Assembly: GCF_018408855.1 (NCBI RefSeq)
Contig: NZ_AP024328.1
Coordinates: forward strand, 186,001-250,000
Source of the DNA: Caballeronia sp. NK8
GTDB taxonomy: Bacteria > Pseudomonadota > Gammaproteobacteria > Burkholderiales > Burkholderiaceae
Direction of reading: 5' to 3'
Length of the DNA stretch: 64,000 bases
How positions within the stretch are numbered: position 1 is the first letter of the stretch; each line of letters begins with the position of its first letter. Positions 1 to 64,000 of the stretch are shown one piece after another. A program made the translations under genes and the position numbers. Below the pieces are notes generated by a model. That model had not been told where the DNA came from, did not search any database, and saw nothing but the letters and a program-made list of their open reading frames with translations.

Positions 1-238
1 CCGAAAAATCATAACAGGCTGGAAGGGTGCGTTATTGTGGCGCGTGCCTCGTTGGCGCACGGACAGCCCGACCATTTGTGCATCGGCGAACTTCGGGGCA
101 TCTGAATGACGCGTCGCTCTTCTTTTGGCAGTCGACAATCAGCGCAGCGTTTCGTCGAACGATTCATGGCAGCTTCTTCGACGCGGCGAAATCGATTAGC
201 CTGTATCGTCTTCATGGACCTTCTTGAGCGCGACGACA
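1..238. other. no recognisable gene
   Basis: Short reading frames exist on both strands but none has a recognisable motif, signal peptide or convincing ribosome-binding site. I see nothing assignable here. Confidence 0.4.
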
Positions 239-1128
239 ATGCAGCAACTCGACATATTTGCCGACAGCCGGGACGTAGCGCTGCGCAATGATGTGGTGGA
301 GCAGTTGCAGCTTCGCGACGCCGCCGCGGCGCGAACGGCACTCACAGTGCTCGCCGGCGAATACCCGAGCGACAGTGCCCTGCCTTCCATGACGGTGCTT
401 GTCCAGCAACTTGAGAACGCATCAACGCTCGCCGTGACCGACCACGCTCAGTTGGCCGTGATCTGCCGTCACTTTGAGAATGAGGTGGCGCACGCTGCCC
501 GACAAGTTTTGCCCGAGCGGTACGCCCAGTTGTGGATGACACAATGCTGGCGTGAACTCGCTCAGCGCGCCGCAGCGTTGAGGTACCGTGCCGGTGACCC
601 CGACAGTCACGCCGCACCTCTGTGGCTTCGGGCAAGTGACTGGGCCGCTGCAAGCGATGCTATCGAATGATTGAGTCCTGGTGGCGCATTCCATCGCCGC
701 TCGCGTGGATGACCGAGGCGCGCTATCGTTCCGCCGGAGTCGATGCTGCGTGGCCGCTAATTGCGGAGTTGGCGTGGGTGGCGCCGGCCCGGTTCACCGC
801 GCTCATCGTCACCCTGCAGGACGCTTCGCTCAACGTGCTGCATCGACGCTTTGATGCAGATTTCCGAGGCACAGGCGAAATCGAAGATTACGCGTGGTTT
901 CCAGCGTGGCTGCTGATCATCAAACCGGCAGTCACAGGCAGGCTCGGCGAGGCGCGCGTACAGCGCGATCTGCCGGCATCGCGTGCGACTGCCTTACTCG
1001 GAGAGATTCTGCGTCGAGAACGTGAAGGCGAACAGCACGAACTGATTGCCCTGCGTCAAGAGATCCGCCGCCTGCATTCGGGCCTTTTTGACATATACAT
1101 GGCAACGCGGAACGTGCAGCACCGATGA
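239..1128 (+). pseudogene. conserved hypothetical protein, split by a frameshift
   Basis: Two open frames abut. The first begins MQQLDIFADSRDVALRNDVV and ends at 670. The second begins at 667 with MIESWWRIPSPLAWMTEARYR and ends at 1128. I recall the Burkholderia family as a single protein of about 300 residues in which the AASDAI segment runs directly into ESWWRIP. The ATGA overlap is therefore better explained by one lost or gained base near 665-670 than by two genes. The start is placed at the ATG at 239; a TTG at 224 is an alternative. The protein is Ala/Leu-rich and probably helical, with no membrane segment. Function unknown. Confidence 0.5.
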
Positions 1129-1537
1129 GGCCACGTCGCGTACGTTGCCGGGCCTTGGACCACCGCGTCCCGAACGAAAACCGAATCACTGACTCGGAAA
1201 ATCTTCGCTGCAGACTTTCGGCTGCGCGTGGAAAGGCGATGCGGACTGTGACGTTTGCACTTCCGGTAGACATTGGATCACCGATCGTGCAGGACGTCGC
1301 GCGCCTCCCGAGCGTGTCAATGGTTCCGGTGTCGCGCATGCCAGACGGATGCGACAACGTCGCATCGGAAATCAGCGAAGTTGTCACCGCTCAGTAGCGG
1401 TGACATAGGGTTATCCCGAATATAACAAGTATTTGTTGTTCAAAAGCTCATTAATTTTAAGCGGCCGCTTACCTATACTGAAGTCACTGAAACGCAAACA
1501 GGGCTGTTTGCGAAAACAAGATTCGGAGGTAAGCATC
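1129..1537. other. no assignable gene
   Basis: A 90-codon frame starts in the ATGA at 1125, but it is Arg-rich, shows no family motif and looks like chance. The A/T-richer stretch around 1400-1480 could hold the promoter of the DUF4148 relic downstream. Nothing else is seen. Confidence 0.35.
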
Positions 1538-1837
1538 ATGAGCTCGCAACTATCGTCGTCGCGCTGCACTCGCCATTCCGGCAGTTTCTTCGTTCGCTCA
1601 AGCCAACCGCTGACCCGCGCCGCAAATTAAGGCAGAACTGGTCCAACTCGAACGCGCTGGATATAACCCGAGCATGGATCGCGTGACCTATCCGGCCGAG
1701 ATTCAAGCAGCCGAAGCGAAGGTCGCGGCGCAGAACGGGCAAACGAGCTACGGCGGCGTGGCTGACACTGGCGTCGGCTTTCGGGCGGCCCAGCTCACAC
1801 CGGCAATACCATCGCTCCTGTCTATTTCGGCCACTAA
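1538..1837 (+). pseudogene. DUF4148-family small periplasmic protein, decayed
   Basis: GGAGG sits eight bases before the ATG. Family features are scattered over different frames. The signal-peptide core ALAIPAVSSFAQA is in one frame. QPLTRA follows in a second. KAELVQLERAGYNPSMDRV and YPAEIQAAEAKVAAQNG are in a third. The terminal VYFGH stop at 1835-1837 is in yet another. Intact members of this Burkholderiales family run about 95-110 residues with exactly this order: signal peptide, LTRAQV-AEL, GYNP, YPA-IQAAEA, Y-FGH. At least three indels are needed to restore it, so this is real decay rather than one sequencing error. Function unknown; probably secreted. Confidence 0.75.
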
Positions 1838-1996
1838 TCGACCGGCAGAGCCATGAGGGTCTTGCTCACTACAAGAGGAATGGCCGCTGCGGTGGTACCG
1901 CAGACGGCCAGTTTGCCTAATAGCACCTCCGCCACCGGCGTCGCCGATGGCTTGCCCAGCACTTAACTCGTCCTGGGCCTTTTCTCGTGGGTGTGT

Positions 1997-2296
1997 CTAG
2001 GGAAAAAGGATAGCGGCGATGTCTCTGGCGCTATGCAAGACGTGAATTACGTCGATACGCTCGGGTCGCCCAGTGACGCGATAGAAAATCTGGTAACTGC
2101 CGTGCACACGATGTCGCACGCCGCGATCTTCGTATCGAGGCACGAGCGGGTAGGCGAGGGGCATATCTGCAAGGCTCATGCACCTGTCACGCATCTCAAG
2201 AACGAAGCTCAAGGCGCGGCGTGGATTGTCGCGGGCGATGTAGTCGCCGATGGCCTCAAGCTCGGCTTCCGCAGCCGGTAAGATGCGAACAATCAT
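1997..2296 (-). CDS. ParE-family toxin (type II toxin-antitoxin)
   Basis: A 99-residue protein with the RelE/ParE fold signature: N-terminal strand MIVRILPAAEAELEAIGDYI, a helix with DNPRRALSFVLEMRDRC, then RYEDRGVRHRVHGSYQIFYR and the closing IDVIHVLHSARDIAAIL, where His and Arg fill the usual ParE C-terminal positions. Its start codon overlaps the antitoxin stop (ATGA at 2293-2296), so translation is probably coupled. ParE toxins poison DNA gyrase and are neutralised by the partner. Apparently intact, which is unusual in this neighbourhood; the pair may be kept by addiction. Confidence 0.88.
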   Translation of the reverse strand: MIVRILPAAEAELEAIGDYIARDNPRRALSFVLEMRDRCMSLADMPLAYPLVPRYEDRGVRHRVHGSYQIFYRVTGRPERIDVIHVLHSARDIAAILFP

Positions 2297-2550
2297 GCCT
2301 TGCTGTCGATCATCGCCTGATACTTAGCCTCAAGCCGGTCGAACACTTGTTGGGCGGGTTTTCCTCGGCCAGCATCTGAATCAACGGTGCCGCGCTCGAT
2401 CACGGCATCTAACGCGGCAAGCTGCGTCTCGCGATCCTGGATCAATCGCACGCCTTCGCGCAACACTTCGCTCTTTGAGCCGTACCGTCCCGTTTCGACC
2501 AGCTTCGTGATGTATCCCTCAAGCTGTTGTCCAAGGTCTGCACTGATCAT
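2293..2550 (-). CDS. ParD-like antitoxin (ribbon-helix-helix)
   Basis: About 85 residues from ATG 2550, chosen because GGAG lies eight bases upstream; a frame extending to 2589 has no such site. The N-terminus ISADLGQQLEGYITKLVETGRYGSKSEVLREG is a classic ribbon-helix-helix DNA-binding segment of the CopG/Arc class. The Ala/Glu-rich C-terminal part would wrap the toxin. It precedes the ParE gene with a 4-bp overlap. Known ParD proteins repress their own operon; the promoter at 2580-2606 is the likely target. Confidence 0.88.
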   Translation of the reverse strand: MISADLGQQLEGYITKLVETGRYGSKSEVLREGVRLIQDRETQLAALDAVIERGTVDSDAGRGKPAQQVFDRLEAKYQAMIDSKA

Positions 2551-2579
2551 GGTTGTGCTCTCCAGGCTAGTCATCCCAC

Positions 2580-2606
2580 AGTATAACACTTATTAACTAT
2601 TATCAA
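2580..2606 (-). promoter_or_regulatory. toxin-antitoxin promoter
   Basis: On the minus strand TTGATA (2601-2606), a 15-bp spacer and TATACT (2580-2585) preceded by TG make an extended -10 promoter about 30 bp ahead of the antitoxin start. The sequence around it is markedly A/T-rich against its surroundings. Confidence 0.5.
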
Positions 2607-3478
2607 GCCTAGTCAGCGCCGTCTGCTGAAAGGACCGCTGGCAGACATCGGTGCACGAGGAGGCCGGTGTCAATGGTTTTCAAAAAAAGACCGCTGACGA
2701 GAAGTGGGACGATACGGTTGTAGAAGTCCATCGGCTCCGCGATCGCCCGCGAACCTGCACCTTGCAGGGCCTAGCGGAAAGCGTTCGTGCACTCCGTGCA
2801 CGATGTTGGCATTGACGAGGCACGCAGCCGGATCGGTAAAGGCGGCGACAAGCTGCTGTCGGCGTTTGTCTCCACATGCCAGATCCGCGATCACGGGCAG
2901 CCCTGAAGCGCGGCGCGGCAACCATCACAAGGCACATTGCTTGCCGCTTTTGCGGCGATTCCCGGCCCGTCAACGAAGTCGGCGAAAAGAGGAGGGCCGC
3001 ACTGCTCGCTAATCGGCCTTTGCGGACGCTCGCCGCTTATCCGCCGTGCGGCTGTAGCTCGCCGCATCGCCGTCATTCGCGACGCAATCCAGGATAGCGC
3101 CGGTTCTCGGACCGGCGACAAACCTGATGTATCAAGAAGGACGTTCACCATTCACAACAACGGCGACGAAGAGCGCAGTCGGCGGCAGGAATATGCCTGG
3201 AGTGAATCTAAAATGCCCCCATTGTCTGGTCTCTGAATGTCCGCGTAGCCGCGCCTGGCCTGCATGCTCGAGCACGCGACGTCGTCCGGCTCAATCGAGC
3301 CGTTTTACGGCCTTGCAGAAAACGAGGAATTCAGCTTGCTCAGCGCGGCGTAATGCGCTCAGCTGCTAAGCCCGCACATCGAGCGAATTAAACGGTACGC
3401 ACTCGCCAGTCGGCCTTGCCATTACAGCAACGGCCGCTGAGAATCCATCGCACCCAGGGTCGTTGCCTCGCCGCCTTC
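2607..3478. other. gene-poor stretch
   Basis: Apart from the dispersed repeat copy at 3005-3087, I find no gene. Several short frames exist on both strands but they are Arg/Ser-rich, overlap one another and lack motifs. Confidence 0.45.
3005..3087 (-). repeat. dispersed degenerate repeat, copy 1
   Basis: Reverse-complemented, this stretch aligns over about 75 bp with the plus-strand stretch at 6119-6197. Shared blocks are CGCGAATGAC, CAGCCGCACG and CGGCGAGCGTC, at matching spacing. No protein frame is shared, so it behaves as a non-coding repeat. Confidence 0.55.
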
Positions 3479-3757
3479 TCACCTGGACGGATCTATCGTG
3501 CCTTCCTTGCCAGTGTACGGATTCACGTTCCCCTTTGACGACCAGTTATCGTATTTTGTCTCATTTGGGGTTAGTCTGGTGATGCCCAGCTACCATACGC
3601 TGCCGTTGCTACGCCCCCCTGTATACCCGCTAACGTAGTGCTCGCCCGTACCGCTCGAGTGATAACTGCTGTGTCCGCTAGAGAAGCCGCCGCCACGTGC
3701 GAAAGACGTCGCGGAGATCACACAAAGCGTACAAACTATCGTGGTTTTAATAATCAT
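3479..3757 (-). pseudogene. HYVSGYT-type small secreted protein, frameshifted
   Basis: The open part starts at ATG 3757, just after a GAGGGGA site, with signal peptide MIIKTTIVCTLCVISATSFA and a Gly/Ser/His-rich segment reaching GEHYVSGYTGGRSNGS. It stops at 3590. The rest of the family sequence follows in other frames: AGHHQTNP, then ETKYDNWSSKGNVNPYTGKE and GTIDPSR with a stop at 3479-3481. Two indels, near 3600 and 3575, are enough to restore a protein of about 90 residues. Intact relatives are common Burkholderiales exported proteins of unknown function. Confidence 0.72.
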
Positions 3758-3781
3758 GTTGGTCCCCTCAAGGTCAGTCAT

Positions 3782-4161
3782 TGTTCAGGTTGGTGCTAAC
3801 CGCGATCAGCGAGCAAATACTATCGTCATGACGAGCGTTTGACCATCCTATAGTTGACACTTTCTAAATGATGAGTTGCGTGCCGTACATTCCCTTGATT
3901 TGCGCCGGGGGCGTTGACCAGCATTTACGGAGTCCGCCCTTACTAGCGGCGCCGCTCTCCATCGCCGCTTTTATCATTCCGCTCTCTTCGAGTTGGTGCA
4001 GTAGCAGCTCGCGTATTCGTAATGTCCGTTCCACGCCTATCACGCCGATCGTCGCTGAGAGCCTGATTGATAATTCTCGAGACAGAAAGCGAAGGCGTAT
4101 GGCCTCAAGAATCGCCATCCGCCGCCGTTAAGCTGATCAACCAGATAAGAGGAACCTCCCC
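3782..4161. other. no assignable gene
   Basis: An 84-codon minus-strand frame (3864-4118) contains LRIRELLLHQLEESGMIKAA, which could be a fragment of a helical regulator, but it has no recognisable family and no good start. I leave it unassigned. Confidence 0.3.
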
Positions 4162-4450
4162 TTGAAGAACGCCGTGCTTCTCGCGCTCGTTGCATCGTTG
4201 TCGGGTTGCGCCAGCTGGTGCGACAACAGCGAAGACCGCGAGAAATGTCTAAATCGCGTCCACGTTGCACAGGCGGTAGGTGCTGTAGTCGCCGTCGTTG
4301 GCGTCGTTGCGCTCGCGGCCCGCAGTGGTGGTGGAGGCGGTACGACCGACAATTCATACAAAGGCAACTGCCAGTCACGACTGGCAAATCGCGGCAGATG
4401 GCTCGCGCTGCGGACTGAGATCCGCGGAATCACGTCCCGGTGGCTTCTAA
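4162..4450 (+). pseudogene. small Gly-rich lipoprotein, frameshifted
   Basis: The start MKNAVLLALVASLSGC is a lipoprotein signal with an LSGC lipobox. It is followed by ASWCDNSEDREKCLNRV, an Ala/Val hydrophobic stretch typical of glycine-zipper envelope proteins, and SGGGGGTTDNSYKGNCQ. The natural ending HDWQIAADGSRCGLRSAESR then PGGF and stop (4448-4450) lies in the next frame, so a small indel near 4373 broke the gene and removed part of the expected Cys-Pro motif. The purine-rich GAGGAACC before the start serves as ribosome-binding site. Outer-membrane anchored when intact; function unknown. Confidence 0.7.
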
Positions 4451-4685
4451 ACTCGGCTGCTTCGAAGCGGATAATGCTTTTACCGCGTTGAGTGCATGGG
4501 ACAATGCTAATGGAAAACGGCCTTCGACTAGCTCATTTCCGGAGTGCTTTCCAGCCGCGTCAATCTTGATGCGGTATCGCTTAAGCGCCGGAAGCGAATC
4601 AACAGGAAACTCGACGTGGCAGTGGCTGCACGCGCCGAGCTTTTGAATCTCTAACTTGTTCGACGTGAACTGTTTCCCTGAAAAA

Positions 4686-4925
4686 ATGCCTCGCTTCATT
4701 TTGAAAACACTAGCTTTTTCGGTCCTTGCAATCAGCATGCTGACTACGGGCACTGCGAACGCTAACGACAGCCCCGAGCTTTTTCATTGTTTCCCGTCTG
4801 CATTGTTTGGGAAACCACGAAGTAAAAACTCGGGGGTTCGTGATGTGACGATTCAACGCGCCAAGCGCGACACGGGCGTCCGATACATGACTGCCAGTAA
4901 CCGAGAGCACTCCGCTGCCGTCTAG
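4686..4925 (+). pseudogene. signal-peptide-bearing fragment
   Basis: From ATG 4686 the frame encodes MPRFILKTLAFSVLAISML then TTGTANAND, a good Sec signal peptide with an Ala-x-Ala cleavage site. The following 50 residues have no recognisable family and become Arg-rich. It is probably the 5' end of a decayed exported protein. A minus-strand frame over 4430-4753 containing GACSHCHVEFPVDSLPALKR is a competing reading that I cannot exclude. Confidence 0.3.
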
Positions 4926-5571
4926 TAACGGCAGCGATATCAGCCCAGAGTTACTGGATCTGCCTCTCGATGGTCCAGACCTATCCCCGCTGGAAGATAG
5001 GGACTAGGTATTGCAGTGGTTGGTGGAAGAGCGACAGTGGCGAAACCTTGTTGAGCTGCATTCGATCAGATTCCTAGCTCTTGTTGTTGATTGCTACACC
5101 GACAGCCGCGGCGTCGTTCACCTACGGCTTTGGATTTACTTCTTCTGATTCCAATGGATGCCTGGGATCGGTTGGGGCCATCGGTTTAACCTATTTTAGC
5201 GGGAGGGCGTGCGCGGCGGTGGGCGGCGGATCTACGAGGGCTGTGCGCAGTTTCCGCGAGAAGCCTCCGCTGTTCGAAGAGAGCGGAGGTTGGGTTTCCC
5301 GCCTAGACGCCTTGAGCGCAGCGTCGGAGCTACGGAGGGAAGCGCATCCCTTGGGAGTCAACTCGGGGAAATGGCCGCTCTGTGGCCAAGCAAGCGCTCG
5401 CACAGGGTCGACGCGTGCCGTCCGTCGGGCAGTACGCGGGCTAGAAGCGGCCACGCGACGGACACTCGAGTCGTTGACAATTGACGATAGGGCGCCCGTG
5501 ATGCGAAGAGCGCATGAAGCAGAAGCATAATCGGTGGCAGCTGGATACCTTGACGATGAAAAGCGCCACCC
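4926..5571. other. gene-poor stretch
   Basis: Frames here (for example 5081-5530 plus) begin with a hydrophobic run but turn into Arg/Ser-rich sequence without motifs. No RNA gene, repeat or promoter stands out. Confidence 0.35.
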
Positions 5572-5949
5572 TCAAACCTTATCGAAAATGGGCTTGAGAA
5601 TGCTGCGTGAGTCTTCGGTCGACCTCACAAGGCGACACGCGACTACGGTCCCGTCGGGAAGCTTTACGTCCGCTTGGCCGAGTGACTTCAGGCGTTGGCG
5701 TTCCTGCAAAAGCCAGCTTTCAGGCCATACGTTCGCGCTCGCGTCCTTGCCTGGAACAAGGCCCAGAGCTCTCAGCGCAGCGTGTAGCGAGTTGTGAGCG
5801 GATCGCCTTCGCTTGCCGTTGACGCTCAGGACGATGCACAAATGTTTGATATCTTTCGATGCGTACTCCGAGCCGACTTGCGATGCTTCCGGCAACGCGA
5901 GTGCCGCGTCGATGCGTGATTCGCGTGTTGCATTTTCTGATGCCTTCAT
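5572..5949 (-). CDS. hypothetical protein, 125 residues
   Basis: Starts at ATG 5949 behind an AGAGGA site. The sequence is soluble and mixed in composition: an N-terminal helix rich in Ala, SVNGKRRRSAHNSLHAALRA in the middle, and VWPESWLLQERQRLKSLGQA then DVKLPDGTVVACRLVRS, which looks like a small beta-sheet domain. The length and good start suggest a real gene. I do not recognise the family. It stands alone between decayed stretches. Confidence 0.5.
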   Translation of the reverse strand: MKASENATRESRIDAALALPEASQVGSEYASKDIKHLCIVLSVNGKRRRSAHNSLHAALRALGLVPGKDASANVWPESWLLQERQRLKSLGQADVKLPDGTVVACRLVRSTEDSRSILKPIFDKV

Positions 5950-6850
5950 GATGATCCTCTTTCCGCTTCGCCTTTTCCTTTGGACCGCCGATTATGCGCC
6001 CACTCTGTACCGAAGAGCTGTGATTGTCGACGACGCATTCGTCCTCGAAAGAGCTGGAGGCCCCCTTCCGGTTCGTCAAGACTTGTGCGCCGGTTTCGGA
6101 AGTCGACGTTTACTGCGCCGCATCGCGAATGACAGCAAAGCTGCGCGCTGCAGCCGCACGCAGGAAGAACGGCGAGCGTCGGCTATGGCCGAAACGTCGG
6201 CGCCCGCCGTCGCTGCAGAGCACGAAAGTGGCGTCCGTTCGCGTGACCAAACTCGTTGTCGCTTGAACAGATGCTATGACCCGAGACCAGCCCGCGAGTA
6301 TCGAAAGCCCGAACGACCGCTGACGAAACATCGATGGATAAAAAGGGACAAGTCTTAGGATGGCCGTGAGTTCGCGCAGCGCTGCAGCGCTGCGAGTAAG
6401 GGTTCTCGGATTAACGGCGTCTAGTCGCTCGGGCGGAAAGAGGGGGCACTGCGTGCTCGGAAAGACTTAGAAGCAGGGGTTTGCCCAGCGCTCAGCAAGG
6501 CGCGAGCAGCCGCGATACGCGACCGAAACAACCTGCACCGTCCGGTGCCAGCGCCGGTGCGGGTTGACCCAGGAAAACGGATGGCGCGGCGGCTTACCCA
6601 GGATGATCTCCTCGGGTCGGTGTGGAGCGGTTTGAACCAGCAGCAGTCGACGCGGGCAGGTCAACACTCTGAGACTGATGAAGACATCTCTGCCCCTGCG
6701 GGCAACACCTGGCCAGAGGCGAAGGGCACGCACTCGCGAAGCACCTGCAGCGCAGAAGGCGGGAGGTGGCCGGTGCCTTGCGAAGCCATGCGGCAGGTAG
6801 GATAAGATTTCCTGCCGGTCTCGTTCCGCCTCATCCAAAAACGACAAATT
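5950..6850. other. gene-poor stretch holding repeat copy 2
   Basis: Overlapping Arg-rich frames on both strands and the repeat at 6119-6197 are all that can be seen. No convincing start or family motif is present. The stretch directly before 6851 should contain the nuclease gene promoter but no clear -35/-10 pair is visible. Confidence 0.4.
6119..6197 (+). repeat. dispersed degenerate repeat, copy 2
   Basis: Matches the reverse complement of 3005-3087 at most positions over about 75 bp, including CGCGAATGAC, CAGCCGCACG and CGGCGAGCGTC. It is followed by GGCTATGGCCGAAAC, where copy 1 has a diverged equivalent. Confidence 0.55.
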
Positions 6851-8092
6851 ATGAGCAAATACGCCCCGCTCGGTGTTTACCTTCAGCAGGCGACCGCCAG
6901 CGATCTCACGCTGACCTTCGACCAAGTCGAGCAGATCATCGGAACCAATCTGCCGCCATCCGCTTCAAAGCACGACGAATGGTGGCAAAACTCAACGCCT
7001 GGAAGCGACTCACACGTGCAGGCGCTCGCGTGGATGACCACAGGTTGGCGCAAGTTGCGCGTCGATCGGTCCGCGCGTTATGTGACCTTTGCTCGCGCCG
7101 GGAGCAATCCCGACGCAGAAGCTCTGGAGAACCTGGCGCCGCGACGCAAGGAGGTGATCTACGACATCCTGCAGCGGGCGAGTATTTCGGTCGAAAGATG
7201 GCATTGGACAAAGGACCAAATCGAGGTTGAGGACTTCCGCTCGAACCCGCAGTTCTGCTACAACTGGTCGTTTGGCTCCATCGCTGAAGGTTACGTCCTG
7301 TGCCTGTGGCATGGGACGCTGCAAGCGGACGGCGGCGTCCTTTACTTCGCCGAGTCAGTGCTCGACACGGCCAACGAGTTGCGGCGCATCGCCGACGATC
7401 GAACAAAATCCGCGTCAGCCCGGTCGCGAACATCTGACCAGTCGGTTCGCGCCCTGAACCTCGACGCGGCGATACGCGAGTCCTACGCCCGACGACTGCC
7501 GGTGCGCGTCATCGTGTGTGCCGGCGACCAGCGCGCGCGCAACGAACTTGCAGAGAAGGCATCGGCGGTGAGCCGGCGCATTCTCGACAGCGAGCTCTGG
7601 TACGTGCACCGCCATGACCCTGTGTCCGGCGAGTGCAGGATCGTTCGCGGCGTGAAGCCCGACCTTGAGGCCATGGACGTCAGCCACGGTGCAGAGGATG
7701 CCGATGAGACCGACGACGTCGTCCAGCAGAGCGCGATCAAGACCCGGCGGGGTCAGCGTCCCTTTCGCGACGGTCTGCTCGCTGCGTACCGCCGCCGGTG
7801 CGCGGTAACTGGCTCAATGGTTGATGCGGTCCTGGAGGCGGCGCACATCGTGCCTCATGCTGAAAAGACGGACTACAAGACGCGCAACGGCATTCTGTTG
7901 CGCGCCGACATTCACACGTTGTTCGACGAGCACCTGCTCACCGTCGACACACGCTACCGCGTGAAGCTCTCGAAACTGCTCCGGCACTCTGAATACGGAG
8001 ACCTGGACGGTAAGTCTCTAAAAGTTCTGCCGGAGCGGTCCGAGGACCAGCCCGTCCGTCAAAGCGTTGGAGCAGCGCCTGATAACCTTTGA
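6851..8092 (+). CDS. DUF7662-like / HNH endonuclease fusion
   Basis: The 413-residue protein has three parts. Residues 1-75 (MSKYAPLGVYLQQ, LTFDQVEQIIGTNLPPSA, EWWQN, HVQALAWMTTGWR) match the small DUF7662 module. Residues 80-290 form an alpha/beta region ending with LPVRVIVCAGDQ, SRRILDSELWYVHRHD and GECRIVRGVKP, a pattern I associate with restriction-like HNH proteins. Residues 300-380 are the nuclease: CAVTGSMVDAVLEAAHIVPH, TRNGILLRADIHTLFD. CAVTG, AAHIVPH, N-G and H-LFD supply the beta-beta-alpha-metal residues. Such fusions usually act as modification-dependent or phage-defence nucleases. It is intact amid decayed neighbours and lies 450 bp before a glycosylase-fold gene. Substrate unknown. 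Confidence 0.8.
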   Translation: MSKYAPLGVYLQQATASDLTLTFDQVEQIIGTNLPPSASKHDEWWQNSTPGSDSHVQALAWMTTGWRKLRVDRSARYVTFARAGSNPDAEALENLAPRRKEVIYDILQRASISVERWHWTKDQIEVEDFRSNPQFCYNWSFGSIAEGYVLCLWHGTLQADGGVLYFAESVLDTANELRRIADDRTKSASARSRTSDQSVRALNLDAAIRESYARRLPVRVIVCAGDQRARNELAEKASAVSRRILDSELWYVHRHDPVSGECRIVRGVKPDLEAMDVSHGAEDADETDDVVQQSAIKTRRGQRPFRDGLLAAYRRRCAVTGSMVDAVLEAAHIVPHAEKTDYKTRNGILLRADIHTLFDEHLLTVDTRYRVKLSKLLRHSEYGDLDGKSLKVLPERSEDQPVRQSVGAAPDNL

Positions 8093-8544
8093 TGCCCAAA
8101 GAGGCGAAGCGGTGACGCAATGAAAAAGCCAGCTTGGTCGGTCGGCTTGGCTGGGCTCTTTGCATCAGCGTCTGAAATCGTCCAATTTCTCTGAAGGCGG
8201 AAACATCGAATGAGCGAATACGGCTGATCTTCTCCAGCGCCACAAACATCCCTTTCTTCTGTGATAAATGTGGATGGTGCCCAAGATTGTCGACAGCAAA
8301 ACACAAGCTGTCCAGCTGTCCTAACACTAGGCAAAAAACCTTAGTTTGCGACGCGATGCTGCCTCGAGAGCAGCAGCTGTGTCACGCAAATGGTCGGCCA
8401 ATCTGCCGGGTCTCGCTTCGTCTGCTCGACCTGCGGACGTTCGATTCGGCAATATCCGGGCCGGCGACGGCTTATTTCGCGTCGCCTGCTCTACCGCGTG
8501 TCTTCTGTATGTTGCGCAAGTGAAATTAACCACCGAGAAAGACA
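8093..8544. other. intergenic, no clear gene
   Basis: A minus-strand frame (7938-8327) runs antisense into the nuclease gene and has no recognisable family. An imperfect hairpin around 8124-8162 could slow transcription after the nuclease gene but lacks a T-tract. Nothing else is seen. Confidence 0.35.
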
Positions 8545-9333
8545 TTGAAGTCATCCATTGTCCCTTCGACCTCTCCAGCGCTATCAGCGATTTCGACTGA
8601 CTTCGAGGCCCAACTCAAGAAGTACTGTCGCAGGGATATGGGCGACCATCTGCGCCCCTTCGCTCCCAATAGGAACTGGAAGTCCGCAAAAATTTTCATC
8701 GTGGGGACGAACCCAGCTACGCCACTGCGAAACCAATTCGAAAGCTACGATAGTTACTGGGACTGCTTGACTCGCGATACGGAAAAATTCCAGGAAATTT
8801 ACACGCTAGCTCGCGGCCCGGCGAAGTCGAAGGGTACCACGGTCAATTTAAAGGTCTTGATCGACCTGCTCGGCAGCGAGGACTGCCTGGTCACCAATGC
8901 CTGCTGGTATCCGACCACGCGACGCCAAGCGATTCCTAGGCAAGAGCGTACTCGCCATCATGATGCATTGCGGCTTCTCATCCAATTTTGTCGACCGAAA
9001 GCGATTTTATTTCATGGTAATCCAGCTATCGGATTCGCCGAGAACGTTTACGGTCTAAATCTTGACCGCCGACAACCCGTGGCGCTACAAGACGTTGCTT
9101 GCGGCGACACGTTGTTTCTTGCCTATCCGCATTTGAGCGGAATGGGTCTTGAGAATGGGGAAACGTTCTCGTTCCGAGAGGATGTTGTCGATTCGTCGCG
9201 CGCATTCGGCGTCATATTTCGACGCAATGATGCGAGCGTCAGGAGTAGTTTCAGCCGGCCTACGTTTTCGGTGCACGGCCGTCCGCCGGCGACGTCAGCA
9301 ATCCGCCAAGCTGCTGACGTTGAACGCGACTAG
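8545..9333 (+). CDS. uracil-DNA glycosylase superfamily-like protein
   Basis: Start taken as TTG 8545, with GAGAAAG just upstream; the first in-frame ATG (8638) would cut into conserved sequence. RPFAPNRNWKSAKIFIVGTN then PATPLRNQF resembles the first strand and loop of the UDG fold. CLVTNACWYPT is like the N-rich second motif. AILFHGNPAIGF is a core strand. LAYPHLSGMG occupies the place of the HPS-type DNA-intercalating motif. No close subfamily is evident, so substrate and activity are unknown. The last 35 residues (after 9220) are Arg/Ser-rich and may be read-through into repeat-like DNA following a lost stop. It could partner the upstream HNH protein. Confidence 0.55.
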   Translation: MKSSIVPSTSPALSAISTDFEAQLKKYCRRDMGDHLRPFAPNRNWKSAKIFIVGTNPATPLRNQFESYDSYWDCLTRDTEKFQEIYTLARGPAKSKGTTVNLKVLIDLLGSEDCLVTNACWYPTTRRQAIPRQERTRHHDALRLLIQFCRPKAILFHGNPAIGFAENVYGLNLDRRQPVALQDVACGDTLFLAYPHLSGMGLENGETFSFREDVVDSSRAFGVIFRRNDASVRSSFSRPTFSVHGRPPATSAIRQAADVERD

Positions 9334-9484
9334 CCCCAATGTCAGCTAAGGCGATGGGCAGAAGCATATCGCGAAGGCTAGCGTCAGTCTCCGGTCTGCT
9401 TGCTGAGCCGGGAACCGCGCCAACAGCTGTGACAAATTACCTCGTCGCGCCTGTCCTGTAGGGTAGCCCTCTATCAAGTGAATC
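9334..9484. other. intergenic
   Basis: No gene is seen between the glycosylase-like gene and the integrase relic. Confidence 0.35.
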
Positions 9485-9849
9485 GGCATTCCAAACGAGG
9501 AACTACGATCGCGCGATCGAAAGCAAGCTGCGCAGGAGCGAGCTCGTCAACCTACATTTCCGCAAAGTAACTCACGGCAATCAGATACTGCCCCGCGCGA
9601 TGATAATGCAGCGCAAGACCAAACGACCCGTGCAGTTTAAGGTCACAGAGCCAGCTTCCATTGCGGTCGCTGCATGGATCGAGAAGGACAGTCTGAGGTC
9701 CGACGAGCACCTTTTCCCAAGCCGCTGTTCTCGGTGGGCACATATTTCAACACGGCAATACGCCCGGAAGGCGCATCAATGAGTCGCTGCGATCGGCCTT
9801 GACCCGACCGCTTACTGCGCACACTCGAAGGTCGCGGCCGTTAGACAGT
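9485..9849 (+). pseudogene. tyrosine recombinase (integrase) fragment
   Basis: One frame reads AIESKLRRSELVNLHFRKVT, HGNQILPRAMIMQRKTKRPV, QFKVTEPASIAVAAWIEKD, LRSDEHLFPSR, ISTRQYAR, then an in-frame TGA at 9780-9782, and continues VAAIGLDPTAYCAHS. This is the central part of a phage-type integrase family common in proteobacterial islands. The N-terminal arm-binding region and the catalytic C-terminus with the Arg-Arg and Tyr residues are absent. It marks an old integrated element in this accessory zone; no attachment site could be identified. Confidence 0.75.
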
Positions 9850-10129
9850 TTGTTTGTCGCTGCGGCAGTTTCGCGTTTCGGGGTTGTCCTCTTGATCGAG
9901 CGTCGCCGTGGGCGCTATCTAGACCCAAGACGGGACGGCAAGGGCATTCTTGCTCGCCGGCGCGGCCAAAATCCTTCAGGGCGTGGCTCGCCGAAAGCCT
10001 GCGACTATTATGGGGGTCGGCAACTTCGCGGAAAATTCTGTTGCATGTGACAATGGCCAGCCCGATGGCAATTTTGATAGTACTGCGAACTGGCAGTGCA
10101 TGGGATCGAACCTAAACAGTTGCTCATCG
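9850..10129. other. intergenic
   Basis: No gene is visible between the integrase relic and the IS110 left region. Confidence 0.35.
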
Positions 10130-10375
10130 GGCCTGTCCGACCCCGAAGGATAGAGCGGATGTGGCGCGTCCACATCCCATGCCAGAGGTAATATGGATGC
10201 GCAGCGGCATGGGAGATCGGCGTAGGGAAATGGTGCCCTGAGCCCGTTGAACAGTTGGACCCGCAGCCCTGCGCGCAGCCCGGATTGGTACGGCGGGCAG
10301 TTATGCCCCAAGCACGCTTACCAGAATTCGATCACGAGGGCTGCTGCCGCTGCCATCACTCTGGCAGGAGGTACC
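10130..10375 (+). ncRNA. IS110 left-end non-coding region, candidate bridge RNA
   Basis: IS110-group elements carry a long non-coding stretch between the left end and the transposase start. In characterised members it is transcribed into the bridge RNA that selects target and donor DNA. The roughly 240 bp here are non-coding, contain short complementary blocks, and end at the AGGAGG site of the transposase. I cannot fix the RNA ends or loops by eye, and the transposase is dead, so any RNA would be a relic. Confidence 0.35.
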
Positions 10376-12609
10376 ATGCAAGTTCTCTATCCCCGCTGCG
10401 CCGGACTCGACGTCCACAAGGACACCAGTGTGGCTTGCGTGCGCTGCGTGTCTGCCCCACAGAATCGCGAAGTGCGCGGCTTCGCTGCCACCACAATCGG
10501 ACTGCTTGAGCCCGGCGACTGGCTTGCCTTGCATGGCTGCACGCACGTGGCCATGGAAGCGACTGGCGTCTATTGGAAACCGGTCTGGCACATCCTCGAA
10601 GGCAGCTTCAAGCTGGTCTTGGCAAATGCCCGACATATCCGCAACGTTCCTGGACGCAAGAACGACGTCAACGACGCGACGTGGATCGCCGATCTGCTCG
10701 CGCATGGTCTGATTGATCCGCTCCAGTTTCGTGCCGCCTGCTGCGACGCAGGACTTACGCGATCTCAAAGGTACGCGCAAACAACTCGTGCACGAGATCG
10801 CCCAGCACAGCCTGCGCATCCAGAAAGTGCTCGAAGACGCCAATCTTTAACTCGGCAGCGAATGAAAGGGACTTCCCCGTCCCGAGGCTGCGGCGGAAGC
10901 CGCGAATCGGCATCAACGTGCCATGATGAAGTTCTCGACCTTCATCAACACCAACAGGAGGGGAAGTCCATGCCTATTGTGACCATCGGAATCGACCTTG
11001 CCAAGAATGTTTTCGCCGTTCACGGCGTGGACGAGGTTGGCAAGGCGTTGCTGATCAAGCCACGTGTATCGCGCGATCAACTGGTAACCTTGATTGCACA
11101 ATTGCCGCCGTGCGTCATTGGCATGGAAGCATGCTCCGGGGCGCATTACTGGGCTCGTGTACTCCAACAACACGGCCATACGGCCAAGCTAATGGCGCCC
11201 AGGCTCGTGGCGCCTTATCGCATGTCGGGGAAGCGCGGCAAGAACGATGCGGCGGACGCGGCCGCCATTTGCGAGGCGGTCACCCGACCGAGCACGCGTT
11301 TCGTACCGCTGAAAGACGAGCATCAGCGGGCGACGCTTTGCCTGCATCGGACCCGGGAGGGATTCGTCGAGGAACGAACCGCTGCCTACAACCGGATGCG
11401 TGGCTTGCTCGCCGAATTCGGCGTCGTGCTACCTCGGAGCCCGGAGCGACTGCGAAGAGAGATCACGCCACATCTGGACACCCTGCCGGGTTGGGCCCGA
11501 CGCTGCATCAGCGATTTGCTTGAGCATGCCGGCAACATTGAGGATCGGCTTGACGAATACGATCGCGCAATCAGCGGAATCGCCCGTGACGACGAGCGCA
11601 GCAAGCGACTCATGAAACTGCGAGGCATCGGTCCGACCACAGCGAGCAAGCTGCTCGCGAGCCTCGGTGGAGGACATGATTTCAGGAACGGTCGCCAGGT
11701 AGCGGCTTGGCTCGGGCTCACGCCCGGTCAACACAGCAGCGGAGGCAAAGCGCGGCTGGGCAGCATCACGAAAGCGGGCGATGCCTATCTGCGCAGCCTG
11801 CTGGTCCTCGGAGCTCGCGCCGTCATCGCCAATCTCGGCGAGAAGCAGGACCGCTTAGCCGTTGGGTCCGAGGCCTAGTCGAACGCCGCGGATATTGGCG
11901 TGCGGCCGTCGCGATTGCGGCCAAGAATGCAAGGATGGCCTGGGCGTTCCTGAAATACGGAGAGGACTTCAAGCCCGAGCCGGTGGCTGCATAAGACCTG
12001 CAGTGCACCGACGGATTACCGCTCACCATCGGACGCTACTGAAGCTTCATCTGGACGTTATCGACGCCCTGCAGCACACCCTCGCTGAACTCGACGTCAC
12101 CCTCGGAAAAGCACTAGCGCCGATCCGGCAATGCGGCCGTCTGCTGAGCACGATCCCCGGCGTGAGCGACGTGACCGCCCAAGTCAGCCTCGCCGAGGTC
12201 GGCGCCGACATAACACGCTTCCCTAATGCCGCCCATTTGATCTCTTGGGCCGGCCTCTGTCCGCGCAACGATGAGAGCGCCGGCAAACGCCGCAGCACCC
12301 GCGTTCGCAAAAGCGGCACATGGCTGAAAACCGCGCTCGTTACCGCCGCATGGGCCGGTGTCCGCGTGAAAAGCACCTATCTGCACGCCCAGTTCCTGCG
12401 CATCAAAGCAAGACGCGGCCCTAAGAAAGCCATGCTCGCCGTAGCTGCTTCGATGCTTACCGCCCTAGCACATGCTCTCCGACGGCGTTGTCTATGCGGA
12501 CCTCGGCACCGATTACTACAGCCGGCTCGACACCAGCAAAACGATACAACGGATCCTCAAGCGGCTTGCCGATCCCGGCTACCATCCTCAGGCGGCTGCT
12601 TCACCATGA
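10376..12609 (+). pseudogene. IS110-family transposase, interrupted
   Basis: AGGAGGTACC precedes the ATG. The N-terminal half MQVLYPRCAGLDVHKDTSVA, MEATGVYWKPVWHIL, GRKNDVNDA is in frame to about 10720, then continues in another frame as DLRDLKGTRKQLVHEIAQHS and LRIQKVLEDANL, with a premature TAA at 10848-10850. At about 10860 an IS1111-type transposase region begins. The C-terminal half resumes near 12003 (RITAHHRTLLKLHLDVIDAL, ISWAGLCPRNDESAGKRRST) and after one more frameshift ends with YSRLDTSKTIQRILKRLA at 12607-12609. About 80-90 residues between the halves are missing, so the junctions are not a simple insertion. Confidence 0.85.
10970..11994 (+). pseudogene. IS1111-subgroup transposase nested in IS110
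   Basis: Starts MPIVTIGIDLAKNVFAVHGV behind an AGGAGGGG site. The DEDD-type domain shows IGIDLAK, GMEACSGAHYW and GKNDAADAAAICEA. The C-terminal transposase domain shows LRGIGPTTASKLLASLG, FRNGRQVAAWLGLTPGQHSS with the serine motif, and GDAYLRSLLVLGARAV. At GEKQDRL a one-base deletion (about 11860) shifts the frame; the normal tail SRWVRGLVERRGYWRAA through KYGEDFKPEPVAA ends at 11994. The right non-coding end, where IS1111 elements keep their guide RNA, is missing, because IS110 sequence resumes within about ten bases. Confidence 0.85.
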
Positions 12610-12797
12610 ACGCTTCTTACCAGAGTCGTGGCACCCCAGAAGCCGCGTCCTGGTGATTTCATTAGACAAATTCACGGAGTTTGCATCAGTAACAGCGATC
12701 GCTTCGACGTCGGCGACACTCTGATCTCGCGGCAGTTTGACTACAATGACTCAACGGGTAGTTGACGCCGCGCGGCTTGACAAACGTGGAGCTATCA
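12610..12797. other. short intergenic region
   Basis: About 190 bp including the presumed IS110 right flank. GGAG at 12788-12791 serves the next gene. No other signal is seen. Confidence 0.4.
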
Positions 12798-13346
12798 ATG
12801 AATCAGTTCGTCTTCGTGCATGGCGTGAATGGTCCCCGCGTCAATGACGCGGGCAATCCGGATTACGTTTCGTACAAAAATACGATCGCTGCGTATAAGA
12901 TGAGATTTGAGCAGCTGACTTTCGTTTCACCGGTCGAGTTTCGCGCACCGCTGTGGAGCGTGTACGCTGCAAGGCCAGCGTGGGGTCTCGCCTGCGTCCC
13001 TCAGAGCGTGTTGAGGACCGAACCAGGTGTGGCCAACCTAGGATTCGTGGACTCACTACTGGATGGTGAGAATCCAACCGATGACGCCTCACTCACTGGC
13101 AGTGAACTGGCGGAAGCCGCTCGGGGTGACCTTGATGCACTTATAGGCTCACTCTCGTCGATTGCCATCGAAGAAGCGGAGTGCGGCGATTTCTTCGCTT
13201 TCAAGCGGACGTTCGATCTTTGGGCCGCCGCGGCAAAAGCACTCGAAAATCCGGCGGCGCGTCAAAGCCTCTTCACAGCTAAAAACGACACTGAATTCCT
13301 CGACAAGTTGCAGGTTGCCGCGCATCAGTATCTAGCAGGTCGTTGA
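12798..13346 (+). CDS. alpha/beta-hydrolase-like N-terminal fragment
   Basis: GGAG precedes the ATG at 12798. The protein opens MNQFVFVHGVNGPR, the oxyanion-hole segment of alpha/beta-hydrolase-type proteins, followed by a 170-residue helical region without the nucleophile elbow. Proteins with this opening that I recall are usually much longer, so only the N-terminal part may be present. The reading frame ends inside the left inverted repeat of the downstream IS5-family element, which supplies the last codons (Ala-Gly-Arg) and the stop. Without the insertion the frame would hit a stop within about 15 codons on the other flank, so the gene may have been short already. Function unknown. Confidence 0.5.
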   Translation: MNQFVFVHGVNGPRVNDAGNPDYVSYKNTIAAYKMRFEQLTFVSPVEFRAPLWSVYAARPAWGLACVPQSVLRTEPGVANLGFVDSLLDGENPTDDASLTGSELAEAARGDLDALIGSLSSIAIEEAECGDFFAFKRTFDLWAAAAKALENPAARQSLFTAKNDTEFLDKLQVAAHQYLAGR

Positions 13347-14675
13347 AATACCTCGTCAAACGGTCATCCTGAGTGAAGGGGTGAACGTTGAATCTGAAGC
13401 CATTAACGAGAGCGAGATGGAACGGATGCGCGGCAGCGATGGTTTTACCGAGTCGATGTTCACGGTGTTGAAGCTTGATGATTTCGTGCCGAAGGACCAT
13501 CCGTTGCGTCCGATTCGTACATGGCTCAATGACTCGCTCAAGCGCATGGATGATGTGTTCTCGCGAATGTACGAGGCAGACGCGAGAGGTGGCCGGCCAA
13601 GCATTGCACCGGAGAAGTTGGTTCGGGCGCTGTTGCTGCAGGTGTTGTACTCCATTCGCAGCGAACGGATGCTGATGGAACAGATTTCCTACAACATGTT
13701 GTTCCGCTGGTTCGTCGGTCTGCCGATGGACGGAACGGTGTGGGACCATTCGACGTTCAGCAAGAACCGCGACCGCTTGCTCAAACACGATGTACTGGTG
13801 TTGCTCTTTAACGAGACGGTCGAGACGGCCCGTGAGCGAGGCTATCTCTCTGGCGAGCACTTCAGCGTCGATGGCACTTTGATTCAGGCGTGGGCCGGGC
13901 ATAAGAGCTTCGTGCCCAAGGCGAGTCCGAGCGACGACGATACGCCTCCAGACGAACCGCCCGCACTGAATGACAACTGGCATGGGCAAAAACGCAGTAA
14001 CGAAACGCATCAATCCACGACGGATAAGCAGGCGCGCCTGTTCCGGAAAAGCAAGGGAACGGGAGCGATGCTCTGTTATATGGGTCATGTATTGACCGAT
14101 AACCGACACGGACTGGTGGTCAACGCGCAGGTGACGCTGGCGACCGGCACCGCCGAGCGAGACTGCGCGGCGCAGATGCTTGCCGATGCTGCGAGTGTCG
14201 CACCGAGCGGCATCACGGTCGGTGCGGATAAGAACTACGACACCGCCGGCTTCGTAGCCAGTTGTCGCTCGAATCGCGTCACGCCTCATGTGGCCCAAAA
14301 CGAAGGACGTTCAGGAGGCTCAGCGATTGATGAGCGAACTACACGTTGGCCGGGCTACGCGGTGAGCCAGCAAAAGCGTAAACGGATTGAACAGGTGTTT
14401 GGATGGGGCAAGACGGTCGGACGAATTCGACAAGCGATGTGCCGGGGACTTGAACGCGTAGACCAGCTCTTCGTGCTGACCCCAGGTCGGCTATAACCTG
14501 ACGCGTATGCGAACACTTGCCGCTTGAGGGGAAGGAAGCAATCGATAGCGTCGGTTTTGTGAACTCACGAGCAGCATCGAACGCTCACAAGGGTTTTTGC
14601 GCGTGTCAGAAGCGCGAGTTCAGCATCCGTCGCAACGCGTCTTAGCGCGCCAACGACGGATATTTCAACGGCCTG
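13336..14675 (+). mobile_element. IS5-family insertion sequence with both ends
   Basis: The left end CAGGTCGTTGAAATACC (13336-13352) is the near-perfect inverse of the right end GGATATTTCAACGGCCTG (14658-14675), with one internal mismatch and one indel. The element is about 1340 bp and holds one transposase gene. The left flank is CTAG (13332-13335) and the right flank CTGG (14676-14679), consistent with the 4-bp YTAR-type target duplication of IS5 relatives plus one mutation. It is inserted in the tail of the hydrolase-like gene. Confidence 0.82.
13381..14527 (+). pseudogene. IS5-family transposase, frameshifted near its end
   Basis: The start is either GTG 13381 or ATG 13417/13426 (MERMRGSDGFTESMFTVLKL). 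The DDE order is clear: FSVDGTLIQAWAGHKSF (first Asp), ITVGADKNYDTAGFV (second Asp) and QQKRKRIEQVFGWGKTVGRI (Glu). DHPLRPIRTWLNDSLKRMDD and GGRPSIAPEKLVRALLLQVL are the N-terminal DNA-binding part. At about 14483 the frame slips (VLTPGRL stop at 14496); the authentic ending GYNLTRMRTLAA is in the next frame with TGA at 14525-14527. The catalytic residues precede the slip, so activity might be reduced rather than lost. Confidence 0.88.
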
Positions 14676-15510
14676 CTGGTCTAGTCCGCAATGCATTCGA
14701 TCGTCACGTCGCGCGGTTACATTGAAGACGCGGATGTCGAAGCTGTGCGGGCCGCAGCGTCGCGTCGATGTCGGTCTTGAACGTGTTGTTGAAGAGGTTG
14801 GTATAGAGCTGAAGGCTGTCTCGGCGACGATGTCCACGACCATGCGCGTCGCTTTGCGCACTGGTCGGCCGGCCCCGCGCGGCGAACCGCACGGGGCTCT
14901 GTCGCGCAACGAAGTGGAAACGCTTTCGTCCCAACCCTCACAGAAGATCGCGCTGTTTTACCGGGGAGCAAAACGCCCGCTCAAGGCGGGCGGTGACGAT
15001 GGCCCGCAATGGAGGCGGGAACGTGGGATCGTTCTTTCATCGATGCGATCGAGGCGCGTTGCAACAACTGAAGCGGAACTTTCGACGGCGCCGTGGTTGA
15101 TGACAGGAGACCTTCCTGTGAGATGCTTCAGTCGGAAATGGTTCGGGCTCGGGCTCGCGTGTAGTCGCGGTAAGCGGCCCTCGACTCCGCGCAAGCGGGG
15201 TGTTTGGATGACATGAACGCCCCCATCTGGTCGCAGATTTGCCGCGGCCGCCACGTTTGGACGTCGAAGCATTCGTTTGGATCCGAAGAGCCGTGCGGCA
15301 TGTTGAGTTTCGGACGTCAAAACACGATGACTTGCTAGGACGTGCTCAATGCCGACATCCCGAAACCGGGCCCTATTAGTGAGCCGCGAATGGAGCACGC
15401 AGCTCAAACATGACCGCGCGTTTCTCGGCGTCGCTGCGGTTTCCCATTGTGGGGCAAAGCGGCGATCTGTCCATGGATTGCACGAACTGCCGTTTCACGC
15501 TCTGACTAAA
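14676..15510. other. gene-poor stretch
   Basis: Frames on both strands are short and overlapping. A minus-strand run SLQLYTNLFNNTFKTDIDAT (about 14750-14820) could be a gene fragment but I do not recognise it. The hairpin at 14974-14992 is listed separately. Confidence 0.4.
14974..14992 (-). terminator. hairpin, possible minus-strand terminator
   Basis: CGCCCGC, a five-base loop and GCGGGCG form a perfect 7-bp G/C stem. On the minus strand it is followed after two bases by TTTT, as in a weak intrinsic terminator. The nearest minus-strand gene ends 500 bp upstream of it, so its client is unclear. Confidence 0.4.
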
Positions 15511-16527
15511 CTAAACCACGACTACGATCTTCCCGATCTGTTGTCCTCGCTCCATGTAACGATGCGCCTCTGTAATATCTGAGAGGGGGAATATACGATC
15601 AATTCTTGGCTTGATCTGCCCACTGACGAGCTTCTCATATACGTAGCGCTTTGCATGCGCAAGCGCTTCGGCGTTGCCGGTGATTGAAAACATCGTGTAG
15701 CCCATCATCCGGAAGGGTCTACCCTGCGCTCCTTGGGCCCAGGCCACGAACACCGGAAATGGTGTCAGTTCAGGTGCCAGTGTTCCGTACACCATGATTA
15801 GGGCGTCTTGGGCCGTGGCCTTTGCGAGCTCAAGGATGCCCGTTCCCGCAACGGCGTCAAAGATGATCTTCGCACCGACTCCGTTGGAGATCTGCAGGAT
15901 CCTTGCCGCGATGTCATTCTCTTCGCTGGTCACGATGACATGGTCGGCGCCGGCCGCGAGCAACTCATCTCGCTTATCGGCACTGCGAGAAGTCGCAATA
16001 ACGATCCCGCCTTCGGCCTTGACGACCTGGATGGCCGCAATGCCAACTGAGCTCGTTGCCGCGGTAAGGACTACATAGTCTCCCTTCGCGACGCGTCCAT
16101 TATGGACGATAGCGCCGTAGGCGGTAATGTACTGCATCCAAATGCTCGCGCCCTCCTCAAAGGATAGGTGGTCCGGGTAGGCAGCGAGGACATCAGCGGG
16201 AACGATTGCGACCTCTCCATAGACCCCGTACTTATTCAGCGGGAACGCTGGCACAGTGGACTGCACGGTGCTCACGAGCTGAGGGTCTACGCCAGGACCT
16301 ACCGCTTCGACAATACCAGATGCTTCATAGCCGATGTTTGAGGGAAGCTTTGGCTCGAGGAAATATTGACCCTCACGAAACATGACTTCTGCCCGATTGA
16401 GGCCAATGGCTTTGACGCGAAGCCGTACCTCGCCCGGTCCCGGGTCGGGCAGCGGTAGTTCGTCGATACGCAGTACGTCCGCGCCACCGGTTTCATGAAA
16501 GCGTACGATTTTAACCAGGTCCGACAT
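15511..16527 (-). CDS. zinc-type alcohol dehydrogenase / quinone oxidoreductase family protein
   Basis: Complete at 338 residues. The N-terminal GroES-like domain (MSDLVKIVRFHETGGADVLR, GPGEVRLRVKAIGLNRAEVM, GYEASGIVEAVGPGV) is followed by the Rossmann domain with VVLTAATSSVGIAAIQVVKA and a phosphate-binding ATSRS loop. The ligands of a catalytic zinc are absent, so it belongs to the NADPH:quinone-reductase-like branch that reduces activated alkenes or quinones. AGAGAAA precedes the ATG at 16527. It lies 56 bp downstream of a small secreted-protein gene on the same strand. Substrate unknown. Confidence 0.85.
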   Translation of the reverse strand: MSDLVKIVRFHETGGADVLRIDELPLPDPGPGEVRLRVKAIGLNRAEVMFREGQYFLEPKLPSNIGYEASGIVEAVGPGVDPQLVSTVQSTVPAFPLNKYGVYGEVAIVPADVLAAYPDHLSFEEGASIWMQYITAYGAIVHNGRVAKGDYVVLTAATSSVGIAAIQVVKAEGGIVIATSRSADKRDELLAAGADHVIVTSEENDIAARILQISNGVGAKIIFDAVAGTGILELAKATAQDALIMVYGTLAPELTPFPVFVAWAQGAQGRPFRMMGYTMFSITGNAEALAHAKRYVYEKLVSGQIKPRIDRIFPLSDITEAHRYMERGQQIGKIVVVV

Positions 16528-16583
16528 TTTTCTCTCCCAGATTCGTGGGCTTACGGTTGTTAGGATGCCTAAAGTGCGTTCGC

Positions 16584-16895
16584 TCAGTCTTTGGCCTTAT
16601 ACATTGGCACGGAGTAACTGCTGACGACCACTTCTCCCGGCGAACGGTTCGCCTGAGATCCACGCGCCCAATCTGTTTGAGTCCGATCGTCGGATCCGAC
16701 ACGAACGTTGGAGATCTTGCTCGCGCGGCTTTGTTGGTAACCGTCGCTGTCAATGTCGCGTTGTCCAATGGTGGTAGTATCTGCTGCTCGACCGTTTTGC
16801 GTCTGCGCATAAGCAAGATGGACTAAGCAGAAGGAGAGGGCTGCTGCACCAATCCCCAGCTTGAGAGTTTTCAAGTTCGGTAACGGGTTATTCAT
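16584..16895 (-). CDS. small secreted protein, 103 residues
   Basis: The N-terminus MNNPLPNLKTLKLGIGAAAL then SFCLVHLAYA is a Sec signal peptide with cleavage before QTQNG. The mature part is about 73 residues, hydrophilic and rich in Ser, Asp, Gln and Arg, without Cys. No family is recognised. Direction and spacing fit co-transcription with the oxidoreductase at 15511-16527. Upstream, 16896-17133 contains nothing identifiable. Confidence 0.5.
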   Translation of the reverse strand: MNNPLPNLKTLKLGIGAAALSFCLVHLAYAQTQNGRAADTTTIGQRDIDSDGYQQSRASKISNVRVGSDDRTQTDWARGSQANRSPGEVVVSSYSVPMYKAKD

Positions 16896-17133
16896 TCGGG
16901 TGACTCATGATCTTGTGCTCTAAGGAATCGGGCCACTTCGATGCGCTCCATGACCAGATTGTCCGCACGACCCGGCACAAGCTGCTCATCCAAACGCTAT
17001 CGCTGATGAGAAAAGTCGGGCAGACAAGCGCGATTCAGTAGAACTGTCACACGCCATTTCCACGCTGTTACTGGCCGACCATTCGAATCAGAACCTTTTC
17101 ATGGCCCGCGAAACGCCGGCACCTAGCGGGAGG

Positions 17134-18261
17134 TCAGCCTCGACTAGGATCGATTAGGAACTTCTCCCCGGTCGCTTTCCGATTGAAGGCGCGCAGTACC
17201 TCAGGATTCAACGCTTCGGCCAGGCCGACGGTGCGCGTGTAGTGACTAGCGAAGGTCGTAGTCAATTCCTCCACAACACGCTGACGAAGGCGTTGCATAG
17301 TTGCAGGATCGATTCTGCGCAAATAATGAAATAACAGCCACGCCGAGACGCTCCATGCGTACCCGAGCGCGGAGCGGTCGAGAACGGTCGGCGCCGGGTC
17401 GAGGCTGCCATAGATGTAGAGCTGCTTGAGGACGTCCGAGCCGTATCGGCTGTAGGTGCCCGAATTTCGGGAAGCCGCGCTTTCCATGGCTAGCAAAATG
17501 TCGCTGCCTAACTTGCCGCCGCCAACAGCATCAAACGCGATCGTCGCGCCGGTCTCAGCGACGGCGTCAAGCAGAGACGTACCGAACCGCTCGTCCTTCA
17601 TGTTGAGTACGTGACTGGCGCCGAGATCTCGAAGAATGCGCATCTGCGGGTCGGAGCGCACAATGTTCACCAACGGGATGCCGTCGGCGAGGCATATACG
17701 CTGCAGCATCTGGCCAAGGTTGGACGCGGCAGGATTGTGAATGATCGCTCGATGACCGTTTCGGTTGGCGGTTTCAACGAAGCCCAGCGCGGTGAGCGGG
17801 TTGATAAACATTGACGCACCATCGGCTGCGCAGGCACCCTCGGGTAGTGCGATTGCATCAGCCACCTTGATCTTGCGGTAGTCGGCGTACATGGCGCCGC
17901 CGAACATGCCGACGCGCCTGCCTTGGAGCAACGTCGCATTTCTTCCAGCCGCTATCACTGTGCCAGCCCCTTCGTTGCCGACTGGAAGCGACTTACCGAT
18001 CCGACCGGCGATTGAAGCCAGGTGCGCCCGGGGCACCGTGAGCTTCACTTGCGACAGGCTCCCAGATTCATTTGTCTCGATCGATGAGAGATCCGCAGGG
18101 CCCAGGAGCAATCCAATATCACTTGGATTGACCGGCGTGGCTTCAACGCGCACCACGACTTCATCATCGCCCGGTTCTGTCACTTCGACTGTGTCGAGCG
18201 AAACGGTAAGCGTGCCGCACCTGTCTACGGTCGATCGCAATTCTCGTCCCATCCAACCCAT
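17134..18261 (-). CDS. zinc-binding-dehydrogenase family protein
   Basis: 375 residues from ATG 18261, chosen for the GGAGG eight bases upstream. It has a GroES-like N-terminus (DEVVVRVEATPVNPSDIGLL), the VGNEGAGTVIAAG motif, and a Rossmann part with IIHNPAASNLGQMLQRICLA and TIAFDAVGGGKLGSDIL. The catalytic-zinc cysteine pattern is missing. It resembles enoyl reductase or quinone-reductase-like medium-chain dehydrogenases. The 16-bp palindrome at 18315-18330, shared with the LacI gene and the 20-kb cluster, sits 54 bp upstream, so it is probably part of that regulon. Substrate unknown. Confidence 0.82.
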   Translation of the reverse strand: MGWMGRELRSTVDRCGTLTVSLDTVEVTEPGDDEVVVRVEATPVNPSDIGLLLGPADLSSIETNESGSLSQVKLTVPRAHLASIAGRIGKSLPVGNEGAGTVIAAGRNATLLQGRRVGMFGGAMYADYRKIKVADAIALPEGACAADGASMFINPLTALGFVETANRNGHRAIIHNPAASNLGQMLQRICLADGIPLVNIVRSDPQMRILRDLGASHVLNMKDERFGTSLLDAVAETGATIAFDAVGGGKLGSDILLAMESAASRNSGTYSRYGSDVLKQLYIYGSLDPAPTVLDRSALGYAWSVSAWLLFHYLRRIDPATMQRLRQRVVEELTTTFASHYTRTVGLAEALNPEVLRAFNRKATGEKFLIDPSRG

Positions 18262-18314
18262 TGCTTGCCTCCGTCTCATGCGTTCAATTGGGCATCTTTC
18301 ATACAATGAACCGT

Positions 18315-18330
18315 TCGAAATCGATTTCGA
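18315..18330. promoter_or_regulatory. LacI-family operator, site 1
   Basis: TCGAAATCGATTTCGA is a perfect 16-bp palindrome with the central CG expected of LacI-family operators. It lies 54 bp before the dehydrogenase start at 18261 and recurs near-identically at 19942, 20156 and 22690. Confidence 0.75.
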
Positions 18331-18773
18331 TTTTGACGAAGCATAACATGAACGAGTTCCGCGCGCGCAAGCGGGAGGCAAGAGGGTATTAGCTCAATGG
18401 AGATGAAAAGGGACAGCTACTGAATCGCAGTCGCCGCGCCCCCAAAGGCAGAGCAGATGGGAAGTAATGCGCAGGCAACTGCTCAATAGTTCAGGAAATC
18501 ATCGCATTAAAGGATCTTCGCGGCGGGGATAGACGCTTGAGCAGGTCATCTACTTGAGTTCACCACGCCGTGCTTTTCGGTGAGGCTGGTCGTTGCTTTT
18601 GCGACACGCGCGTTCATCATCGCGAACGAGTAGACGAATGGAAAAGCTGCGCACCGCAGACTGCGCGGAAGTCGATATACCGTAAGGTGGACTGCAACGA
18701 CGGCTCAGCATTACGACGGCGTACCGATTCAACTCGGACGAGCGCGCAGGTCGGGGAGCAGTGTTCCACCTTT
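18331..18773. other. intergenic, no gene seen
   Basis: A 60-codon Arg-rich minus-strand frame is the longest reading and has no motif. The region separates the dehydrogenase promoter from the end of the LacI-family gene. Confidence 0.4.
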
Positions 18774-19837
18774 TTAAGCCCGCAACGCGCGTGGCCGCCT
18801 GGGCGTGCTTGTATCGCCGCGCGCGGGAATTCGGCGCGGGCCATCGGAAGCTCGGATCATCAACTCAGGCTCCCAGATTTCCTGGAGCGAATGCGGTGAC
18901 GCCCCTTCGAGCCGTTGAAGCAACATTTCCGCCATCCGCTTTCCGGCTCGATGCGTCTCGGCTGAGAAGGTGGTCAGTGCGGGTTGGACATAGCGCCCGA
19001 TCGGATGATTATCGCCGCCGATCACGCCTACGTCGTGCCCGGGGGCCCTCCCGGTCTCCGCGATCCCCGAAGCACCCCGAGTGCGATTAGATCGTGACCG
19101 CACACGATCGCGGTGGGCGGGTCGGCCAATTGCAGCAGACGGCGTGCGGCCTGGGCGCCGCCTTCTTCCGATATATCCGCCTCGATACAAAGCGATTGGT
19201 CAAACTCAATTCCAGCTGCCCGCAAGGCCTCTGAATAGCCCAATCTCTCGAGGTGGCTAAACATAAGGTACTCCGGAGCATGGACTAATGCGATTCGGCG
19301 ATGCCCCAGCGCGATGAATCTCCCGCAGCCGGTGCGCCCAACGACCTGATGATCTATGTCGACAAACGGAAACGCATCCGATGTCTCACTTCGGCCAAAA
19401 GCGACGAATGGAATGTCGCGCTCGAGCAGATACGCGATGCGTTCGTCCTGCCGACGGGTGCGTCCGAAGAGTATTGCGTCCACACGCTGCCGTTCGATAA
19501 GCCGCTTGAACAGGTCGAGTTCCGTCTCCACGCTACGCCCGGATGCAACGATCACCTGAAGACCGCTGTTTTCCATCGCGTCGTTCACACCCATCAGCAT
19601 GTCCAAGAAGAAAGGGTGAGCAAAGGATGTCTGCGGCGGCGAGACCACGAACGCGACCGTGTCGGCCGTTTGGCGGCGTAAGCGACGCGCGGCCGGGTCG
19701 GGGCAGAAGCTATAGCGCTCGGCGGCCTCCAGAACCCGCTTGCGCGTTGCCGCACTCACGTCTTCGCGGCCATTTAGCGCCTTCGAGACGGTGCTAACGG
19801 ACAGCTTTAGCTTCGCTGCGAACTCTTGGATGTTCAT
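18774..19837 (-). pseudogene. LacI-family transcriptional regulator, one frameshift
   Basis: Start at ATG 19837: MNIQEFAAKLKLSVSTVSKA is the helix-turn-helix and hinge start, with LNGREDVSAATRKRVLEAAE after it. The sugar-binding-protein-like core includes FAHPFFLDMLMGVNDAMENS, ERQRVDAILFGRTR and GHRRIALVHAPE. At about 19068 a lost base shifts the frame into a stop at 19028. The proper tail, GIAETGRAPGHDVGVIGGDN, SAETHRAGKRMAEMLLQRLE, WEPELMIRASDGP, is open in the neighbouring frame to 18774. The DNA-binding domain is intact, but the truncated product lacks the last third of the effector domain. Putative operators flank its own promoter. Confidence 0.85.
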
Positions 19838-19941
19838 ATGGGCTGCGCTCTTCCATGTCTGCTTCGTCGAGGCGTCGAAAACGATTTTTGGCATTTTACC
19901 CTTTCTGAGACCACAGCGTGCGGGTTAACGTTCTGTTTTAA

Positions 19942-19953
19942 GAAATCGATTTC
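19942..19953. promoter_or_regulatory. LacI-family operator, site 2 (autoregulatory)
   Basis: GAAATCGATTTC, the 12-bp core of the same palindrome, lies 105 bp upstream of the LacI-family start at 19837, where self-repression would be expected. Confidence 0.65.
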
Positions 19954-20091
19954 GGCCAGTGTTTTCGTCGACAGCGGGTCGGTGTTTACCCGCCTCGAAC
20001 GTCGTCTAACTAGTCGTCGAGCCTCGGCGTGACCGGGCCAGAAACCCTGTCTGCCTTACCTCTGCAAGACGCAAGAGACCAGATCACAGAC

Positions 20092-20105
20092 TAAAACGAT
20101 TTCGG
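20092..20105. promoter_or_regulatory. weaker LacI-family site, site 3a
   Basis: TAAAACGATTTCGG matches one half of the operator fully and the other partly. It lies about 60 bp before the strong site at 20156-20171, a spacing compatible with paired binding. Confidence 0.4.
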
Positions 20106-20155
20106 AACGAAACAGTCGATGCTTGAACTTTTCGTGACCGGGTGCTAACTTGTAT

Positions 20156-20171
20156 TCGAAATCGTTTTCGA
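20156..20171. promoter_or_regulatory. LacI-family operator, site 3b
   Basis: TCGAAATCGTTTTCGA differs from the perfect palindrome at one base. It precedes the RidA-family start at 20217 by 45 bp and probably controls the RidA-MFS-flavin reductase genes. The intergenic space between the LacI gene and this gene is shared by both divergent units. Confidence 0.7.
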
Positions 20172-20216
20172 CAAACGATGGCGGCGCGGCAAATCCATGC
20201 CGAACATGTTTATTCC

Positions 20217-20621
20217 ATGGTGAACACCTTGATCGAATATATCGTCACACCCAACGCACCTCTGCCGCGCGGACACTACGCTCAGGCTACCAAGGCCAAT
20301 GGTCTTGTCTTCGTGTCCGGACAGTTGCCACTCAAGAATCAGGACGGCGTTGCTTTACCTGAAGGACTCGACGCACAGGTTCATCAGGCGTTGTCCAACA
20401 TGCGCGAGGTTCTGCTTGCGGCAGGAAGCGATGTGGACAAACTGCTGAGCGTACAGATCTATGTGTCCGATATCGAAAACTGGCCGCGGGTGAACGAACT
20501 CTATCGCGCCTTCATCGGCGAAAACGCACCCGCTCGCACAGTCGTGCCGTGCGGCTATTTGCACTATGGCGCGCAAATCGAAATTAGCGCCATCGCCCTT
20601 TCTGGCGCGCCGATTCAATAA
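20217..20621 (+). CDS. RidA-family protein
   Basis: Starting at ATG 20217 (MVNTLIEYIVTPNAPLPRGH), downstream of the operator, it gives 134 residues, the usual size. YAQATKANGLVFVSGQLPL, VHQALSNMREVLLAAGS, VDKLLSVQIYVSDIENWPRV and ENAPARTVVP (with the conserved Arg of deaminating members), then IEISAIA, are family landmarks. RidA proteins hydrolyse reactive enamine/imine intermediates or act in specialised catabolic operons. As first gene of the regulon it suggests a nitrogen-containing or carbonyl substrate. RBS is weak. Confidence 0.85.
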   Translation: MVNTLIEYIVTPNAPLPRGHYAQATKANGLVFVSGQLPLKNQDGVALPEGLDAQVHQALSNMREVLLAAGSDVDKLLSVQIYVSDIENWPRVNELYRAFIGENAPARTVVPCGYLHYGAQIEISAIALSGAPIQ

Positions 20622-20686
20622 GAAAAACGCTGGCGCGACAAGAGCGCATGGAACACACATCCACGGAGTTCAGTGAGGAGAGAATC

Positions 20687-21991
20687 ATGCAGGCGCTTAA
20701 CTGGTACAAGGAAGCGGCTCCGGCCGAGCGGCGTACGTTTTGGGGATGCTTTTGCGGCTGGACACTGGACAGCTTTGACAATCAGGTGCTGTCGTTTTTG
20801 TTGCCCGCGCTTATGGCAGCGTGGCACTTCTCGAAAACCGAAGCGGGGCTTATCGCCACCTCATCTTTGCTCGCAGCCGCCGTTGGTGGATGGATCTCGG
20901 GCATCCTGAGCGATCGTCACGGTCGCGTGCGGGTGTTGACGGGCTCGATTATCTGGTTCACAGCGTTCAGCGTCGCTGCAGGATTCACAACTTCATATCA
21001 CCAGTTACTCATCGTGCGTGCACTGCAGGGGCTGGGGTTCGGTGCGGAATGGGCCGTCGGTGCCGCCTTGATGGCGGAGGTCATTAACCCGATCCACCGA
21101 GGTAAGGCACTTGGGCTCGTGCAGAGCGGCTTCTCTGTCGGCTGGGCACTCGCTGCTGTCATCACGGGGTTGCTGCTCGCATATCTTCCTGCTTCGATCG
21201 CATGGCGTTCGGCGTTTTGGGTCGGTGTTGTGCCGGCGCTCGTTGTGCTGCTGATCCGCCGATACATACCCGAGCCCGAAGTGTTCCGCGAGATGAAGAA
21301 GGCTACGGGCGGTGCCGTTGTGGCAACGTGGCGTTCGTCTTTTCGCCGAGATGTGCGACGGTGGAGTCTGCTCGCAGCGCTGCTCGTCACTGGACTCCAG
21401 GCCAGCAGTTACGCGATCATGATCTGGCTTCCGACGATGCTCATTCAGGTCCGGCACTTGCCGGTGTCGAGTGTTGCAATGATGGCGACGATGATGAGCG
21501 TCGGCTCGTTCATCGGCCAGGTCGGTTTCGCTTACCTCAACGACTCATTCGGCCGCCGCTTCACCGCAATCGCCTTTTGCATCTTTTCCGCGTCGATCAC
21601 AGCCTGCTACCTCTTCGTCCCGATGGATCCGTGGATGCTCGCGCTGCTGGGCTTTCCGGTGGGCATGGGCATCAACGGTGCCTTTGCCGGAATCGGGCCG
21701 ATGCTCTCGGAACTGTTCCCCACGGAGATCCGCACCACCTGCATGGGATTTTCTTACAACGTCGGCAAGTCGGTCGGCGCCATGAGCGTCGCTTTGGTCG
21801 GAGCCGTTGCCGAGCGCATGGGCATGGTTGGATCGATCGCGCTTTTTAGCTTCGTTGGCTACTTCTGCGCGCTGCTTGCGTTGACGTTCCTGCCCGAAAC
21901 ACGCGGGCGGGACCTTTCCAACGTCGTCGCTGACAACGAATCCTTGGAACAAGCAGACTTGCTCGAGCAGGTCAGCGCCACGCGCAGATGA
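20687..21991 (+). CDS. MFS transporter, aromatic-acid/H+ symporter type
   Basis: ATG 20687 is preceded by AGGAGAG. The 434 residues form about twelve membrane spans. Between TM2 and TM3 the MFS signature GILSDRHGRVRVLTG is present; LQGLGFGAEWAVGAALMAE and SGFSVGWALAAV mark TM4-5; the second half repeats the theme with FAYLNDSFGRRFTAIAF. FFDSFD-like N-terminal sequence TLDSFDNQVLSFLLPAL matches carboxylate/aromatic acid symporters. It probably imports the substrate of the catabolic genes behind it, as a proton symporter in the inner membrane. It follows RidA by 65 bp. No frameshift. Confidence 0.87.
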   Translation: MQALNWYKEAAPAERRTFWGCFCGWTLDSFDNQVLSFLLPALMAAWHFSKTEAGLIATSSLLAAAVGGWISGILSDRHGRVRVLTGSIIWFTAFSVAAGFTTSYHQLLIVRALQGLGFGAEWAVGAALMAEVINPIHRGKALGLVQSGFSVGWALAAVITGLLLAYLPASIAWRSAFWVGVVPALVVLLIRRYIPEPEVFREMKKATGGAVVATWRSSFRRDVRRWSLLAALLVTGLQASSYAIMIWLPTMLIQVRHLPVSSVAMMATMMSVGSFIGQVGFAYLNDSFGRRFTAIAFCIFSASITACYLFVPMDPWMLALLGFPVGMGINGAFAGIGPMLSELFPTEIRTTCMGFSYNVGKSVGAMSVALVGAVAERMGMVGSIALFSFVGYFCALLALTFLPETRGRDLSNVVADNESLEQADLLEQVSATRR

Positions 21992-22030
21992 ACGTCTGAC
22001 CCAATAGACGTCGGAAACATGGAGACACGT

Positions 22031-22654
22031 ATGAGCAGTGAATCGGGGGTCGAATTTTACGATCCCGCCGAGGGGCATGGCCTGCCGCATGACCCCTTCA
22101 AGGCGATTGTCGCGCCTCGCCTGATCGGCTGGGTGTCGACGCGTTCGCCGCAGGGACAGCCGAACCTTGCGCCGTACAGTTTCTTCGGTGCATTTGCGAG
22201 TTCGCCGCCCATCATCGGCTTCGCGAGCGAAGGGCGGAAAGACAGTTTGCGCAATATCGAGGCAACGCGTGAATTCGTGTGGAACCTCGCGACCCGGCCA
22301 CTTGCGGAGCAGATGAACCTGACCTCCGCCACCGTTGGGCCGGAAATCGATGAATTCCAGCTGACGGGGCTCACGCCTGCGGAGGGTCGGAATGTGTCGG
22401 TGCCGCGGGTAGGTGAATCGCCAGCGGCGCTTGAGTGCCGATTGTTGCAGGTTATACACCTTCTTGATCTGCACGGGAGCCCGACCGACAGCTGGCTTGT
22501 ACTTGGTCAGGTCGTGGGCGTGCACATTCAGAAGGCTTATCTGAAAGACGGTTTGTTCGATACGCGTGCCGCGCAGCCGATTATGCGGGCTGGCTATCGA
22601 GCGGACTACGCGCAGATCGGCGAGATGTTCGAGATGTATCGGCCGGTAATATGA
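22031..22654 (+). CDS. flavin reductase-like (FMN-binding split barrel) protein
   Basis: 207 residues from ATG 22031, with GGAG six bases upstream. DPFKAIVAPRLIGWVSTRSP, NLAPYSFFGAFASSPPIIGF and EFVWNLATRPLAEQMNLTSA are typical of PF01613 proteins that bind FMN. DESQ-like insertions and the C-terminal dimerisation sequence GYRADYAQIGEMFEM are also usual. Some relatives supply reduced flavin to a monooxygenase; none is encoded nearby, so it may itself be the oxidoreductase. It sits between the permease and the acyl-CoA dehydrogenase, and operator site 4 lies just downstream. Confidence 0.82.
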   Translation: MSSESGVEFYDPAEGHGLPHDPFKAIVAPRLIGWVSTRSPQGQPNLAPYSFFGAFASSPPIIGFASEGRKDSLRNIEATREFVWNLATRPLAEQMNLTSATVGPEIDEFQLTGLTPAEGRNVSVPRVGESPAALECRLLQVIHLLDLHGSPTDSWLVLGQVVGVHIQKAYLKDGLFDTRAAQPIMRAGYRADYAQIGEMFEMYRPVI

Positions 22655-22689
22655 GCGATTCCTACAAGTTCGAGAACATGCGCCTTGGA

Positions 22690-22705
22690 ACGAAAACGAT
22701 TTCGA
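22690..22705. promoter_or_regulatory. LacI-family operator, site 4
   Basis: ACGAAAACGATTTCGA is the inverse form of site 3b with one end change. It lies 13 bp before the acyl-CoA dehydrogenase start, where bound repressor would block transcription or initiation of the second half of the cluster. Confidence 0.65.
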
Positions 22706-22718
22706 CAGTGAGATTGAA

Positions 22719-23879
22719 ATGACTCAAATCGACAACGAAGTATCGATGATCCGCGAAACTGCCCGCCGCTTCGTGCGCAACCGGCTTGTTCCGCTTGAAC
22801 AGCAAATTGAGACGGACGATGACGTAAGTCACGAGTTGCTTGCCCAACTGCGATCCGAAGTCGCGGCCCTCGGCCTGTACGGGTTTAACCTTCCAGAGAG
22901 TATCGGTGGCCCCGGGCTATCGGCTGCAGCAAAAGTGGCCATTCTCGAGGAGCTCACATACACGTCTGTCCCGTTGAGCGAGGTGTTCGGCCATCTGCCG
23001 CTTCAACTGTCTCAGGCGAACGACCGTCAACGCGCCGAGCTGTTGCCCGAGATCCTCGCCGGCCGAAAGATTGTCACGTATGCGCTGACGGAGCCTAACG
23101 CCGGCTCAGATCTCGGTGGCCTGCGCACGCGTGCAGAACGGGCGTCGGGCGGATGGGTACTCAACGGAAGCAAACATTTCATTTCTCACGCGGAGACGGC
23201 CGACTACATCATCGTGCTTGCCGTAACCGATGCAGGCGCATCCCTCAAGGGTAAGCTCAGTACTTTCATCGTCCGCAAGGGAAATCCGGGTGTAGTCGGC
23301 ATGACGCGCTACCGCAAGATGGGATGGCGAGGCTACCACCTCAATGGTTTCACGCTCGAAAACTGCTTCGTTCCCGAGGAGGACTTGCTGGGCGAGGTCA
23401 ATGCGGGCTTCCTCGGCATGATGCAGTCGATCAACCAGGATCGCTTATTGTCGGCGAGCCGTTCGCTTGGTCTTTCGGCACGGGCCCAGACGATGGCCTG
23501 TGAGTATGCGCAAGAGCGCAAGGCATTCGGCGCGCAGCTTTCCCAACATCAGGCAATCCAGTTCATGGTTGCTGATAACGATGTGGAAATCGAAGCGGCA
23601 CGCATGCTGATTGGCGCGGCGGCGCAGATGATCGAAGACGCCGATCCGCGCGCACATGTCGCTGCATGCCGCGCGAAGCTTTATGCGAGCGAGATGGGTT
23701 GCCGCGTGACCGATCGCGTGCTCCAGATCTTTGGCGGCATGGGTTACATGACAGAACTGCCTATTGAACGTTTTTACCGCGACGCGCGTGCATTCCGCAT
23801 TGGTGAAGGTACGTCAGAGATGCAACGCATCCAGATTGCGCGTGCTGCCTTCGCATCGGGAGGTCATCATGGCCTTTGA
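22719..23879 (+). CDS. acyl-CoA dehydrogenase
   Basis: 386 residues, full length and intact. It has an N-terminal helical domain (MIRETARRFVRNRLVPLEQQ), the FAD-binding beta domain with ALTEPNAGSDLGGLRTRAE and WVLNGSKHFISHA, and the C-terminal domain with QERKAFGAQLSQHQAIQFM, DRVLQIFGGMGYMTELPIER and FRIGEGTSEMQRIQIAR. The residue at the Glu376-like position is the Glu of IGEGTSE. It oxidises an acyl-CoA to the 2-enoyl-CoA and passes electrons to ETF, whose two subunit genes follow. It overlaps the CoA ligase start by 11 bp, so the genes are co-translated. Confidence 0.92.
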   Translation: MTQIDNEVSMIRETARRFVRNRLVPLEQQIETDDDVSHELLAQLRSEVAALGLYGFNLPESIGGPGLSAAAKVAILEELTYTSVPLSEVFGHLPLQLSQANDRQRAELLPEILAGRKIVTYALTEPNAGSDLGGLRTRAERASGGWVLNGSKHFISHAETADYIIVLAVTDAGASLKGKLSTFIVRKGNPGVVGMTRYRKMGWRGYHLNGFTLENCFVPEEDLLGEVNAGFLGMMQSINQDRLLSASRSLGLSARAQTMACEYAQERKAFGAQLSQHQAIQFMVADNDVEIEAARMLIGAAAQMIEDADPRAHVAACRAKLYASEMGCRVTDRVLQIFGGMGYMTELPIERFYRDARAFRIGEGTSEMQRIQIARAAFASGGHHGL

Positions 23880-25401
23880 CCTGCTCGACGCGGGAAACCT
23901 CGAACTGCCCGCTCTGCATCACGGAGTGCATAGTTATACGCGCGGCGATCTGGGACTTGCGGGGCGGCGTGCCGCGTCATTTCTTCATGAACTCGGTGTA
24001 AGACGAGGCGACACCTTCGCGGTGTGGCTTCCCGATGGCGCTGTATGGATGCAACTCTTCTTCGGCGCAGCTCAACTTGGCGCTCTGATGGTGCCAGTGA
24101 GCACCCGCTTCCGAAAGCAGGAAGCGCTGCATGTCGTGAAAACATCGAAGGCGCGTGTTCTCTTCGTGCCAAAGCGTTTTCTCGATTTTGACTACGCCGG
24201 CTCGGCGCGCGAGATCGACGCTTCGTGCGAGGCGTTGAGCCATGTCGTCGAAATCGAACGATTCGACGGTCTCGCATGGAGCGAGCGCGAACCTTACCCA
24301 CATTGGGACGGGCGTGATACCGATCTTCTCTGCACTTTTATGACCTCGGGCACGACGGGGCAACCGAAGCTCGCGGCACACACGGCGGGCGGAATTGCTC
24401 GTCATGCGCGCAATGTCGGTTCTTACAACGATATGCGAACGAACGACGTAGTGCTCTGCGCGCTGCCTCTTTATGGCGTGCTTGGTTTCGTGCAGGCTAT
24501 CGCGGCCCTCGCATCGGGCGCTGCGTGCGTGTTACTGCCCGTGTTTAAAGCGGACGCTGCAGCGGCGGCTATCGAACGGCATCGCGTCACGCATTTCTTC
24601 GGTTCGGACGCCATGTTCGACATGGTGCTCAACGCTGGAGACTACTCCCTTGCTACCTGGCGCCGCGGCGCATTCCCGGAATATGCAGGCCTTGGTCGCA
24701 GTGTCATCGCCAAGGCGTGGGACGCTTGGGGGGTTCGACTGACAGGTTTGTACGGCATGTCCGAATGTTTCGCGATGGCGGCGATGCGCGACCCGCAAGG
24801 CGACGCGGGAGCAGCGGGGGACGCCCGGAGGCAGACCGATCTCGCCCGAGATCGCCTTCCGAATTGCCGACCCGGAGAGCGGAGAGACGCTTGCAGACCG
24901 TCAACAGGGCGAACTGCAACTGCGCGGCTACAACATTATGGCAGGTTACCTCAACAATCCCGCTGCAACGGCGGCAACCTTCACCGCGGACGGCTGGTTC
25001 AAGACGGGCGATTTAGCCTACGCCGATGGTGGCTCTTTCCGCTATGTCGGCCGCATTAGGGACAGTCTGCGCCTGCGAGGCTACCTGGTTGATCCGTCGA
25101 AATCGAGTCCTTCCTCACGCAGCATTCCGGCGTAGAGGCGGCCCAGGTCGTCGGCGTACACGTCGAAGGAGAAGGGGACGTCGCGGTCGCATTCATTCGC
25201 GCGTCCACGACACCCGAAACTGAGGAGGCGTTGCTTGCCTGGTGCAAGCAAGGCATCGCCGGTTTCAAGGTGCCTCGCCGCATCATCGCAGTTGAGGCGT
25301 TTCCGCAAAAGGAAGGTCCTAACGGCGTCAAAATCCTGAGAAACGAGTTGCGTGAAATGGCCGGACGTTGTCTCGGTATTGCGCAGCCGGCATCGGTATG
25401 A
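23869..25401 (+). pseudogene. AMP-forming acyl-CoA synthetase, two frameshifts
   Basis: Begins MAFDLLDAGNLELPALHHGV within the end of the dehydrogenase gene. The adenylation domain shows the P-loop TFMTSGTTGQPKLAAHT and TGLYGMSECFAMA. Near 24815 the frame shifts; LQLRGYNIMAGYLNNPAATA, DGWFKTGDLAYADGG and YVGRIRDSLRLRGYLVDP follow in a second frame. Near 25099 a lost G shifts again; QHSGVEAAQVVGVHVEGEGD and GFKVPRRIIAVEAFP, then the Lys-containing C-terminal loop, follow to TGA 25399-25401. Intact, it would make about 510 residues and activate the pathway carboxylic acid with CoA and ATP. Confidence 0.87.
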
Positions 25402-25418
25402 CATGGGAGATTCGACAA

Positions 25419-26213
25419 ATGAAGCAAGCTGACATTCGCTCCGACATTGCGTGGGCGACACCAAAGAAGGTAGTTATTCACGGTCTCGATTTGTGCGACG
25501 ACATTGTTGGGAAGATTGACTTTGGCCAAATGGCGTTCTTGCAATTATTCGCGCGCCTGCCGCAGGAGCGTGAGCTACGCATGTTCAACGCGATGATGGT
25601 CATTCTTGTCGAGCATGGCATCACGCCTTCGTCACTCGCCACTCGCATGACGTATGCGGGCGCGCCGGAAGCCGTTCAGGCGGCCGTGGCTGCAGGTTTG
25701 CTTGGTCTCGGCTCGGTTTTCGTGGGTTCGCTTGATAACGCTGCCCGACTATTGCAAGAGTCGATTCCCAACCCGGAGAATGCGCCCGACATCGATGCAC
25801 TCGCCCGCCTGATTGTCGAGAGCTACCGTGAACGCAAGGAGATTTTGCCGGGAATCGGGCATCCGTTTCACAAGCCGATTGACCCGCGCGCGCCGGCGCT
25901 CTTCAAAGTCGCTAAAGAGACCGGCTACGATGGCCCCTACATCCGCCTCATGACTGCGATCGGCACAGAGGCGGAACACAAGCTTGCTCGCGCGCTGCCG
26001 GTGAATGTCACGGGCGCGATGGCGGCGGTGGCGTCTGAAATGGGCATTCCGTGGCGCATCTGCCGTGGGTTGGCCGTTGCAGCTCGCGCGGTTGGCTTGG
26101 TCGGTCACGTACTTGAAGAGATGCGGCAGCCATTCGCGACCGCCCTATACCTTCGTACGGAGCACGAAGCGAGCGCACATCTGATCCCAACGCAAGACCG
26201 AGAACAATCGTGA
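25419..26213 (+). CDS. citryl-CoA-lyase-like (citrate synthase superfamily)
   Basis: 264 residues; the ATG at 25419 has GGAG eight bases upstream, while ATG 25398 overlaps the ligase stop and is an alternative. The sequence has small-citrate-synthase landmarks: VVIHGLDLCDDIVGKIDFGQ, FNAMMVILVEHGITPSSLAT, LLGLGSVFVG, LPGIGHPFHKPIDPRA (the GxGH catalytic His) and PVNVTGAMAAVASEMGIPWR. Such stand-alone proteins lack part of the large domain and are annotated as citryl-CoA lyases; they cleave a 3-hydroxy-3-carboxyacyl-CoA to acetyl-CoA and an oxo acid. This is the most distinctive enzyme of the cluster and is intact. Confidence 0.83.
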   Translation: MKQADIRSDIAWATPKKVVIHGLDLCDDIVGKIDFGQMAFLQLFARLPQERELRMFNAMMVILVEHGITPSSLATRMTYAGAPEAVQAAVAAGLLGLGSVFVGSLDNAARLLQESIPNPENAPDIDALARLIVESYRERKEILPGIGHPFHKPIDPRAPALFKVAKETGYDGPYIRLMTAIGTEAEHKLARALPVNVTGAMAAVASEMGIPWRICRGLAVAARAVGLVGHVLEEMRQPFATALYLRTEHEASAHLIPTQDREQS

Positions 26214-26647
26214 GTGCGCCGCTGCCAAACGCCTTTCGCTTCTGGACCGAAGAGAAGCTAAGGAATGCGGATACCGACCAATTCCGGCATGTCAACAATG
26301 CGGTGATCGCAACGTTCTTCGAAGCGGCGCGGATGGAGATCTTCTCACCGCCGCAGATTCGTTCACTGATGGATGGCGCGAATCTCGCAGTTGTCAGACT
26401 ACTAATCGAATTTCGCACGGAGTTGCATTTTCCCGGCCACGTTGGCGTCGGAAGCGCGGTCATCGAAGTGGGAAATACATCGTTCAGAGTGCGGCAGAGC
26501 ATGTTCGATGACCATGACGAGACGCTTTGCGCTACGGCGGAAGCGGTTTGTGTCCTTGTACACGGTGAGACCGGACGTCCGCATCCGATTGCACCCGAAC
26601 TTCGGGCATATCTTTCCAAGGACGCCGAGAAGGAGACTTACTCATGA
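26210..26647 (+). CDS. hotdog-fold acyl-CoA thioesterase
   Basis: 145 residues, GTG start in the GTGA overlapping the upstream stop. FRHVNNAVIATFFEAARMEI is the central hotdog helix with the Asp/Asn motif (DTDQFRHVNN) of 4-hydroxybenzoyl-CoA thioesterase relatives. IEFRTELHFPGHVGVGSAVI and VRQSMFDDHDETLCATAEAV form the sheet. It probably releases CoA from an intermediate or clears dead-end esters. It overlaps the next gene start at 26644. No frameshift. Confidence 0.82.
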   Translation: MSAPLPNAFRFWTEEKLRNADTDQFRHVNNAVIATFFEAARMEIFSPPQIRSLMDGANLAVVRLLIEFRTELHFPGHVGVGSAVIEVGNTSFRVRQSMFDDHDETLCATAEAVCVLVHGETGRPHPIAPELRAYLSKDAEKETYS

Positions 26648-27452
26648 CGACAGGCACGGTTATGTATGAGCGGCTCGGAGATATCGCGCTCGTGACGCTG
26701 AATGATCCGAGCCGCCGCAATGCGCTGTCCCGCGAGATCGTCCGTGGCGTGTCAGCCGCTTTGGACCGGGCGCTGGAGGACGGCGCTCGCGCGGTCGCTA
26801 TCGCCGCAAACGGGCCCGCGTTTTGTGCCGGCGCAAACATCGACGATCTCCGTTCTGGATGGATGGAAAGTCCGCCGCCCGACGAAGATCCCGCACTGAT
26901 GTTTAAGCGCATTGCAGAGTTCGAGCGACCGGTCATTGCGGCGGGTTCACGGCCCGGCAATAGGGGGTGGCATGGAACTCACCCTCGCCTGCGATCTGGT
27001 TGTCGCAAGCACCACCGCATGGCTGTCGATGCCTGAATTGGGGCACGGTGTCATTCCGAACACTGGCGTCGCGCTGTTGTCCGCGGATCGTCGGATTGCG
27101 CCGCGCATTTGATCTCATCCTGACGCGCAGACGTGTTCCGATCGAGGAAGCGCTGGAACTCGGCCTGGTGAACTGCGTGGTTTCTTCCGAGGAACTGAGC
27201 GACAGCGTTCTGTCTTTGGCGCATCAGGTGGTTGACACTGTGCCGCCCGGCGCGTTGAGAGCGGCCAAGCTCAACCTTTGCGCACACGCGGGGATAGATT
27301 GGGAGCGCGTCGTGAGCTCGCCACGAGATGTGCCGAAAGAAGAGTGGCAGGAAGGGCTCGATGCCTTCACTCAGAAGCGGAACCCCAACTACGCACGCTT
27401 TTGGAGCTTGAGGTGCAACGCTGTGCTATGCATTGAAGGGAGATCAAAGTGA
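26644..27452 (+). pseudogene. enoyl-CoA hydratase/isomerase, two frameshifts
   Basis: MTTGTVMYERLGDIALVTLN, DPSRRNALSREIV and AIAANGPAFCAGANIDDLRS give the crotonase N-terminal half. An extra G near 26944 shifts the frame; AVHGPAIGGGMELTLACDLV, with the oxyanion-hole Gly-Gly-Gly, and WLSMPELGHGVIPNTG follow. A lost base near 27092 shifts again to VGLRRAFDLILTRRRVPIEE, ALELGLVNCVV and EGLDAFTQKRNPNYARFW. The reading continues to 27452, overlapping etfB, although the original stop was probably earlier. Intact, it would hydrate the enoyl-CoA made by the acyl-CoA dehydrogenase. Confidence 0.87.
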
Positions 27453-28200
27453 AAGTACTCGTATCGGTCAAGCGTTCGGTGGATCCCAACGTGAAGGTGA
27501 GCGTCAAACGTGACAACACCGGCGTCGATATTTCGAACGTCAAAATGTCGATGAATCCGTTCGACGAAATAGCAGTGGAAGAAGCGGTACGCTTGAAGGA
27601 AGCGGGCGTCGCGACGGAAGTGGTCGCGGTGTCAGCAGGCAACGCGCAATCTCAAGGAAACGCTGCGCACTGCTCTGGCCATTGGCGCGGATCGCGCGAT
27701 CCTAATCGAATCAACCGGGGAGTTGCAGCCTCTCGCTGTGGCAAAGCTCCTCAAGGCGATCATCGACAAAGAGCAGCCTTCTCTCGTCTTGCTAGGCAAG
27801 CAGGCGATCGACGACGACTCGAATCAAACGGGTCAGATGCTTGCTGCGCTGGCGCGCTTTCCCCAGGCGACTTTCGCATCGAAGGTCACCATTGCGGACG
27901 GGAAGGCCACAGTTGAACGCGAACTGGACGGTGGCGGCAGAAACGCTGTCGCTCAGGCTTCCCGCAGTGGTGACGACCGATTTGCGTCTGAACGAGCCGC
28001 GCTACGTCACGCTACCGAACATCATGAAGGCCAAAAAGAAGCCACTCGAAATCATCTCATCCGGATCGCTCGGGGTCGATGTTTCCCCGCGTCTGGAGAC
28101 ACTGAAGGTCACCGAGCCACCGAAGCGCGCCGCTGGCGTGAAGGTCGCTAACGCGAAGGAACTGGTCGCAAAACTGACATCCGAAGCTAAAGTGCTTTGA
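27449..28200 (+). pseudogene. etfB: electron transfer flavoprotein beta subunit, two frameshifts
   Basis: Opens [20 protein letters not shown] and [20 protein letters not shown], the conserved EtfB start. At about 27648 the frame slips to [54 protein letters not shown] (the AMP-binding loop), and at about 27925-27950 to [35 protein letters not shown] and the normal C-terminus [13 protein letters not shown] at 28200. Intact length would be near 249 residues. It would accept electrons from the acyl-CoA dehydrogenase. Confidence 0.9.
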
Positions 28201-28224
28201 CGCTCGAATGGGCGGAGAACGAAC

Positions 28225-29184
28225 ATGACGATTCTTGTTATCGCTGAACACGACAACCAAACGCTTAATGCGTCGACGTTAAACACCATCCGGCGCCGCG
28301 GCCGTGATCGCGACTTTTACCAATCATCCGATTCATGTGCTCGTCGCAGGACACGGTGCAAAAGCCGGTCGCAGAAGAGGCCGCGAAAGTGGCGGGGGTC
28401 GAAAAGGTGCTTCTCGCCGATGCTCCTCGGCTTGCTGAAGGCCTTGCGGAGCCTGTCGAAGCCACGCTCGTGGATCTTGGCAAAGACTATTCGCACATCT
28501 TGGCGCCTGCGACTGCCTATGGGGAAAAACATTGCGCCGCGCGTTGCAGCCCGGCTGGATGTCGCTCAAATCAGTGAGGTCATATCTGTTACTGATGTCG
28601 ACACGTTTGAGCGGCCAATCTATGCGGGAAATGCCATCGCGTTGGTTCGGTCTCGCGATCCGATCAAGGTGCTGACGGTTCGTGCAACCGCTTTTGATCC
28701 CGCGGCATGTGAGGGCGTTGGTGCTTCGATTGAAGGGATTCGCGCAGCCGATGATGAGGGCCTGTCGCAATTCGTGAGCCGGGAGGTGACAAAGCTGGAC
28801 CGGCCTGAACTGACATCGGCGAACGTGATCGTGTCCGGTGGACGCGGCCTGGGCAGCGGCGAGAGCTACCGGGCCGTGCTGGAGCCTCTGGCTGATCGGC
28901 TTGGCGCGGCGATGGGCGCGTCACGAGCGGCAGTCGACGCTGGGTTCGTACCCAACGACTATCAGGTCGGCCAGACGGGAAAGATCGTTGCGCCGCAGTT
29001 GTATATTGCGGTCGGCATATCCGGTGCGATCCAACATCTCGCAGGCATGAAGGACTCGAAAGTGATCGTGGCGATCAACCGAGACGAAGAGGCGCCCATC
29101 TTTAGCGTTGCGGACTATGGCCTTGTTGGTGACCTCTTTGAGTGCGTTCCTGCGCTGCTCGACGAGTTGGATGCGCCGCGATGA
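28225..29184 (+). pseudogene. etfA: electron transfer flavoprotein alpha subunit, frameshifted N-terminal half
   Basis: [20 protein letters not shown] is the EtfA start. Between about 28270 and 28545 the native sequence is in other frames ([37 protein letters not shown]). The rest is back in the first frame: [95 protein letters not shown], the FAD domain. One indel and its compensation therefore replace about 90 residues. An out-of-frame product would be stable only by chance; treat as non-functional unless sequence error. Confidence 0.88.
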
Positions 29185-29462
29185 ACGCGCAACTTCCGAT
29201 CCGCGCAGAATCCGGCCTGAGGCCTATCCACAACTCTCGCTTACAGGGCAGGGCGATCGCTAATGCGGAAGATGCGGAGTTGTGGCGATGGTTTTCCCTG
29301 TTGGTGCATGACTCACGCATTCGATGGATACACGCGCACGAAGGCTGGCTTGTATCCATCGACCATCGGCACGTAGCTACTGAGTCGTCCTTCGACGAAG
29401 CAATGCGCTCGGCGATGTTGCGCTTTAAGGAGCGGTCCGGACACCAACAAACAAAGTTTTGA
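29181..29462 (+). CDS. hypothetical protein, 93 residues
   Basis: ATG lies in the ATGA overlapping the etfA stop, so it is probably translated with it. It reads [61 protein letters not shown] small soluble alpha/beta protein with three Trp in the centre. I do not recognise a family. Position inside the cluster suggests an accessory role but nothing shows which. Confidence 0.5.
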
Positions 29463-29520
29463 TTTCGGCTCTTTCGAGTCGATGCTTTCCGTTCAAAGAA
29501 CGAACAACTTATAGCTAACG

Positions 29521-30901
29521 ATGACTTTTCAAACGATCAACCCGGGCAACCGGGAAACTTGTGAAGGAATTCCCTCTTCAATCTGATGATCAGGTCTTTG
29601 CGGCCTTGGATGCTGCCCACAGGCGCTATCATGAAGACTGGAAGCAGCGTCCTGTGGCGGAACGTGCTCGCATCGTCGCTCGCGCTGCGAAGATTCTCCG
29701 TGAGAAGCGAGATGAGTACGCTACGCTGCCTACCCTCGAAATGGGGAAGGTTACCCGTTTCAGTTATCTCGAAGTCGATCTCGTAGCTGACATCCTCGAC
29801 TATTACGCGCAAAACGGCGAAGCGTTCCTGAAGGCACAGCCGGTCCCTGGGGAGCCCGACGCGACAATCCTGGCCGAACCCATTGGTGTTGGTTCTCGCC
29901 ATTGAGCCATGGAACTTTCCGTACTATCAACTGGCTCGTGTCGCGGCGCCCCAACTGATCGCAGGCAATGTCGTCCTGATGAAGCACGCCGAGAACGTCC
30001 CGCAATGCGCGCTCGCTTTTGCGCGCTTATTCGAGGAGGCCGGCGCGCCAGAAGGCGTGTACACCAATCTATTCTGCAGCATCGATCAAGTCGCGAAGCT
30101 AGTAGACGACTTCCGCGTGCGCGGCCGTCGCGCTGACGGGAAGCGAGCGAGCGGGCGCGTCCGTGGGCGAGCGTTGCGGGGCGAAGTCTCAGAAGGTGAT
30201 ACTTGAACTGGGTGGAAGTGATCCTGCGCTTATCCTCGAAGGCGCCCCGCTGGATCATGCCGTCGAGCAAGTTGTGATGGGGCGCACGTTCAACTCGGGG
30301 GCAAGGATGCGTGAACATCAAGCGCGTCATCGGTGGTCGGGAAGGACCGTGGGCTTCTATGCTCGCGATGTTGAAAGAGAAATTTGCGGCGATCAAAGTC
30401 GGCGATCCGACGGACGAGTCTACGGTGCTCGGGCCGCTCGTCAGTGAACGCGCGCTTCAAGGCCTGCTGACACAGATCGATGAGGCCAGAGCCGCGGGCG
30501 CCCGCATCGTGCATGGAGGTAAGCGGGTGGAGCGTGATGGCTTTTATCTTGAGCCTACGATCATCACGGATATCGCAGAGGCCAACCCGCTGTTTCAACA
30601 GGAAGCGTTCGGTCCGGTATTGTCCTTTTATATCGTCGATAGCGAGCAGGAAGCTATCCGGTTGGCCAATGCGACAAAGTACGGACCTGGGCGGGTATGT
30701 CTTCGATGCAGACGTCGGCCACGCGAAGGATGTTGCAAGGCAGATCGAATCTGGCATGGTCTACATCAATTCCTGCTTCGCCGATTCGCCGAAACTGCCC
30801 TTCGGCGGCATCAAGAACTCCGGGTTCGGCGTGAACTGTCCGAGCTAGGTATGGGTGAATTTCTTAATAGAAAACTTATTCGCGTGTCAGGCGCCGCATA
30901 A
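29521..30901 (+). pseudogene. NAD(P)-dependent aldehyde dehydrogenase, several frameshifts
   Basis: MTFQTINPGNRET begins at 29521, then the frame slips to KEFPLQSDDQVFAALDAAHR and ERARIVARAAKILREKRDEY. A further slip near 29890 leads to VLAIEPWNFPYYQLARVAAP. Others near 30125 and 30300 separate the ELGGSDPALIL segment from the catalytic Cys, which survives as QGCVNIKRVI. IVHGGKRVERDGFYLEPTII, FQQEAFGPVLSF and, after another slip, MVYINSCFADSPKLPFGGIK finish the enzyme. Closest in style to succinate-semialdehyde dehydrogenases. At least five indels make it clearly dead. It would have oxidised an aldehyde product of the pathway. Confidence 0.87.
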
Positions 30902-30921
30902 GGCACCAGGGGAGAACTCTC

Positions 30922-31328
30922 ATGCATACGAGAAAAGGGGCTGTCTGTGCGGTGCGGTGCGCTACGTCTTGAAGGGGGAGCCGCAGGCGACCGCAATCTG
31001 TCACTGCACTCACTGCCAGAAGCAGAGCGGGAGCTTGTTTTCGTACAACTTGTTCGTTCAGGAAAGCGATTACGAGCAGCAAGGCGACACGGTGTTCTTT
31101 GAAGATCAAGGCGACAGCGGACAGCCTTCGTATCGGCACTTCTGCGGACAATGCGGGTCGCCAATTCTCACCAAGGTCGCGCTGATGCCAGGGGTCGTGT
31201 TAGTGAAGGCTGGTACGTTAGATAGCCTTGAAAGAATTCTGCCTCCAGGGACGGAAATATACACTGATCGTGCGGCAGAATGGCTTTCGTCTTTTAAGGG
31301 CGCGAAACGATTCCCGCGAAGTCCGTAG
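30922..31328 (+). CDS. GFA-family (CENP-V/Gfa) zinc protein, start region doubtful
   Basis: RGCLCGAVRYVLKGEPQATA, ICHCTHCQKQSGSLFSYNLF and HFCGQCGSPILTKVALMPGV show the Cys pattern that binds zinc in glutathione-dependent formaldehyde-activating-like proteins; about 130 residues is the family size. The ATG at 30922, after a GGGGAG site, is out of frame with the rest by one base near 30930. The alternative is a GTG at 30855 inside the aldehyde dehydrogenase tail. The body from 30935 on is intact. Its function in this family is mostly unknown; some bind glutathione adducts. Confidence 0.75.
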
Positions 31329-31614
31329 CTCGTGCCGCAGTCGGTGGGGACACGAGCGACAGCCAGCGCCGCCGTGGTTTGACATAATAAGTATGATAAT
31401 TGGTGCCATACCATACGTGCAGGGAACGCGCCTAGCAAGCTCGCCAGATGGTTTGGAGGAGAGCATGTCGCCCAACTTGAGCCCGTTGGGGATCGAGGTT
31501 CGTCGAGCGAATCGGGAACTGGCAGGGCGCGGGCGAACGTGGAGGTTCTCCGCCCCAGAGAAGGGCCGTCCTGGGTGCCCAGGTTCAAATTCCGGACTGC
31601 CCCCAAACTAAAGT
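31329..31614. other. intergenic with a tRNA-like tail
   Basis: No gene is seen. GGTTCAAATTCC at about 31581-31592 followed by CCCCCA resembles a tRNA T-arm and acceptor end, but no matching D and anticodon arms exist upstream. Confidence 0.35.
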
Positions 31615-31909
31615 CTAACCGGGCGACGGTGGGTAGAGCTTCCTGGCGTGGGTGAAGTCCACGACTTTGATGAAGTCATTATGGACTTCGTAGATCGTGA
31701 GGTAATTTGGATGCGATACGATCTCGCGTGTGCCCGGAACCCGACCGGGGCGGCCCGGAGTTCGGGAAGAAGGCTACAGGCTCGAGCGATCTTTCGACCT
31801 GTTCGAAAAGCCTTTCTGCTGCGCCTTCGTCCTTTTCGGAAATGAAGAAGAGGTATTCGAGGAAGAGCTCGCGGGCCTCATCGGCCCAGACAATCGGAAG
31901 CCGCGTCAA
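31615..31909 (-). pseudogene. RelE/ParE-family toxin, one frameshift
   Basis: MTRLPIVWADEARELFLEYL, FFISEKDEGAAERLFEQVER and SLEPVAFFPNSG are the N-terminal half. An extra G in the following GGG run (about 31764) moves the rest, GRPGRVPGTREIVSHPNYLT, IYEVHNDFIKVVDFTHARKL and YPPSPG, into another frame ending at 31615. The family C-terminal block V-DFTHARKLYP is otherwise perfect. The antitoxin upstream is intact, so loss of the toxin is the harmless outcome for the cell. Confidence 0.82.
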
Positions 31910-32103
31910 TCACGCTTCCCCGCATTCTTCGCGCGCTGCGCATCGAGAAGCGCCCGCGCTTCATTCATGACCTGCTCGTGTGGCACGCTTTGCTTGACGC
32001 TGTTTCTCGCACGCTCGACGCGCTCACACAACGCGCGGTCGAAGGCTTCAGCTTCTTCGACCGTGTCGTGCTCGTGGATGTAAGGATCGAGTCGGGTTCC
32101 CAT
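31906..32103 (-). CDS. antitoxin, stability-determinant type
   Basis: 65 residues: MGTRLDPYIHEHDTVEEAEA, FDRALCERVERARNSVKQSV then PHEQVMNEARALLDAQ. The charged helical sequence with PH-QVM is typical of short antitoxins annotated as stability determinants that precede ParE-like toxins. It overlaps the toxin start by 4 bp (ATGA). Upstream, minus-strand promoter elements lie in the sequence before 32150 but none is decisive. Confidence 0.75.
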   Translation of the reverse strand: MGTRLDPYIHEHDTVEEAEAFDRALCERVERARNSVKQSVPHEQVMNEARALLDAQRAKNAGKRD

Positions 32104-32326
32104 GGCGATTCTCGGTTTGTTCGTAACGTCATGATAGCGCGCTTACCTTGACCCGTCAGGGAGTCACGAAACCCAAAGCGTCTCATCCGATCTTCTAGGC
32201 CGAAAGGCGACGATGCATCATAGCTGGATGCTATTATAGTGAATGCTACTATTAGTATGAACTATAGAATTGACGCTTCAGGAATAGAGTGAATGAAGTC
32301 CAATTTACAACGGAGGGCAGGGCTTC

Positions 32327-32760
32327 GTGCCACAAGATTTTGGCGACTTTGACGACGATGACGAGGATTTCGGCGCCCTGCCGGACCCTGAGGTTGCGCG
32401 CATCGTACTCGAACTTGACCGCTCCATCATGCGCAACCGCCGCGCGCGGCCCTGCGCCAGATCGTGCAGGGCCAGCCCGTGTCGCAGCCGGTCAAACCGA
32501 GCCGCGTTGAATTGCTGGTGCTTACGGCACTGGTGCTGACCTACGGGCCCGTGTTGTTTGGCAGCGACTTCGCTCTGGTGCTCGAACAGATCGCGGAGTG
32601 TGGCGCCGTGGTCCTGTTGCAGCAGGTGGTGTTCGCGGACATGGGGGGGATGGGGGCGCAGGCAGCGAAGACAGCAAGGATCGCGGATCGTCTCGCGCCT
32701 GCAGGACGCGGCGACCGATGTTCGAGGCGCTGTGCCGCAAGTTTCCGGAAGCCTTCCTAG
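32327..32760 (+). pseudogene. unassigned protein, frameshifted
   Basis: An acidic start MPQDFGDFDDDDEDFGALPD and EVARIVLELDRSIMRNRRA runs to about 32455. The sequence then continues in the next frame as RQIVQGQPVSQPVKPSRVEL, LVLTALVLTYGPVLFGSDFA and LVLEQIAECGAVVLLQQVVF. The change from acidic head to hydrophobic helices looks like one gene broken by one indel, with a poly-Asp-like N-terminus. Family unknown. The A/T-rich stretch at 32225-32290 probably held its promoter. Confidence 0.4.
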
Positions 32761-33054
32761 CGGACGCGCGGGGCCCTGCTAAAACGCTTCACGACGCGGA
32801 CCTGATTTGCACGGAAAGCGTCGCGATCGGTGACCGCGCGGCCAGCGCCAATGACATGTGTCGAAGTGAACCGAAGTTTCGGGAAATTGACATAATTAGG
32901 TATCCGAAATAATGTTTGATAAGTTAGGTTATGTCAAGTTATAAGGATAACGAATTGGTTCGACGCCAGAGTTTGAATTTTCAGCGGCTAATCCCTTAGT
33001 TGCATTGCAGGGAGATAAACTCCTGCAAGCCTCTTTTCGCCGTGCCGAAGACTC
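32761..33054. other. intergenic
   Basis: About 290 bp with no readable gene between the broken ORF and the convergent hydrolase gene. Confidence 0.4.
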
Positions 33055-33890
33055 CTATCCGCGGATAAACGCGAGAATGTCCGCGTTAATCGTATCGGCA
33101 TTCGTCGTGTGCATACCGTGCGGATAGCCGGGATAAATTTTGAGCGTACTGTTCTTCAGTAACTTGGCCTGAAGTAGCGCTGCGTTTTTGTACGGAACCA
33201 CCTGATCATCGTCGCCTTGAATCACGAGCGTCGGCACCGTAATAGATTCCAGATCCTCAGTCTGATCGGTCTCGGAGAACGCCTTGATGCCTTCGTAGTG
33301 AGCTTTGGCGCTTCCCATCATGCCTTGACGCCACCAGTTCTGAATGATGCCTTGGGAGATCTTCGCATCAGCGCGGTTGTAGCCGTAGAAAGGACCGGTT
33401 GGCACGTCGATATAGAACTGCGCACGATTTGCGGCGAGCCCCTCGCGCAGGCCGTCCAAGATTTCGATTGGCGCGCCTTCGGGGCTCTTCGCAGTCTTGA
33501 CCATCAACGGGGGCACCGAACTGATGAGAACCGCTTTGGCTACGCGATCCTGCGGCTGGCCAAACTTCGCGACGTAGCGTGCAACTTGGCCACCGCCGGT
33601 CGAATGGCCACATGAACTGCGTTCTTTAGGTCTAAATGTTCGACCACTGCCGAGGCGTCAGCAGCATAGTGATCCATATCGTGCCCTTCGCTAACTTGGC
33701 TCGACCGGCCGTGGCCGCGGCGATCGTGAGCTACGACGCGAAAGCCTTGGGACAAAAAGAAGAGCATCTGTGCATCCCAATCATCAGCGCTCAATGGCCA
33801 GCCGTGGTGAAAGACAATGGGTTGTGCGTCCTTCGGCCCCCAATCCTTGAAGAAGATGCTCGTACCGTCCTTCGTCGTGACAAATGACAT
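33055..33890 (-). pseudogene. alpha/beta hydrolase (non-haem chloroperoxidase-like), one frameshift
   Basis: [40 protein letters not shown] and [20 protein letters not shown] give the N-terminal half. A lost G near 33612 breaks the frame exactly at the nucleophile elbow, which reads [16 protein letters not shown] when corrected. The rest is open: LVIQGDDDQVVPYKNAALLQ holds the Asp and YPHGMHTTNADTINADILAF the His of the triad. Corrected length 277, normal for this family of cofactor-free haloperoxidases/esterases. The MerR-type promoter at 34129-34159 reads toward it. Confidence 0.87.
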
Positions 33891-34128
33891 GATCAGCCTC
33901 CTAGTCGTAGGGAATCAGAAAATTCGATCTACTTCCTCACCTTGCGCGTCGAACTGAGATAAGCGAACCCAGTCACGCGCCCTTGCCCATGTCGAGCGAA
34001 GGTTGCTGTACGCGTCGACCTCCAGCGAACAGCTCGCTCAGTGACCCCCGAAGCGTGACAAATCACGCCTTTGGGTATCACTCTTGCTAGGCAAGACGTC
34101 GGTCGTCGGTACACATCGATCGTCGAAA
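33891..34128. other. leader region
   Basis: About 240 bp between the MerR-type promoter and the hydrolase start. A minus-strand frame here has no family, so the region may be a long leader or hold a decayed small gene. Confidence 0.3.
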
Positions 34129-34159
34129 CCGTAACATTCAATATAGGTTTAAGGTCAAG
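34129..34159 (-). promoter_or_regulatory. MerR-type stretched promoter, site A
   Basis: Minus strand: TTGACC (34154-34159), 19-bp spacer TTAAACCTATATTGAATGT, TACGGT (34129-34134). The 19-bp spacing and the TTAA-rich spacer match the other three such promoters in the window. Confidence 0.6.
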
Positions 34160-35138
34160 CACTACGATCCCGGGTCTCGCAAACGGGTCTTACGTAAGGA
34201 GGGGTGTCTATCGCACCCCACTCTTCCCGGATCAGTTCAAGGCCCCTTCGATAAGGCGTGACCTCGAACTCGGGAAATCGGCTCTTGAACTTAGTAGAGT
34301 CAAAAAGATTATCTACTTCATATCGAGGTAGCAATTCCCTGATTTCGCGAACTTGTTTCGAGAATATCCCCGCGGCAGTCAAGGTCCATTTGCCAAGTAC
34401 AGTGTACCCGTACGGCCGGCCAAAGATCTGGCAGGCCAGCGCGACAAACTGCTTGTAGGTCAGTCGGTCGTCGCAACATGGCAGATGCCAAGATTGACCG
34501 AACGCATCCGGTGCATTTCCGAGCGTTGCCAGCGCACGGCTCGCATCGGGTGTCCAAATAAGCGTGCGTCGCGTATCGTCCCGCACCGGAACTCGAAGTC
34601 TCTTTCCGGCTTTCAGCTTATCGATGATTAATGCATTTGTGACGCTTTGCGTTTTTTCTGGACCGTAGAATTCGGGAGCCCGACCGATCAATACCGGTAT
34701 ATCTGCGCGCTTCATTTCTTCAAGCACCATTCCCGCCATCGCGGCGCGTACCCGTCCCTTGCGTCCGACCGGAGCGAACGGCGTTTCCTCCGTCTGCGGG
34801 GTGTTATTTTGCGGATACATGTAAGTGTTGTCGAAGTAGGCGAATCTAGCGCCCGCCGCTCGGCTCGCTGCCAAAGCGTTTTTCAACATCAGCGGGAACT
34901 GCGTTTCCCACAGCCGCGTATCGGGCGGAAGACCCGCGGTGAAATAGACAATACGGCTGCCCTTGACCGCTTTCGCGGTTTGAACTGGATCAAGAAGATT
35001 GGCCGATACCAAGGTATCCGCATCGGCGACTTTTCGTGGGGTGCGGCTCACAAGCCGTATATCGCTTGTATAGTTACGTCGAAGTTCGCGCGCCAGTTCG
35101 ATAGCGATTTGGCCATTCGCTCCCAATATCGTCTGCAT
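34155..35138 (-). CDS. NAD(P)-binding epimerase-like protein
   Basis: 327 residues, complete. MQTILGANGQIAIELARELR is a GxxGxIG nucleotide-binding start. FDNTYMYPQNNTPQTEETPF carries the YxxxK region in modified form. RRTLIWTPDASRALATLGNA and GQSWHLPCCDDRLTYKQFVA are typical of the atypical SDR proteins called NAD-dependent epimerase/dehydratase. The MerR-type promoter at 35286-35316 lies 148 bp upstream. Substrate unknown; stress-related reductases of this kind are often under MerR control. Confidence 0.82.
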   Translation of the reverse strand: MQTILGANGQIAIELARELRRNYTSDIRLVSRTPRKVADADTLVSANLLDPVQTAKAVKGSRIVYFTAGLPPDTRLWETQFPLMLKNALAASRAAGARFAYFDNTYMYPQNNTPQTEETPFAPVGRKGRVRAAMAGMVLEEMKRADIPVLIGRAPEFYGPEKTQSVTNALIIDKLKAGKRLRVPVRDDTRRTLIWTPDASRALATLGNAPDAFGQSWHLPCCDDRLTYKQFVALACQIFGRPYGYTVLGKWTLTAAGIFSKQVREIRELLPRYEVDNLFDSTKFKSRFPEFEVTPYRRGLELIREEWGAIDTPPYVRPVCETRDRSA

Positions 35139-35285
35139 TGCATCTACCTTGGTGAAAAGCTCGTGAAAATATAAGTAGCCGAGTATCTCTGCTTCGGTGT
35201 CGCGCTTTAAGCGTATGTGCGACCGTCAACTGCCGGATGGCTTTCCCGACTACGACAAGATGCAGCCCATCCTGAAGATTCAGAA

Positions 35286-35316
35286 AGCGTAACCTTAAAG
35301 TAAAGTTGAGAGTCAA
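35286..35316 (-). promoter_or_regulatory. MerR-type stretched promoter, site B
   Basis: Minus strand: TTGACT (35311-35316), 19-bp spacer CTCAACTTTACTTTAAGGT, TACGCT (35286-35291). It reads toward the epimerase-like gene at 35138 and shares the TTTACTTTAA core with site C at 53330-53360. Confidence 0.65.
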
Positions 35317-36244
35317 CTGTTGTTTTGGCTCTGATGGATGAGAATTGAGACTAGCAAGTTTATGCGGACCGAGCGCTCCAGAATCTGGTTCTGTGAATCC
35401 ACGGCTTGATCCCGACCGCTGATAGCAGGGCCAAAGGGCACTGTTACCATCAACTTGACGCCATAATGCTCTTAGAAATCACCGCAGCGGGAACGACTCC
35501 GGGTTTGCCTTGGTCGAGAGCCGCCACCTGCCGCCTGTCTCGGCTAAGAAGAGGTGGCGTCGTTTGGAGCTATTGCCGACGACTCAGCACAGACGTTGAA
35601 AGCGAGACCCACTGCTCGACGCGTCGAGTACGGCGAACCCGTCCGCAGTGTTGCGAAAAGCAGCGAAACGACGTCCAACGCTCCTTTCTAAGTGGACACT
35701 CGCAACGGGATTCGGGGCAGCAATCTAACCATCGCTGCTTCGAGATTCCCTCGCGTGTGTTCCGCACTACGGCTTCACGACCTTCCAGACTGATCTTTCT
35801 TCATCAACGCAACGCAAGACCCAGTTCGTCGCCTCGACCGCTGATCCCTGTGCCGTTATCCAGGACTCGACACTCAGTTTAAGCGTGCCGTCCTGGAGGC
35901 GAACACACGTTCCGTACACCCCAATCCCGTCTGACATTTCGACGACACCGCACTGGCTCGGTTCGCGTCGGTCGGATGAGCCTTCACAACGAAAATGCAG
36001 CCCGCATAGCGGTGCGTCGCACGGGCGAACATCAAAAGCTTCAGCGCTGCCGATTGCTCGACGCTCTCCGGCCTACGCCGCGCGAGAAAGCGGTACTCGA
36101 CTGGCGACGTCGCGCATACCGAGCCGCGCGACATAAATCTCGACTTCTCGTACGACCCGGTAGTACATTCCAGAGAGTCGCCCATAAGCACACCGCGAGT
36201 TTGGTTGGCGAAATAGCCTACCCTCGGTTGAGAGAGCGATCTGC
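35317..36244. other. gene-poor stretch
   Basis: More than 900 bp without a recognisable gene. Frames on both strands are Arg/Ser/Thr-rich and overlap. Nothing else can be assigned. Confidence 0.45.
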
Positions 36245-37306
36245 TCATTCCGAGTCGGCGCGCCGCGCCTCGGCCCAAGCGAGCTGCGCGACGCGTACGA
36301 ACCGGTCGCCCATCGCCCGCGCGTCATGACTAACAGCCGTGCCCCGTACGACACGCGCCCGAATGCCATGCAGAATCGCGGCGAATCGGAACATGTTGAA
36401 TACAATGTAATAGTCGAAGCCGACGAGTTGTTCACGTCCCGTGCGACGGCAATAAGTGCTGACGTAATTTGCCTCGTCCGGCAAGGCGAGCCGTGCGAGA
36501 TCGAGACCGCCGAGGCCTCCGAGAATGTCCGGCGGCAAACGGTACATCATTGCGTTGTAGGCGAAGTCGGCCAAGGGGTCGCCGAGCGTGGACAGTTCCC
36601 AGTCGAGCACGGCGATCACGCGCGGCTCGGCCGGATGAAAGATCAGATTGTCGACGCGGAAATCGCCATGTGTGAGCGCAGCTTCGTCGCGCTCCGGCAG
36701 GTTCGATTTCAGCCAATCGATCACGTTGTCCATGTCCGAATTGCGGCCGGCTGCGTCGTCGCTCAGATATTGATTCGACCAGCGCTCGACCTGTCTTGCG
36801 ACATAACGCCCCGGCCTGCCGAAATCGCCGAGACCCAGCGCGGCATAATCGAGTTGATGCAGATCAGCGAGAGTGGCATTCATCGCATCGAGATAGCGAA
36901 ACCGGTCGGCCGCCGACAGCGACGCGAAGCTCGAATCCCAGAAGATTCGACCCTTCACCAGTTCCATCACGAAGAAGCCGCTCCCTAGCACGGCAGCATC
37001 GTCGCAGGTGCCGAATATCTTGGGCACCGGAAAACCGGCCGAACCGACGGCGGACATCACGCGTGCCTCCCGCTCGACGGCGTGCGCGCCTTTAAGTAGT
37101 TGACCAGGCGGTTTGCGGCGCAGCACGTAGTCCTGCAAGGGCGTATGCAGCCGGTAAGTGGGATTCGACTGCCCGCCCTTGAACTGCTCGACTTCGAGCG
37201 GGCCGGAAAACCCTTCGATGTTGTCACGCAATCCATTCGAAAAGGGCCTGCTGATCGAAGCGATGGGCTTCGCGGACGGGAACTGTGCCCGAGAACTTGT
37301 CGGCAT
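36245..37306 (-). CDS. phosphotransferase-family (aminoglycoside-kinase-like) protein
   Basis: 353 residues from ATG 37306, which overlaps the TGA of the upstream acyl-CoA dehydrogenase as TGATG. FKGGQSNPTYRLHTPLQDYV and LRRKPPGQLLKGAHAVEREA form the ATP-binding lobe. ALTHGDFRVDNLIFHP and VIAVLDWELSTLGDPLADFA hold the catalytic Asp-Asn and metal Asp. This is the family found beside acyl-CoA dehydrogenases (as fused in ACAD10/11), where it phosphorylates 4-hydroxyacyl-CoA for dehydration. Context with the broken dehydrogenase and SDR supports a role in hydroxy-fatty-acid catabolism. Intact. Confidence 0.85.
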   Translation of the reverse strand: MPTSSRAQFPSAKPIASISRPFSNGLRDNIEGFSGPLEVEQFKGGQSNPTYRLHTPLQDYVLRRKPPGQLLKGAHAVEREARVMSAVGSAGFPVPKIFGTCDDAAVLGSGFFVMELVKGRIFWDSSFASLSAADRFRYLDAMNATLADLHQLDYAALGLGDFGRPGRYVARQVERWSNQYLSDDAAGRNSDMDNVIDWLKSNLPERDEAALTHGDFRVDNLIFHPAEPRVIAVLDWELSTLGDPLADFAYNAMMYRLPPDILGGLGGLDLARLALPDEANYVSTYCRRTGREQLVGFDYYIVFNMFRFAAILHGIRARVVRGTAVSHDARAMGDRFVRVAQLAWAEARRADSE

Positions 37307-38495
37307 CAGACACGATAGCTCCCTCCGAGTGCGGCACGCTTTATCTTTTTCGCCAGCGACCATTTATGCACCTCAGTCGGGCCGTCATAGATGCGAAACG
37401 CCCGCACCTCGCGGAAAAATTGTTCCACGATCGAATCGCGCGACACACCGGATCCGCCCATGGTCTGCACGCAACGGTCGGCGACCCTGAAGAGTGCGTC
37501 CGAGACGGCGACCTTAGCCATCGAGCTTTCGGTCGTACCGAGATCGCCGCGGTCGAGCACGTCGGCGCACCAGTCGATCATCAGTGCTGCCTGCTGCAGG
37601 TCGATTGCGTTGTCGGCCAGCATGAGCCGACGCCCTCATGGTCGATCAGCCGCTTCCCGAATGCGTGCCGCTGGCTAGCATAGTCGACGGCGAGTTCCTG
37701 AGCCCGTACCGCCAGACCGAGCCAGCGCATACAATGCGAGAGCCGCGCGGGCGAAAGGCGTATCTGAGCATATTCGAATCCTGCGTGCACTTCGCCCAGC
37801 ACCGAGTCCGCCGGTACCCGCAAGCGCGAATGGCGATCCGCGCGTGGCCGCCGGGCATAGATCCGTCGATGGTATCGAGCACCTTCACGACCTCGATAGC
37901 CGGATCTGGAAGGTCGACAAGAAACATGGTGGCGCGAGGCTTGTCGCCATCTTTCGTCAGGGCCATGACGATGCCCACCGCCGCACCCACCGCGCCGGTG
38001 ATGAAGGTCTTGCTTCCATCGATGACCCATGCATCGCCATCGCGGCGCGCAGTGGTCTTGAGCATCGATGGATCGGAGCCTGCGCCCTGCTCCTCGGCCG
38101 GCTCGGTCATGAAGAAGGCAGAGCGCGCCTCGCCGGTCTGCAACTTTGTCAGAAAGCGCTCTTTCTGTGCGGTGGTAGCGACCTGCCCAGCAGGAACATG
38201 TTGCCCTCGTCAGGCGCCATCGTATTCACTGCGACGGGACCCAACGGCGACAGGCCTGAAACGTTTCAACACGGCCGCTGTTTCGACGTGCGTCAAATGT
38301 GTGCCATCGTAAGGATGTGGGGTGTCATCACCCCTGCGCCCGCGCGAGCGTGCGCAATTCAGTGACCAGTTCTTCCGAGGGGCCGTGAGGGCCGTTGCGG
38401 CTGTCGCACTCGAAGGGAATGACGGTTTCACGAACGAATGCTTCGACACGGTCCGCAATGTCGCGGCTGCGGTCGGTGGGAGAAGGTGTCAGCAT
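37306..38495 (-). pseudogene. acyl-CoA dehydrogenase, several frameshifts
   Basis: From ATG 38495: MLTPSPTDRSRDIADRVEAF, VRETVIPFECDSRNGPHGPS, stopping near 38333 at ARAQG. In further frames come MTPHILR, QTGEARSAFFMTEPAEEQGA, WVIDGSKTFITGAVGAAVGI (FAD domain), VLGEVHAGFEYAQIRLSPAR, YASQRHAFGKRLIDHEGV, then intact to the end: NAIDLQQAALMIDWCADVLD, MGGSGVSRDSIVEQFFREVR, IYDGPTEVHKWSLAKKI. At least four indels. A 390-residue enzyme of the ACAD10/11-associated type when whole. Transcribed just after the SDR gene and coupled to the phosphotransferase. Confidence 0.87.
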
Positions 38496-38512
38496 GGCGG
38501 TTTCGGGTGAAG

Positions 38513-39280
38513 TTAGAGGCTGCTCGTCAGATGGCCACCATCGACGACGAGTACGGTTCCGGTCATGTAGCGGGACGCCGCGGAGGCAAGCAGGAGCATG
38601 GGACCGTCGAGATCTTCAAGTTTCCCGAGGCGTCGCTGTGGAATGCGTTTAATAAGCGCCTCACCGGCGCTGGTACGCCATAACTCCTGATTGAGCTCCG
38701 TCTCGAAGTAGCCGGGCGCGATCGGCGTTGACGCGGATGCCGTGGCGTGCCCATTCGAGCGCGAGCGTTTTGGTCATCTGTATCACGCCCGCTTTCGAGA
38801 CGGCGTAGGGCAGTACGTACCGGCCTGCCGCAACGCCAGAATCGACGCGACGTTGACGATTGCGCCCATGCGCGGCTTCAACGCCGGGAAAGATCCTTGG
38901 CGACGAAAAACATTGCTTTCAAATTGGTATCAATGACGGCGTCCCAGTCGGCCTCGCTCTGCTGCAATGCAGGCCTGTCGATCACGATGCCGGCGTTGTT
39001 CACGAGCACATCGAGTTCACCAATGGATTCCGCCAGCGCCTTTCTCGAGGCAGCATCGTTGACGTCGACTTGCACGCAAGACGCCGCGCAGCCTTCGCTA
39101 CGCAGGTGCTGCACCCGTTCCTCGAGCACGCTGATCCGCCGCCCGGCCAAAGATCACTTCGGCTCTGCAGCCCGCAAACAATGCGGCGAAATGCGCACCT
39201 AGCCCGCTTGATGCGCCCGTTATCAAAACACGTCTTCCTCGCAGGTCGAAGCATTGTTCAACGGTTTCCAGATCACTCAC
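38513..39280 (-). pseudogene. short-chain dehydrogenase/reductase, several frameshifts
   Basis: MSDLETVEQCFDLRGRRVLI then TGASSGLGAHFAALFA is the Rossmann start. After a slip, QVDVNDAASRKALAESIGEL and DVLVNNAGIVIDRPALQQSE follow. After another, [28 protein letters not shown] (Tyr-x-x-x-Lys) and [11 protein letters not shown]. The end, [33 protein letters not shown] and YMTGTVLVVDGGHLTSSL, is in yet another frame with stop at 38513-38515. Catalytic Ser, Tyr and Lys are all present, but three or more indels separate them. First gene of the SDR-dehydrogenase-phosphotransferase unit. Confidence 0.87.
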
Positions 39281-39459
39281 CTTTTCTCCTTGTCATCCCG
39301 ACCGTCTGGCAAGATGCAGATATATCGGACAAGCGGCACTTGCGACCACGCATGAGCGTCCACAGATGCGCCGGTAATGAAAATCGAGACGCCCTTTCTC
39401 AGGCGAAGGCCCGAGACTCGTTCAAGTAGCCTCGGCAATGGCGACACGGCGCCGCTTTT

Positions 39460-40459
39460 CTATGCCATGTCATGCGCGACAAGGCCCAGACGGCTCAACA
39501 AGCGACGGTCCGCTTCGCTTGCGGATTACTCGTAGTGAGCAACTGGTCGCCGTAAAAGATCGAATTCGCGCCGGCGGCAAAGCACAGCGCCTGCAGCGCT
39601 TCGTCCATCTGCTCGCGGCCGGCGGAGAGACGCACCATCGCTTTCGGCATCGTGATGCGCGCGACCGCGATCGTGCGCACGAACTCGAACGATCGAGCGC
39701 CTCGACGCCCGTGAGCGGCGTGCCCGCGACCTGCACGAGATTGTTGATCGGCACCGATTCCGGATACGGCTCCATGTTCGCGAGTTGCGAGATCAGCCCC
39801 GCGCGCTCGCGCCGCGATTCGCCCATGCCGACGATCCCGCCGCAGCACACGTTGATGCCCGCATCGCGCACGTGTTCGAGCGTGTCGAGACGATCCTGGT
39901 ACGTGCGCGTCGAGATGATCTGGCCGTAGAACTCGGGCGATGTATCGAGATTGTGGTTGTAGTAATCGAGACCGGCGTCGCGCAGTCCTTGCGCCTGATG
40001 CGCTTCCAGCATGCCGAGCGTCACGCAGGTTTCGAGGCCCATCGCCTTGACGCCGCGGATCATGTCCTTGATCGGCTCAAGATGACGATCCTTCGGATTG
40101 CGCCACGCCGCGCCCATGCAGAAGCGCGTCGCGCCGTTGGACTTGGCGGTTTCGGCGGCCTTCAGGACTTCGTCGACATCCATCAGCTTTTCGGCCTTGA
40201 GGCCGGTGTCGTGATGCACCGACTGCGGACAGTACGCGCAGTCTTCCTCGCAGCCGCCCGTCTTGATCGAGAGCAGCGTGGAAAGCTGCACCGCGTTCGG
40301 ATCGAAATTTTCGCGATGCACGGTTTGCGCGCGATAGAGCAGATCGTTGAACGGCAGGTCGTACAGCGCGACGACATCGGCGACGCGCCAGCGCTGCATC
40401 GGTTGCGGCGTGGTCGTGGTGGTCGTGGAAGTGGTCTCTGCGGCGGTTTGCTGGGTCAT
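39460..40459 (-). pseudogene. bioB: biotin synthase, two frameshifts near the 3' end
   Basis: The radical-SAM core is intact: [20 protein letters not shown] carries the Cx3Cx2C cluster motif, and [40 protein letters not shown] and [13 protein letters not shown] follow. At about 39690 a CC became C, so PLTGVEALD leads to a wrong frame. The native [57 protein letters not shown] is in the next frame, and a second lost base near 39515 precedes [11 protein letters not shown] with a stop at 39460. Only the last 90 residues are affected, but they contain conserved substrate residues. Last gene of the bio operon. Confidence 0.9.
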
Positions 40460-40463
40460 GAGG

Positions 40464-41164
40464 TCAATCCTTTCGATGAAGCTGGTCTGTCAGAAGGCCG
40501 ATGTCGAGCGAATCGGCGGCGCGCCGTGCGTCGTTCGGCGCGAGATGCGGAATCACGCCGATGAGCGGCGCGTCGATGCGTTGCCTGAGCGTTGCGATAT
40601 TTTCGTCCGGATACAGCATGTTCGGGTCGACGCGATTCGCGACCCAGCCCGCGAGCTTCAGTCCGCGCGACGCGATGGCTCCACGGTCAAAAGCGCGTGA
40701 CTGATGCAGCCGAGCCGCATGCCGACGACGAGCACCACCGGCAGATTCAGCGCGAGCGCGAGATCGGCGGGTGTCGTGCGTGTCGGTAAGCGGCACGCGA
40801 AAGCCGCCGACGCCTTCCACCACGACGATATCCGCTTTCGTCATCGCATGGCGATGCGCGTCGACGATGCGCCCGATATCCAGCGCGATGCCCTCCCGCG
40901 CGGCGGCGATGTGCGGCGCGATCGGCTCGCGCATCATGAACGGCGTGCGGATGTCGTTCGGCAGCGCGACGTTCGCGGCGGCGTCGAGCTGATCGGCGTC
41001 TTCGTTGTGCAGCACGCCGTCGCGCTCGATGGCGCCCGACGCGATCGGCTTCATCGCGGCGGCGCGCAGGCCCGCGCGCGCGAAGCCGTGCAGCAGCGCG
41101 CGGAGACGAAGGTTTTGCCGATTTCCGTATCGGTTCCGGCGACGAATAGCGATAAAGCGGTCAT
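40464..41164 (-). pseudogene. bioD: dethiobiotin synthetase, three frameshifts
   Basis: [20 protein letters not shown] is the P-loop start, in the ATGA that overlaps the bioF stop. A slip near 41098 precedes [20 protein letters not shown] and [39 protein letters not shown] follows. An extra C near 40770 and a lost base near 40680 separate [20 protein letters not shown] from [20 protein letters not shown] and the end at 40464. All motifs for ATP, DAPA and magnesium binding can be found once corrected. Dead as read, or a run of sequence errors. Confidence 0.88.
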
Positions 41165-42350
41165 AGCGTGTTCAAAGCGTGATCGAGGCGCGCGAGATCG
41201 TCTTCGCTGTGCGCGGCGGAAAGCGAAATGCGCAGGCGCGACGTGCCTTGCGGAACGGTCGGCGGACGAATCGCGGGCACCCAGAGGCCGTGCTTGTCGA
41301 GCGCGGCGGCGATTTCCAGCGTTTCGTCGTTGCCGCCGATCACGAGCGGCTGCACGGCGGTGTGTGAATCGACGGGCATCCAGCGCGTGCGTTTGAGCAT
41401 CGCGCGCGTAGTTTCGATGAGCGATGCGAGATGCGCGCGTCTTCGATCGCCCTCGTCGCCGCCGATGACCTTCAAGCTCGCCGACACCGCATGCGCGACA
41501 GCCGGCGGCGACGCCGTCGTGAAGATATACGGACGCGCGCGCTGCACGAGCCATTCGACGACGGTTTCATCCGCCGCGACGAACGCGCCCGCGACGCCCG
41601 CCGCTTTGCCGAGCGTGCCGACATAGACGAGATGCGGCGAGCGCAGCGCGTAAGCGGCAAGTGCGCCGCGCCCTTGCGGACCGAGCACGCCGAAGCCGTG
41701 CGCATCGTCCACGACGAGCCACGCGCCGTACTTTTCCGCGAGCTCGACGAGACGCGCGAGCGGCGCGATATCGCCGTCCATGCTGAACACGGTGTCGGTG
41801 ACGATGAGCTTCGTCGCGGCATCGTCGCGCGAGGCGTCGAGCATCGCGTCGAGCGCTTCCATGTCGGCGTGCGGATAGATCTGCGTCTGCGCGCGGGAAA
41901 GCCTCACGCCGTCGATCAGCGATGCGTGGTTCAGCGCATCGGAGAACACGATCGTGCCGCGTCCGGCCAACGCGGTCACCACCGCGAGGTTCGCCATGTA
42001 GCCGGTGCTGAAATAGAGCGCTCGCGGGTTGTCGACGAAACCGCCCGAGAACGCGGCGAGATCGTCTTCGAGTTGCGCGTGCGCGCGCGAATGGCCGCCG
42101 AGCAGATGCGATCCGCCACTGCCCGCGCCGTAGAGCGACGCGCCTTCCGCGAGCGCCGCGCGGATCGCTTCGTGCGCGGCGAGGCCGAGATAATCGTTGC
42201 TCGCGAAGCCGATGATCTCGCGGCCATCGACGGTCATGTGCGCGGAGCACGCGCTGTCGATCGTCTTGCGGCGGCGTCGCAGGCCGCGCGCGTCGATATC
42301 GCGAGACCTTGCTTCAGCGTTTCATACAGCGCCTTCGATGTGTTCGTCAT
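41161..42350 (-). pseudogene. bioF: 8-amino-7-oxononanoate synthase, one frameshift at the 5' end
   Basis: [17 protein letters not shown] starts at 42350 in the ATGA overlapping the bioA stop. A lost G near 42300 moves [20 protein letters not shown] to the next frame. From ATG 42237 the sequence is open to 41161: [57 protein letters not shown] (with Asp and His of the PLP site) and [18 protein letters not shown] (PLP Lys). An internal restart at 42237 would lack the first 35 or so residues, which contact substrate, so activity is doubtful. Confidence 0.9.
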
Positions 42351-43669
42351 GCGGCGTCTCCGCGAAGCGTGGCGTCGAGCGTGTCGCGCGTGCGTTGCGC
42401 GAGGAGCAGGAGTTCGTCGTCGGAGAGGATGTACGGCGGCATCATGTAGACCGTCGTACCGATGGGGCGCATCAGCAGTTCGCGCTTCAATGCGTTCGCG
42501 AAGAAACGGCGCGAGAACGTCTTGTCGTCGATATCGACATCGAACGCGAAGATCGTGCCGCGCTGGCGCAGATTGCGCACGCGCTCATGTTCGAGAAGCG
42601 GCTGCAACGCTTCGTGCAGCAACGCGGACTTGCGCCGGTTTTCCGCCAGCACGTTCGCGCGTTCGAACAGATCGAGCGTCGCCAATGCGGCGCGGCACGC
42701 GAGCGGGTTGCCCGTGTACGAATGCGAATGCAGAAAGGCGCGGGTGATGTCGTCGTCGTAGAAGGCGGCGTAGATGTCGTCGCGCGTGAGGACGATCGAA
42801 AGCGGCAGATAGCCGCCGCTGATGCCCTTCGACAGGCAGATGAAATCCGGCCAGATGCCCGCCTGCTCGCACGCGAAAAAAGTGCCGGTGCGCCCGCAGC
42901 CGACCGCGATTTCATCGGCGATCAGATGCACGCCGAATTCGTCGCACAACGCGCGCAATTGCGTGAGATACGACGCGTCGTACATCGCCATGCCGGCCGC
43001 GCATTGCACGAGCGGCTCGACGATGACCGCCGCGAGTGTCGACGCACGTTGCGCGAAAAGCGCGCGCATCGCAGCGATGGCTTCGTCGACGCCGACAGCC
43101 GCCGGCGACGCGACCACATGCGCATGACGAATCAGCGGATCGTAAGCGTCCTTGAAAATGGCGACGTCGGTCACGCCGAGCGCGCCGATCGTTTCGCCGT
43201 GATAGCTGTTCGCGAGGCACGCGAACTCGCGCTTCTCGCTCTGCCCGCTATTGCGCCAGAAGTGAAAGCTCATCTTCAGCGCGATCTCGACCGCCGACGC
43301 GCCATCCGATGCGAAAAACGCATGGCCTAGCGTGCCGCCGGTGAGCGCGGAAAGACGCTCGGCCAGTTCGACCGCCGGGGCGTGCGTGCAGCCCGCGAGC
43401 ATCGCGTGTTCGAGCGTGTCGAGCTGATCCTTCAGCGCGCGGTTGATGTCGTCGTTCGCGTGGCCGAAGAGGTTCACCCACCACGAGCTGATCGCATCGA
43501 GATAGCGGTTGCCCTGCGGATCGTAGAGCCACGCGCCCTTGCCGCGCGCGATCGGCACGAGCGGCACACGCTCGTGATGTTTCATCTGGGTGCACGGGTG
43601 CCACACGGCGGAAAGCGAGCGGGCAACCCAGAGATCGTTTTCGGTGGTATCTAAACCTTGAACGTGCAT
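42347..43669 (-). CDS. bioA: adenosylmethionine-8-amino-7-oxononanoate aminotransferase
   Basis: 440 residues from ATG 43669, with AGGAAG eight bases upstream. It has the class III aminotransferase layout: WHPCTQMKHHERVPLVPIAR, NRYLDAISSWWVNLFGHAND, FFASDGASAVEIALKMSFHF, YHGETIGALGVTDVAIFKDA, LIADEIAVGCGRTGTFFACE (metal/PLP Asp) and ICLSKGISGGYLPLSIVLTR (PLP Lys). The only bio gene in this window without a frameshift. First gene of the bioA-F-D-B unit, whose junctions overlap by 4 bp (A-F, F-D) or are 4 bp apart (D-B). The 104-bp gap to the carbonic anhydrase gene should hold its promoter. Confidence 0.93.
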   Translation of the reverse strand: MHVQGLDTTENDLWVARSLSAVWHPCTQMKHHERVPLVPIARGKGAWLYDPQGNRYLDAISSWWVNLFGHANDDINRALKDQLDTLEHAMLAGCTHAPAVELAERLSALTGGTLGHAFFASDGASAVEIALKMSFHFWRNSGQSEKREFACLANSYHGETIGALGVTDVAIFKDAYDPLIRHAHVVASPAAVGVDEAIAAMRALFAQRASTLAAVIVEPLVQCAAGMAMYDASYLTQLRALCDEFGVHLIADEIAVGCGRTGTFFACEQAGIWPDFICLSKGISGGYLPLSIVLTRDDIYAAFYDDDITRAFLHSHSYTGNPLACRAALATLDLFERANVLAENRRKSALLHEALQPLLEHERVRNLRQRGTIFAFDVDIDDKTFSRRFFANALKRELLMRPIGTTVYMMPPYILSDDELLLLAQRTRDTLDATLRGDAA

Positions 43670-43773
43670 GATGCACCGCTTCCTGTTGTGTGCCCTTAGT
43701 ACGCTTTCCGTAGAGAGCAACGGCCGAGCGTCCCAACAATAGATAAATACTTCTACGGGAAACGCTTAACGCT

Positions 43774-44412
43774 CTAATAATTCACTACATCGGTTGCTTC
43801 GAGAGGCTTAAACGAATGTCCGGTTTTATCGAAAACGGTAACCGATCCTGACTCAATGTCGTAGACCCATCCATGCAGATCAAGGCGACCTTGTGCGATT
43901 GCCAACGCCACTGACGGATGAGTGCGCAAATTGTTGATCTGGCAGATCACGTTCTCCTTAATCATCGATTCAAGGCGCTCGCTGCGAGACCGATGCGGCC
44001 TGGCATCGTTGATCAGCTTCGCAGAGTCGGCATACCGCAACCAGCTTCTTACAGCCGGCAAATCCGCCATACAGTCGCAATTCGCGATCGCCTTCATCGC
44101 TCCGCAATCGGAGTGGCCACACACCACGATGTCCCGCACACCCAACACCGACACTGCATACTCCACAGTAGCGGTGACCCCGCCGGGCTCAGGGCCAAAA
44201 GAAGGAATGATATTTCCTGCATTCCGAATAACGAAGAGTTCGCCTGGTTCACGTTGAGTGATCAGCTCCGGGACCATTCGGCTGTCTGAGCACGCGATGA
44301 ACAAAGTGCGGGGCTGCTGATTCGCGGCCAATTTCCGGAAGAGGTCTCTCCTCTCTGGAAAAATGTCACGCCGAAACTTGAAAAATCCATCGATGATTTC
44401 TTGCACTCTCAA
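43774..44412 (-). CDS. can: beta-carbonic anhydrase
   Basis: 212 residues, intact. [20 protein letters not shown] has the zinc Cys and the Asp-Arg pair. [40 protein letters not shown] gives His and Cys ligands, and [30 protein letters not shown] is the usual end. It makes bicarbonate from CO2. Lying between the biotin operon and the biotin-dependent carboxylase genes, it may supply their substrate. Confidence 0.9.
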
Positions 44413-44580
44413 CTCCGAATCGATTCAACGCCGGAATAGGTTGCCGTTCCAATCAAGAGCATCTTTACCGATGCCGCCCTCAACTCACAACTTGAGTGTC
44501 GTGCGAGGCACAGGCACCCGGTTGGACAAGTGCCGTTCAGGCGCGCTCGGATGAAGAGCGCAACCTAGCGCCAAGGATTG
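44413..44580. other. short intergenic region
   Basis: About 170 bp; the carbonic anhydrase promoter should be here. No clear boxes are seen. Confidence 0.4.
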
Positions 44581-46255
44581 TCAGTGTGAAGCGGGCGAGC
44601 TTGCACCGATTCCTGTCTGGCTCCGCACATATAGATCGGCAAACCGGGCGCGCTCAGATAACGCTGATTCGCTTCGATCCAACCACGACACGGCGATCGC
44701 GACCGCGAACGCGAGAGGCATGGAGAAAAGGGCGGGCTGGGAATAAGGGAAAATTGCTTGCGCGTGACCCAAGACATCTACCCATACCGACTTCGAGATG
44801 AAGACCAACAGGACAGCCGATACGAGGCCAGTGTACCCCCCGCTAGCGCGCCCTTCGTCGTAAAGTTCTTCCAAAACATTGACAGAAAGAGCACAGGAAA
44901 ATTTGCTGAGGCAGCCACACCGAATGCAAGGGCCACCATGAACGCCACATTGACCTTCTGAAACGCCATCCCGAGAAAAATCGCAACGATCCCAATTGCG
45001 AGCGACGCGAATTTTGTAAGACGCAATTCGCCTTTCTCATCCGCGGCCCCTCGCCGGATCACATGCGAGTAAAGATCGTATGCAATTGCGGAGGCACCAG
45101 CAAGGGCCAATCCCGACACTACGGCAAGAATCGTAGCAAAGGTCACCGCTGCGAGGAAACCAAACATCAAGTCGCCTCCGACCGCATGGGCCAGATGCAT
45201 CGCCACCATGTTTCCCCCGCCCAGCAATTTCCCGTGAATGTCGCCCCCCTCGAAGAACCGGGGTCCCTACTGACGATAACGATAGACGCCAGCCCCAAGA
45301 TCAGAATGACATTAAAGAAATACGCGATAAAACTACTTGCGTAAAGCACGGACTTTCGCGCTTCTTTCGCGTCCTTGACAGTGAAGAATCGCATCAGGAT
45401 GTGAGGCATACCAGCTGTACCGAAGATTAGGCCCAGACTGAGCGAAATCGCTGCGACGGGATCCGCCAGAAGCTTGCCAGGCATCATTAGTGCCGCACCT
45501 CGCTTGTGAATCTCCATCGCACGGGACAGGAGCGTCTCGAAACTGAAGTGAAAATCTGAGAACGCAAGGACAGCGACGATCGAGCCACCAACCAACAACA
45601 GAAACGCTTTCGTAATTTGCACCCACGTGGTCGCCACCATACCGCCGAAAGTAACGTAGGCCATCATCAATACACCGACAATTACCAGCGCCCAGCTGTA
45701 GTCAAGGCCGAACAAGAGCTTGATTAATTGACCCGCGCCGACCATCTGTGCGATCAAATAAAAGCAGACCACAACGAGCGAACTAATTGCCGACATTGCA
45801 CGGAGGGGCCGCTGCGAAAGTCGATAGGAAGTAATATCAGCAAATGTGAACTTTCCAAGATTTCTCAGGCGATCAGTCATTAACAGCAGAAGCACCGGCC
45901 ACCCAGCAAAAAACGCTATCAGATAAATATATCCGTCCACGCCATCCGTATAAATAAGTGCAGTGATGCCGAGGAGCGTTGAAGCAGACATGTAGTCACC
46001 AGCCAGAGCAAGGCCGTTCTGAAAACCCGTGATGCCGCCACCCGCACTGTAGAAGTCGGAGGTCGACCTCGTTCTTTTTGCTGCCCAAAAGGTGATCCCG
46101 AGCGTAAACAAAACAAAACAGAAGAACAAAGCTATCGCTTGAATGTTCAGCGGTTGGCGGGTAGTCGCTTGTATTGCATCGCCGGCCCACGCAGCCTTAG
46201 ACACCACTACCAACAGAAGCGAGCTGGCCCCACATCGCGTCGTCCGTGCCATCAT
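44581..46255 (-). pseudogene. sodium:solute symporter (ActP-like), two frameshifts in G6 tracts
   Basis: ATG 46255 overlaps the DUF485 stop. A signal-anchor is followed by [60 protein letters not shown] and the transmembrane helices of the SSS family, up to IVIVSRD near 45270. A slip in a six-G tract (45243-45248) moves [20 protein letters not shown] and [20 protein letters not shown] to another frame. A second six-G tract (about 44836-44841) shifts GGYTGLVSAVLLVFISKSVW and the rest to a third. Corrected length near 555 residues. ActP relatives import acetate, pyruvate or glycolate with sodium. Confidence 0.88.
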
Positions 46256-46614
46256 CTCGTCCCTTTTCCTTGTGTCAGAATACTGCTCAGAAGTGCGTCG
46301 AATTTTCCGTTTGCGAACGATACGTAGATCGCCGAGATTGCAAGAAAGACGATGAAAAGAACGAGTTCGGCAGCAACACCAACAGTCACGCCAGCACCAT
46401 CGTATAGCGGCATTGCCACCATCGATGGATACCAGCAAACCATCGCCAAAAAAGCGAAATATCCTGCGAAGATCACGAGCAGTAGAAATGACACGAGACG
46501 ATTTCGGCTCGTAACGAGCCTAGTAAATTTCGGATCGGAATGGATGTCGCGGAACCGCCGTGCGAACTCGGCAGCAGTCCCGCTGTTTTCTACGTCTGAA
46601 TGAATATCACGCAC
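46252..46614 (-). CDS. DUF485 membrane protein (YjcH-like)
   Basis: 120 residues from GTG 46614, preceded by GGGAGGAG at ideal spacing. [20 protein letters not shown] then [20 protein letters not shown] and [34 protein letters not shown] are the two-helix DUF485 pattern. These proteins are encoded immediately before ActP-type symporters and overlap them by 4 bp here, so they probably form a complex or assist insertion. Confidence 0.87.
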
Positions 46615-46910
46615 AAATGTCTCCTCCCTATCACGGTTAAGTCCGCCACTTCGGTGCTCGCGATAACCGCATCGAAAGACGGGTTCATGCCGCACGCTTA
46701 AATCTGGATTCCGGCGCCGCGCTTTCTCGGACAGCCGTTTTAAGCTTCAATGTATGCCTTACGCCTCCTTCATCCCGCACCGATGCGAGAGCGAATATCG
46801 AGCGTTCTTCGATCGCCCGAGCGGGCCGCGCCTTTCGTTTCTCGTTCGTTATGCGAATGGATTACATCTATTGCACCAAGTCGGACAACATCGATCGAGC
46901 GAGGTCATCT
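46615..46910. other. intergenic
   Basis: About 300 bp between the biotin carboxylase end and the DUF485 start. No gene is seen; it should contain the promoter of the transporter pair. Confidence 0.4.
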
Positions 46911-48281
46911 TCAACCTTTATTCGATTTAGCTGGCAAGTAGGTATCCTGAATGTACCGAGTATGAATTTTCGCCTCAGCAAAGTCCTTGCTGCCAATCAG
47001 GTCAAGGTGGAAGTCTCGAGTCGTATGAACGCCATCGATTTCCAGTTCATGCAATGCGCGCTTCATTCTCGAGATGGCTTCTTCTCGCGTCTCGCCCCAA
47101 CAGATGATCTTTCCGAGGAGGGAGTCGTAATAAGGTGGCACTACATATCCTGAGAACAGATGGCTGTCCATCCTAACGCCGATTCCGCCTGGCGGTGAAT
47201 AGCGCTGGACCCGTCCCGGCTTGGGCTGGAAATCCTGCGCGGGATCCTCCGCATTGATACGACATTCGATTGCGTGACCATTCAAACGAACCTCCGACTG
47301 CAGCACTTCGATTTCCTCACCGGAGGCGATACGAATCTGCGCCTTCACGAGATCGATGCCCGAAACCATTTCGGTAACCGGATGCTCGACCTGTATCCGC
47401 GTATTCATCTCCATGAAATAGAAGCTTTCTGATGCTGGATCCAAAATGCACTCGATTGTCCCGGCGCTCCGATAGTGGACGTGCTTGCAGAGGCGAACGG
47501 CTGCCTCCCCGATCCTCGCCCGCAGGGTGGCGGAGAGGACAGGAGATGGACTTTCCTCGATGAGTTTCTGGTTCCGACGTTGAGTCGAACAATCCCGCTC
47601 ACCGAGATGCAGGACATTCTTTCCATCACCGAGCACCTGAATTTCGATATGTCGGATATCGGTTAAGAACTTCTCCAAGTACATCGCCCCGTTTCCGAAC
47701 GCAATGGTAGCTTCGCGTGATGCCTCAAGAAACGCCTTTTCGATGCTTGAGCGATCTTGAACCACCCGCATTCCCCGACCGCCGCCGCCGGCGGATGCTT
47801 TCAGTAAAATGGGGTAACCGATGGTCTCGGCGATTTCCGCAGCCGCTGCGGCGTCGGTAACTACGCCCTTGGAGCCAGGCGTCGTTGGTACTCCAGCCTC
47901 CTCGGCGAGCTTACGTGCCATTGCCTTATCGCCCATCGAACGAATGGAGGCGCCTGTCGGCCCGACGAAAATGAAGCCTTCCGCTTCGACGAGGTCCGCA
48001 AAGTCGGCATTCTCCGAAAGGAATCCGTAGCCCGGGTGGATCGCATCGACGTTGAGGGCTGAGGCGGCGGCCAGGATACGCCGCGGTTGCAGATAGCTGT
48101 CCTGAGGCTTCGGACCGCCGATGCACACGGCGCGATCAGCCATCTTCGCGGCCAGGGAGTTCCTATCTGCTTCCGAGAAAACCTGAACCGTTTCAATACC
48201 CAATTCGCGGCACGCTCGAATGATGCGGACAGCGATCTCGCCACGGTTGGCAACGAGGAGGCGCTTAATCTTGATACCCAT
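46911..48281 (-). CDS. accC: biotin carboxylase
   Basis: 456 residues, intact. KRLLVANRGEIAVRIIRACR, IHPGYGFLSENADFADLVEA, LLKASAGGGGRGMRVVQDRS (ATP-grasp Gly loop), ERDCSTQRRNQKLIEESPSP and FYFMEMNTRIQVEHPVTEMV carry all catalytic residues (Lys, Glu, Glu, Asn, Arg). It carboxylates biotin on AccB with ATP and bicarbonate. It follows AccB by eight bases and the carboxyltransferase in the order CT, AccB, AccC. A housekeeping acetyl-CoA carboxylase copy normally sits elsewhere, so this is probably a dedicated second set. Confidence 0.93.
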   Translation of the reverse strand: MGIKIKRLLVANRGEIAVRIIRACRELGIETVQVFSEADRNSLAAKMADRAVCIGGPKPQDSYLQPRRILAAASALNVDAIHPGYGFLSENADFADLVEAEGFIFVGPTGASIRSMGDKAMARKLAEEAGVPTTPGSKGVVTDAAAAAEIAETIGYPILLKASAGGGGRGMRVVQDRSSIEKAFLEASREATIAFGNGAMYLEKFLTDIRHIEIQVLGDGKNVLHLGERDCSTQRRNQKLIEESPSPVLSATLRARIGEAAVRLCKHVHYRSAGTIECILDPASESFYFMEMNTRIQVEHPVTEMVSGIDLVKAQIRIASGEEIEVLQSEVRLNGHAIECRINAEDPAQDFQPKPGRVQRYSPPGGIGVRMDSHLFSGYVVPPYYDSLLGKIICWGETREEAISRMKRALHELEIDGVHTTRDFHLDLIGSKDFAEAKIHTRYIQDTYLPAKSNKG

Positions 48282-48289
48282 GTTCTCCC

Positions 48290-48823
48290 CTATCGGCTTG
48301 CCGGATCGATCACAATCAGCGGTTGGCCGTACTCAACTGTTTCACCATCCGATACCAAAATCTTTTTGACAACGCCTCCGGATTCGGCAGCGAGTGCGTT
48401 CATCAATTTCATCACCTCGATGATGCAAACCGTGTCTTGAGCGGCGATCGTATCTCCGACGGACACAAACGGTTCCGCGCCGGGTTCCGGGGCGCAATAG
48501 AACGTGCCGACCATCGGCGCGCGAACTGTGACGAAATGTTCAGGCCACCCCTCCTGAACGACCGGTTTCGATCCCGCAGGCACCTCGACATTCCGCACGG
48601 AATCGCTCCGGACGCTTTCCGGCAGGTCTGCCGGCTTTGCAGACGAATCCGGCTTCGAGATCGATGTTTGTATTTGAGTTGAAATGTCCGCTGGGCGTGA
48701 GTTCTTGCTCAGTGAAATTTCAATGTCGTCATACCGGAGGCGAAACTCGCTGAATTTGTCTGCCTCCTCGACTAGCTTAATGATCTCTCGGACGTCTTCG
48801 TACGTAAGCTGCTTGATGCTCAT
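48290..48823 (-). CDS. accB: biotin carboxyl carrier protein
   Basis: 177 residues. The N-terminus MSIKQLTYEDVREIIKLVEE is the usual carrier-protein start. A Ser/Pro/Ala-rich linker spans about 45-85. The C-terminal biotinyl domain begins at TVRAPMVGTFYCAPEPGAEP and contains VCIIEVMKLMNALAAESGGV, the biotinylated Lys in EVMKLMN. Longer than Escherichia coli AccB and with the PAP-thumb. Intact; lies between the carboxyltransferase and AccC genes. Confidence 0.93.
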   Translation of the reverse strand: MSIKQLTYEDVREIIKLVEEADKFSEFRLRYDDIEISLSKNSRPADISTQIQTSISKPDSSAKPADLPESVRSDSVRNVEVPAGSKPVVQEGWPEHFVTVRAPMVGTFYCAPEPGAEPFVSVGDTIAAQDTVCIIEVMKLMNALAAESGGVVKKILVSDGETVEYGQPLIVIDPASR

Positions 48824-48853
48824 GAAAAACTCCCAGTTAAACAGTCTCGGCTC

Positions 48854-50323
48854 TCAATTGCCGGAGATATCCAGTTGAAACTCACCGCGAGAAATATGGA
48901 CACGGCCGATTTTGGGGCGCTGCGAGAGGTTTTTGAGCAACGCCACGATGGAGTGATCGTGCTGGTATTCACGAGTCATATCGCCCTTCTCGCGAAGCAT
49001 TTCGTCTACCTGGGAGCCAGCGAACATGTACCGCAAGAGTCTCTCGTCATCCGACGCGTTCGGATATTTTTTGCGTAGCGCAGCCACGGCCGGTTCGGGC
49101 GGAGTAGGCTTCAGCGCGATCTGTTTAGACCCGTTCTCCACAATGCGATCGAGCATGTCGGGTGCGACAGGGGCGAGAAGCTTGCCGTAGTAACCCAGCG
49201 CGTACTTCTTGATTTCATTCGGCACAACGCGATATCTCTCGCCATGGACGACATTCAGCACAGCCTGCGTGCCGACCAATTGGGCGAACGGCGTGATCAT
49301 GATTGGATAGCCGAGTTCCTCGCGAACTCTCGCCACCTCTTCAAGCAGTTGATCGTATCGATCAGAAAGACCCGCGTCGGCCAACTGTGACTTGAAGTTA
49401 CTTAACATGCCACCCGGCATCTGGTGCTGGTAGTGAAACACATCGTATTCCAGCACCTCTCCAACAGGCTTGCCCTCTGCCTCGGCGATACGTTGGAAAT
49501 GTTCCCCGACCATGTCGACCGTCAGGTCGTCGAGTGGGACGTCATATCCCATCAGGCGCAGATTCCTTGCGGTGCTTTGCGTCGCGGGTTGAGCCGCTCC
49601 GTTTGCCATCGGTGCGATCGAAGTATGAAGAAGATCCGCACCACATTTAACGGCCTCGAGGTAGACGAGAGGAGCCAAGCCGGTCAAGCAATGGCTGTGG
49701 ATCTCGAGCGGCAAATTGCCGATGACCTGCTTGATTGCAGGCACGAGCGTACGGATACGATCTACGGTCAAAAGACCGGCCGCGTCCTTAAGCATGATTC
49801 CGTCGACTGATTTGCTTTTTACCAACTCCCGAGCGGTTCTGACATACAGCTCGTCGGTATGAACCGGGCTAAGCGAATAAGACAGGGCGGCAAACGTCTC
49901 CACACCGAGTCGTCTAGCGACCCTTGTCGTTGCCAAGATGTTTTCCACATCGTTGAGCCCATCAAACGAGCCGACGATACGAAAGCCGTTTGCTACCGCG
50001 CGCTCGACCCAGAGCTCGAGGATGTCATCCGGCAGCATGTCGAATGTCATCAAGTTCTTGCTTCGCACGAGAAACCGAAGTGGCGTTTTCTGTACCTTAC
50101 TACGCATTAGCCGCACACGCTCCCAAGGATCCTCCTTGAGGTAGCGAACACAGACGTCGAATTGAATTGGTGCTACGAGGTCAATCTGTGCGAACCCTGC
50201 GTTGTCCATAGCTTCCGCAACGGGAAGCATATGTGCCGTTCTCATCCGTGTCGCCCAGAGACACTGATGAGCATCGCGCAGTGTTGTGTCGACGATGCCG
50301 ATCTTCTTACCCTGCCTGTCCAT
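48854..50323 (-). CDS. pyruvate carboxylase/oxaloacetate decarboxylase-type carboxyltransferase
   Basis: 489 residues from ATG 50323, behind GGAGG. The HMGL-like TIM barrel shows KIGIVDTTLRDAHQCLWATR, VDGIMLKDAAGLLTVDRIRT (the Lys that is carbamylated in relatives) and LEIHSHCLTGLAPLVYLEAV (metal His-x-His). The C-terminal conserved carboxylase domain follows: MPGGMLSNFKSQLADAGLSD, IMITPFAQLVGTQAVLNVVH and YYGKLLAPVAPDMLDRI. It has no biotinyl domain, so biotin must come on AccB. With AccC it forms a three-subunit carboxylase, likely making oxaloacetate from pyruvate; the acceptor is not proven. Confidence 0.87.
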   Translation of the reverse strand: MDRQGKKIGIVDTTLRDAHQCLWATRMRTAHMLPVAEAMDNAGFAQIDLVAPIQFDVCVRYLKEDPWERVRLMRSKVQKTPLRFLVRSKNLMTFDMLPDDILELWVERAVANGFRIVGSFDGLNDVENILATTRVARRLGVETFAALSYSLSPVHTDELYVRTARELVKSKSVDGIMLKDAAGLLTVDRIRTLVPAIKQVIGNLPLEIHSHCLTGLAPLVYLEAVKCGADLLHTSIAPMANGAAQPATQSTARNLRLMGYDVPLDDLTVDMVGEHFQRIAEAEGKPVGEVLEYDVFHYQHQMPGGMLSNFKSQLADAGLSDRYDQLLEEVARVREELGYPIMITPFAQLVGTQAVLNVVHGERYRVVPNEIKKYALGYYGKLLAPVAPDMLDRIVENGSKQIALKPTPPEPAVAALRKKYPNASDDERLLRYMFAGSQVDEMLREKGDMTREYQHDHSIVALLKNLSQRPKIGRVHISRGEFQLDISGN

Positions 50324-50344
50324 TCTACCTCCGATCAGTTTCAC

Positions 50345-51049
50345 TTACTGCATAGTAACAGGACGTCTGAAAAAAGACTCGATGGTGTTTTCCCTATGAG
50401 ATTCGTCCGTTGTAAGCGCTGGTGTAGTGGGAAGTAACGAGGTCTAAGCGCTAATTTAAGGTTCTGAGATGGTCGGCGAGTCTCATCGAACAGGAGGCGG
50501 ATTTCAATGGCCGCTTGGTATTTACTATAGTGTATATAGCCGAACCAGACTTACGCGGATCCACCGCTCTCACCTAATGCGTCTGAAGGCCGGCAGCGGG
50601 CTTGGCACTCGCCGCTCTCCCGTCGAACTGGCTCATTGATGCCAGACATGCCGTTCCGTCAACGTCGTGGGAGGCCGATCCAAGGGTTCCAATCTGAAGC
50701 GGGCGCCGTACCCGGAAGGCGAGTGCCCCGTTTCGTCAGCATTGGATGCCGAATTCCGCGCAAGGCTGCGCGGTGCTGCTGAGCGGTAGGTTGGAATGGA
50801 CACGTGCCGTCGTCCCACTTGAGCGGCAAGTAACTCGTCTAGCCTGACTCTCATGCTCTCACGGGGCGACGGCACGACCTCAAGCCGGAATACACAACCC
50901 GAGAACGCAGGTCAGCGCTGAAGACCGCACGGCACGGGGCTCAAGAAGGAAAGCATTGACGGCTTGATCCTACTGTTGGAATCGATTCGCTATGCTATTC
51001 CCACCTGCGATTGTCCATATCGAGAGCCGTCAGAGTTTCGGTACTGCGT
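50345..51049. other. intergenic, about 700 bp
   Basis: No gene is recognised. TAAGCGCT occurs twice (50413-50420, 50445-50452) 32 bp apart upstream of the carboxyltransferase gene and might be a regulator site. An A/T-rich block at 50517-50537 could be a promoter. Confidence 0.35.
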
Positions 51050-52500
51050 TCAATGAGGGGGTGGTCGCTTCGCCCGTCGAAGAACCACCGCCAAAGCAAG
51101 ATCTACAAGCTTTCCGAACGGCGCACGCAGCAGGGTTGGAAAATTCCACCGGCCCTGAACAAAGACCCCTTTGGCGTGGCTCATCGCGCGAAAGCCCTCG
51201 ATGCCATGATAGGCCCCCATCCCACTTGGCCCAACTCCGCCGAAAGGCAGTTCATCCTGGGCCACGTGCAGGAGCGTGTTGTTGATGCCGGTGTTGCCAG
51301 AGGTCGTCCGCTTGAGCAGCGTCTCACACGCCTGGTCCTCGTTGCCAAAATAGTAGAGAACGAGTGGACGCGGGCGGGCGTTCACGTAGTCGATGACCTC
51401 GTTCATGCTTTGATAAGTGCGTACCGGCAAGATCGGGCCGAAAATCTCCTCCTGCATGATGGCGCTTGCATCGCTGGCCCGATAACCAACGTCGGTGCAA
51501 GTGTGCGCACTCGCGCTGTGGCACTCTCCGGCCTGACGCCCGCTTCGACCAATCGTGCACCTTGGCGCCTGGCATCTGCGACGAGGCCGACAAGGCGCTC
51601 GTAATGTCTGTCGCTGACGATCGAGGTGTAGTCTTTGCTAGTGGGCCCCTCCGGATAGCATCGGGCCACCGTTGCATTGAACTGCGTGACGAAGGTCTCA
51701 AGGTCGTCTTCGTGGACGAGCGCATAGTCAGGCGCGACGCAGGTCTGACCGCTGTTCGAGAGCTTGCCGAAGACGATGCTGCCCATGGTTCGCTCGTCGA
51801 CGTGGCCGCGTGCAACGATGGCCGGGCTCTTGCCACCCAGCTCGAGCGTAACCGGCACCAGATTGTCGCTGGCCGCCTTCATGACCTTGCGGCCGACCTG
51901 CGTGCTGCCCGTAAACACCAGATGGTCGAACGGCAAGCTGCTGAACGCAGCGCCGACTTCCGGCCCGCCCAGCACGACGGCCACTTCGTCCGCTGAGAAG
52001 ATTTCAGCGAGCATCCGCCGGATGACCTCGCTGGTGCGCGGCGTCAGCTCCGATGGCTTGAGCATCACGCGGTTGCCGGCCGCGAGCGCTGTCGCAAGGG
52101 GAATGAACGTCAATGAAAACGGGTAGTTCCACGGCGCCATCACCCCGACCACGCCCTTCGGCTGGTATTCGACCCACGCCCGGCCGGACTGGTAGAAGAT
52201 CTCGACGTGCCGCCGTTCGCGCTTCATGAACCGGCGCAGATTTTGCGTCAAGTAGTCGATCGACTGGACCACGCCGACCAGTTCCATGATGTCCGTCTCG
52301 TGATATGAGCGATGCCCGAAATCGGCGCTAATCGCCTCTTTCACCTCGCTGCGATACCTAAGGACTACCGCGCGCAGCCGGGCGAGCCGCGCCTTGCGCT
52401 GAGCGAGATCTGGCGGCCCCTCTTTGAGGAAGGCGCTGCGCTGAACTCCTAGCAAATCGGCCGCGTCGATGCCGTGAATGGGCTCTGCGGGGATGGTCAT
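51050..52500 (-). pseudogene. coniferyl-aldehyde-dehydrogenase-like protein, one frameshift
   Basis: ATG 52500 follows GTGAGGTAC. IHGIDAADLLGVQRSAFLKE, VEYQPKGVVGVMAPWNYPFS, FTGSTQVGRKVMKAASDNLV, LELGGKSPAIVARGHVDERT (general base Glu) and FGKLSNSGQTCVAPDYALVH (catalytic Cys) are in one frame to about 51470. IMQEEIFGPILPVRTYQSMN, NTLLHVAQDELPFGGVGPSG and the hydrophobic C-terminal helix are in the next. Corrected length about 480. The hydrophobic tail is usual for this group, which oxidises aryl or medium-chain aldehydes. The gene lies next to the DJ-1/MerR cluster and may respond to aldehydes. Confidence 0.86.
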
Positions 52501-52602
52501 CGTGTACCTCACGGAGAGCATCTAAACGTAAATGCCGTCAATTTGATCATCGTGGATGGCAGGCTGTGCAATGGATATGTAGCGTCGGCCGCTTGCCGGC
52601 CG

Positions 52603-53286
52603 TCATAACAATGCCGCAACTTGCTCCGCTGTTGCCCTGGCGGACTGCGGGTTCTGACCGGTCACTAGCCGCCCATCTGTGACGACCTTCGAGACGAACG
52701 GCAGCAGGGCCTTTTCGTAGAGCGCGCCGCGCCGCATCATCTCCTCCTCGGCGTTGTAGGGGACTTTGCTTGCGACGCCTGCGAGCACTTCCTCCACCCA
52801 TGAGTAGCCGGTGATTCGCCGCTCGGCCACGAGAAGCTTGCCGTCGGAGAGCTTCACGTTGAGCAAGCCGCAGTAGCCGTGGCAGACGGACGAGACTACG
52901 CCGCCGCGCTCGTAGATCTCCCGTGTGACCCGATGCAAGTTCGCATCATCGGGAAAGTCCCACATGACGGCGTGTCCGCCGGTGAAATAGATCGCATCAA
53001 ACACCGCCGGATTGATCTGGTCGGGGCGCGCAGTCGTCGCCAGAAGCGTCTGGCGATCCTTATCGTTCAGCCACTCCTTCACCGAAGCATCGGCTAGCGG
53101 CCATTTGAGCGAGCGAGGCTCCAGGGGCGAGACGCCGCCCTTCGGGCTCACGAGACGTTGATCGTAGCCTTTTTCAGCGAAGACATGCCAGGCATGGGTC
53201 AGCTCGGATAGCCAGAGGCCAGTCGGCTCAGCCCGGTCCGCATAGTTGGCGACGTTGCTGACAACGTGAAGTACGCGCTTGGTCAA
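52603..53286 (-). CDS. DJ-1/PfpI-family (type 1 glutamine amidotransferase-like) protein
   Basis: Start chosen at TTG 53286 (LTKRVLHVVSNVANYADRAE), seven bases after AGGGA and just downstream of the MerR-type promoter; an upstream reading to 53433 would run through the promoter. GLWLSELTHAWHVFAEKGYD, SPKGGVSPLEPRSLKWPLAD, YFTGGHAVMWDFPDDANLHR and GGVVSSVCHGYCGLLNVKLS show the nucleophile-elbow Cys. About 227 residues, class of Hsp31/glyoxalase-III-like stress proteins that act on reactive carbonyls. Intact. Confidence 0.85.
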   Translation of the reverse strand: MTKRVLHVVSNVANYADRAEPTGLWLSELTHAWHVFAEKGYDQRLVSPKGGVSPLEPRSLKWPLADASVKEWLNDKDRQTLLATTARPDQINPAVFDAIYFTGGHAVMWDFPDDANLHRVTREIYERGGVVSSVCHGYCGLLNVKLSDGKLLVAERRITGYSWVEEVLAGVASKVPYNAEEEMMRRGALYEKALLPFVSKVVTDGRLVTGQNPQSARATAEQVAALL

Positions 53287-53329
53287 GTTGTATTTCCCTT
53301 TCAATCTGCCACCGGAAGCTGCAGAGGAA

Positions 53330-53360
53330 ACCATATCGTTAAAGTAAAGCTGAATGTCAA
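53330..53360 (-). promoter_or_regulatory. MerR-type stretched promoter, site C
   Basis: Minus strand: TTGACA (53355-53360), 19-bp spacer TTCAGCTTTACTTTAACGA, TATGGT (53330-53335), 44 bp before the DJ-1-like start. TTTACTTTAA matches site B. Confidence 0.65.
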
Positions 53361-53466
53361 GGCGTTTCGAGATTTGGATCGGTTGATGAAGAGTCTCTGG
53401 CCAGCGGCGCATCCAGTAGGGTCGAGAGGGCATCTACGATGGCATGATCGCCTATCGCCTGCACCG

Positions 53467-53946
53467 CTAACGGACTTTGACCGACCGGCGCCGGCTCGTC
53501 CTGTGACGTTTCGTGGTGTCGTCCGTGGCTGTCGCGCGTTTCAATTCCCCCGACTGCATCCGGGACAACAGCCTCTTTGCGTTGGTAGCGCAGTCGATTT
53601 CCTCAGGCTTCGCCTCGATTTCGTCCAGAAGCGTAACGAGGTGTTGCTTGCTTTTCGCGAGCCGTACCTCCATCGCCTCAATGTCCCGCACCTTGCTACG
53701 CAGCGCTTCGACCAGCGTGCCGTGCTTCCATTGCGTCAAATCGGGCGGTAGCAACATGCGAATCTCGTCGAGACTGAAGCCGGCCTGTTGCGCCGCCCCG
53801 ATCAGGTCGAGCATGAGCACCGCCTCGGGCGGATAAATCCGGTAGCCGTTCGACTGGCGTTGAACCTCTAACAGCCCTATGCCCTCATAGAAGCGAATGC
53901 GCGACGCAGCAATGCCCGTGCGTGCTGCCAATTCACCGATCTTCAC
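53467..53946 (-). CDS. MerR-family transcriptional regulator 1
   Basis: 159 residues from GTG 53946, behind AAGGAG. KIGELAARTGIAASRIRFYE and GIGLLEVQRQSNGYRIYPPE form the winged helix-turn-helix. SLDEIRMLLPPDLTQWKHGT and the coiled coil DIEAMEVRLAKSKQHLVTLL follow; one Cys near the end (EEIDCATNAKRLL) is a possible sensor. It resembles the aldehyde/thiol-responsive group (AdhR/NmlR-like). Encoded beside aldehyde and carbonyl enzymes and promoters with MerR spacing, it is a candidate activator of sites A-D. Confidence 0.86.
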   Translation of the reverse strand: MKIGELAARTGIAASRIRFYEGIGLLEVQRQSNGYRIYPPEAVLMLDLIGAAQQAGFSLDEIRMLLPPDLTQWKHGTLVEALRSKVRDIEAMEVRLAKSKQHLVTLLDEIEAKPEEIDCATNAKRLLSRMQSGELKRATATDDTTKRHRTSRRRSVKVR

Positions 53947-54027
53947 GATTTGGATACTCCTTACCCTCACCGAAGCTGGCCTTCAATTGCATTTCCACGC
54001 CGAGTCGAGTCCCAACTACATGGGGTA

Positions 54028-55272
54028 TCAGATCCGCTCGAAAAGTAAGCCTGCATGGCGCCTCAGACGCTCGATGAAGCGCTCGTCGAATACCGTGGCC
54101 GGTGTCCAGAAGCCGCCCGCACGCCCAACCTTGGCGCCGTCCTTGACGAGGTCCCTCGCAAGACTGATGGCCGCCTGACCCAGCATCTTGCCGGTTGAGC
54201 CATAGCCCGGATCGCGATCCCCAGTCACTTTGATGCGCAACGCCTGGCCGTCATCCGTGCGCCCGAAAAACCGTAAGTCGTAACGGCCTGCCAACTGTGC
54301 CTCAGGGCTTGGGCCTTCGCCGGGTTGCGGCAGGAGGAAGCGTTGCATCATGCTGCGAACCGGGCCGGTGACGATGGCCGCCATGAACGCTCCCAGCCCG
54401 GCCACGGTGACCAGCGCACTCAGGCGACCCTTCAGGCCTGTGCCGGTCAATATGGCTTCGTCATAGGTAAACCGGCCGCCATAGGCGTTGCCAGAGAGGG
54501 CATTGGAGCGATGCACCACACGCTCGTTGATGGCCGCCATCACGAAGGGGGCGACCCATGACCCGAAAGCGGAATCAAACTCCGCGGACTTGACATTGTG
54601 TTGGCGCGTCTGAAAACCATGTCCTTTGGGGCAGAGCGCGTAGGGATTGGCGAGTTCCTTTCGTAAGGACGGGTTGGCAGCCGCCTCCTTGACGACGTTG
54701 ATCAGACTGGCGACTGTGCCGCCTGATGCCCCGCCCTTGAGTGTCTTGACCCGCATCTTGACTTGGGTTGCCGGTGCACCGAATTCTTGCATTGCTTGTC
54801 GCTGCAGGAACCAGACCCCCATGTCGGAGGGCACCGAATCGAAGCCACAGCAATGCACGATGCGTGCCCCCGACTCTTGAGCCCTGGACTCATATTTTTC
54901 GATCATTCGTTTGATCCACTGGGTCTCGCCAGTGAGATCGCAGTAGTCAATGCCGCTTTCTACGCAAACCTTGATCAGCAGTTCACCATAATGCGCATAT
55001 GGGCCGACGGTCGATACGATCACCCGGGTCTGCGCGCACATAGCGCGCAACTGGCTCTCATTCGCGGCGTCCGCCACAATGATGGGCAGAGACTGCCCCA
55101 CCCCGCCCAGCGAGCGCTTGACATCGTTGAGCCTCGCTGCGGATCGGCCCGCGATGGCCCAACTAAGCGTTTCGACCTGGCCCGAGAAGTATTCGGCAAG
55201 ATATCGCGCCAAGATGTGGCCTACAAAGCTGGTGGCTCCAAATACGACCACGTCATAGTCTGGAGTGCTCAT
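54028..55272 (-). CDS. saccharopine-dehydrogenase-like / trans-acting enoyl reductase-type protein
   Basis: 414 residues, intact. YDVVVFGATSFVGHILARYL is the NADP-binding fold; VIVSTVGPYAHYGELLIKVC and GIDYCDLTGETQWIKRMIEK, ARIVHCCGFDSVPSDMGVWF and LKGGASGGTVASLINVVKEA are landmarks of proteins related to mycobacterial trans-acting enoyl reductases. LPQPGEGPSPEAQLAGRYDL and GDRDPGYGSTGKMLGQAAIS complete it. It follows the acetoacetate-decarboxylase-like gene by 54 bp and probably shares promoter D. Substrate unknown. Confidence 0.83.
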   Translation of the reverse strand: MSTPDYDVVVFGATSFVGHILARYLAEYFSGQVETLSWAIAGRSAARLNDVKRSLGGVGQSLPIIVADAANESQLRAMCAQTRVIVSTVGPYAHYGELLIKVCVESGIDYCDLTGETQWIKRMIEKYESRAQESGARIVHCCGFDSVPSDMGVWFLQRQAMQEFGAPATQVKMRVKTLKGGASGGTVASLINVVKEAAANPSLRKELANPYALCPKGHGFQTRQHNVKSAEFDSAFGSWVAPFVMAAINERVVHRSNALSGNAYGGRFTYDEAILTGTGLKGRLSALVTVAGLGAFMAAIVTGPVRSMMQRFLLPQPGEGPSPEAQLAGRYDLRFFGRTDDGQALRIKVTGDRDPGYGSTGKMLGQAAISLARDLVKDGAKVGRAGGFWTPATVFDERFIERLRRHAGLLFERI

Positions 55273-55326
55273 GGATGCTTCCTTGCGGGGCTGCTTCTCG
55301 AGGAGCTAGAATTCATACGATTACGT

Positions 55327-56238
55327 TCAATTTCCTGGACAATCGAACGTCTTCAACGGTGTTGGCAGATTCAACACCATTTGCGCGTCCTTGACCACGT
55401 CCAGACGAAGGATTCTCGAGGCACCCAAACCCTTCAGCAACTGGGTCAAGGGGCCGCCGCTTCGCAATAGCTGTATGTCCCGCGGAAGAAGTCGTTGAGC
55501 GAACGACAACATGTTGGTCTGGACCGCCGTCTGATGCCATTGCCCATCAATCATGTTGATCGTAGTCGTCATTGCCATATGCGACTGAGGCACGACATTG
55601 CGCAAGGCCGGAAGCGGCGCGCTCAGGGTAAGGTCTGGCGTGCCGCCCGGGCCGGCTATTTGAGCCCGTACGTCGGCGTCGATGTTCACTTCGATTGCGG
55701 TGCGCCACTTGGGCAACTGGTACCCGTACAGGCCGCGTACGCGTGCGATTTCCGTGGTAACGGGCAATGCCAACACGTGCGCGAAGAAATTTCGTCGTCG
55801 CATGGAGTTGAGTAGCTCCAGCATATGGGGTCCATGCGCGCCGGGACGACGGATCACGATCGCGATGGAAACTTCGTCGTACGGGTCGTTATCGCAAACG
55901 GCATACGAAAAGAAAGTCAGCGCTAAGAGCCCGTAGCCTGGGAACGCACGCAGTGGCTCGAGGGGCGTCGGTAGCATCGACCTAAGCCGGGGCATAGGTG
56001 CGAGGAACAGCACCTGGATACTGCTTGCGCGATAGTAGAAATTGGGGGCCCAGGTCGGACCCACACGCGAAGCAACCAGTTGCTTTGGAATCCGCCGGAA
56101 AAAATCGATGTTCCCCGCGGCAGGGTCCCGGGCGACCTCATCAAGGTCGGGGTTCATTCGGAAGCGGTCATAATATCCCCCTGCGGGCACTTCGACCTGC
56201 TGCGGCCCGAATTCGACCAGTGTATGTCGCCTATCCAT
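55327..56238 (-). CDS. acetoacetate-decarboxylase-family protein
   Basis: 303 residues from ATG 56238 (MDRRHTLVEFGPQQVEVPAG), with AAAGG six bases upstream. FYYRASSIQVLFLAPMPRLR, GYGLLALTFFSYAVCDNDPY and YDEVSIAIVIRRPG match the beta-cone fold. GLYGYQLPKWRTAIEVNID carries a Lys near the catalytic position; I cannot confirm it is the Schiff-base Lys. Many relatives are not decarboxylases but hydratases or unknown. Promoter D lies directly upstream. Intact. Confidence 0.75.
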   Translation of the reverse strand: MDRRHTLVEFGPQQVEVPAGGYYDRFRMNPDLDEVARDPAAGNIDFFRRIPKQLVASRVGPTWAPNFYYRASSIQVLFLAPMPRLRSMLPTPLEPLRAFPGYGLLALTFFSYAVCDNDPYDEVSIAIVIRRPGAHGPHMLELLNSMRRRNFFAHVLALPVTTEIARVRGLYGYQLPKWRTAIEVNIDADVRAQIAGPGGTPDLTLSAPLPALRNVVPQSHMAMTTTINMIDGQWHQTAVQTNMLSFAQRLLPRDIQLLRSGGPLTQLLKGLGASRILRLDVVKDAQMVLNLPTPLKTFDCPGN

Positions 56239-56311
56239 TCGTTGACCTTTCTCAATGAGTAACCTGGCATCTTGTGCCCGAGACATTCCGCCAAAGCGCC
56301 CGGCAGCCATC

Positions 56312-56342
56312 ACTTTAAGGTTGAACTCAACTTGAAGGTCAA
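56312..56342 (-). promoter_or_regulatory. MerR-type stretched promoter, site D
   Basis: Minus strand: TTGACC (56337-56342), 19-bp spacer TTCAAGTTGAGTTCAACCT, TAAAGT (56312-56317). The spacer contains the inverted repeat GTTGA/TCAAC. It lies 74 bp before the acetoacetate-decarboxylase-like start. Confidence 0.65.
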
Positions 56343-56484
56343 GCGTCTAGATATGCATATCGCAGCGCGTGCTCGGCCCTTCCTCTAGGCGGTGCTGGCG
56401 AAGCAAGTGCTGAAGGCATCTGCGCGAAGTAAGCGCCTTAAGAAATTTACAAACTATTTTGGAACAGTTTTCCGCTACGGGCCG

Positions 56485-56934
56485 TCATTTTGCGGTGGAA
56501 GGACGAGACTTGCCCGGCGCTGGTACAACGCCGTCTTCGCGCAGGCGCTCTAACACCCATTTCTTCCTGTCAGAACACGTCAAATCCAGTGGCCGATTTT
56601 CTATGCTCTTTATCGCCGCGAGCAGATGCGCCCTATTTTCTTTGAGGCGCTTTTGCATGTCCTCGATCTCTGCAACCTTCCGCCTCAGGGCTTCGAGCAA
56701 TTCATCATGTTGCCAGTTGCCCGAGCCGTTCGGCAGCAGATGGCGGATCTGATCGAGCGAAAATCCCGCACCCTGCGCGCTAGCGATGATTTCCAGCATC
56801 GACACCGTCTCAGGAGGGTAATCGCGATAACCATTCGCCTTGCGCTCGACCGCGGAGATCAATCCGGCGCTCTCGTAAAAGCGGATGCGCGAGGCCGTCA
56901 ACCCGCTGAGCTTTGCCAGTTCTCCAATCCTCAT
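56485..56934 (-). CDS. MerR-family transcriptional regulator 2
   Basis: 149 residues from ATG 56934, with AGGTG close upstream. MRIGELAKLSGLTASRIRFY, ESAGLISAVERKANGYRDYP and FSLDQIRHLLPNGSGNWQHD parallel regulator 1. Coiled coil EIEDMQKRLKENRAHLLAAI; one Cys near the end (DLTCSDRKKWVLERL). The two regulators are paralogues with about half their residues alike by eye. The dyad at 56963-56979 upstream suggests autoregulation. Confidence 0.86.
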   Translation of the reverse strand: MRIGELAKLSGLTASRIRFYESAGLISAVERKANGYRDYPPETVSMLEIIASAQGAGFSLDQIRHLLPNGSGNWQHDELLEALRRKVAEIEDMQKRLKENRAHLLAAIKSIENRPLDLTCSDRKKWVLERLREDGVVPAPGKSRPSTAK

Positions 56935-56962
56935 ACGGCACCTGAAAAAAGCAGTGACAGTA

Positions 56963-56979
56963 AGGTTAACTTTAATCCT
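56963..56979. promoter_or_regulatory. MerR-type dyad before regulator 2
   Basis: AGGTTAACTTTAATCCT has AGG-TTAA / TTAA-CCT symmetry and resembles the TTAA-rich halves of sites B and C. It lies 29 bp upstream of the regulator start. The -35 box could not be fixed. Confidence 0.45.
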
Positions 56980-57167
56980 ACAGTGTGTCACGGTTGGCGA
57001 CACGGTTCGGTGAAGCGGGTCGCGGGCAAGCGCACCTCAGCCGTTCTACTATTCCATACAGCATCGCCAACGCCACTAATGGAGGAAAAACATGCCCGAC
57101 GCAGCCCCGATTCAACCCGGTAACGGTCGCGACGGAAGCTAGTTACGTCACTTCCGGTCGTTTTTCT
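56980..57167. other. short intergenic region
   Basis: No gene is seen between the second MerR gene and the GntR gene end. Confidence 0.4.
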
Positions 57168-57920
57168 TCAAAGGTACAAACGTGGGCCACCCGACGGAAG
57201 ATACAACCGCTGATAAAAAACCGGCTCCCCGCGAGAACTGCTACCCATTATCTCTATGTGGGCTCCATACGTCCTGCTTGGAAGTTGCAGCGCATCCGAC
57301 ACGGTCTTGGGGAGAATGTCGGCCTTGACCGTGTGTACGATTTTTGTCGCGGAAACTTTGTAGACTGTTTTAGTTAACCTCACGAAATTTTCGCTCTCGA
57401 GATCGTCCAGCGGTATCTCGGCGAAATAAGGAAAGCGGGTTGCGTCCGCGAAGTAATGACTTATGAATGAGTGATCTTCCGCATCGATTTTCCGATCAAG
57501 GCGAATGATATTGCGATCGTCGCCAGCGCCGCATAGCCAGCGCGCCCAGCTGTCATCGGATTCGATTTGTACCCGACGTATTACCGTACTCGTCATCGGA
57601 ATGAATCTTGTCCCGTCCGACGAGAGGACTTGGTAGATCCATGGCTCGCCCAGCCGTTTTTCCCGAGGGATGACGAAAGTTCCCAGCGCTCTCTTCCTCT
57701 CGACATAACCCTCATTGACTAGTGAGCCTACAGCCTTCTGAATGGTGCCAAGACTAAAGGGGACCATCTGAGACATCTCCTGCTCCGTTGGCAGTTTGTC
57801 TCCGTCTTTCCAAAATCCATCTTCGATCGCCGCGATGAATACTTCCTTCAAATACTCGTGTTTAACGGGATTATCCACCACGCGGGATTGATAGATATTG
57901 AAAAAATTCTTGTTCTTCAT
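57168..57920 (-). CDS. GntR-family (HutC-like) transcriptional regulator
   Basis: 250 residues from ATG 57920, with GGAG five bases upstream. The winged helix is LKEVFIAAIEDGFWKDGDKL, PTEQEMSQMVPFSLGTIQKA then VGSLVNEGYVERKRALGTFV. The UTRA-type effector domain follows: FIPMTSTVIRRVQIESDDSW, IIRLDRKIDAEDHSFISHYF and QLPSRTYGAHIEIMGSSSRG, LYLPSGGPRLYL. No other gene of its regulon is obvious nearby; a palindrome at 58015-58028 could be its operator. Effector unknown. Confidence 0.87.
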   Translation of the reverse strand: MKNKNFFNIYQSRVVDNPVKHEYLKEVFIAAIEDGFWKDGDKLPTEQEMSQMVPFSLGTIQKAVGSLVNEGYVERKRALGTFVIPREKRLGEPWIYQVLSSDGTRFIPMTSTVIRRVQIESDDSWARWLCGAGDDRNIIRLDRKIDAEDHSFISHYFADATRFPYFAEIPLDDLESENFVRLTKTVYKVSATKIVHTVKADILPKTVSDALQLPSRTYGAHIEIMGSSSRGEPVFYQRLYLPSGGPRLYL

Positions 57921-58014
57921 ATGTCTCCGTTCTTTCGCGGCGTCCTTCGTGTTAATCCCCAATTCATCGGGCTATCTATTAAAATCTTGGGCAGAAGCTT
58001 ATCGACTGAATATC

Positions 58015-58028
58015 ATACTACATAGTAT
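58015..58028. promoter_or_regulatory. candidate GntR operator
   Basis: ATACTA-CA-TAGTAT is a perfect inverted repeat with a 2-base centre in A/T-rich DNA, 95 bp upstream of the GntR start, where autoregulation is usual. Confidence 0.5.
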
Positions 58029-58573
58029 ATGTGGAAAAGTGCAGTTGGTCGGATCGTTGAAGCAGCAAGCGTTTGCAAACGTATATTTGGGTATCGATGG
58101 AAGGGTTGGGAGGTTTGCCGCACGAGACGCGGAGGCTCTAGGGCGGCTGAGGCGGCTAGATTCTTCGCACCTGTCGATAACTGAGAATCGTAATCACAAA
58201 AGCCGGTCGATGGCGAAGGCCATCCGCCCCGTCGACGCGGCGACAAGATTCGCTGGCAGTCAAGTTCTTCTACTCTGACAATGTTTGCGAATTTGCTGGT
58301 GGCGTGGAACGCGACATACGTGGCATGCGCTCGGGCCACTACACGCCTCCGGAATGAAATCGCCCGCACCGGATCGACTCACAAGTGCCGCGGTCACAAA
58401 TATGCAGGACATCAATTTACGTGGAAGCTTCGTGTCTCCCGCGGGCTATACGAGCGGCCTCCCTCCAAGCTTGGTTCGAGGTGCTTCTACGTGTGCCGGC
58501 AATCAGCGCGCTTCGTTAGTCGACCCTGAACAATTCTCAGAGCCTTACGCGATAAGGCGTTGCACCCCAAACC
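58029..58573. other. gene-poor stretch with one palindrome
   Basis: CGTTTGCAAACG (58070-58081) is a perfect 12-bp palindrome and possible regulator site. No gene is seen in the remaining 490 bp. Confidence 0.4.
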
Positions 58574-59205
58574 ATGTTGAGCGAATTGCAGGAAGAAGGC
58601 ATATTAACGCTTGATTCCTGCATTTTTAGTTGTATCTTCAACATGCGTTTGACCTGTCCCACGAAGAGATCGTGTGGCAATGGGTGGAGAACCCATATTG
58701 GCAGGTCATCACGGGCGAGACGTATCTGCAGACTGAGCCGCCGATCGACCCGTCGAGCCTCACGCGTTGGAGGAAGCGTCTGGGTGAAGCCGGTGTCGCG
58801 ATGGCCGGAAATCCCTACGACGGCCACACGCTGGCCGAGGCATTGGAGCAGGCATTGATCCTGAGCGACGTGAAGCCGGAAGTCGCCATCGTTGATCGTG
58901 GCTACAAGGGAGTGGCTGTCGACGGCGTAAAGATCTATCACCCGGGATTGAGGCGCGGTATTACGCGCGGCATGCGAGCGATGATCCGAAGGGGCAGTGC
59001 GATCGAGCCCGCCATCGGCCACATGAAGGCGGAGGGAAAACTCGATCGGAACTGGCTCAAAGGCACCCTCGGCGACGCGATTCACGCGGTGCTGTGCGGT
59101 GCCGGCCACAACCTACGCATGATCCTCAGAAAGCTGCGGTTTTATTGCGCCCTCGTCCTTCTCGCTTTACTCAAACACTCAGCCGTACTGTCCTTCGCCG
59201 CATAA
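58574..59205 (+). pseudogene. IS5-family transposase with internal deletion
   Basis: After a frame change near 58630 the sequence reads QHAFDLSHEEIVWQWVENPY, WQVITGETYLQTEPPIDPSS and LTRWRKRLGEAGV, the N-terminal part of the larger IS5-type transposases. It then jumps directly to NPYDGHTLAEALEQALILSD, VAIVDRGYKGVAVDGVKIYH, GLRRGITRGMRAMIRRGSAI, EPAIGHMKAEGKLDRNWLKG, which is the C-terminal third with the second Asp and the Glu. Roughly 150 residues including the first catalytic Asp are missing, in frame. No inverted repeats could be identified at its ends. Confidence 0.82.
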
Positions 59206-59672
59206 GTGCCCGTACGACGCAAAACGAATATTCAGGCCCGACCCGTTAGTATGCCCTCTCGCCCATGCGTCTCCGTGATCGGAGACGTCCTCGCAACGCA
59301 TTTTGTGGTAGACAGCAGGGGTCTGATTTATAAACGGATTATTTTAGTGCCAGAAGACGAAGCCTTGTCAGAGCTGGACCGCGCTAACCCGGAATTTGCA
59401 TGAGAATCAAGTCGACCCGAAGTTGCGCGTTCAGCGAACTAACCGTCGCCGCCCTCCCGATCGAATCGGAGGCCACGAGCGACTAGGTATGGAGGTCGAT
59501 CGTAGGCCAATGGTTCGGCGACCGGAGCCGTGCCTCTCCCACAGCCGGCAGCGGTCTCTAGTGCGTCTAAGCAATCTATCCGTTGTCAGTCGCATTAGCT
59601 CAGCGCTTCCATTTGAATCAAAATGCTGCTTGACCTGTCGGCCTTCATGCGATTACGACCAGCATCGCTTAA
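59206..59672. other. intergenic, no gene recognised
   Basis: A 65-codon plus-strand frame (59206-59403) includes VVDSRGLIYKRIILVPEDEA but has no family I know. It directly follows the transposase stop and may be read-through debris. Confidence 0.35.
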
Positions 59673-60515
59673 TTACAACCTTAAACTCAAGTACGCCCGG
59701 CTCAACAACGGTCGACCATGTACCCAGAGTCGGGTTGCCAGCCATGATGCGGGGCGGTCGCGCACGGCCAACCGCGCGATAGTCCGCTCGGCATCCTTGT
59801 TATCCCGTTTCGATTGCGTATTAGTACCCCGATGACATGTATAAAGTAAATTGAAGCCCTCATTCAGCGCGATCTCCCGATAATCGCGATCGTAAAAGCC
59901 TTCTGGCCAGCAAAGATGACGCGACTCAGTTCCCAGCCGCGCCAAGAGTTCATTTCGTCCCGCTCGCAAATCTTCTTTCAGACAAGCCCGCTTCGCCGTG
60001 CGCGAAGTCGTTAGATGATCCCAACGCCTGTGCGTGTGCGTATGGCTATGAAATTCGAAAGTTCCTGCACGTCTCATCGCTTCGATTTCGGACCAGCGCA
60101 TGATGGCGTCATCGGCCTTTCCATTCTGGATGGCGATCTGCGAGTCCTCGTGAGAGAGTACGCGGGGCGAACCGGCCGATGCGTCGACTGAAGTCGGACG
60201 AACGGGTCCATCGCCGGGCCAACTCGTGACCAGGAAGCAAAGTGCCTTGAATCCCCAACGCTGCAGGATCGGATGCGCGAAAACCCAGTTGTCCAGATAG
60301 CCATCGTCAAACGTGATGACCACCGACTTGGCAGGAACCTGCTCGCCGCAAAGAAATGCCGCCAGGCCGTCGCCATCGAGCGTCTGGTAGCCCGCACGAC
60401 GAAGGTAGGCGATCTGCTGCGTAAAGTGCTCAACGGTGACAGTGAGCATGCCCGGTGAATTGCTGACGTGGTGATACATCAACACAGGTACCGCTCGCGC
60501 ATGGTGCGGCTTCAT
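59673..60515 (-). CDS. polysaccharide deacetylase
   Basis: 280 residues from ATG 60515, in the ATGA that overlaps the glycosyltransferase stop. VPVLMYHHVSNSPGMLTVTV and SVVITFDDGYLDNWVFAHPI contain the TFDDG motif (catalytic Asp and metal Asp). FEFHSHTHTHRRWDHL holds the two metal His, and CWPEGFYDRDYREIALNEGF the RYP-like motif in modified form. A carbohydrate esterase family 4 enzyme that removes acetyl groups from surface polysaccharide. It is coupled to the glycosyltransferase, so a capsule, LPS or biofilm glycan is likely. Intact. Confidence 0.85.
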   Translation of the reverse strand: MKPHHARAVPVLMYHHVSNSPGMLTVTVEHFTQQIAYLRRAGYQTLDGDGLAAFLCGEQVPAKSVVITFDDGYLDNWVFAHPILQRWGFKALCFLVTSWPGDGPVRPTSVDASAGSPRVLSHEDSQIAIQNGKADDAIMRWSEIEAMRRAGTFEFHSHTHTHRRWDHLTTSRTAKRACLKEDLRAGRNELLARLGTESRHLCWPEGFYDRDYREIALNEGFNLLYTCHRGTNTQSKRDNKDAERTIARLAVRDRPASWLATRLWVHGRPLLSRAYLSLRL

Positions 60516-61608
60516 GCGTGATAGCCTCTTTCTTGGAGCGAGCGTCGATAGAAGCACATTGTGTCGTACACCATGTTCGTCACGCTGAAGCCTTTCGACA
60601 AAATGAATCGACCTGCATGACTCAGTTCGTGTCGAAGCGATGCGTTGTCGATGAGCCGTACGAGCGCTTCTGCCAAAGCGACGGGATCGCGCGGAGGAAC
60701 CAGCAGACCGTTCACTTCGTCGCTGATCAGCTCGGGCACCCCTCCCACGTCCGTTCCGATGACCGGAAGGCCCAGCGACATCGCCTCGATGAAGGCTTGG
60801 CCGAGCGCCTCCTGATGCGTCGGAAGCACGAAGAAATCGCATCCGGCCATGATGTTTGGAACGTCGCTGCGGAATCCCAACAGGTGAATCCGATGCTCGA
60901 GGCCGCGGTTCAAGACCATGCGCTTTATTTCTGCGAACATCGGGCCGTCTCCGGCCAGCACGACATGGAATTTCTCACGCGACTCCAGTAGCGGGACGAC
61001 GGCCGCAATGAGGTCTTCGTGACCCTTCCCTTCCCGCATGATGGCGACCATGCAAGCGACGACATCATCGTCCCGGAGCCCCAGCTCCGTGCGCAGTGTC
61101 GACTTCCCGCCCTCAGCGAGTTTCTCAATACCGTCATAGATGGTTTCGACCCGGTCCGCGCCGACTCCGGCGCCGATCAAATACTTCCGAACGTGGTGAC
61201 TCACCGCGATCACGCGGTGAGGGAGCCAGTTGTAGGTCGCAAGCGAAGTGATGGGCAACGCAAGGTGACGCGTCCGTACAACCAGCGGCGTACCGGCCAG
61301 GCGGGCGGCAAAGCCTGCGACCAGGCTGTCGTGGCCACTGTGCGTGTTGAGCACGTCGCAAGCTCGACGCCGCAACATGCATGCAATATCGATTGCGGAG
61401 GCGACATCGCCACCCGTCCTCATCTCCGAATGATGCACGGCGAATCCGGCGGCAGCACCGTGCATTCCGATCGACGCGTCACGCGGGCAAATCAGTTCAA
61501 CACGGTGGCCGGTGTCGCGCATGCCGATCATTTCCCTGAGAGTGCGCATTTCCTGCCCTCCCCACCCTTCGACGATTCGCTGTGGATGATGCTTAAACTG
61601 CGGTTCAT
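60512..61608 (-). pseudogene. glycosyltransferase family 4, one frameshift at the start
   Basis: MNRSLSIIHSESSKG begins at ATG 61608; a lost A near 61563 moves WGGQEMRTLREMIGMRDTGH into another frame. The remainder is open to 60512: LNTHSGHDSLVAGFAARLAG, AVSHHVRKYLIGAGVGADRV, VVLAGDGPMFAEIKRMVLNR, FFVLPTHQEALGQAFIEAMS (the E-x7-E region) and GLPVIGTDVGGVPELISDEV. GT-B fold, retaining. Corrected length about 365. It transfers a sugar from an activated donor; the product is probably a surface glycan modified by the coupled deacetylase. Confidence 0.87.
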
Positions 61609-61828
61609 GCGACCGATCCCTCGAAAAATTTGCTCGAGAGGGCAATGTTGAAGATGGATCGATAAGCAACGTTGGAGAACTGATGGAGAAACTGTGAAGC
61701 CGGACGAGCACTTTGAAGATGACTGCGTCTTCATCGTTTCTCCATCAAATCGCGAAGGAAACCCCATCGTTCGAACGCAGACTTCTTGCCGTTCAAGCGG
61801 GCGACTGCCTGCGTCTGATGGAGTTCTT
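61609..61828. other. divergent promoter region
   Basis: 220 bp between divergent genes; both promoters should be here. No clear operator is seen. Confidence 0.4.
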
Positions 61829-62989
61829 ATGAAACTTGAAAGATGGTCTCTGGGTGGCAGTTTGTGCGTGCTGCTGCTGGAGGCAATGCTTGCGGGCTGC
61901 GGGCAAGCCGAACAGCTGGGCGCCTCCCCCGCGATTCCCGTGGCGTCGGCGACCGTGGTGCACGCTTCGCTCAGACTCACGGAAGATTTGCCGGGTCGGG
62001 TCGCGGCAATGCGCGTCGCTGAGATACGGCCGCAGGTCAGCGGTATCGTGATGCGCCGGCTGTTCGAGCAAGGCACCGAGGTGCGTGCCGGCCAGCCGCT
62101 GTTTCAGATCAACCCTGCGCCGTTCAAGGCTGACAGGGACACGGCCGCGGCGGCGCTGCAACGCGCCAAGGCCGCGCTTGCGCGCGCGAAGGTGCAAACG
62201 GCACGCCTGCAGCCGCTCGTCGAAGCCGACGCCATCAGCCGCCAGGTCTACGACGACGCCGTCTCGCAGCGCGACCAGGCCGTCGCAGACGTGGCTCAGG
62301 CAAGCGCCACGCTCGCGCGCCGGCAGCTCGATCTGAAGTTCGCGACGGTCGAGGCGCCGATCTCGGGCCGCATCGATCAGGCGCTGATGACCGAGGGAGC
62401 GCTGGTCGCCAGTAGCGACAGCCAACCCATGGCGCGCATCCAGCAGATCGATCAGGTCTATGTGGATGTGCGCCAGCCGGCGGCATCGCTCGAATCGCTG
62501 CGCAACATGCTGTCGACGCAACAACAAGGCGGCGGCGGTGGCCTTCCGGTGAAAGTTCTGCGCGACGACGACACACCGTACGACGTGAAAGGCCGCGTGC
62601 TCTTTTCGGGCGTCAACGTCGATTCCGGGACCGGCGATGTGCTGTTGCGCGTGCTGGTCGACAACCCGAAGCGGCAGCTTCTTCCGGGAATGTATGTACG
62701 GGCCCGGATTCCGCGCGCGAACTACGCGCGCACGCTGCTTGTTCCGCAGCAGGCGGTCGTACGCGTCGCGGGCAAGCCGCAGGTCTGGGTGATCGACGCG
62801 ACGAGCCACGCGCGGCCAAGGCCCGTCGAGCTCGGCGAGCTGAGCGGACGTCATTACCGCATTCAATCGGGTCTCACGTCCGGGCAGAAGATCGTGGTCG
62901 AAGGCATGGAGCGCCTGAACGACGGCGCGCTGGTCGCCGCGAGCGACGGGAAATCGCCCGGTGCGCCGCTGGCTGCACCCACGCACTGA
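61829..62989 (+). CDS. RND efflux membrane-fusion protein
   Basis: 386 residues from ATG 61829, with GGAG six bases upstream. A lipoprotein signal ends LLEAMLAGCGQA. EDLPGRVAAMRVAEIRPQVS and GIVMRRLFEQGTEVRAGQPL are the barrel and lipoyl half; a helical hairpin AAAALQRAKAALARAKVQTA to YDDAVSQRDQAVADVAQASA follows; LDLKFATVEAPISGRIDQAL closes the lipoyl domain, and VLLRVLVDNPKRQLLPGMYV the beta barrel. Periplasmic adaptor of a tripartite pump, partner of the next gene 19 bp downstream. Intact. Confidence 0.92.
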   Translation: MKLERWSLGGSLCVLLLEAMLAGCGQAEQLGASPAIPVASATVVHASLRLTEDLPGRVAAMRVAEIRPQVSGIVMRRLFEQGTEVRAGQPLFQINPAPFKADRDTAAAALQRAKAALARAKVQTARLQPLVEADAISRQVYDDAVSQRDQAVADVAQASATLARRQLDLKFATVEAPISGRIDQALMTEGALVASSDSQPMARIQQIDQVYVDVRQPAASLESLRNMLSTQQQGGGGGLPVKVLRDDDTPYDVKGRVLFSGVNVDSGTGDVLLRVLVDNPKRQLLPGMYVRARIPRANYARTLLVPQQAVVRVAGKPQVWVIDATSHARPRPVELGELSGRHYRIQSGLTSGQKIVVEGMERLNDGALVAASDGKSPGAPLAAPTH

Positions 62990-63008
62990 GTCACGGGAGC
63001 GTCCAGCC

Positions 63009-64000
63009 ATGTCCGAATTCTTCATCCGGCGACCCGTCTTCGCGTGGGTGATCGCCCTCTTCATCATCCTGCTGGGCCTGATCGCGATACCGCAACTGCC
63101 GATCGAACGTTACCCTTCGGTCGCGCCGCCCGCCGTCACCATTACCGCGACGTATCCCGGCGCCACGCCGCAAACCATGAGCGACTCCGTGCTGAGCCTG
63201 ATCGAGCGCGAGCTGTCGGGCGTCAAAAATCTGCTCTACTTCGAGTCGTCGGCCGATACGTCGGGCACCGCGCAGATCACGGTGACGTTCAAGCCCGGCA
63301 CGAATCCCGCGCTCGCCCAGGTCGACGTTCAGAACCAGCTCAAGACCGTCGAGCCGCGCCTGCCCCCGGTCGTGCGCCAGTCCGGCGTGACCGTGGAGTC
63401 GGCTTCCTCGGGCTTCCTGATGCTCATCGGTCTCAAGTCCGACAGCGGTCTCTACGACGCGAGCATGCTCAGCGACTACATGGCGCGCAACGTCGTCGAG
63501 GAGCTGCGACGCGTCGATGGCGTCGGCCGCGTACAGTTGTTCGGTTCCGAACGGGCGATGCGCATCTGGGTCGATCCGAACAAGCTGATCGGCTATGGCT
63601 TGTCGATGAACGACCTGACGACTGCGATCAGCCAGCAGAACGTGCAGATCGCGCCGGGCAGCGTCGGTGCGTCGCCGGCTCTGACCGGTCAGCGGGTGAC
63701 CGTGCCGCTTACCGCACAAGGGCAACTGACGACCCCGGAACAGTTTGCCGCGATCGTGCTGCGCGCCAACGCCGATGGCTCCCGGGTCGTACTGCGCGAC
63801 GTCGCGCGGGTCGAGCTCGGCTCGCAGTCGTACAGCTTCGTCAGCAGCGAGAACGGCAAGCCCGCCGCCTTCGCTGGCGTGCAGCTCGCGCCCGGCGCCA
63901 ATGCGGTCAAGACCGCGGCGGCCGTGCGCGAGCGTCTGAAGGAAGCGGGCAAGGCGATGCCGGCCGGTATCAGCTATTCGATCCCGTTCGATACTTCTCC
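63009..64000 (+). CDS. RND multidrug efflux transporter, 5' part
   Basis: ATG 63009; open to the right edge with about 330 residues visible of an expected 1040 or so. MSEFFIRRPVFAWVIALFII then LLGLIAIPQLPIERYPSVAP is the first membrane helix, ATYPGATPQTMSDSVLSLIE the porter start, and NVQIAPGSVGASP and VVLRDVARVELGSQSYSFVS are porter-domain segments. HAE-1 family, proton driven. The pair MFP-RND would be followed outside the window by an outer-membrane factor. Intact as far as seen. Confidence 0.92.
   Translation, partial: MSEFFIRRPVFAWVIALFIILLGLIAIPQLPIERYPSVAPPAVTITATYPGATPQTMSDSVLSLIERELSGVKNLLYFESSADTSGTAQITVTFKPGTNPALAQVDVQNQLKTVEPRLPPVVRQSGVTVESASSGFLMLIGLKSDSGLYDASMLSDYMARNVVEELRRVDGVGRVQLFGSERAMRIWVDPNKLIGYGLSMNDLTTAISQQNVQIAPGSVGASPALTGQRVTVPLTAQGQLTTPEQFAAIVLRANADGSRVVLRDVARVELGSQSYSFVSSENGKPAAFAGVQLAPGANAVKTAAAVRERLKEAGKAMPAGISYSIPFDTS

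Follow-up and report, generated by a model that had tools for sequence, protein, structure and literature searches.

Gene content and organization of the locus

The window, by which we mean the whole 64,000-nucleotide stretch of DNA analyzed here (G000:C7:186001-250000), belongs to an assembly of 9.2 Mb and 7 contigs. At positions ~20142-31328 it carries a row of genes that Pfam and NCBIfam models assign, in order, to RidA, MFS, Flavin_Reduct, acyl-CoA dehydrogenase, AMP-binding ligase, the Citrate_synt fold, 4HBT, ECH, ETF beta, ETF alpha, ALDH and GFA, bearing out the gene order listed in the original prediction. Upstream and divergent from this operon lies the gene of a LacI-type protein (18774..19894, minus strand), a putative regulator with a relative on a Paraburkholderia plasmid that is annotated as LacI family; all other genes are on the plus strand. 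The RidA family protein (20142..20621; PF01042, 103 bits) probably has its true start further in. It is followed by an MFS transporter (20648..21991), whose best NCBIfam match is an aromatic acid/H+ symport model at 217 bits, below the model cut-off of 419, and by a flavin-reductase-like protein (22019..22654; PF01613, 77 bits).

The acyl-CoA dehydrogenase (ACAD; 22719..23879) overlaps the open frame of an AMP-forming CoA ligase (23764..25401) whose true start is probably near 23870 and whose end was mapped by hand from a comparison with a second copy on contig C5. The nearest solved structures to the ligase are 4-coumarate-CoA ligases (179 bits), with feruloyl-CoA ligases also close. Next come a 264-residue lyase of the citrate synthase fold (25419..26213), a 4HBT thioesterase (26210..26647) and an enoyl-CoA hydratase (ECH; 26644..27411, end mapped by hand), then ETF beta (27449..28200) and ETF alpha (28225..29184). 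A small conserved ORF (29142..29462), aligned in five sequences, matched nothing in Pfam (at 1e-5) or in NCBIfam (at 1e-15). The row closes with a succinate-semialdehyde-dehydrogenase-like aldehyde dehydrogenase (ALDH; 29521..30901, both ends mapped by hand), nearest among solved structures to a putative NAD-dependent aldehyde dehydrogenase and to succinate-semialdehyde dehydrogenases, and with a GFA family protein (30922..31328).

Two copies of the locus in the assembly

The second copy, at G000:C5:268001-305000, departs from the window only by indels and a single mismatch. Compared over 88 kb, contigs C7 and C5 have 197 gap openings between them, with 12 mismatches. Single-base indels break the frames of six window genes (the LacI-type gene, CoA ligase, ECH, ETF beta, ALDH and GFA). 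The breaks in the ligase fall near 24807 and 25093; ECH contains three indels, ETF alpha three that restore the frame, and GFA just one, close to its start. All six frames are whole in the C5 copy, where the ligase is an ORF of 545 amino acids. Because this near-identical copy is whole, we read the frame breaks in the window as sequence errors. Uncorrected long reads typically give single-base indels with hardly any substitutions, and C7 looks here like a redundant contig with base-calling noise. Decay of the cluster was dropped as an explanation, the C5 copy being whole; a genuine duplicate undergoing decay is the less likely reading of the C7 stretch.

A four-gene core with variable accessories

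Scanning named genomes with the lyase, we kept 80 of 125 relatives, and the core counts given here refer to those 80 and were made by tblastn. ACAD, CoA ligase, lyase and ECH are found together in 22 of the 80 loci (L012-L033), which represent seven named genera and some MAGs and have a lyase identity of at least 65%; in each of the remaining 58, at least one of ACAD, ligase and ECH is missing. The co-occurrence of these four genes is more than chance. The full gene set of the original prediction proved to be such a core with accessories. Among the 22 core loci, of which four (L012, L023, L026 and L030) are on contigs that stop close to the lyase, the thioesterase has a match in 20, the LacI-type regulator in 19, RidA in 17 (no match in the fetched DNA of the other five), the flavin reductase in 14, the MFS transporter in 11, ETF beta in 10, ETF alpha in 9, and ALDH and GFA in 3 each. 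We class ETF, ALDH, GFA, RidA, the transporter and the flavin reductase as accessory genes. Loci L013, L017 and L018 have ALDH and GFA together, as do L177 and L179. Two plasmid records, one from Paraburkholderia largidicola and one from Variovorax paradoxus, contain the core with ETF, ALDH and GFA. Bradyrhizobium has a branched-chain-type ABC transporter in place of MFS. An amidohydrolase with ACMSD as its nearest relative is present in 5 of the 22 core loci, and L022 contains an ornithine-cyclodeaminase-family gene. Part of the gene set is on the opposite strand in L019, and the gene order differs in L033.

The lyase has its closest named relatives in Caballeronia and Paraburkholderia. Of 58 genomes from the genus of the window, 10 have a match at E <= 1e-50, and in 6 of these, the window's own included, identity is 79% or more, indicating that the operon is accessory. 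At the family level, 43 of 200 genomes have a match above the cut-off to NF004868, the NCBIfam model discussed below.

The lyase lacks the catalytic aspartate of citryl-CoA lyases

The window lyase scores 332.9 bits against NF004868 (PRK06224.1-5, 'citryl-CoA lyase'), over the curated cut-off of 193, and has the citryl-CoA lyase fold, the short variety of the citrate synthase fold seen in stand-alone proteins. It resembles the citryl-CoA lyase of Hydrogenobacter thermophilus (PDB 6hxp) and the corresponding module of ATP-citrate lyase in fold, length, the GH motif, the asparagine before the catalytic position and conserved Arg and His residues. Unlike in citryl-CoA lyase, however, the catalytic Asp of the N-V-D-G motif is Thr, in 81 of 81 aligned rows, and the gene belongs to an oxidative CoA operon that does not include a citryl-CoA synthetase.

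We compared the relatives in a tree of 86 rows, made up of the window lyase, lyases of 35 among the 80 loci and a further 50 out of L092-L171; near-duplicates and rows below 36 bits were left out. A clade of 70 rows has no Asp at this position in any member (70/70), with Thr, Ser, Asn or Val instead, and a Rhodococcus relative outside the tree has Ala. The three changes that our script placed on the tree overstate the number of events, in that L109 and L120 were scored as 'lost' through alignment gaps; the motif printout has L109 keeping both His and Asp, and L120 with Glu at the Asp position and a misaligned His stretch. The missing residue is presumably the same Asp as D1026 or D541 of ATP-citrate lyase; PDB titles describe variants D1026A and D541A of that enzyme in substrate or citryl-CoA complexes. 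The His of A-H-G-G (6hxp, citrate synthase) is also replaced, by Phe in 80 of 81 rows and Tyr in one. We dropped this loss by itself as a mark of new chemistry, given that the ATP-citrate lyase of Chlorobium likewise has Phe at the citrate synthase His position. H66, H148, R157 and R223, which we take from citrate synthase to be the citrate/oxaloacetate-binding residues, are invariant in 70 of 70 clade rows. The name citryl-CoA lyase, which public annotation gives to most clade members, is therefore unproven for the window lyase, given the missing catalytic Asp. PMC2864759 lists citryl-CoA lyase with the enzymes that are key to the reverse TCA cycle, so the name can mislead when applied to this clade.

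Genomic neighborhoods of lyase relatives

Outside the core loci, members of the clade keep different company. On plasmid pBB2 of C. necator N-1 the genes run MFS, lyase, CaiB, LeuC, LeuD, regulator and TctC. A CoA transferase adjoins the lyase in 3 of 6 plasmid records examined (from 76 records with a match), directly so on the plasmids of Rhodococcus and Sulfitobacter faviae, and in 4 of 6 further clade stretches (L181, L182, L184 and L186, with TctC in L184); L183 and L185 have none at that place. In L187, a relative that keeps both His and Asp, the order is CaiB, lyase, TctA. Counts of neighbors within 6 kb rest on a mechanical choice of ORFs, at times from the antisense strand, and are undercounts: the 58 non-core loci gave TctC in 28, SDR in 28, CaiB in 20 and MaoC in 14, and the 22 core loci gave no CaiB, which lies farther away in L013 and L025. 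These CoA transferase, LeuCD and tricarboxylate transporter neighbors favor hydroxy-carboxyl-CoA esters as predicted substrates for the clade; for some of its members the frequent SDR neighbor would be compatible with a 3-oxoacyl-CoA substrate as well. On a Sulfitobacter alexandrii plasmid, a clade member is clustered with biotin carboxylase and HMG-CoA lyase, suggesting that substrates vary across the clade.

Proposed pathway and its alternatives

We give an even chance to the reading that the operon is a catabolic module for an organic acid whose CoA ester is cut by the citrate-synthase-fold lyase. The acid would be taken up by the MFS transporter in the window, or by the ABC transporter in Bradyrhizobium, and activated by the AMP-forming ligase. 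ACAD would then oxidize the CoA ester, passing electrons to ETF, the crotonase would hydrate the product to a 3-hydroxyacyl-CoA, and the lyase would make a retro-aldol cut that releases acetyl-CoA together with a carbonyl compound such as a 2-oxo acid, while the thioesterase may rescue CoA from dead-end esters. The claim of a CoA-dependent catabolic cluster is supported by the enzymes of activation, oxidation and hydration, which keep their catalytic residues in all 22 core loci (the ligase Lys, the Glu of GEGTSE in ACAD and both Glu of ECH). The thioesterase keeps Asp/Asp/His/Asn in 20 of 20, and RidA its active-site Arg in 16 of 17, one not being scored; the roles of all these residues are assumed from their families. 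With neither a 3-hydroxyacyl-CoA dehydrogenase nor a thiolase among the core genes, the lyase appears to be the likeliest C-C cutting step and the only candidate within the core. A tertiary alcohol such as a 3-hydroxy-3-carboxyacyl-CoA cannot be oxidized and would therefore need such a lyase, which would explain the missing dehydrogenase and thiolase. A 2-substituted succinate would yield a tertiary 3-hydroxyacyl-CoA of this kind, and the substrate may be a branched dicarboxylate.

Several observations speak against this scheme. The original prediction of cleavage by a citryl-CoA-lyase-like enzyme holds for the fold and for the lack of any other candidate in the core, but the lyase is without the Asp that would be expected to protonate the acetyl-CoA enolate. 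RidA, the flavin reductase and the ACMSD-like amidohydrolase have no role in the scheme, the first two being the best argument for a different substrate. The kinship of the ligase to 4-coumarate-CoA ligases would fit an aromatic acid better than a dicarboxylic one, and L183 and L185 have no CoA transferase next to the lyase. Beyond the core genes, an ORF of the thiolase family lies near L029, and L017, L026 and L033 have SDR ORFs.

Among known systems, the itaconate/methylsuccinate cluster of Cupriavidus and Pseudomonas follows the same general logic: its substrate is activated, dehydrogenated as the acyl-CoA, hydrated and then cleaved, giving acetyl-CoA and a 2-oxo acid (PMC12290011). That cluster relies on a CoA transferase, an MmgE/PrpD isomerase and an (S)-citramalyl-CoA lyase, unlike the window operon with its AMP-forming ligase, and 'citryl-CoA' is absent from the main text of that paper. 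The best of three matches to the Ich hydratase equivalog NF038241 in the window's genome reached 72.5 bits against a cut-off of 340 and lies on another contig. We rejected this pathway as the identity of the operon on the basis of the differing gene content, and likewise the auxin iad locus, for which the passages searched (PMC12633357, PMC10374108) include no citrate-synthase-like lyase. Our literature searches, with most subscription papers outside their reach, found no published pathway with this gene set, in agreement with what had been predicted.

Phenylpropanoid hca/cou operons share with the window a CoA ligase, acyl-CoA dehydrogenase, crotonase, ALDH and MFS transporter, and to our knowledge include no citrate-synthase-fold protein. 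A side-chain operon of this type, in which the lyase would cut a 3-hydroxy-3-arylpropionyl-CoA to acetyl-CoA and an aryl aldehyde for oxidation by ALDH, would suit the closest relatives of the ligase, the sub-threshold aromatic acid/H+ symport match and the loci in which ALDH and GFA occur together. We nevertheless consider it unlikely, because ALDH is found in so few core loci and has succinate-semialdehyde dehydrogenases as its closest named relatives, and because the carboxylate-binding arginine positions of the lyase are kept throughout the 70 rows. It is more doubtful still that the substrate contains nitrogen, with ACAD producing an enamine or imine, RidA hydrolyzing it to a 3-oxoacyl-CoA and the citrate-synthase-fold protein cleaving that hydrolytically. 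The frequency of RidA with its active-site Arg would fit, as would the ACMSD-like amidohydrolase and the ornithine-cyclodeaminase-family gene of L022, but a hydratase that retains both catalytic Glu in every core locus would be without a role, and RidA itself had no match in five of the fetched stretches. Equally improbable is that the lyase homologue is a thioesterase, isomerase or binding protein, with C-C cutting left to enzymes encoded elsewhere: the replacement of Asp by four different residues within the clade, and by Ala in Rhodococcus, points that way, but the Phe of the Chlorobium enzyme implies that the His change alone does not abolish lyase chemistry, the substrate-binding positions are invariant, and the stretches pairing the gene with a CoA transferase have no other C-C lyase named in their annotation.

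Implications

Returning to the lyase-based organic acid module, we would tentatively, and with more doubt than belief, extend it to a wider proposal: that a widespread family of citrate-synthase-fold lyases cleaves varied 3-hydroxyacyl-CoA esters without the Asp thought essential, and that in this operon such a lyase takes the place of the beta-oxidation dehydrogenase and thiolase in breaking down a substrate without a known degradation route. The residue check makes the annotation 'citryl-CoA lyase' unsafe for the 70-row clade. The operon itself, not found in print by our literature searches, is a candidate catabolic route in soil and plant-associated bacteria.

Duplicated region and neighboring genes

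Sequence comparison revealed that the region of the window is present twice in the Caballeronia sp. NK8 assembly, with the second copy located on another contig (G000:C5:251957-340000). Over the 88 kb compared, the two copies differ by 197 gap openings and 12 mismatches, mostly single-base insertions or deletions, and the shared stretch is at least this long, as neither of its ends was reached.

Within the operon, a small conserved ORF (29142-29462, + strand) lies between the ETF alpha and aldehyde dehydrogenase genes and has counterparts in four other core-operon loci (L013, L014, L015 and L016); it had no match in Pfam at 1e-5 or in NCBIfam at 1e-15. On the upstream side of the operon are two IS110-family transposase ORFs next to each other (10247-12656). 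The product of an ORF at 6851-8092 (+ strand) contains DUF7662 as well as an HNH endonuclease domain. Elsewhere in the window, the - strand carries an APH phosphotransferase-family ORF (36245-37363; PF01636, 178 bits) and, at 46911-50344, a biotin carboxylase together with a pyruvate/oxaloacetate carboxylase-like ORF.

Lyase relatives on plasmids

A Sulfitobacter alexandrii plasmid (L178) encodes a lyase of the type seen in the Asp-lacking clade, clustered with a carboxylase, HMG-CoA lyase, acyl-CoA dehydrogenases and MaoC, an arrangement that we take to resemble isoprenoid acid breakdown. On a Rhodococcus rhodochrous BX2 plasmid (L191), an aromatic ring-hydroxylating dioxygenase gene is found near a CoA transferase-lyase pair, the lyase of which has Ala at the Asp position.
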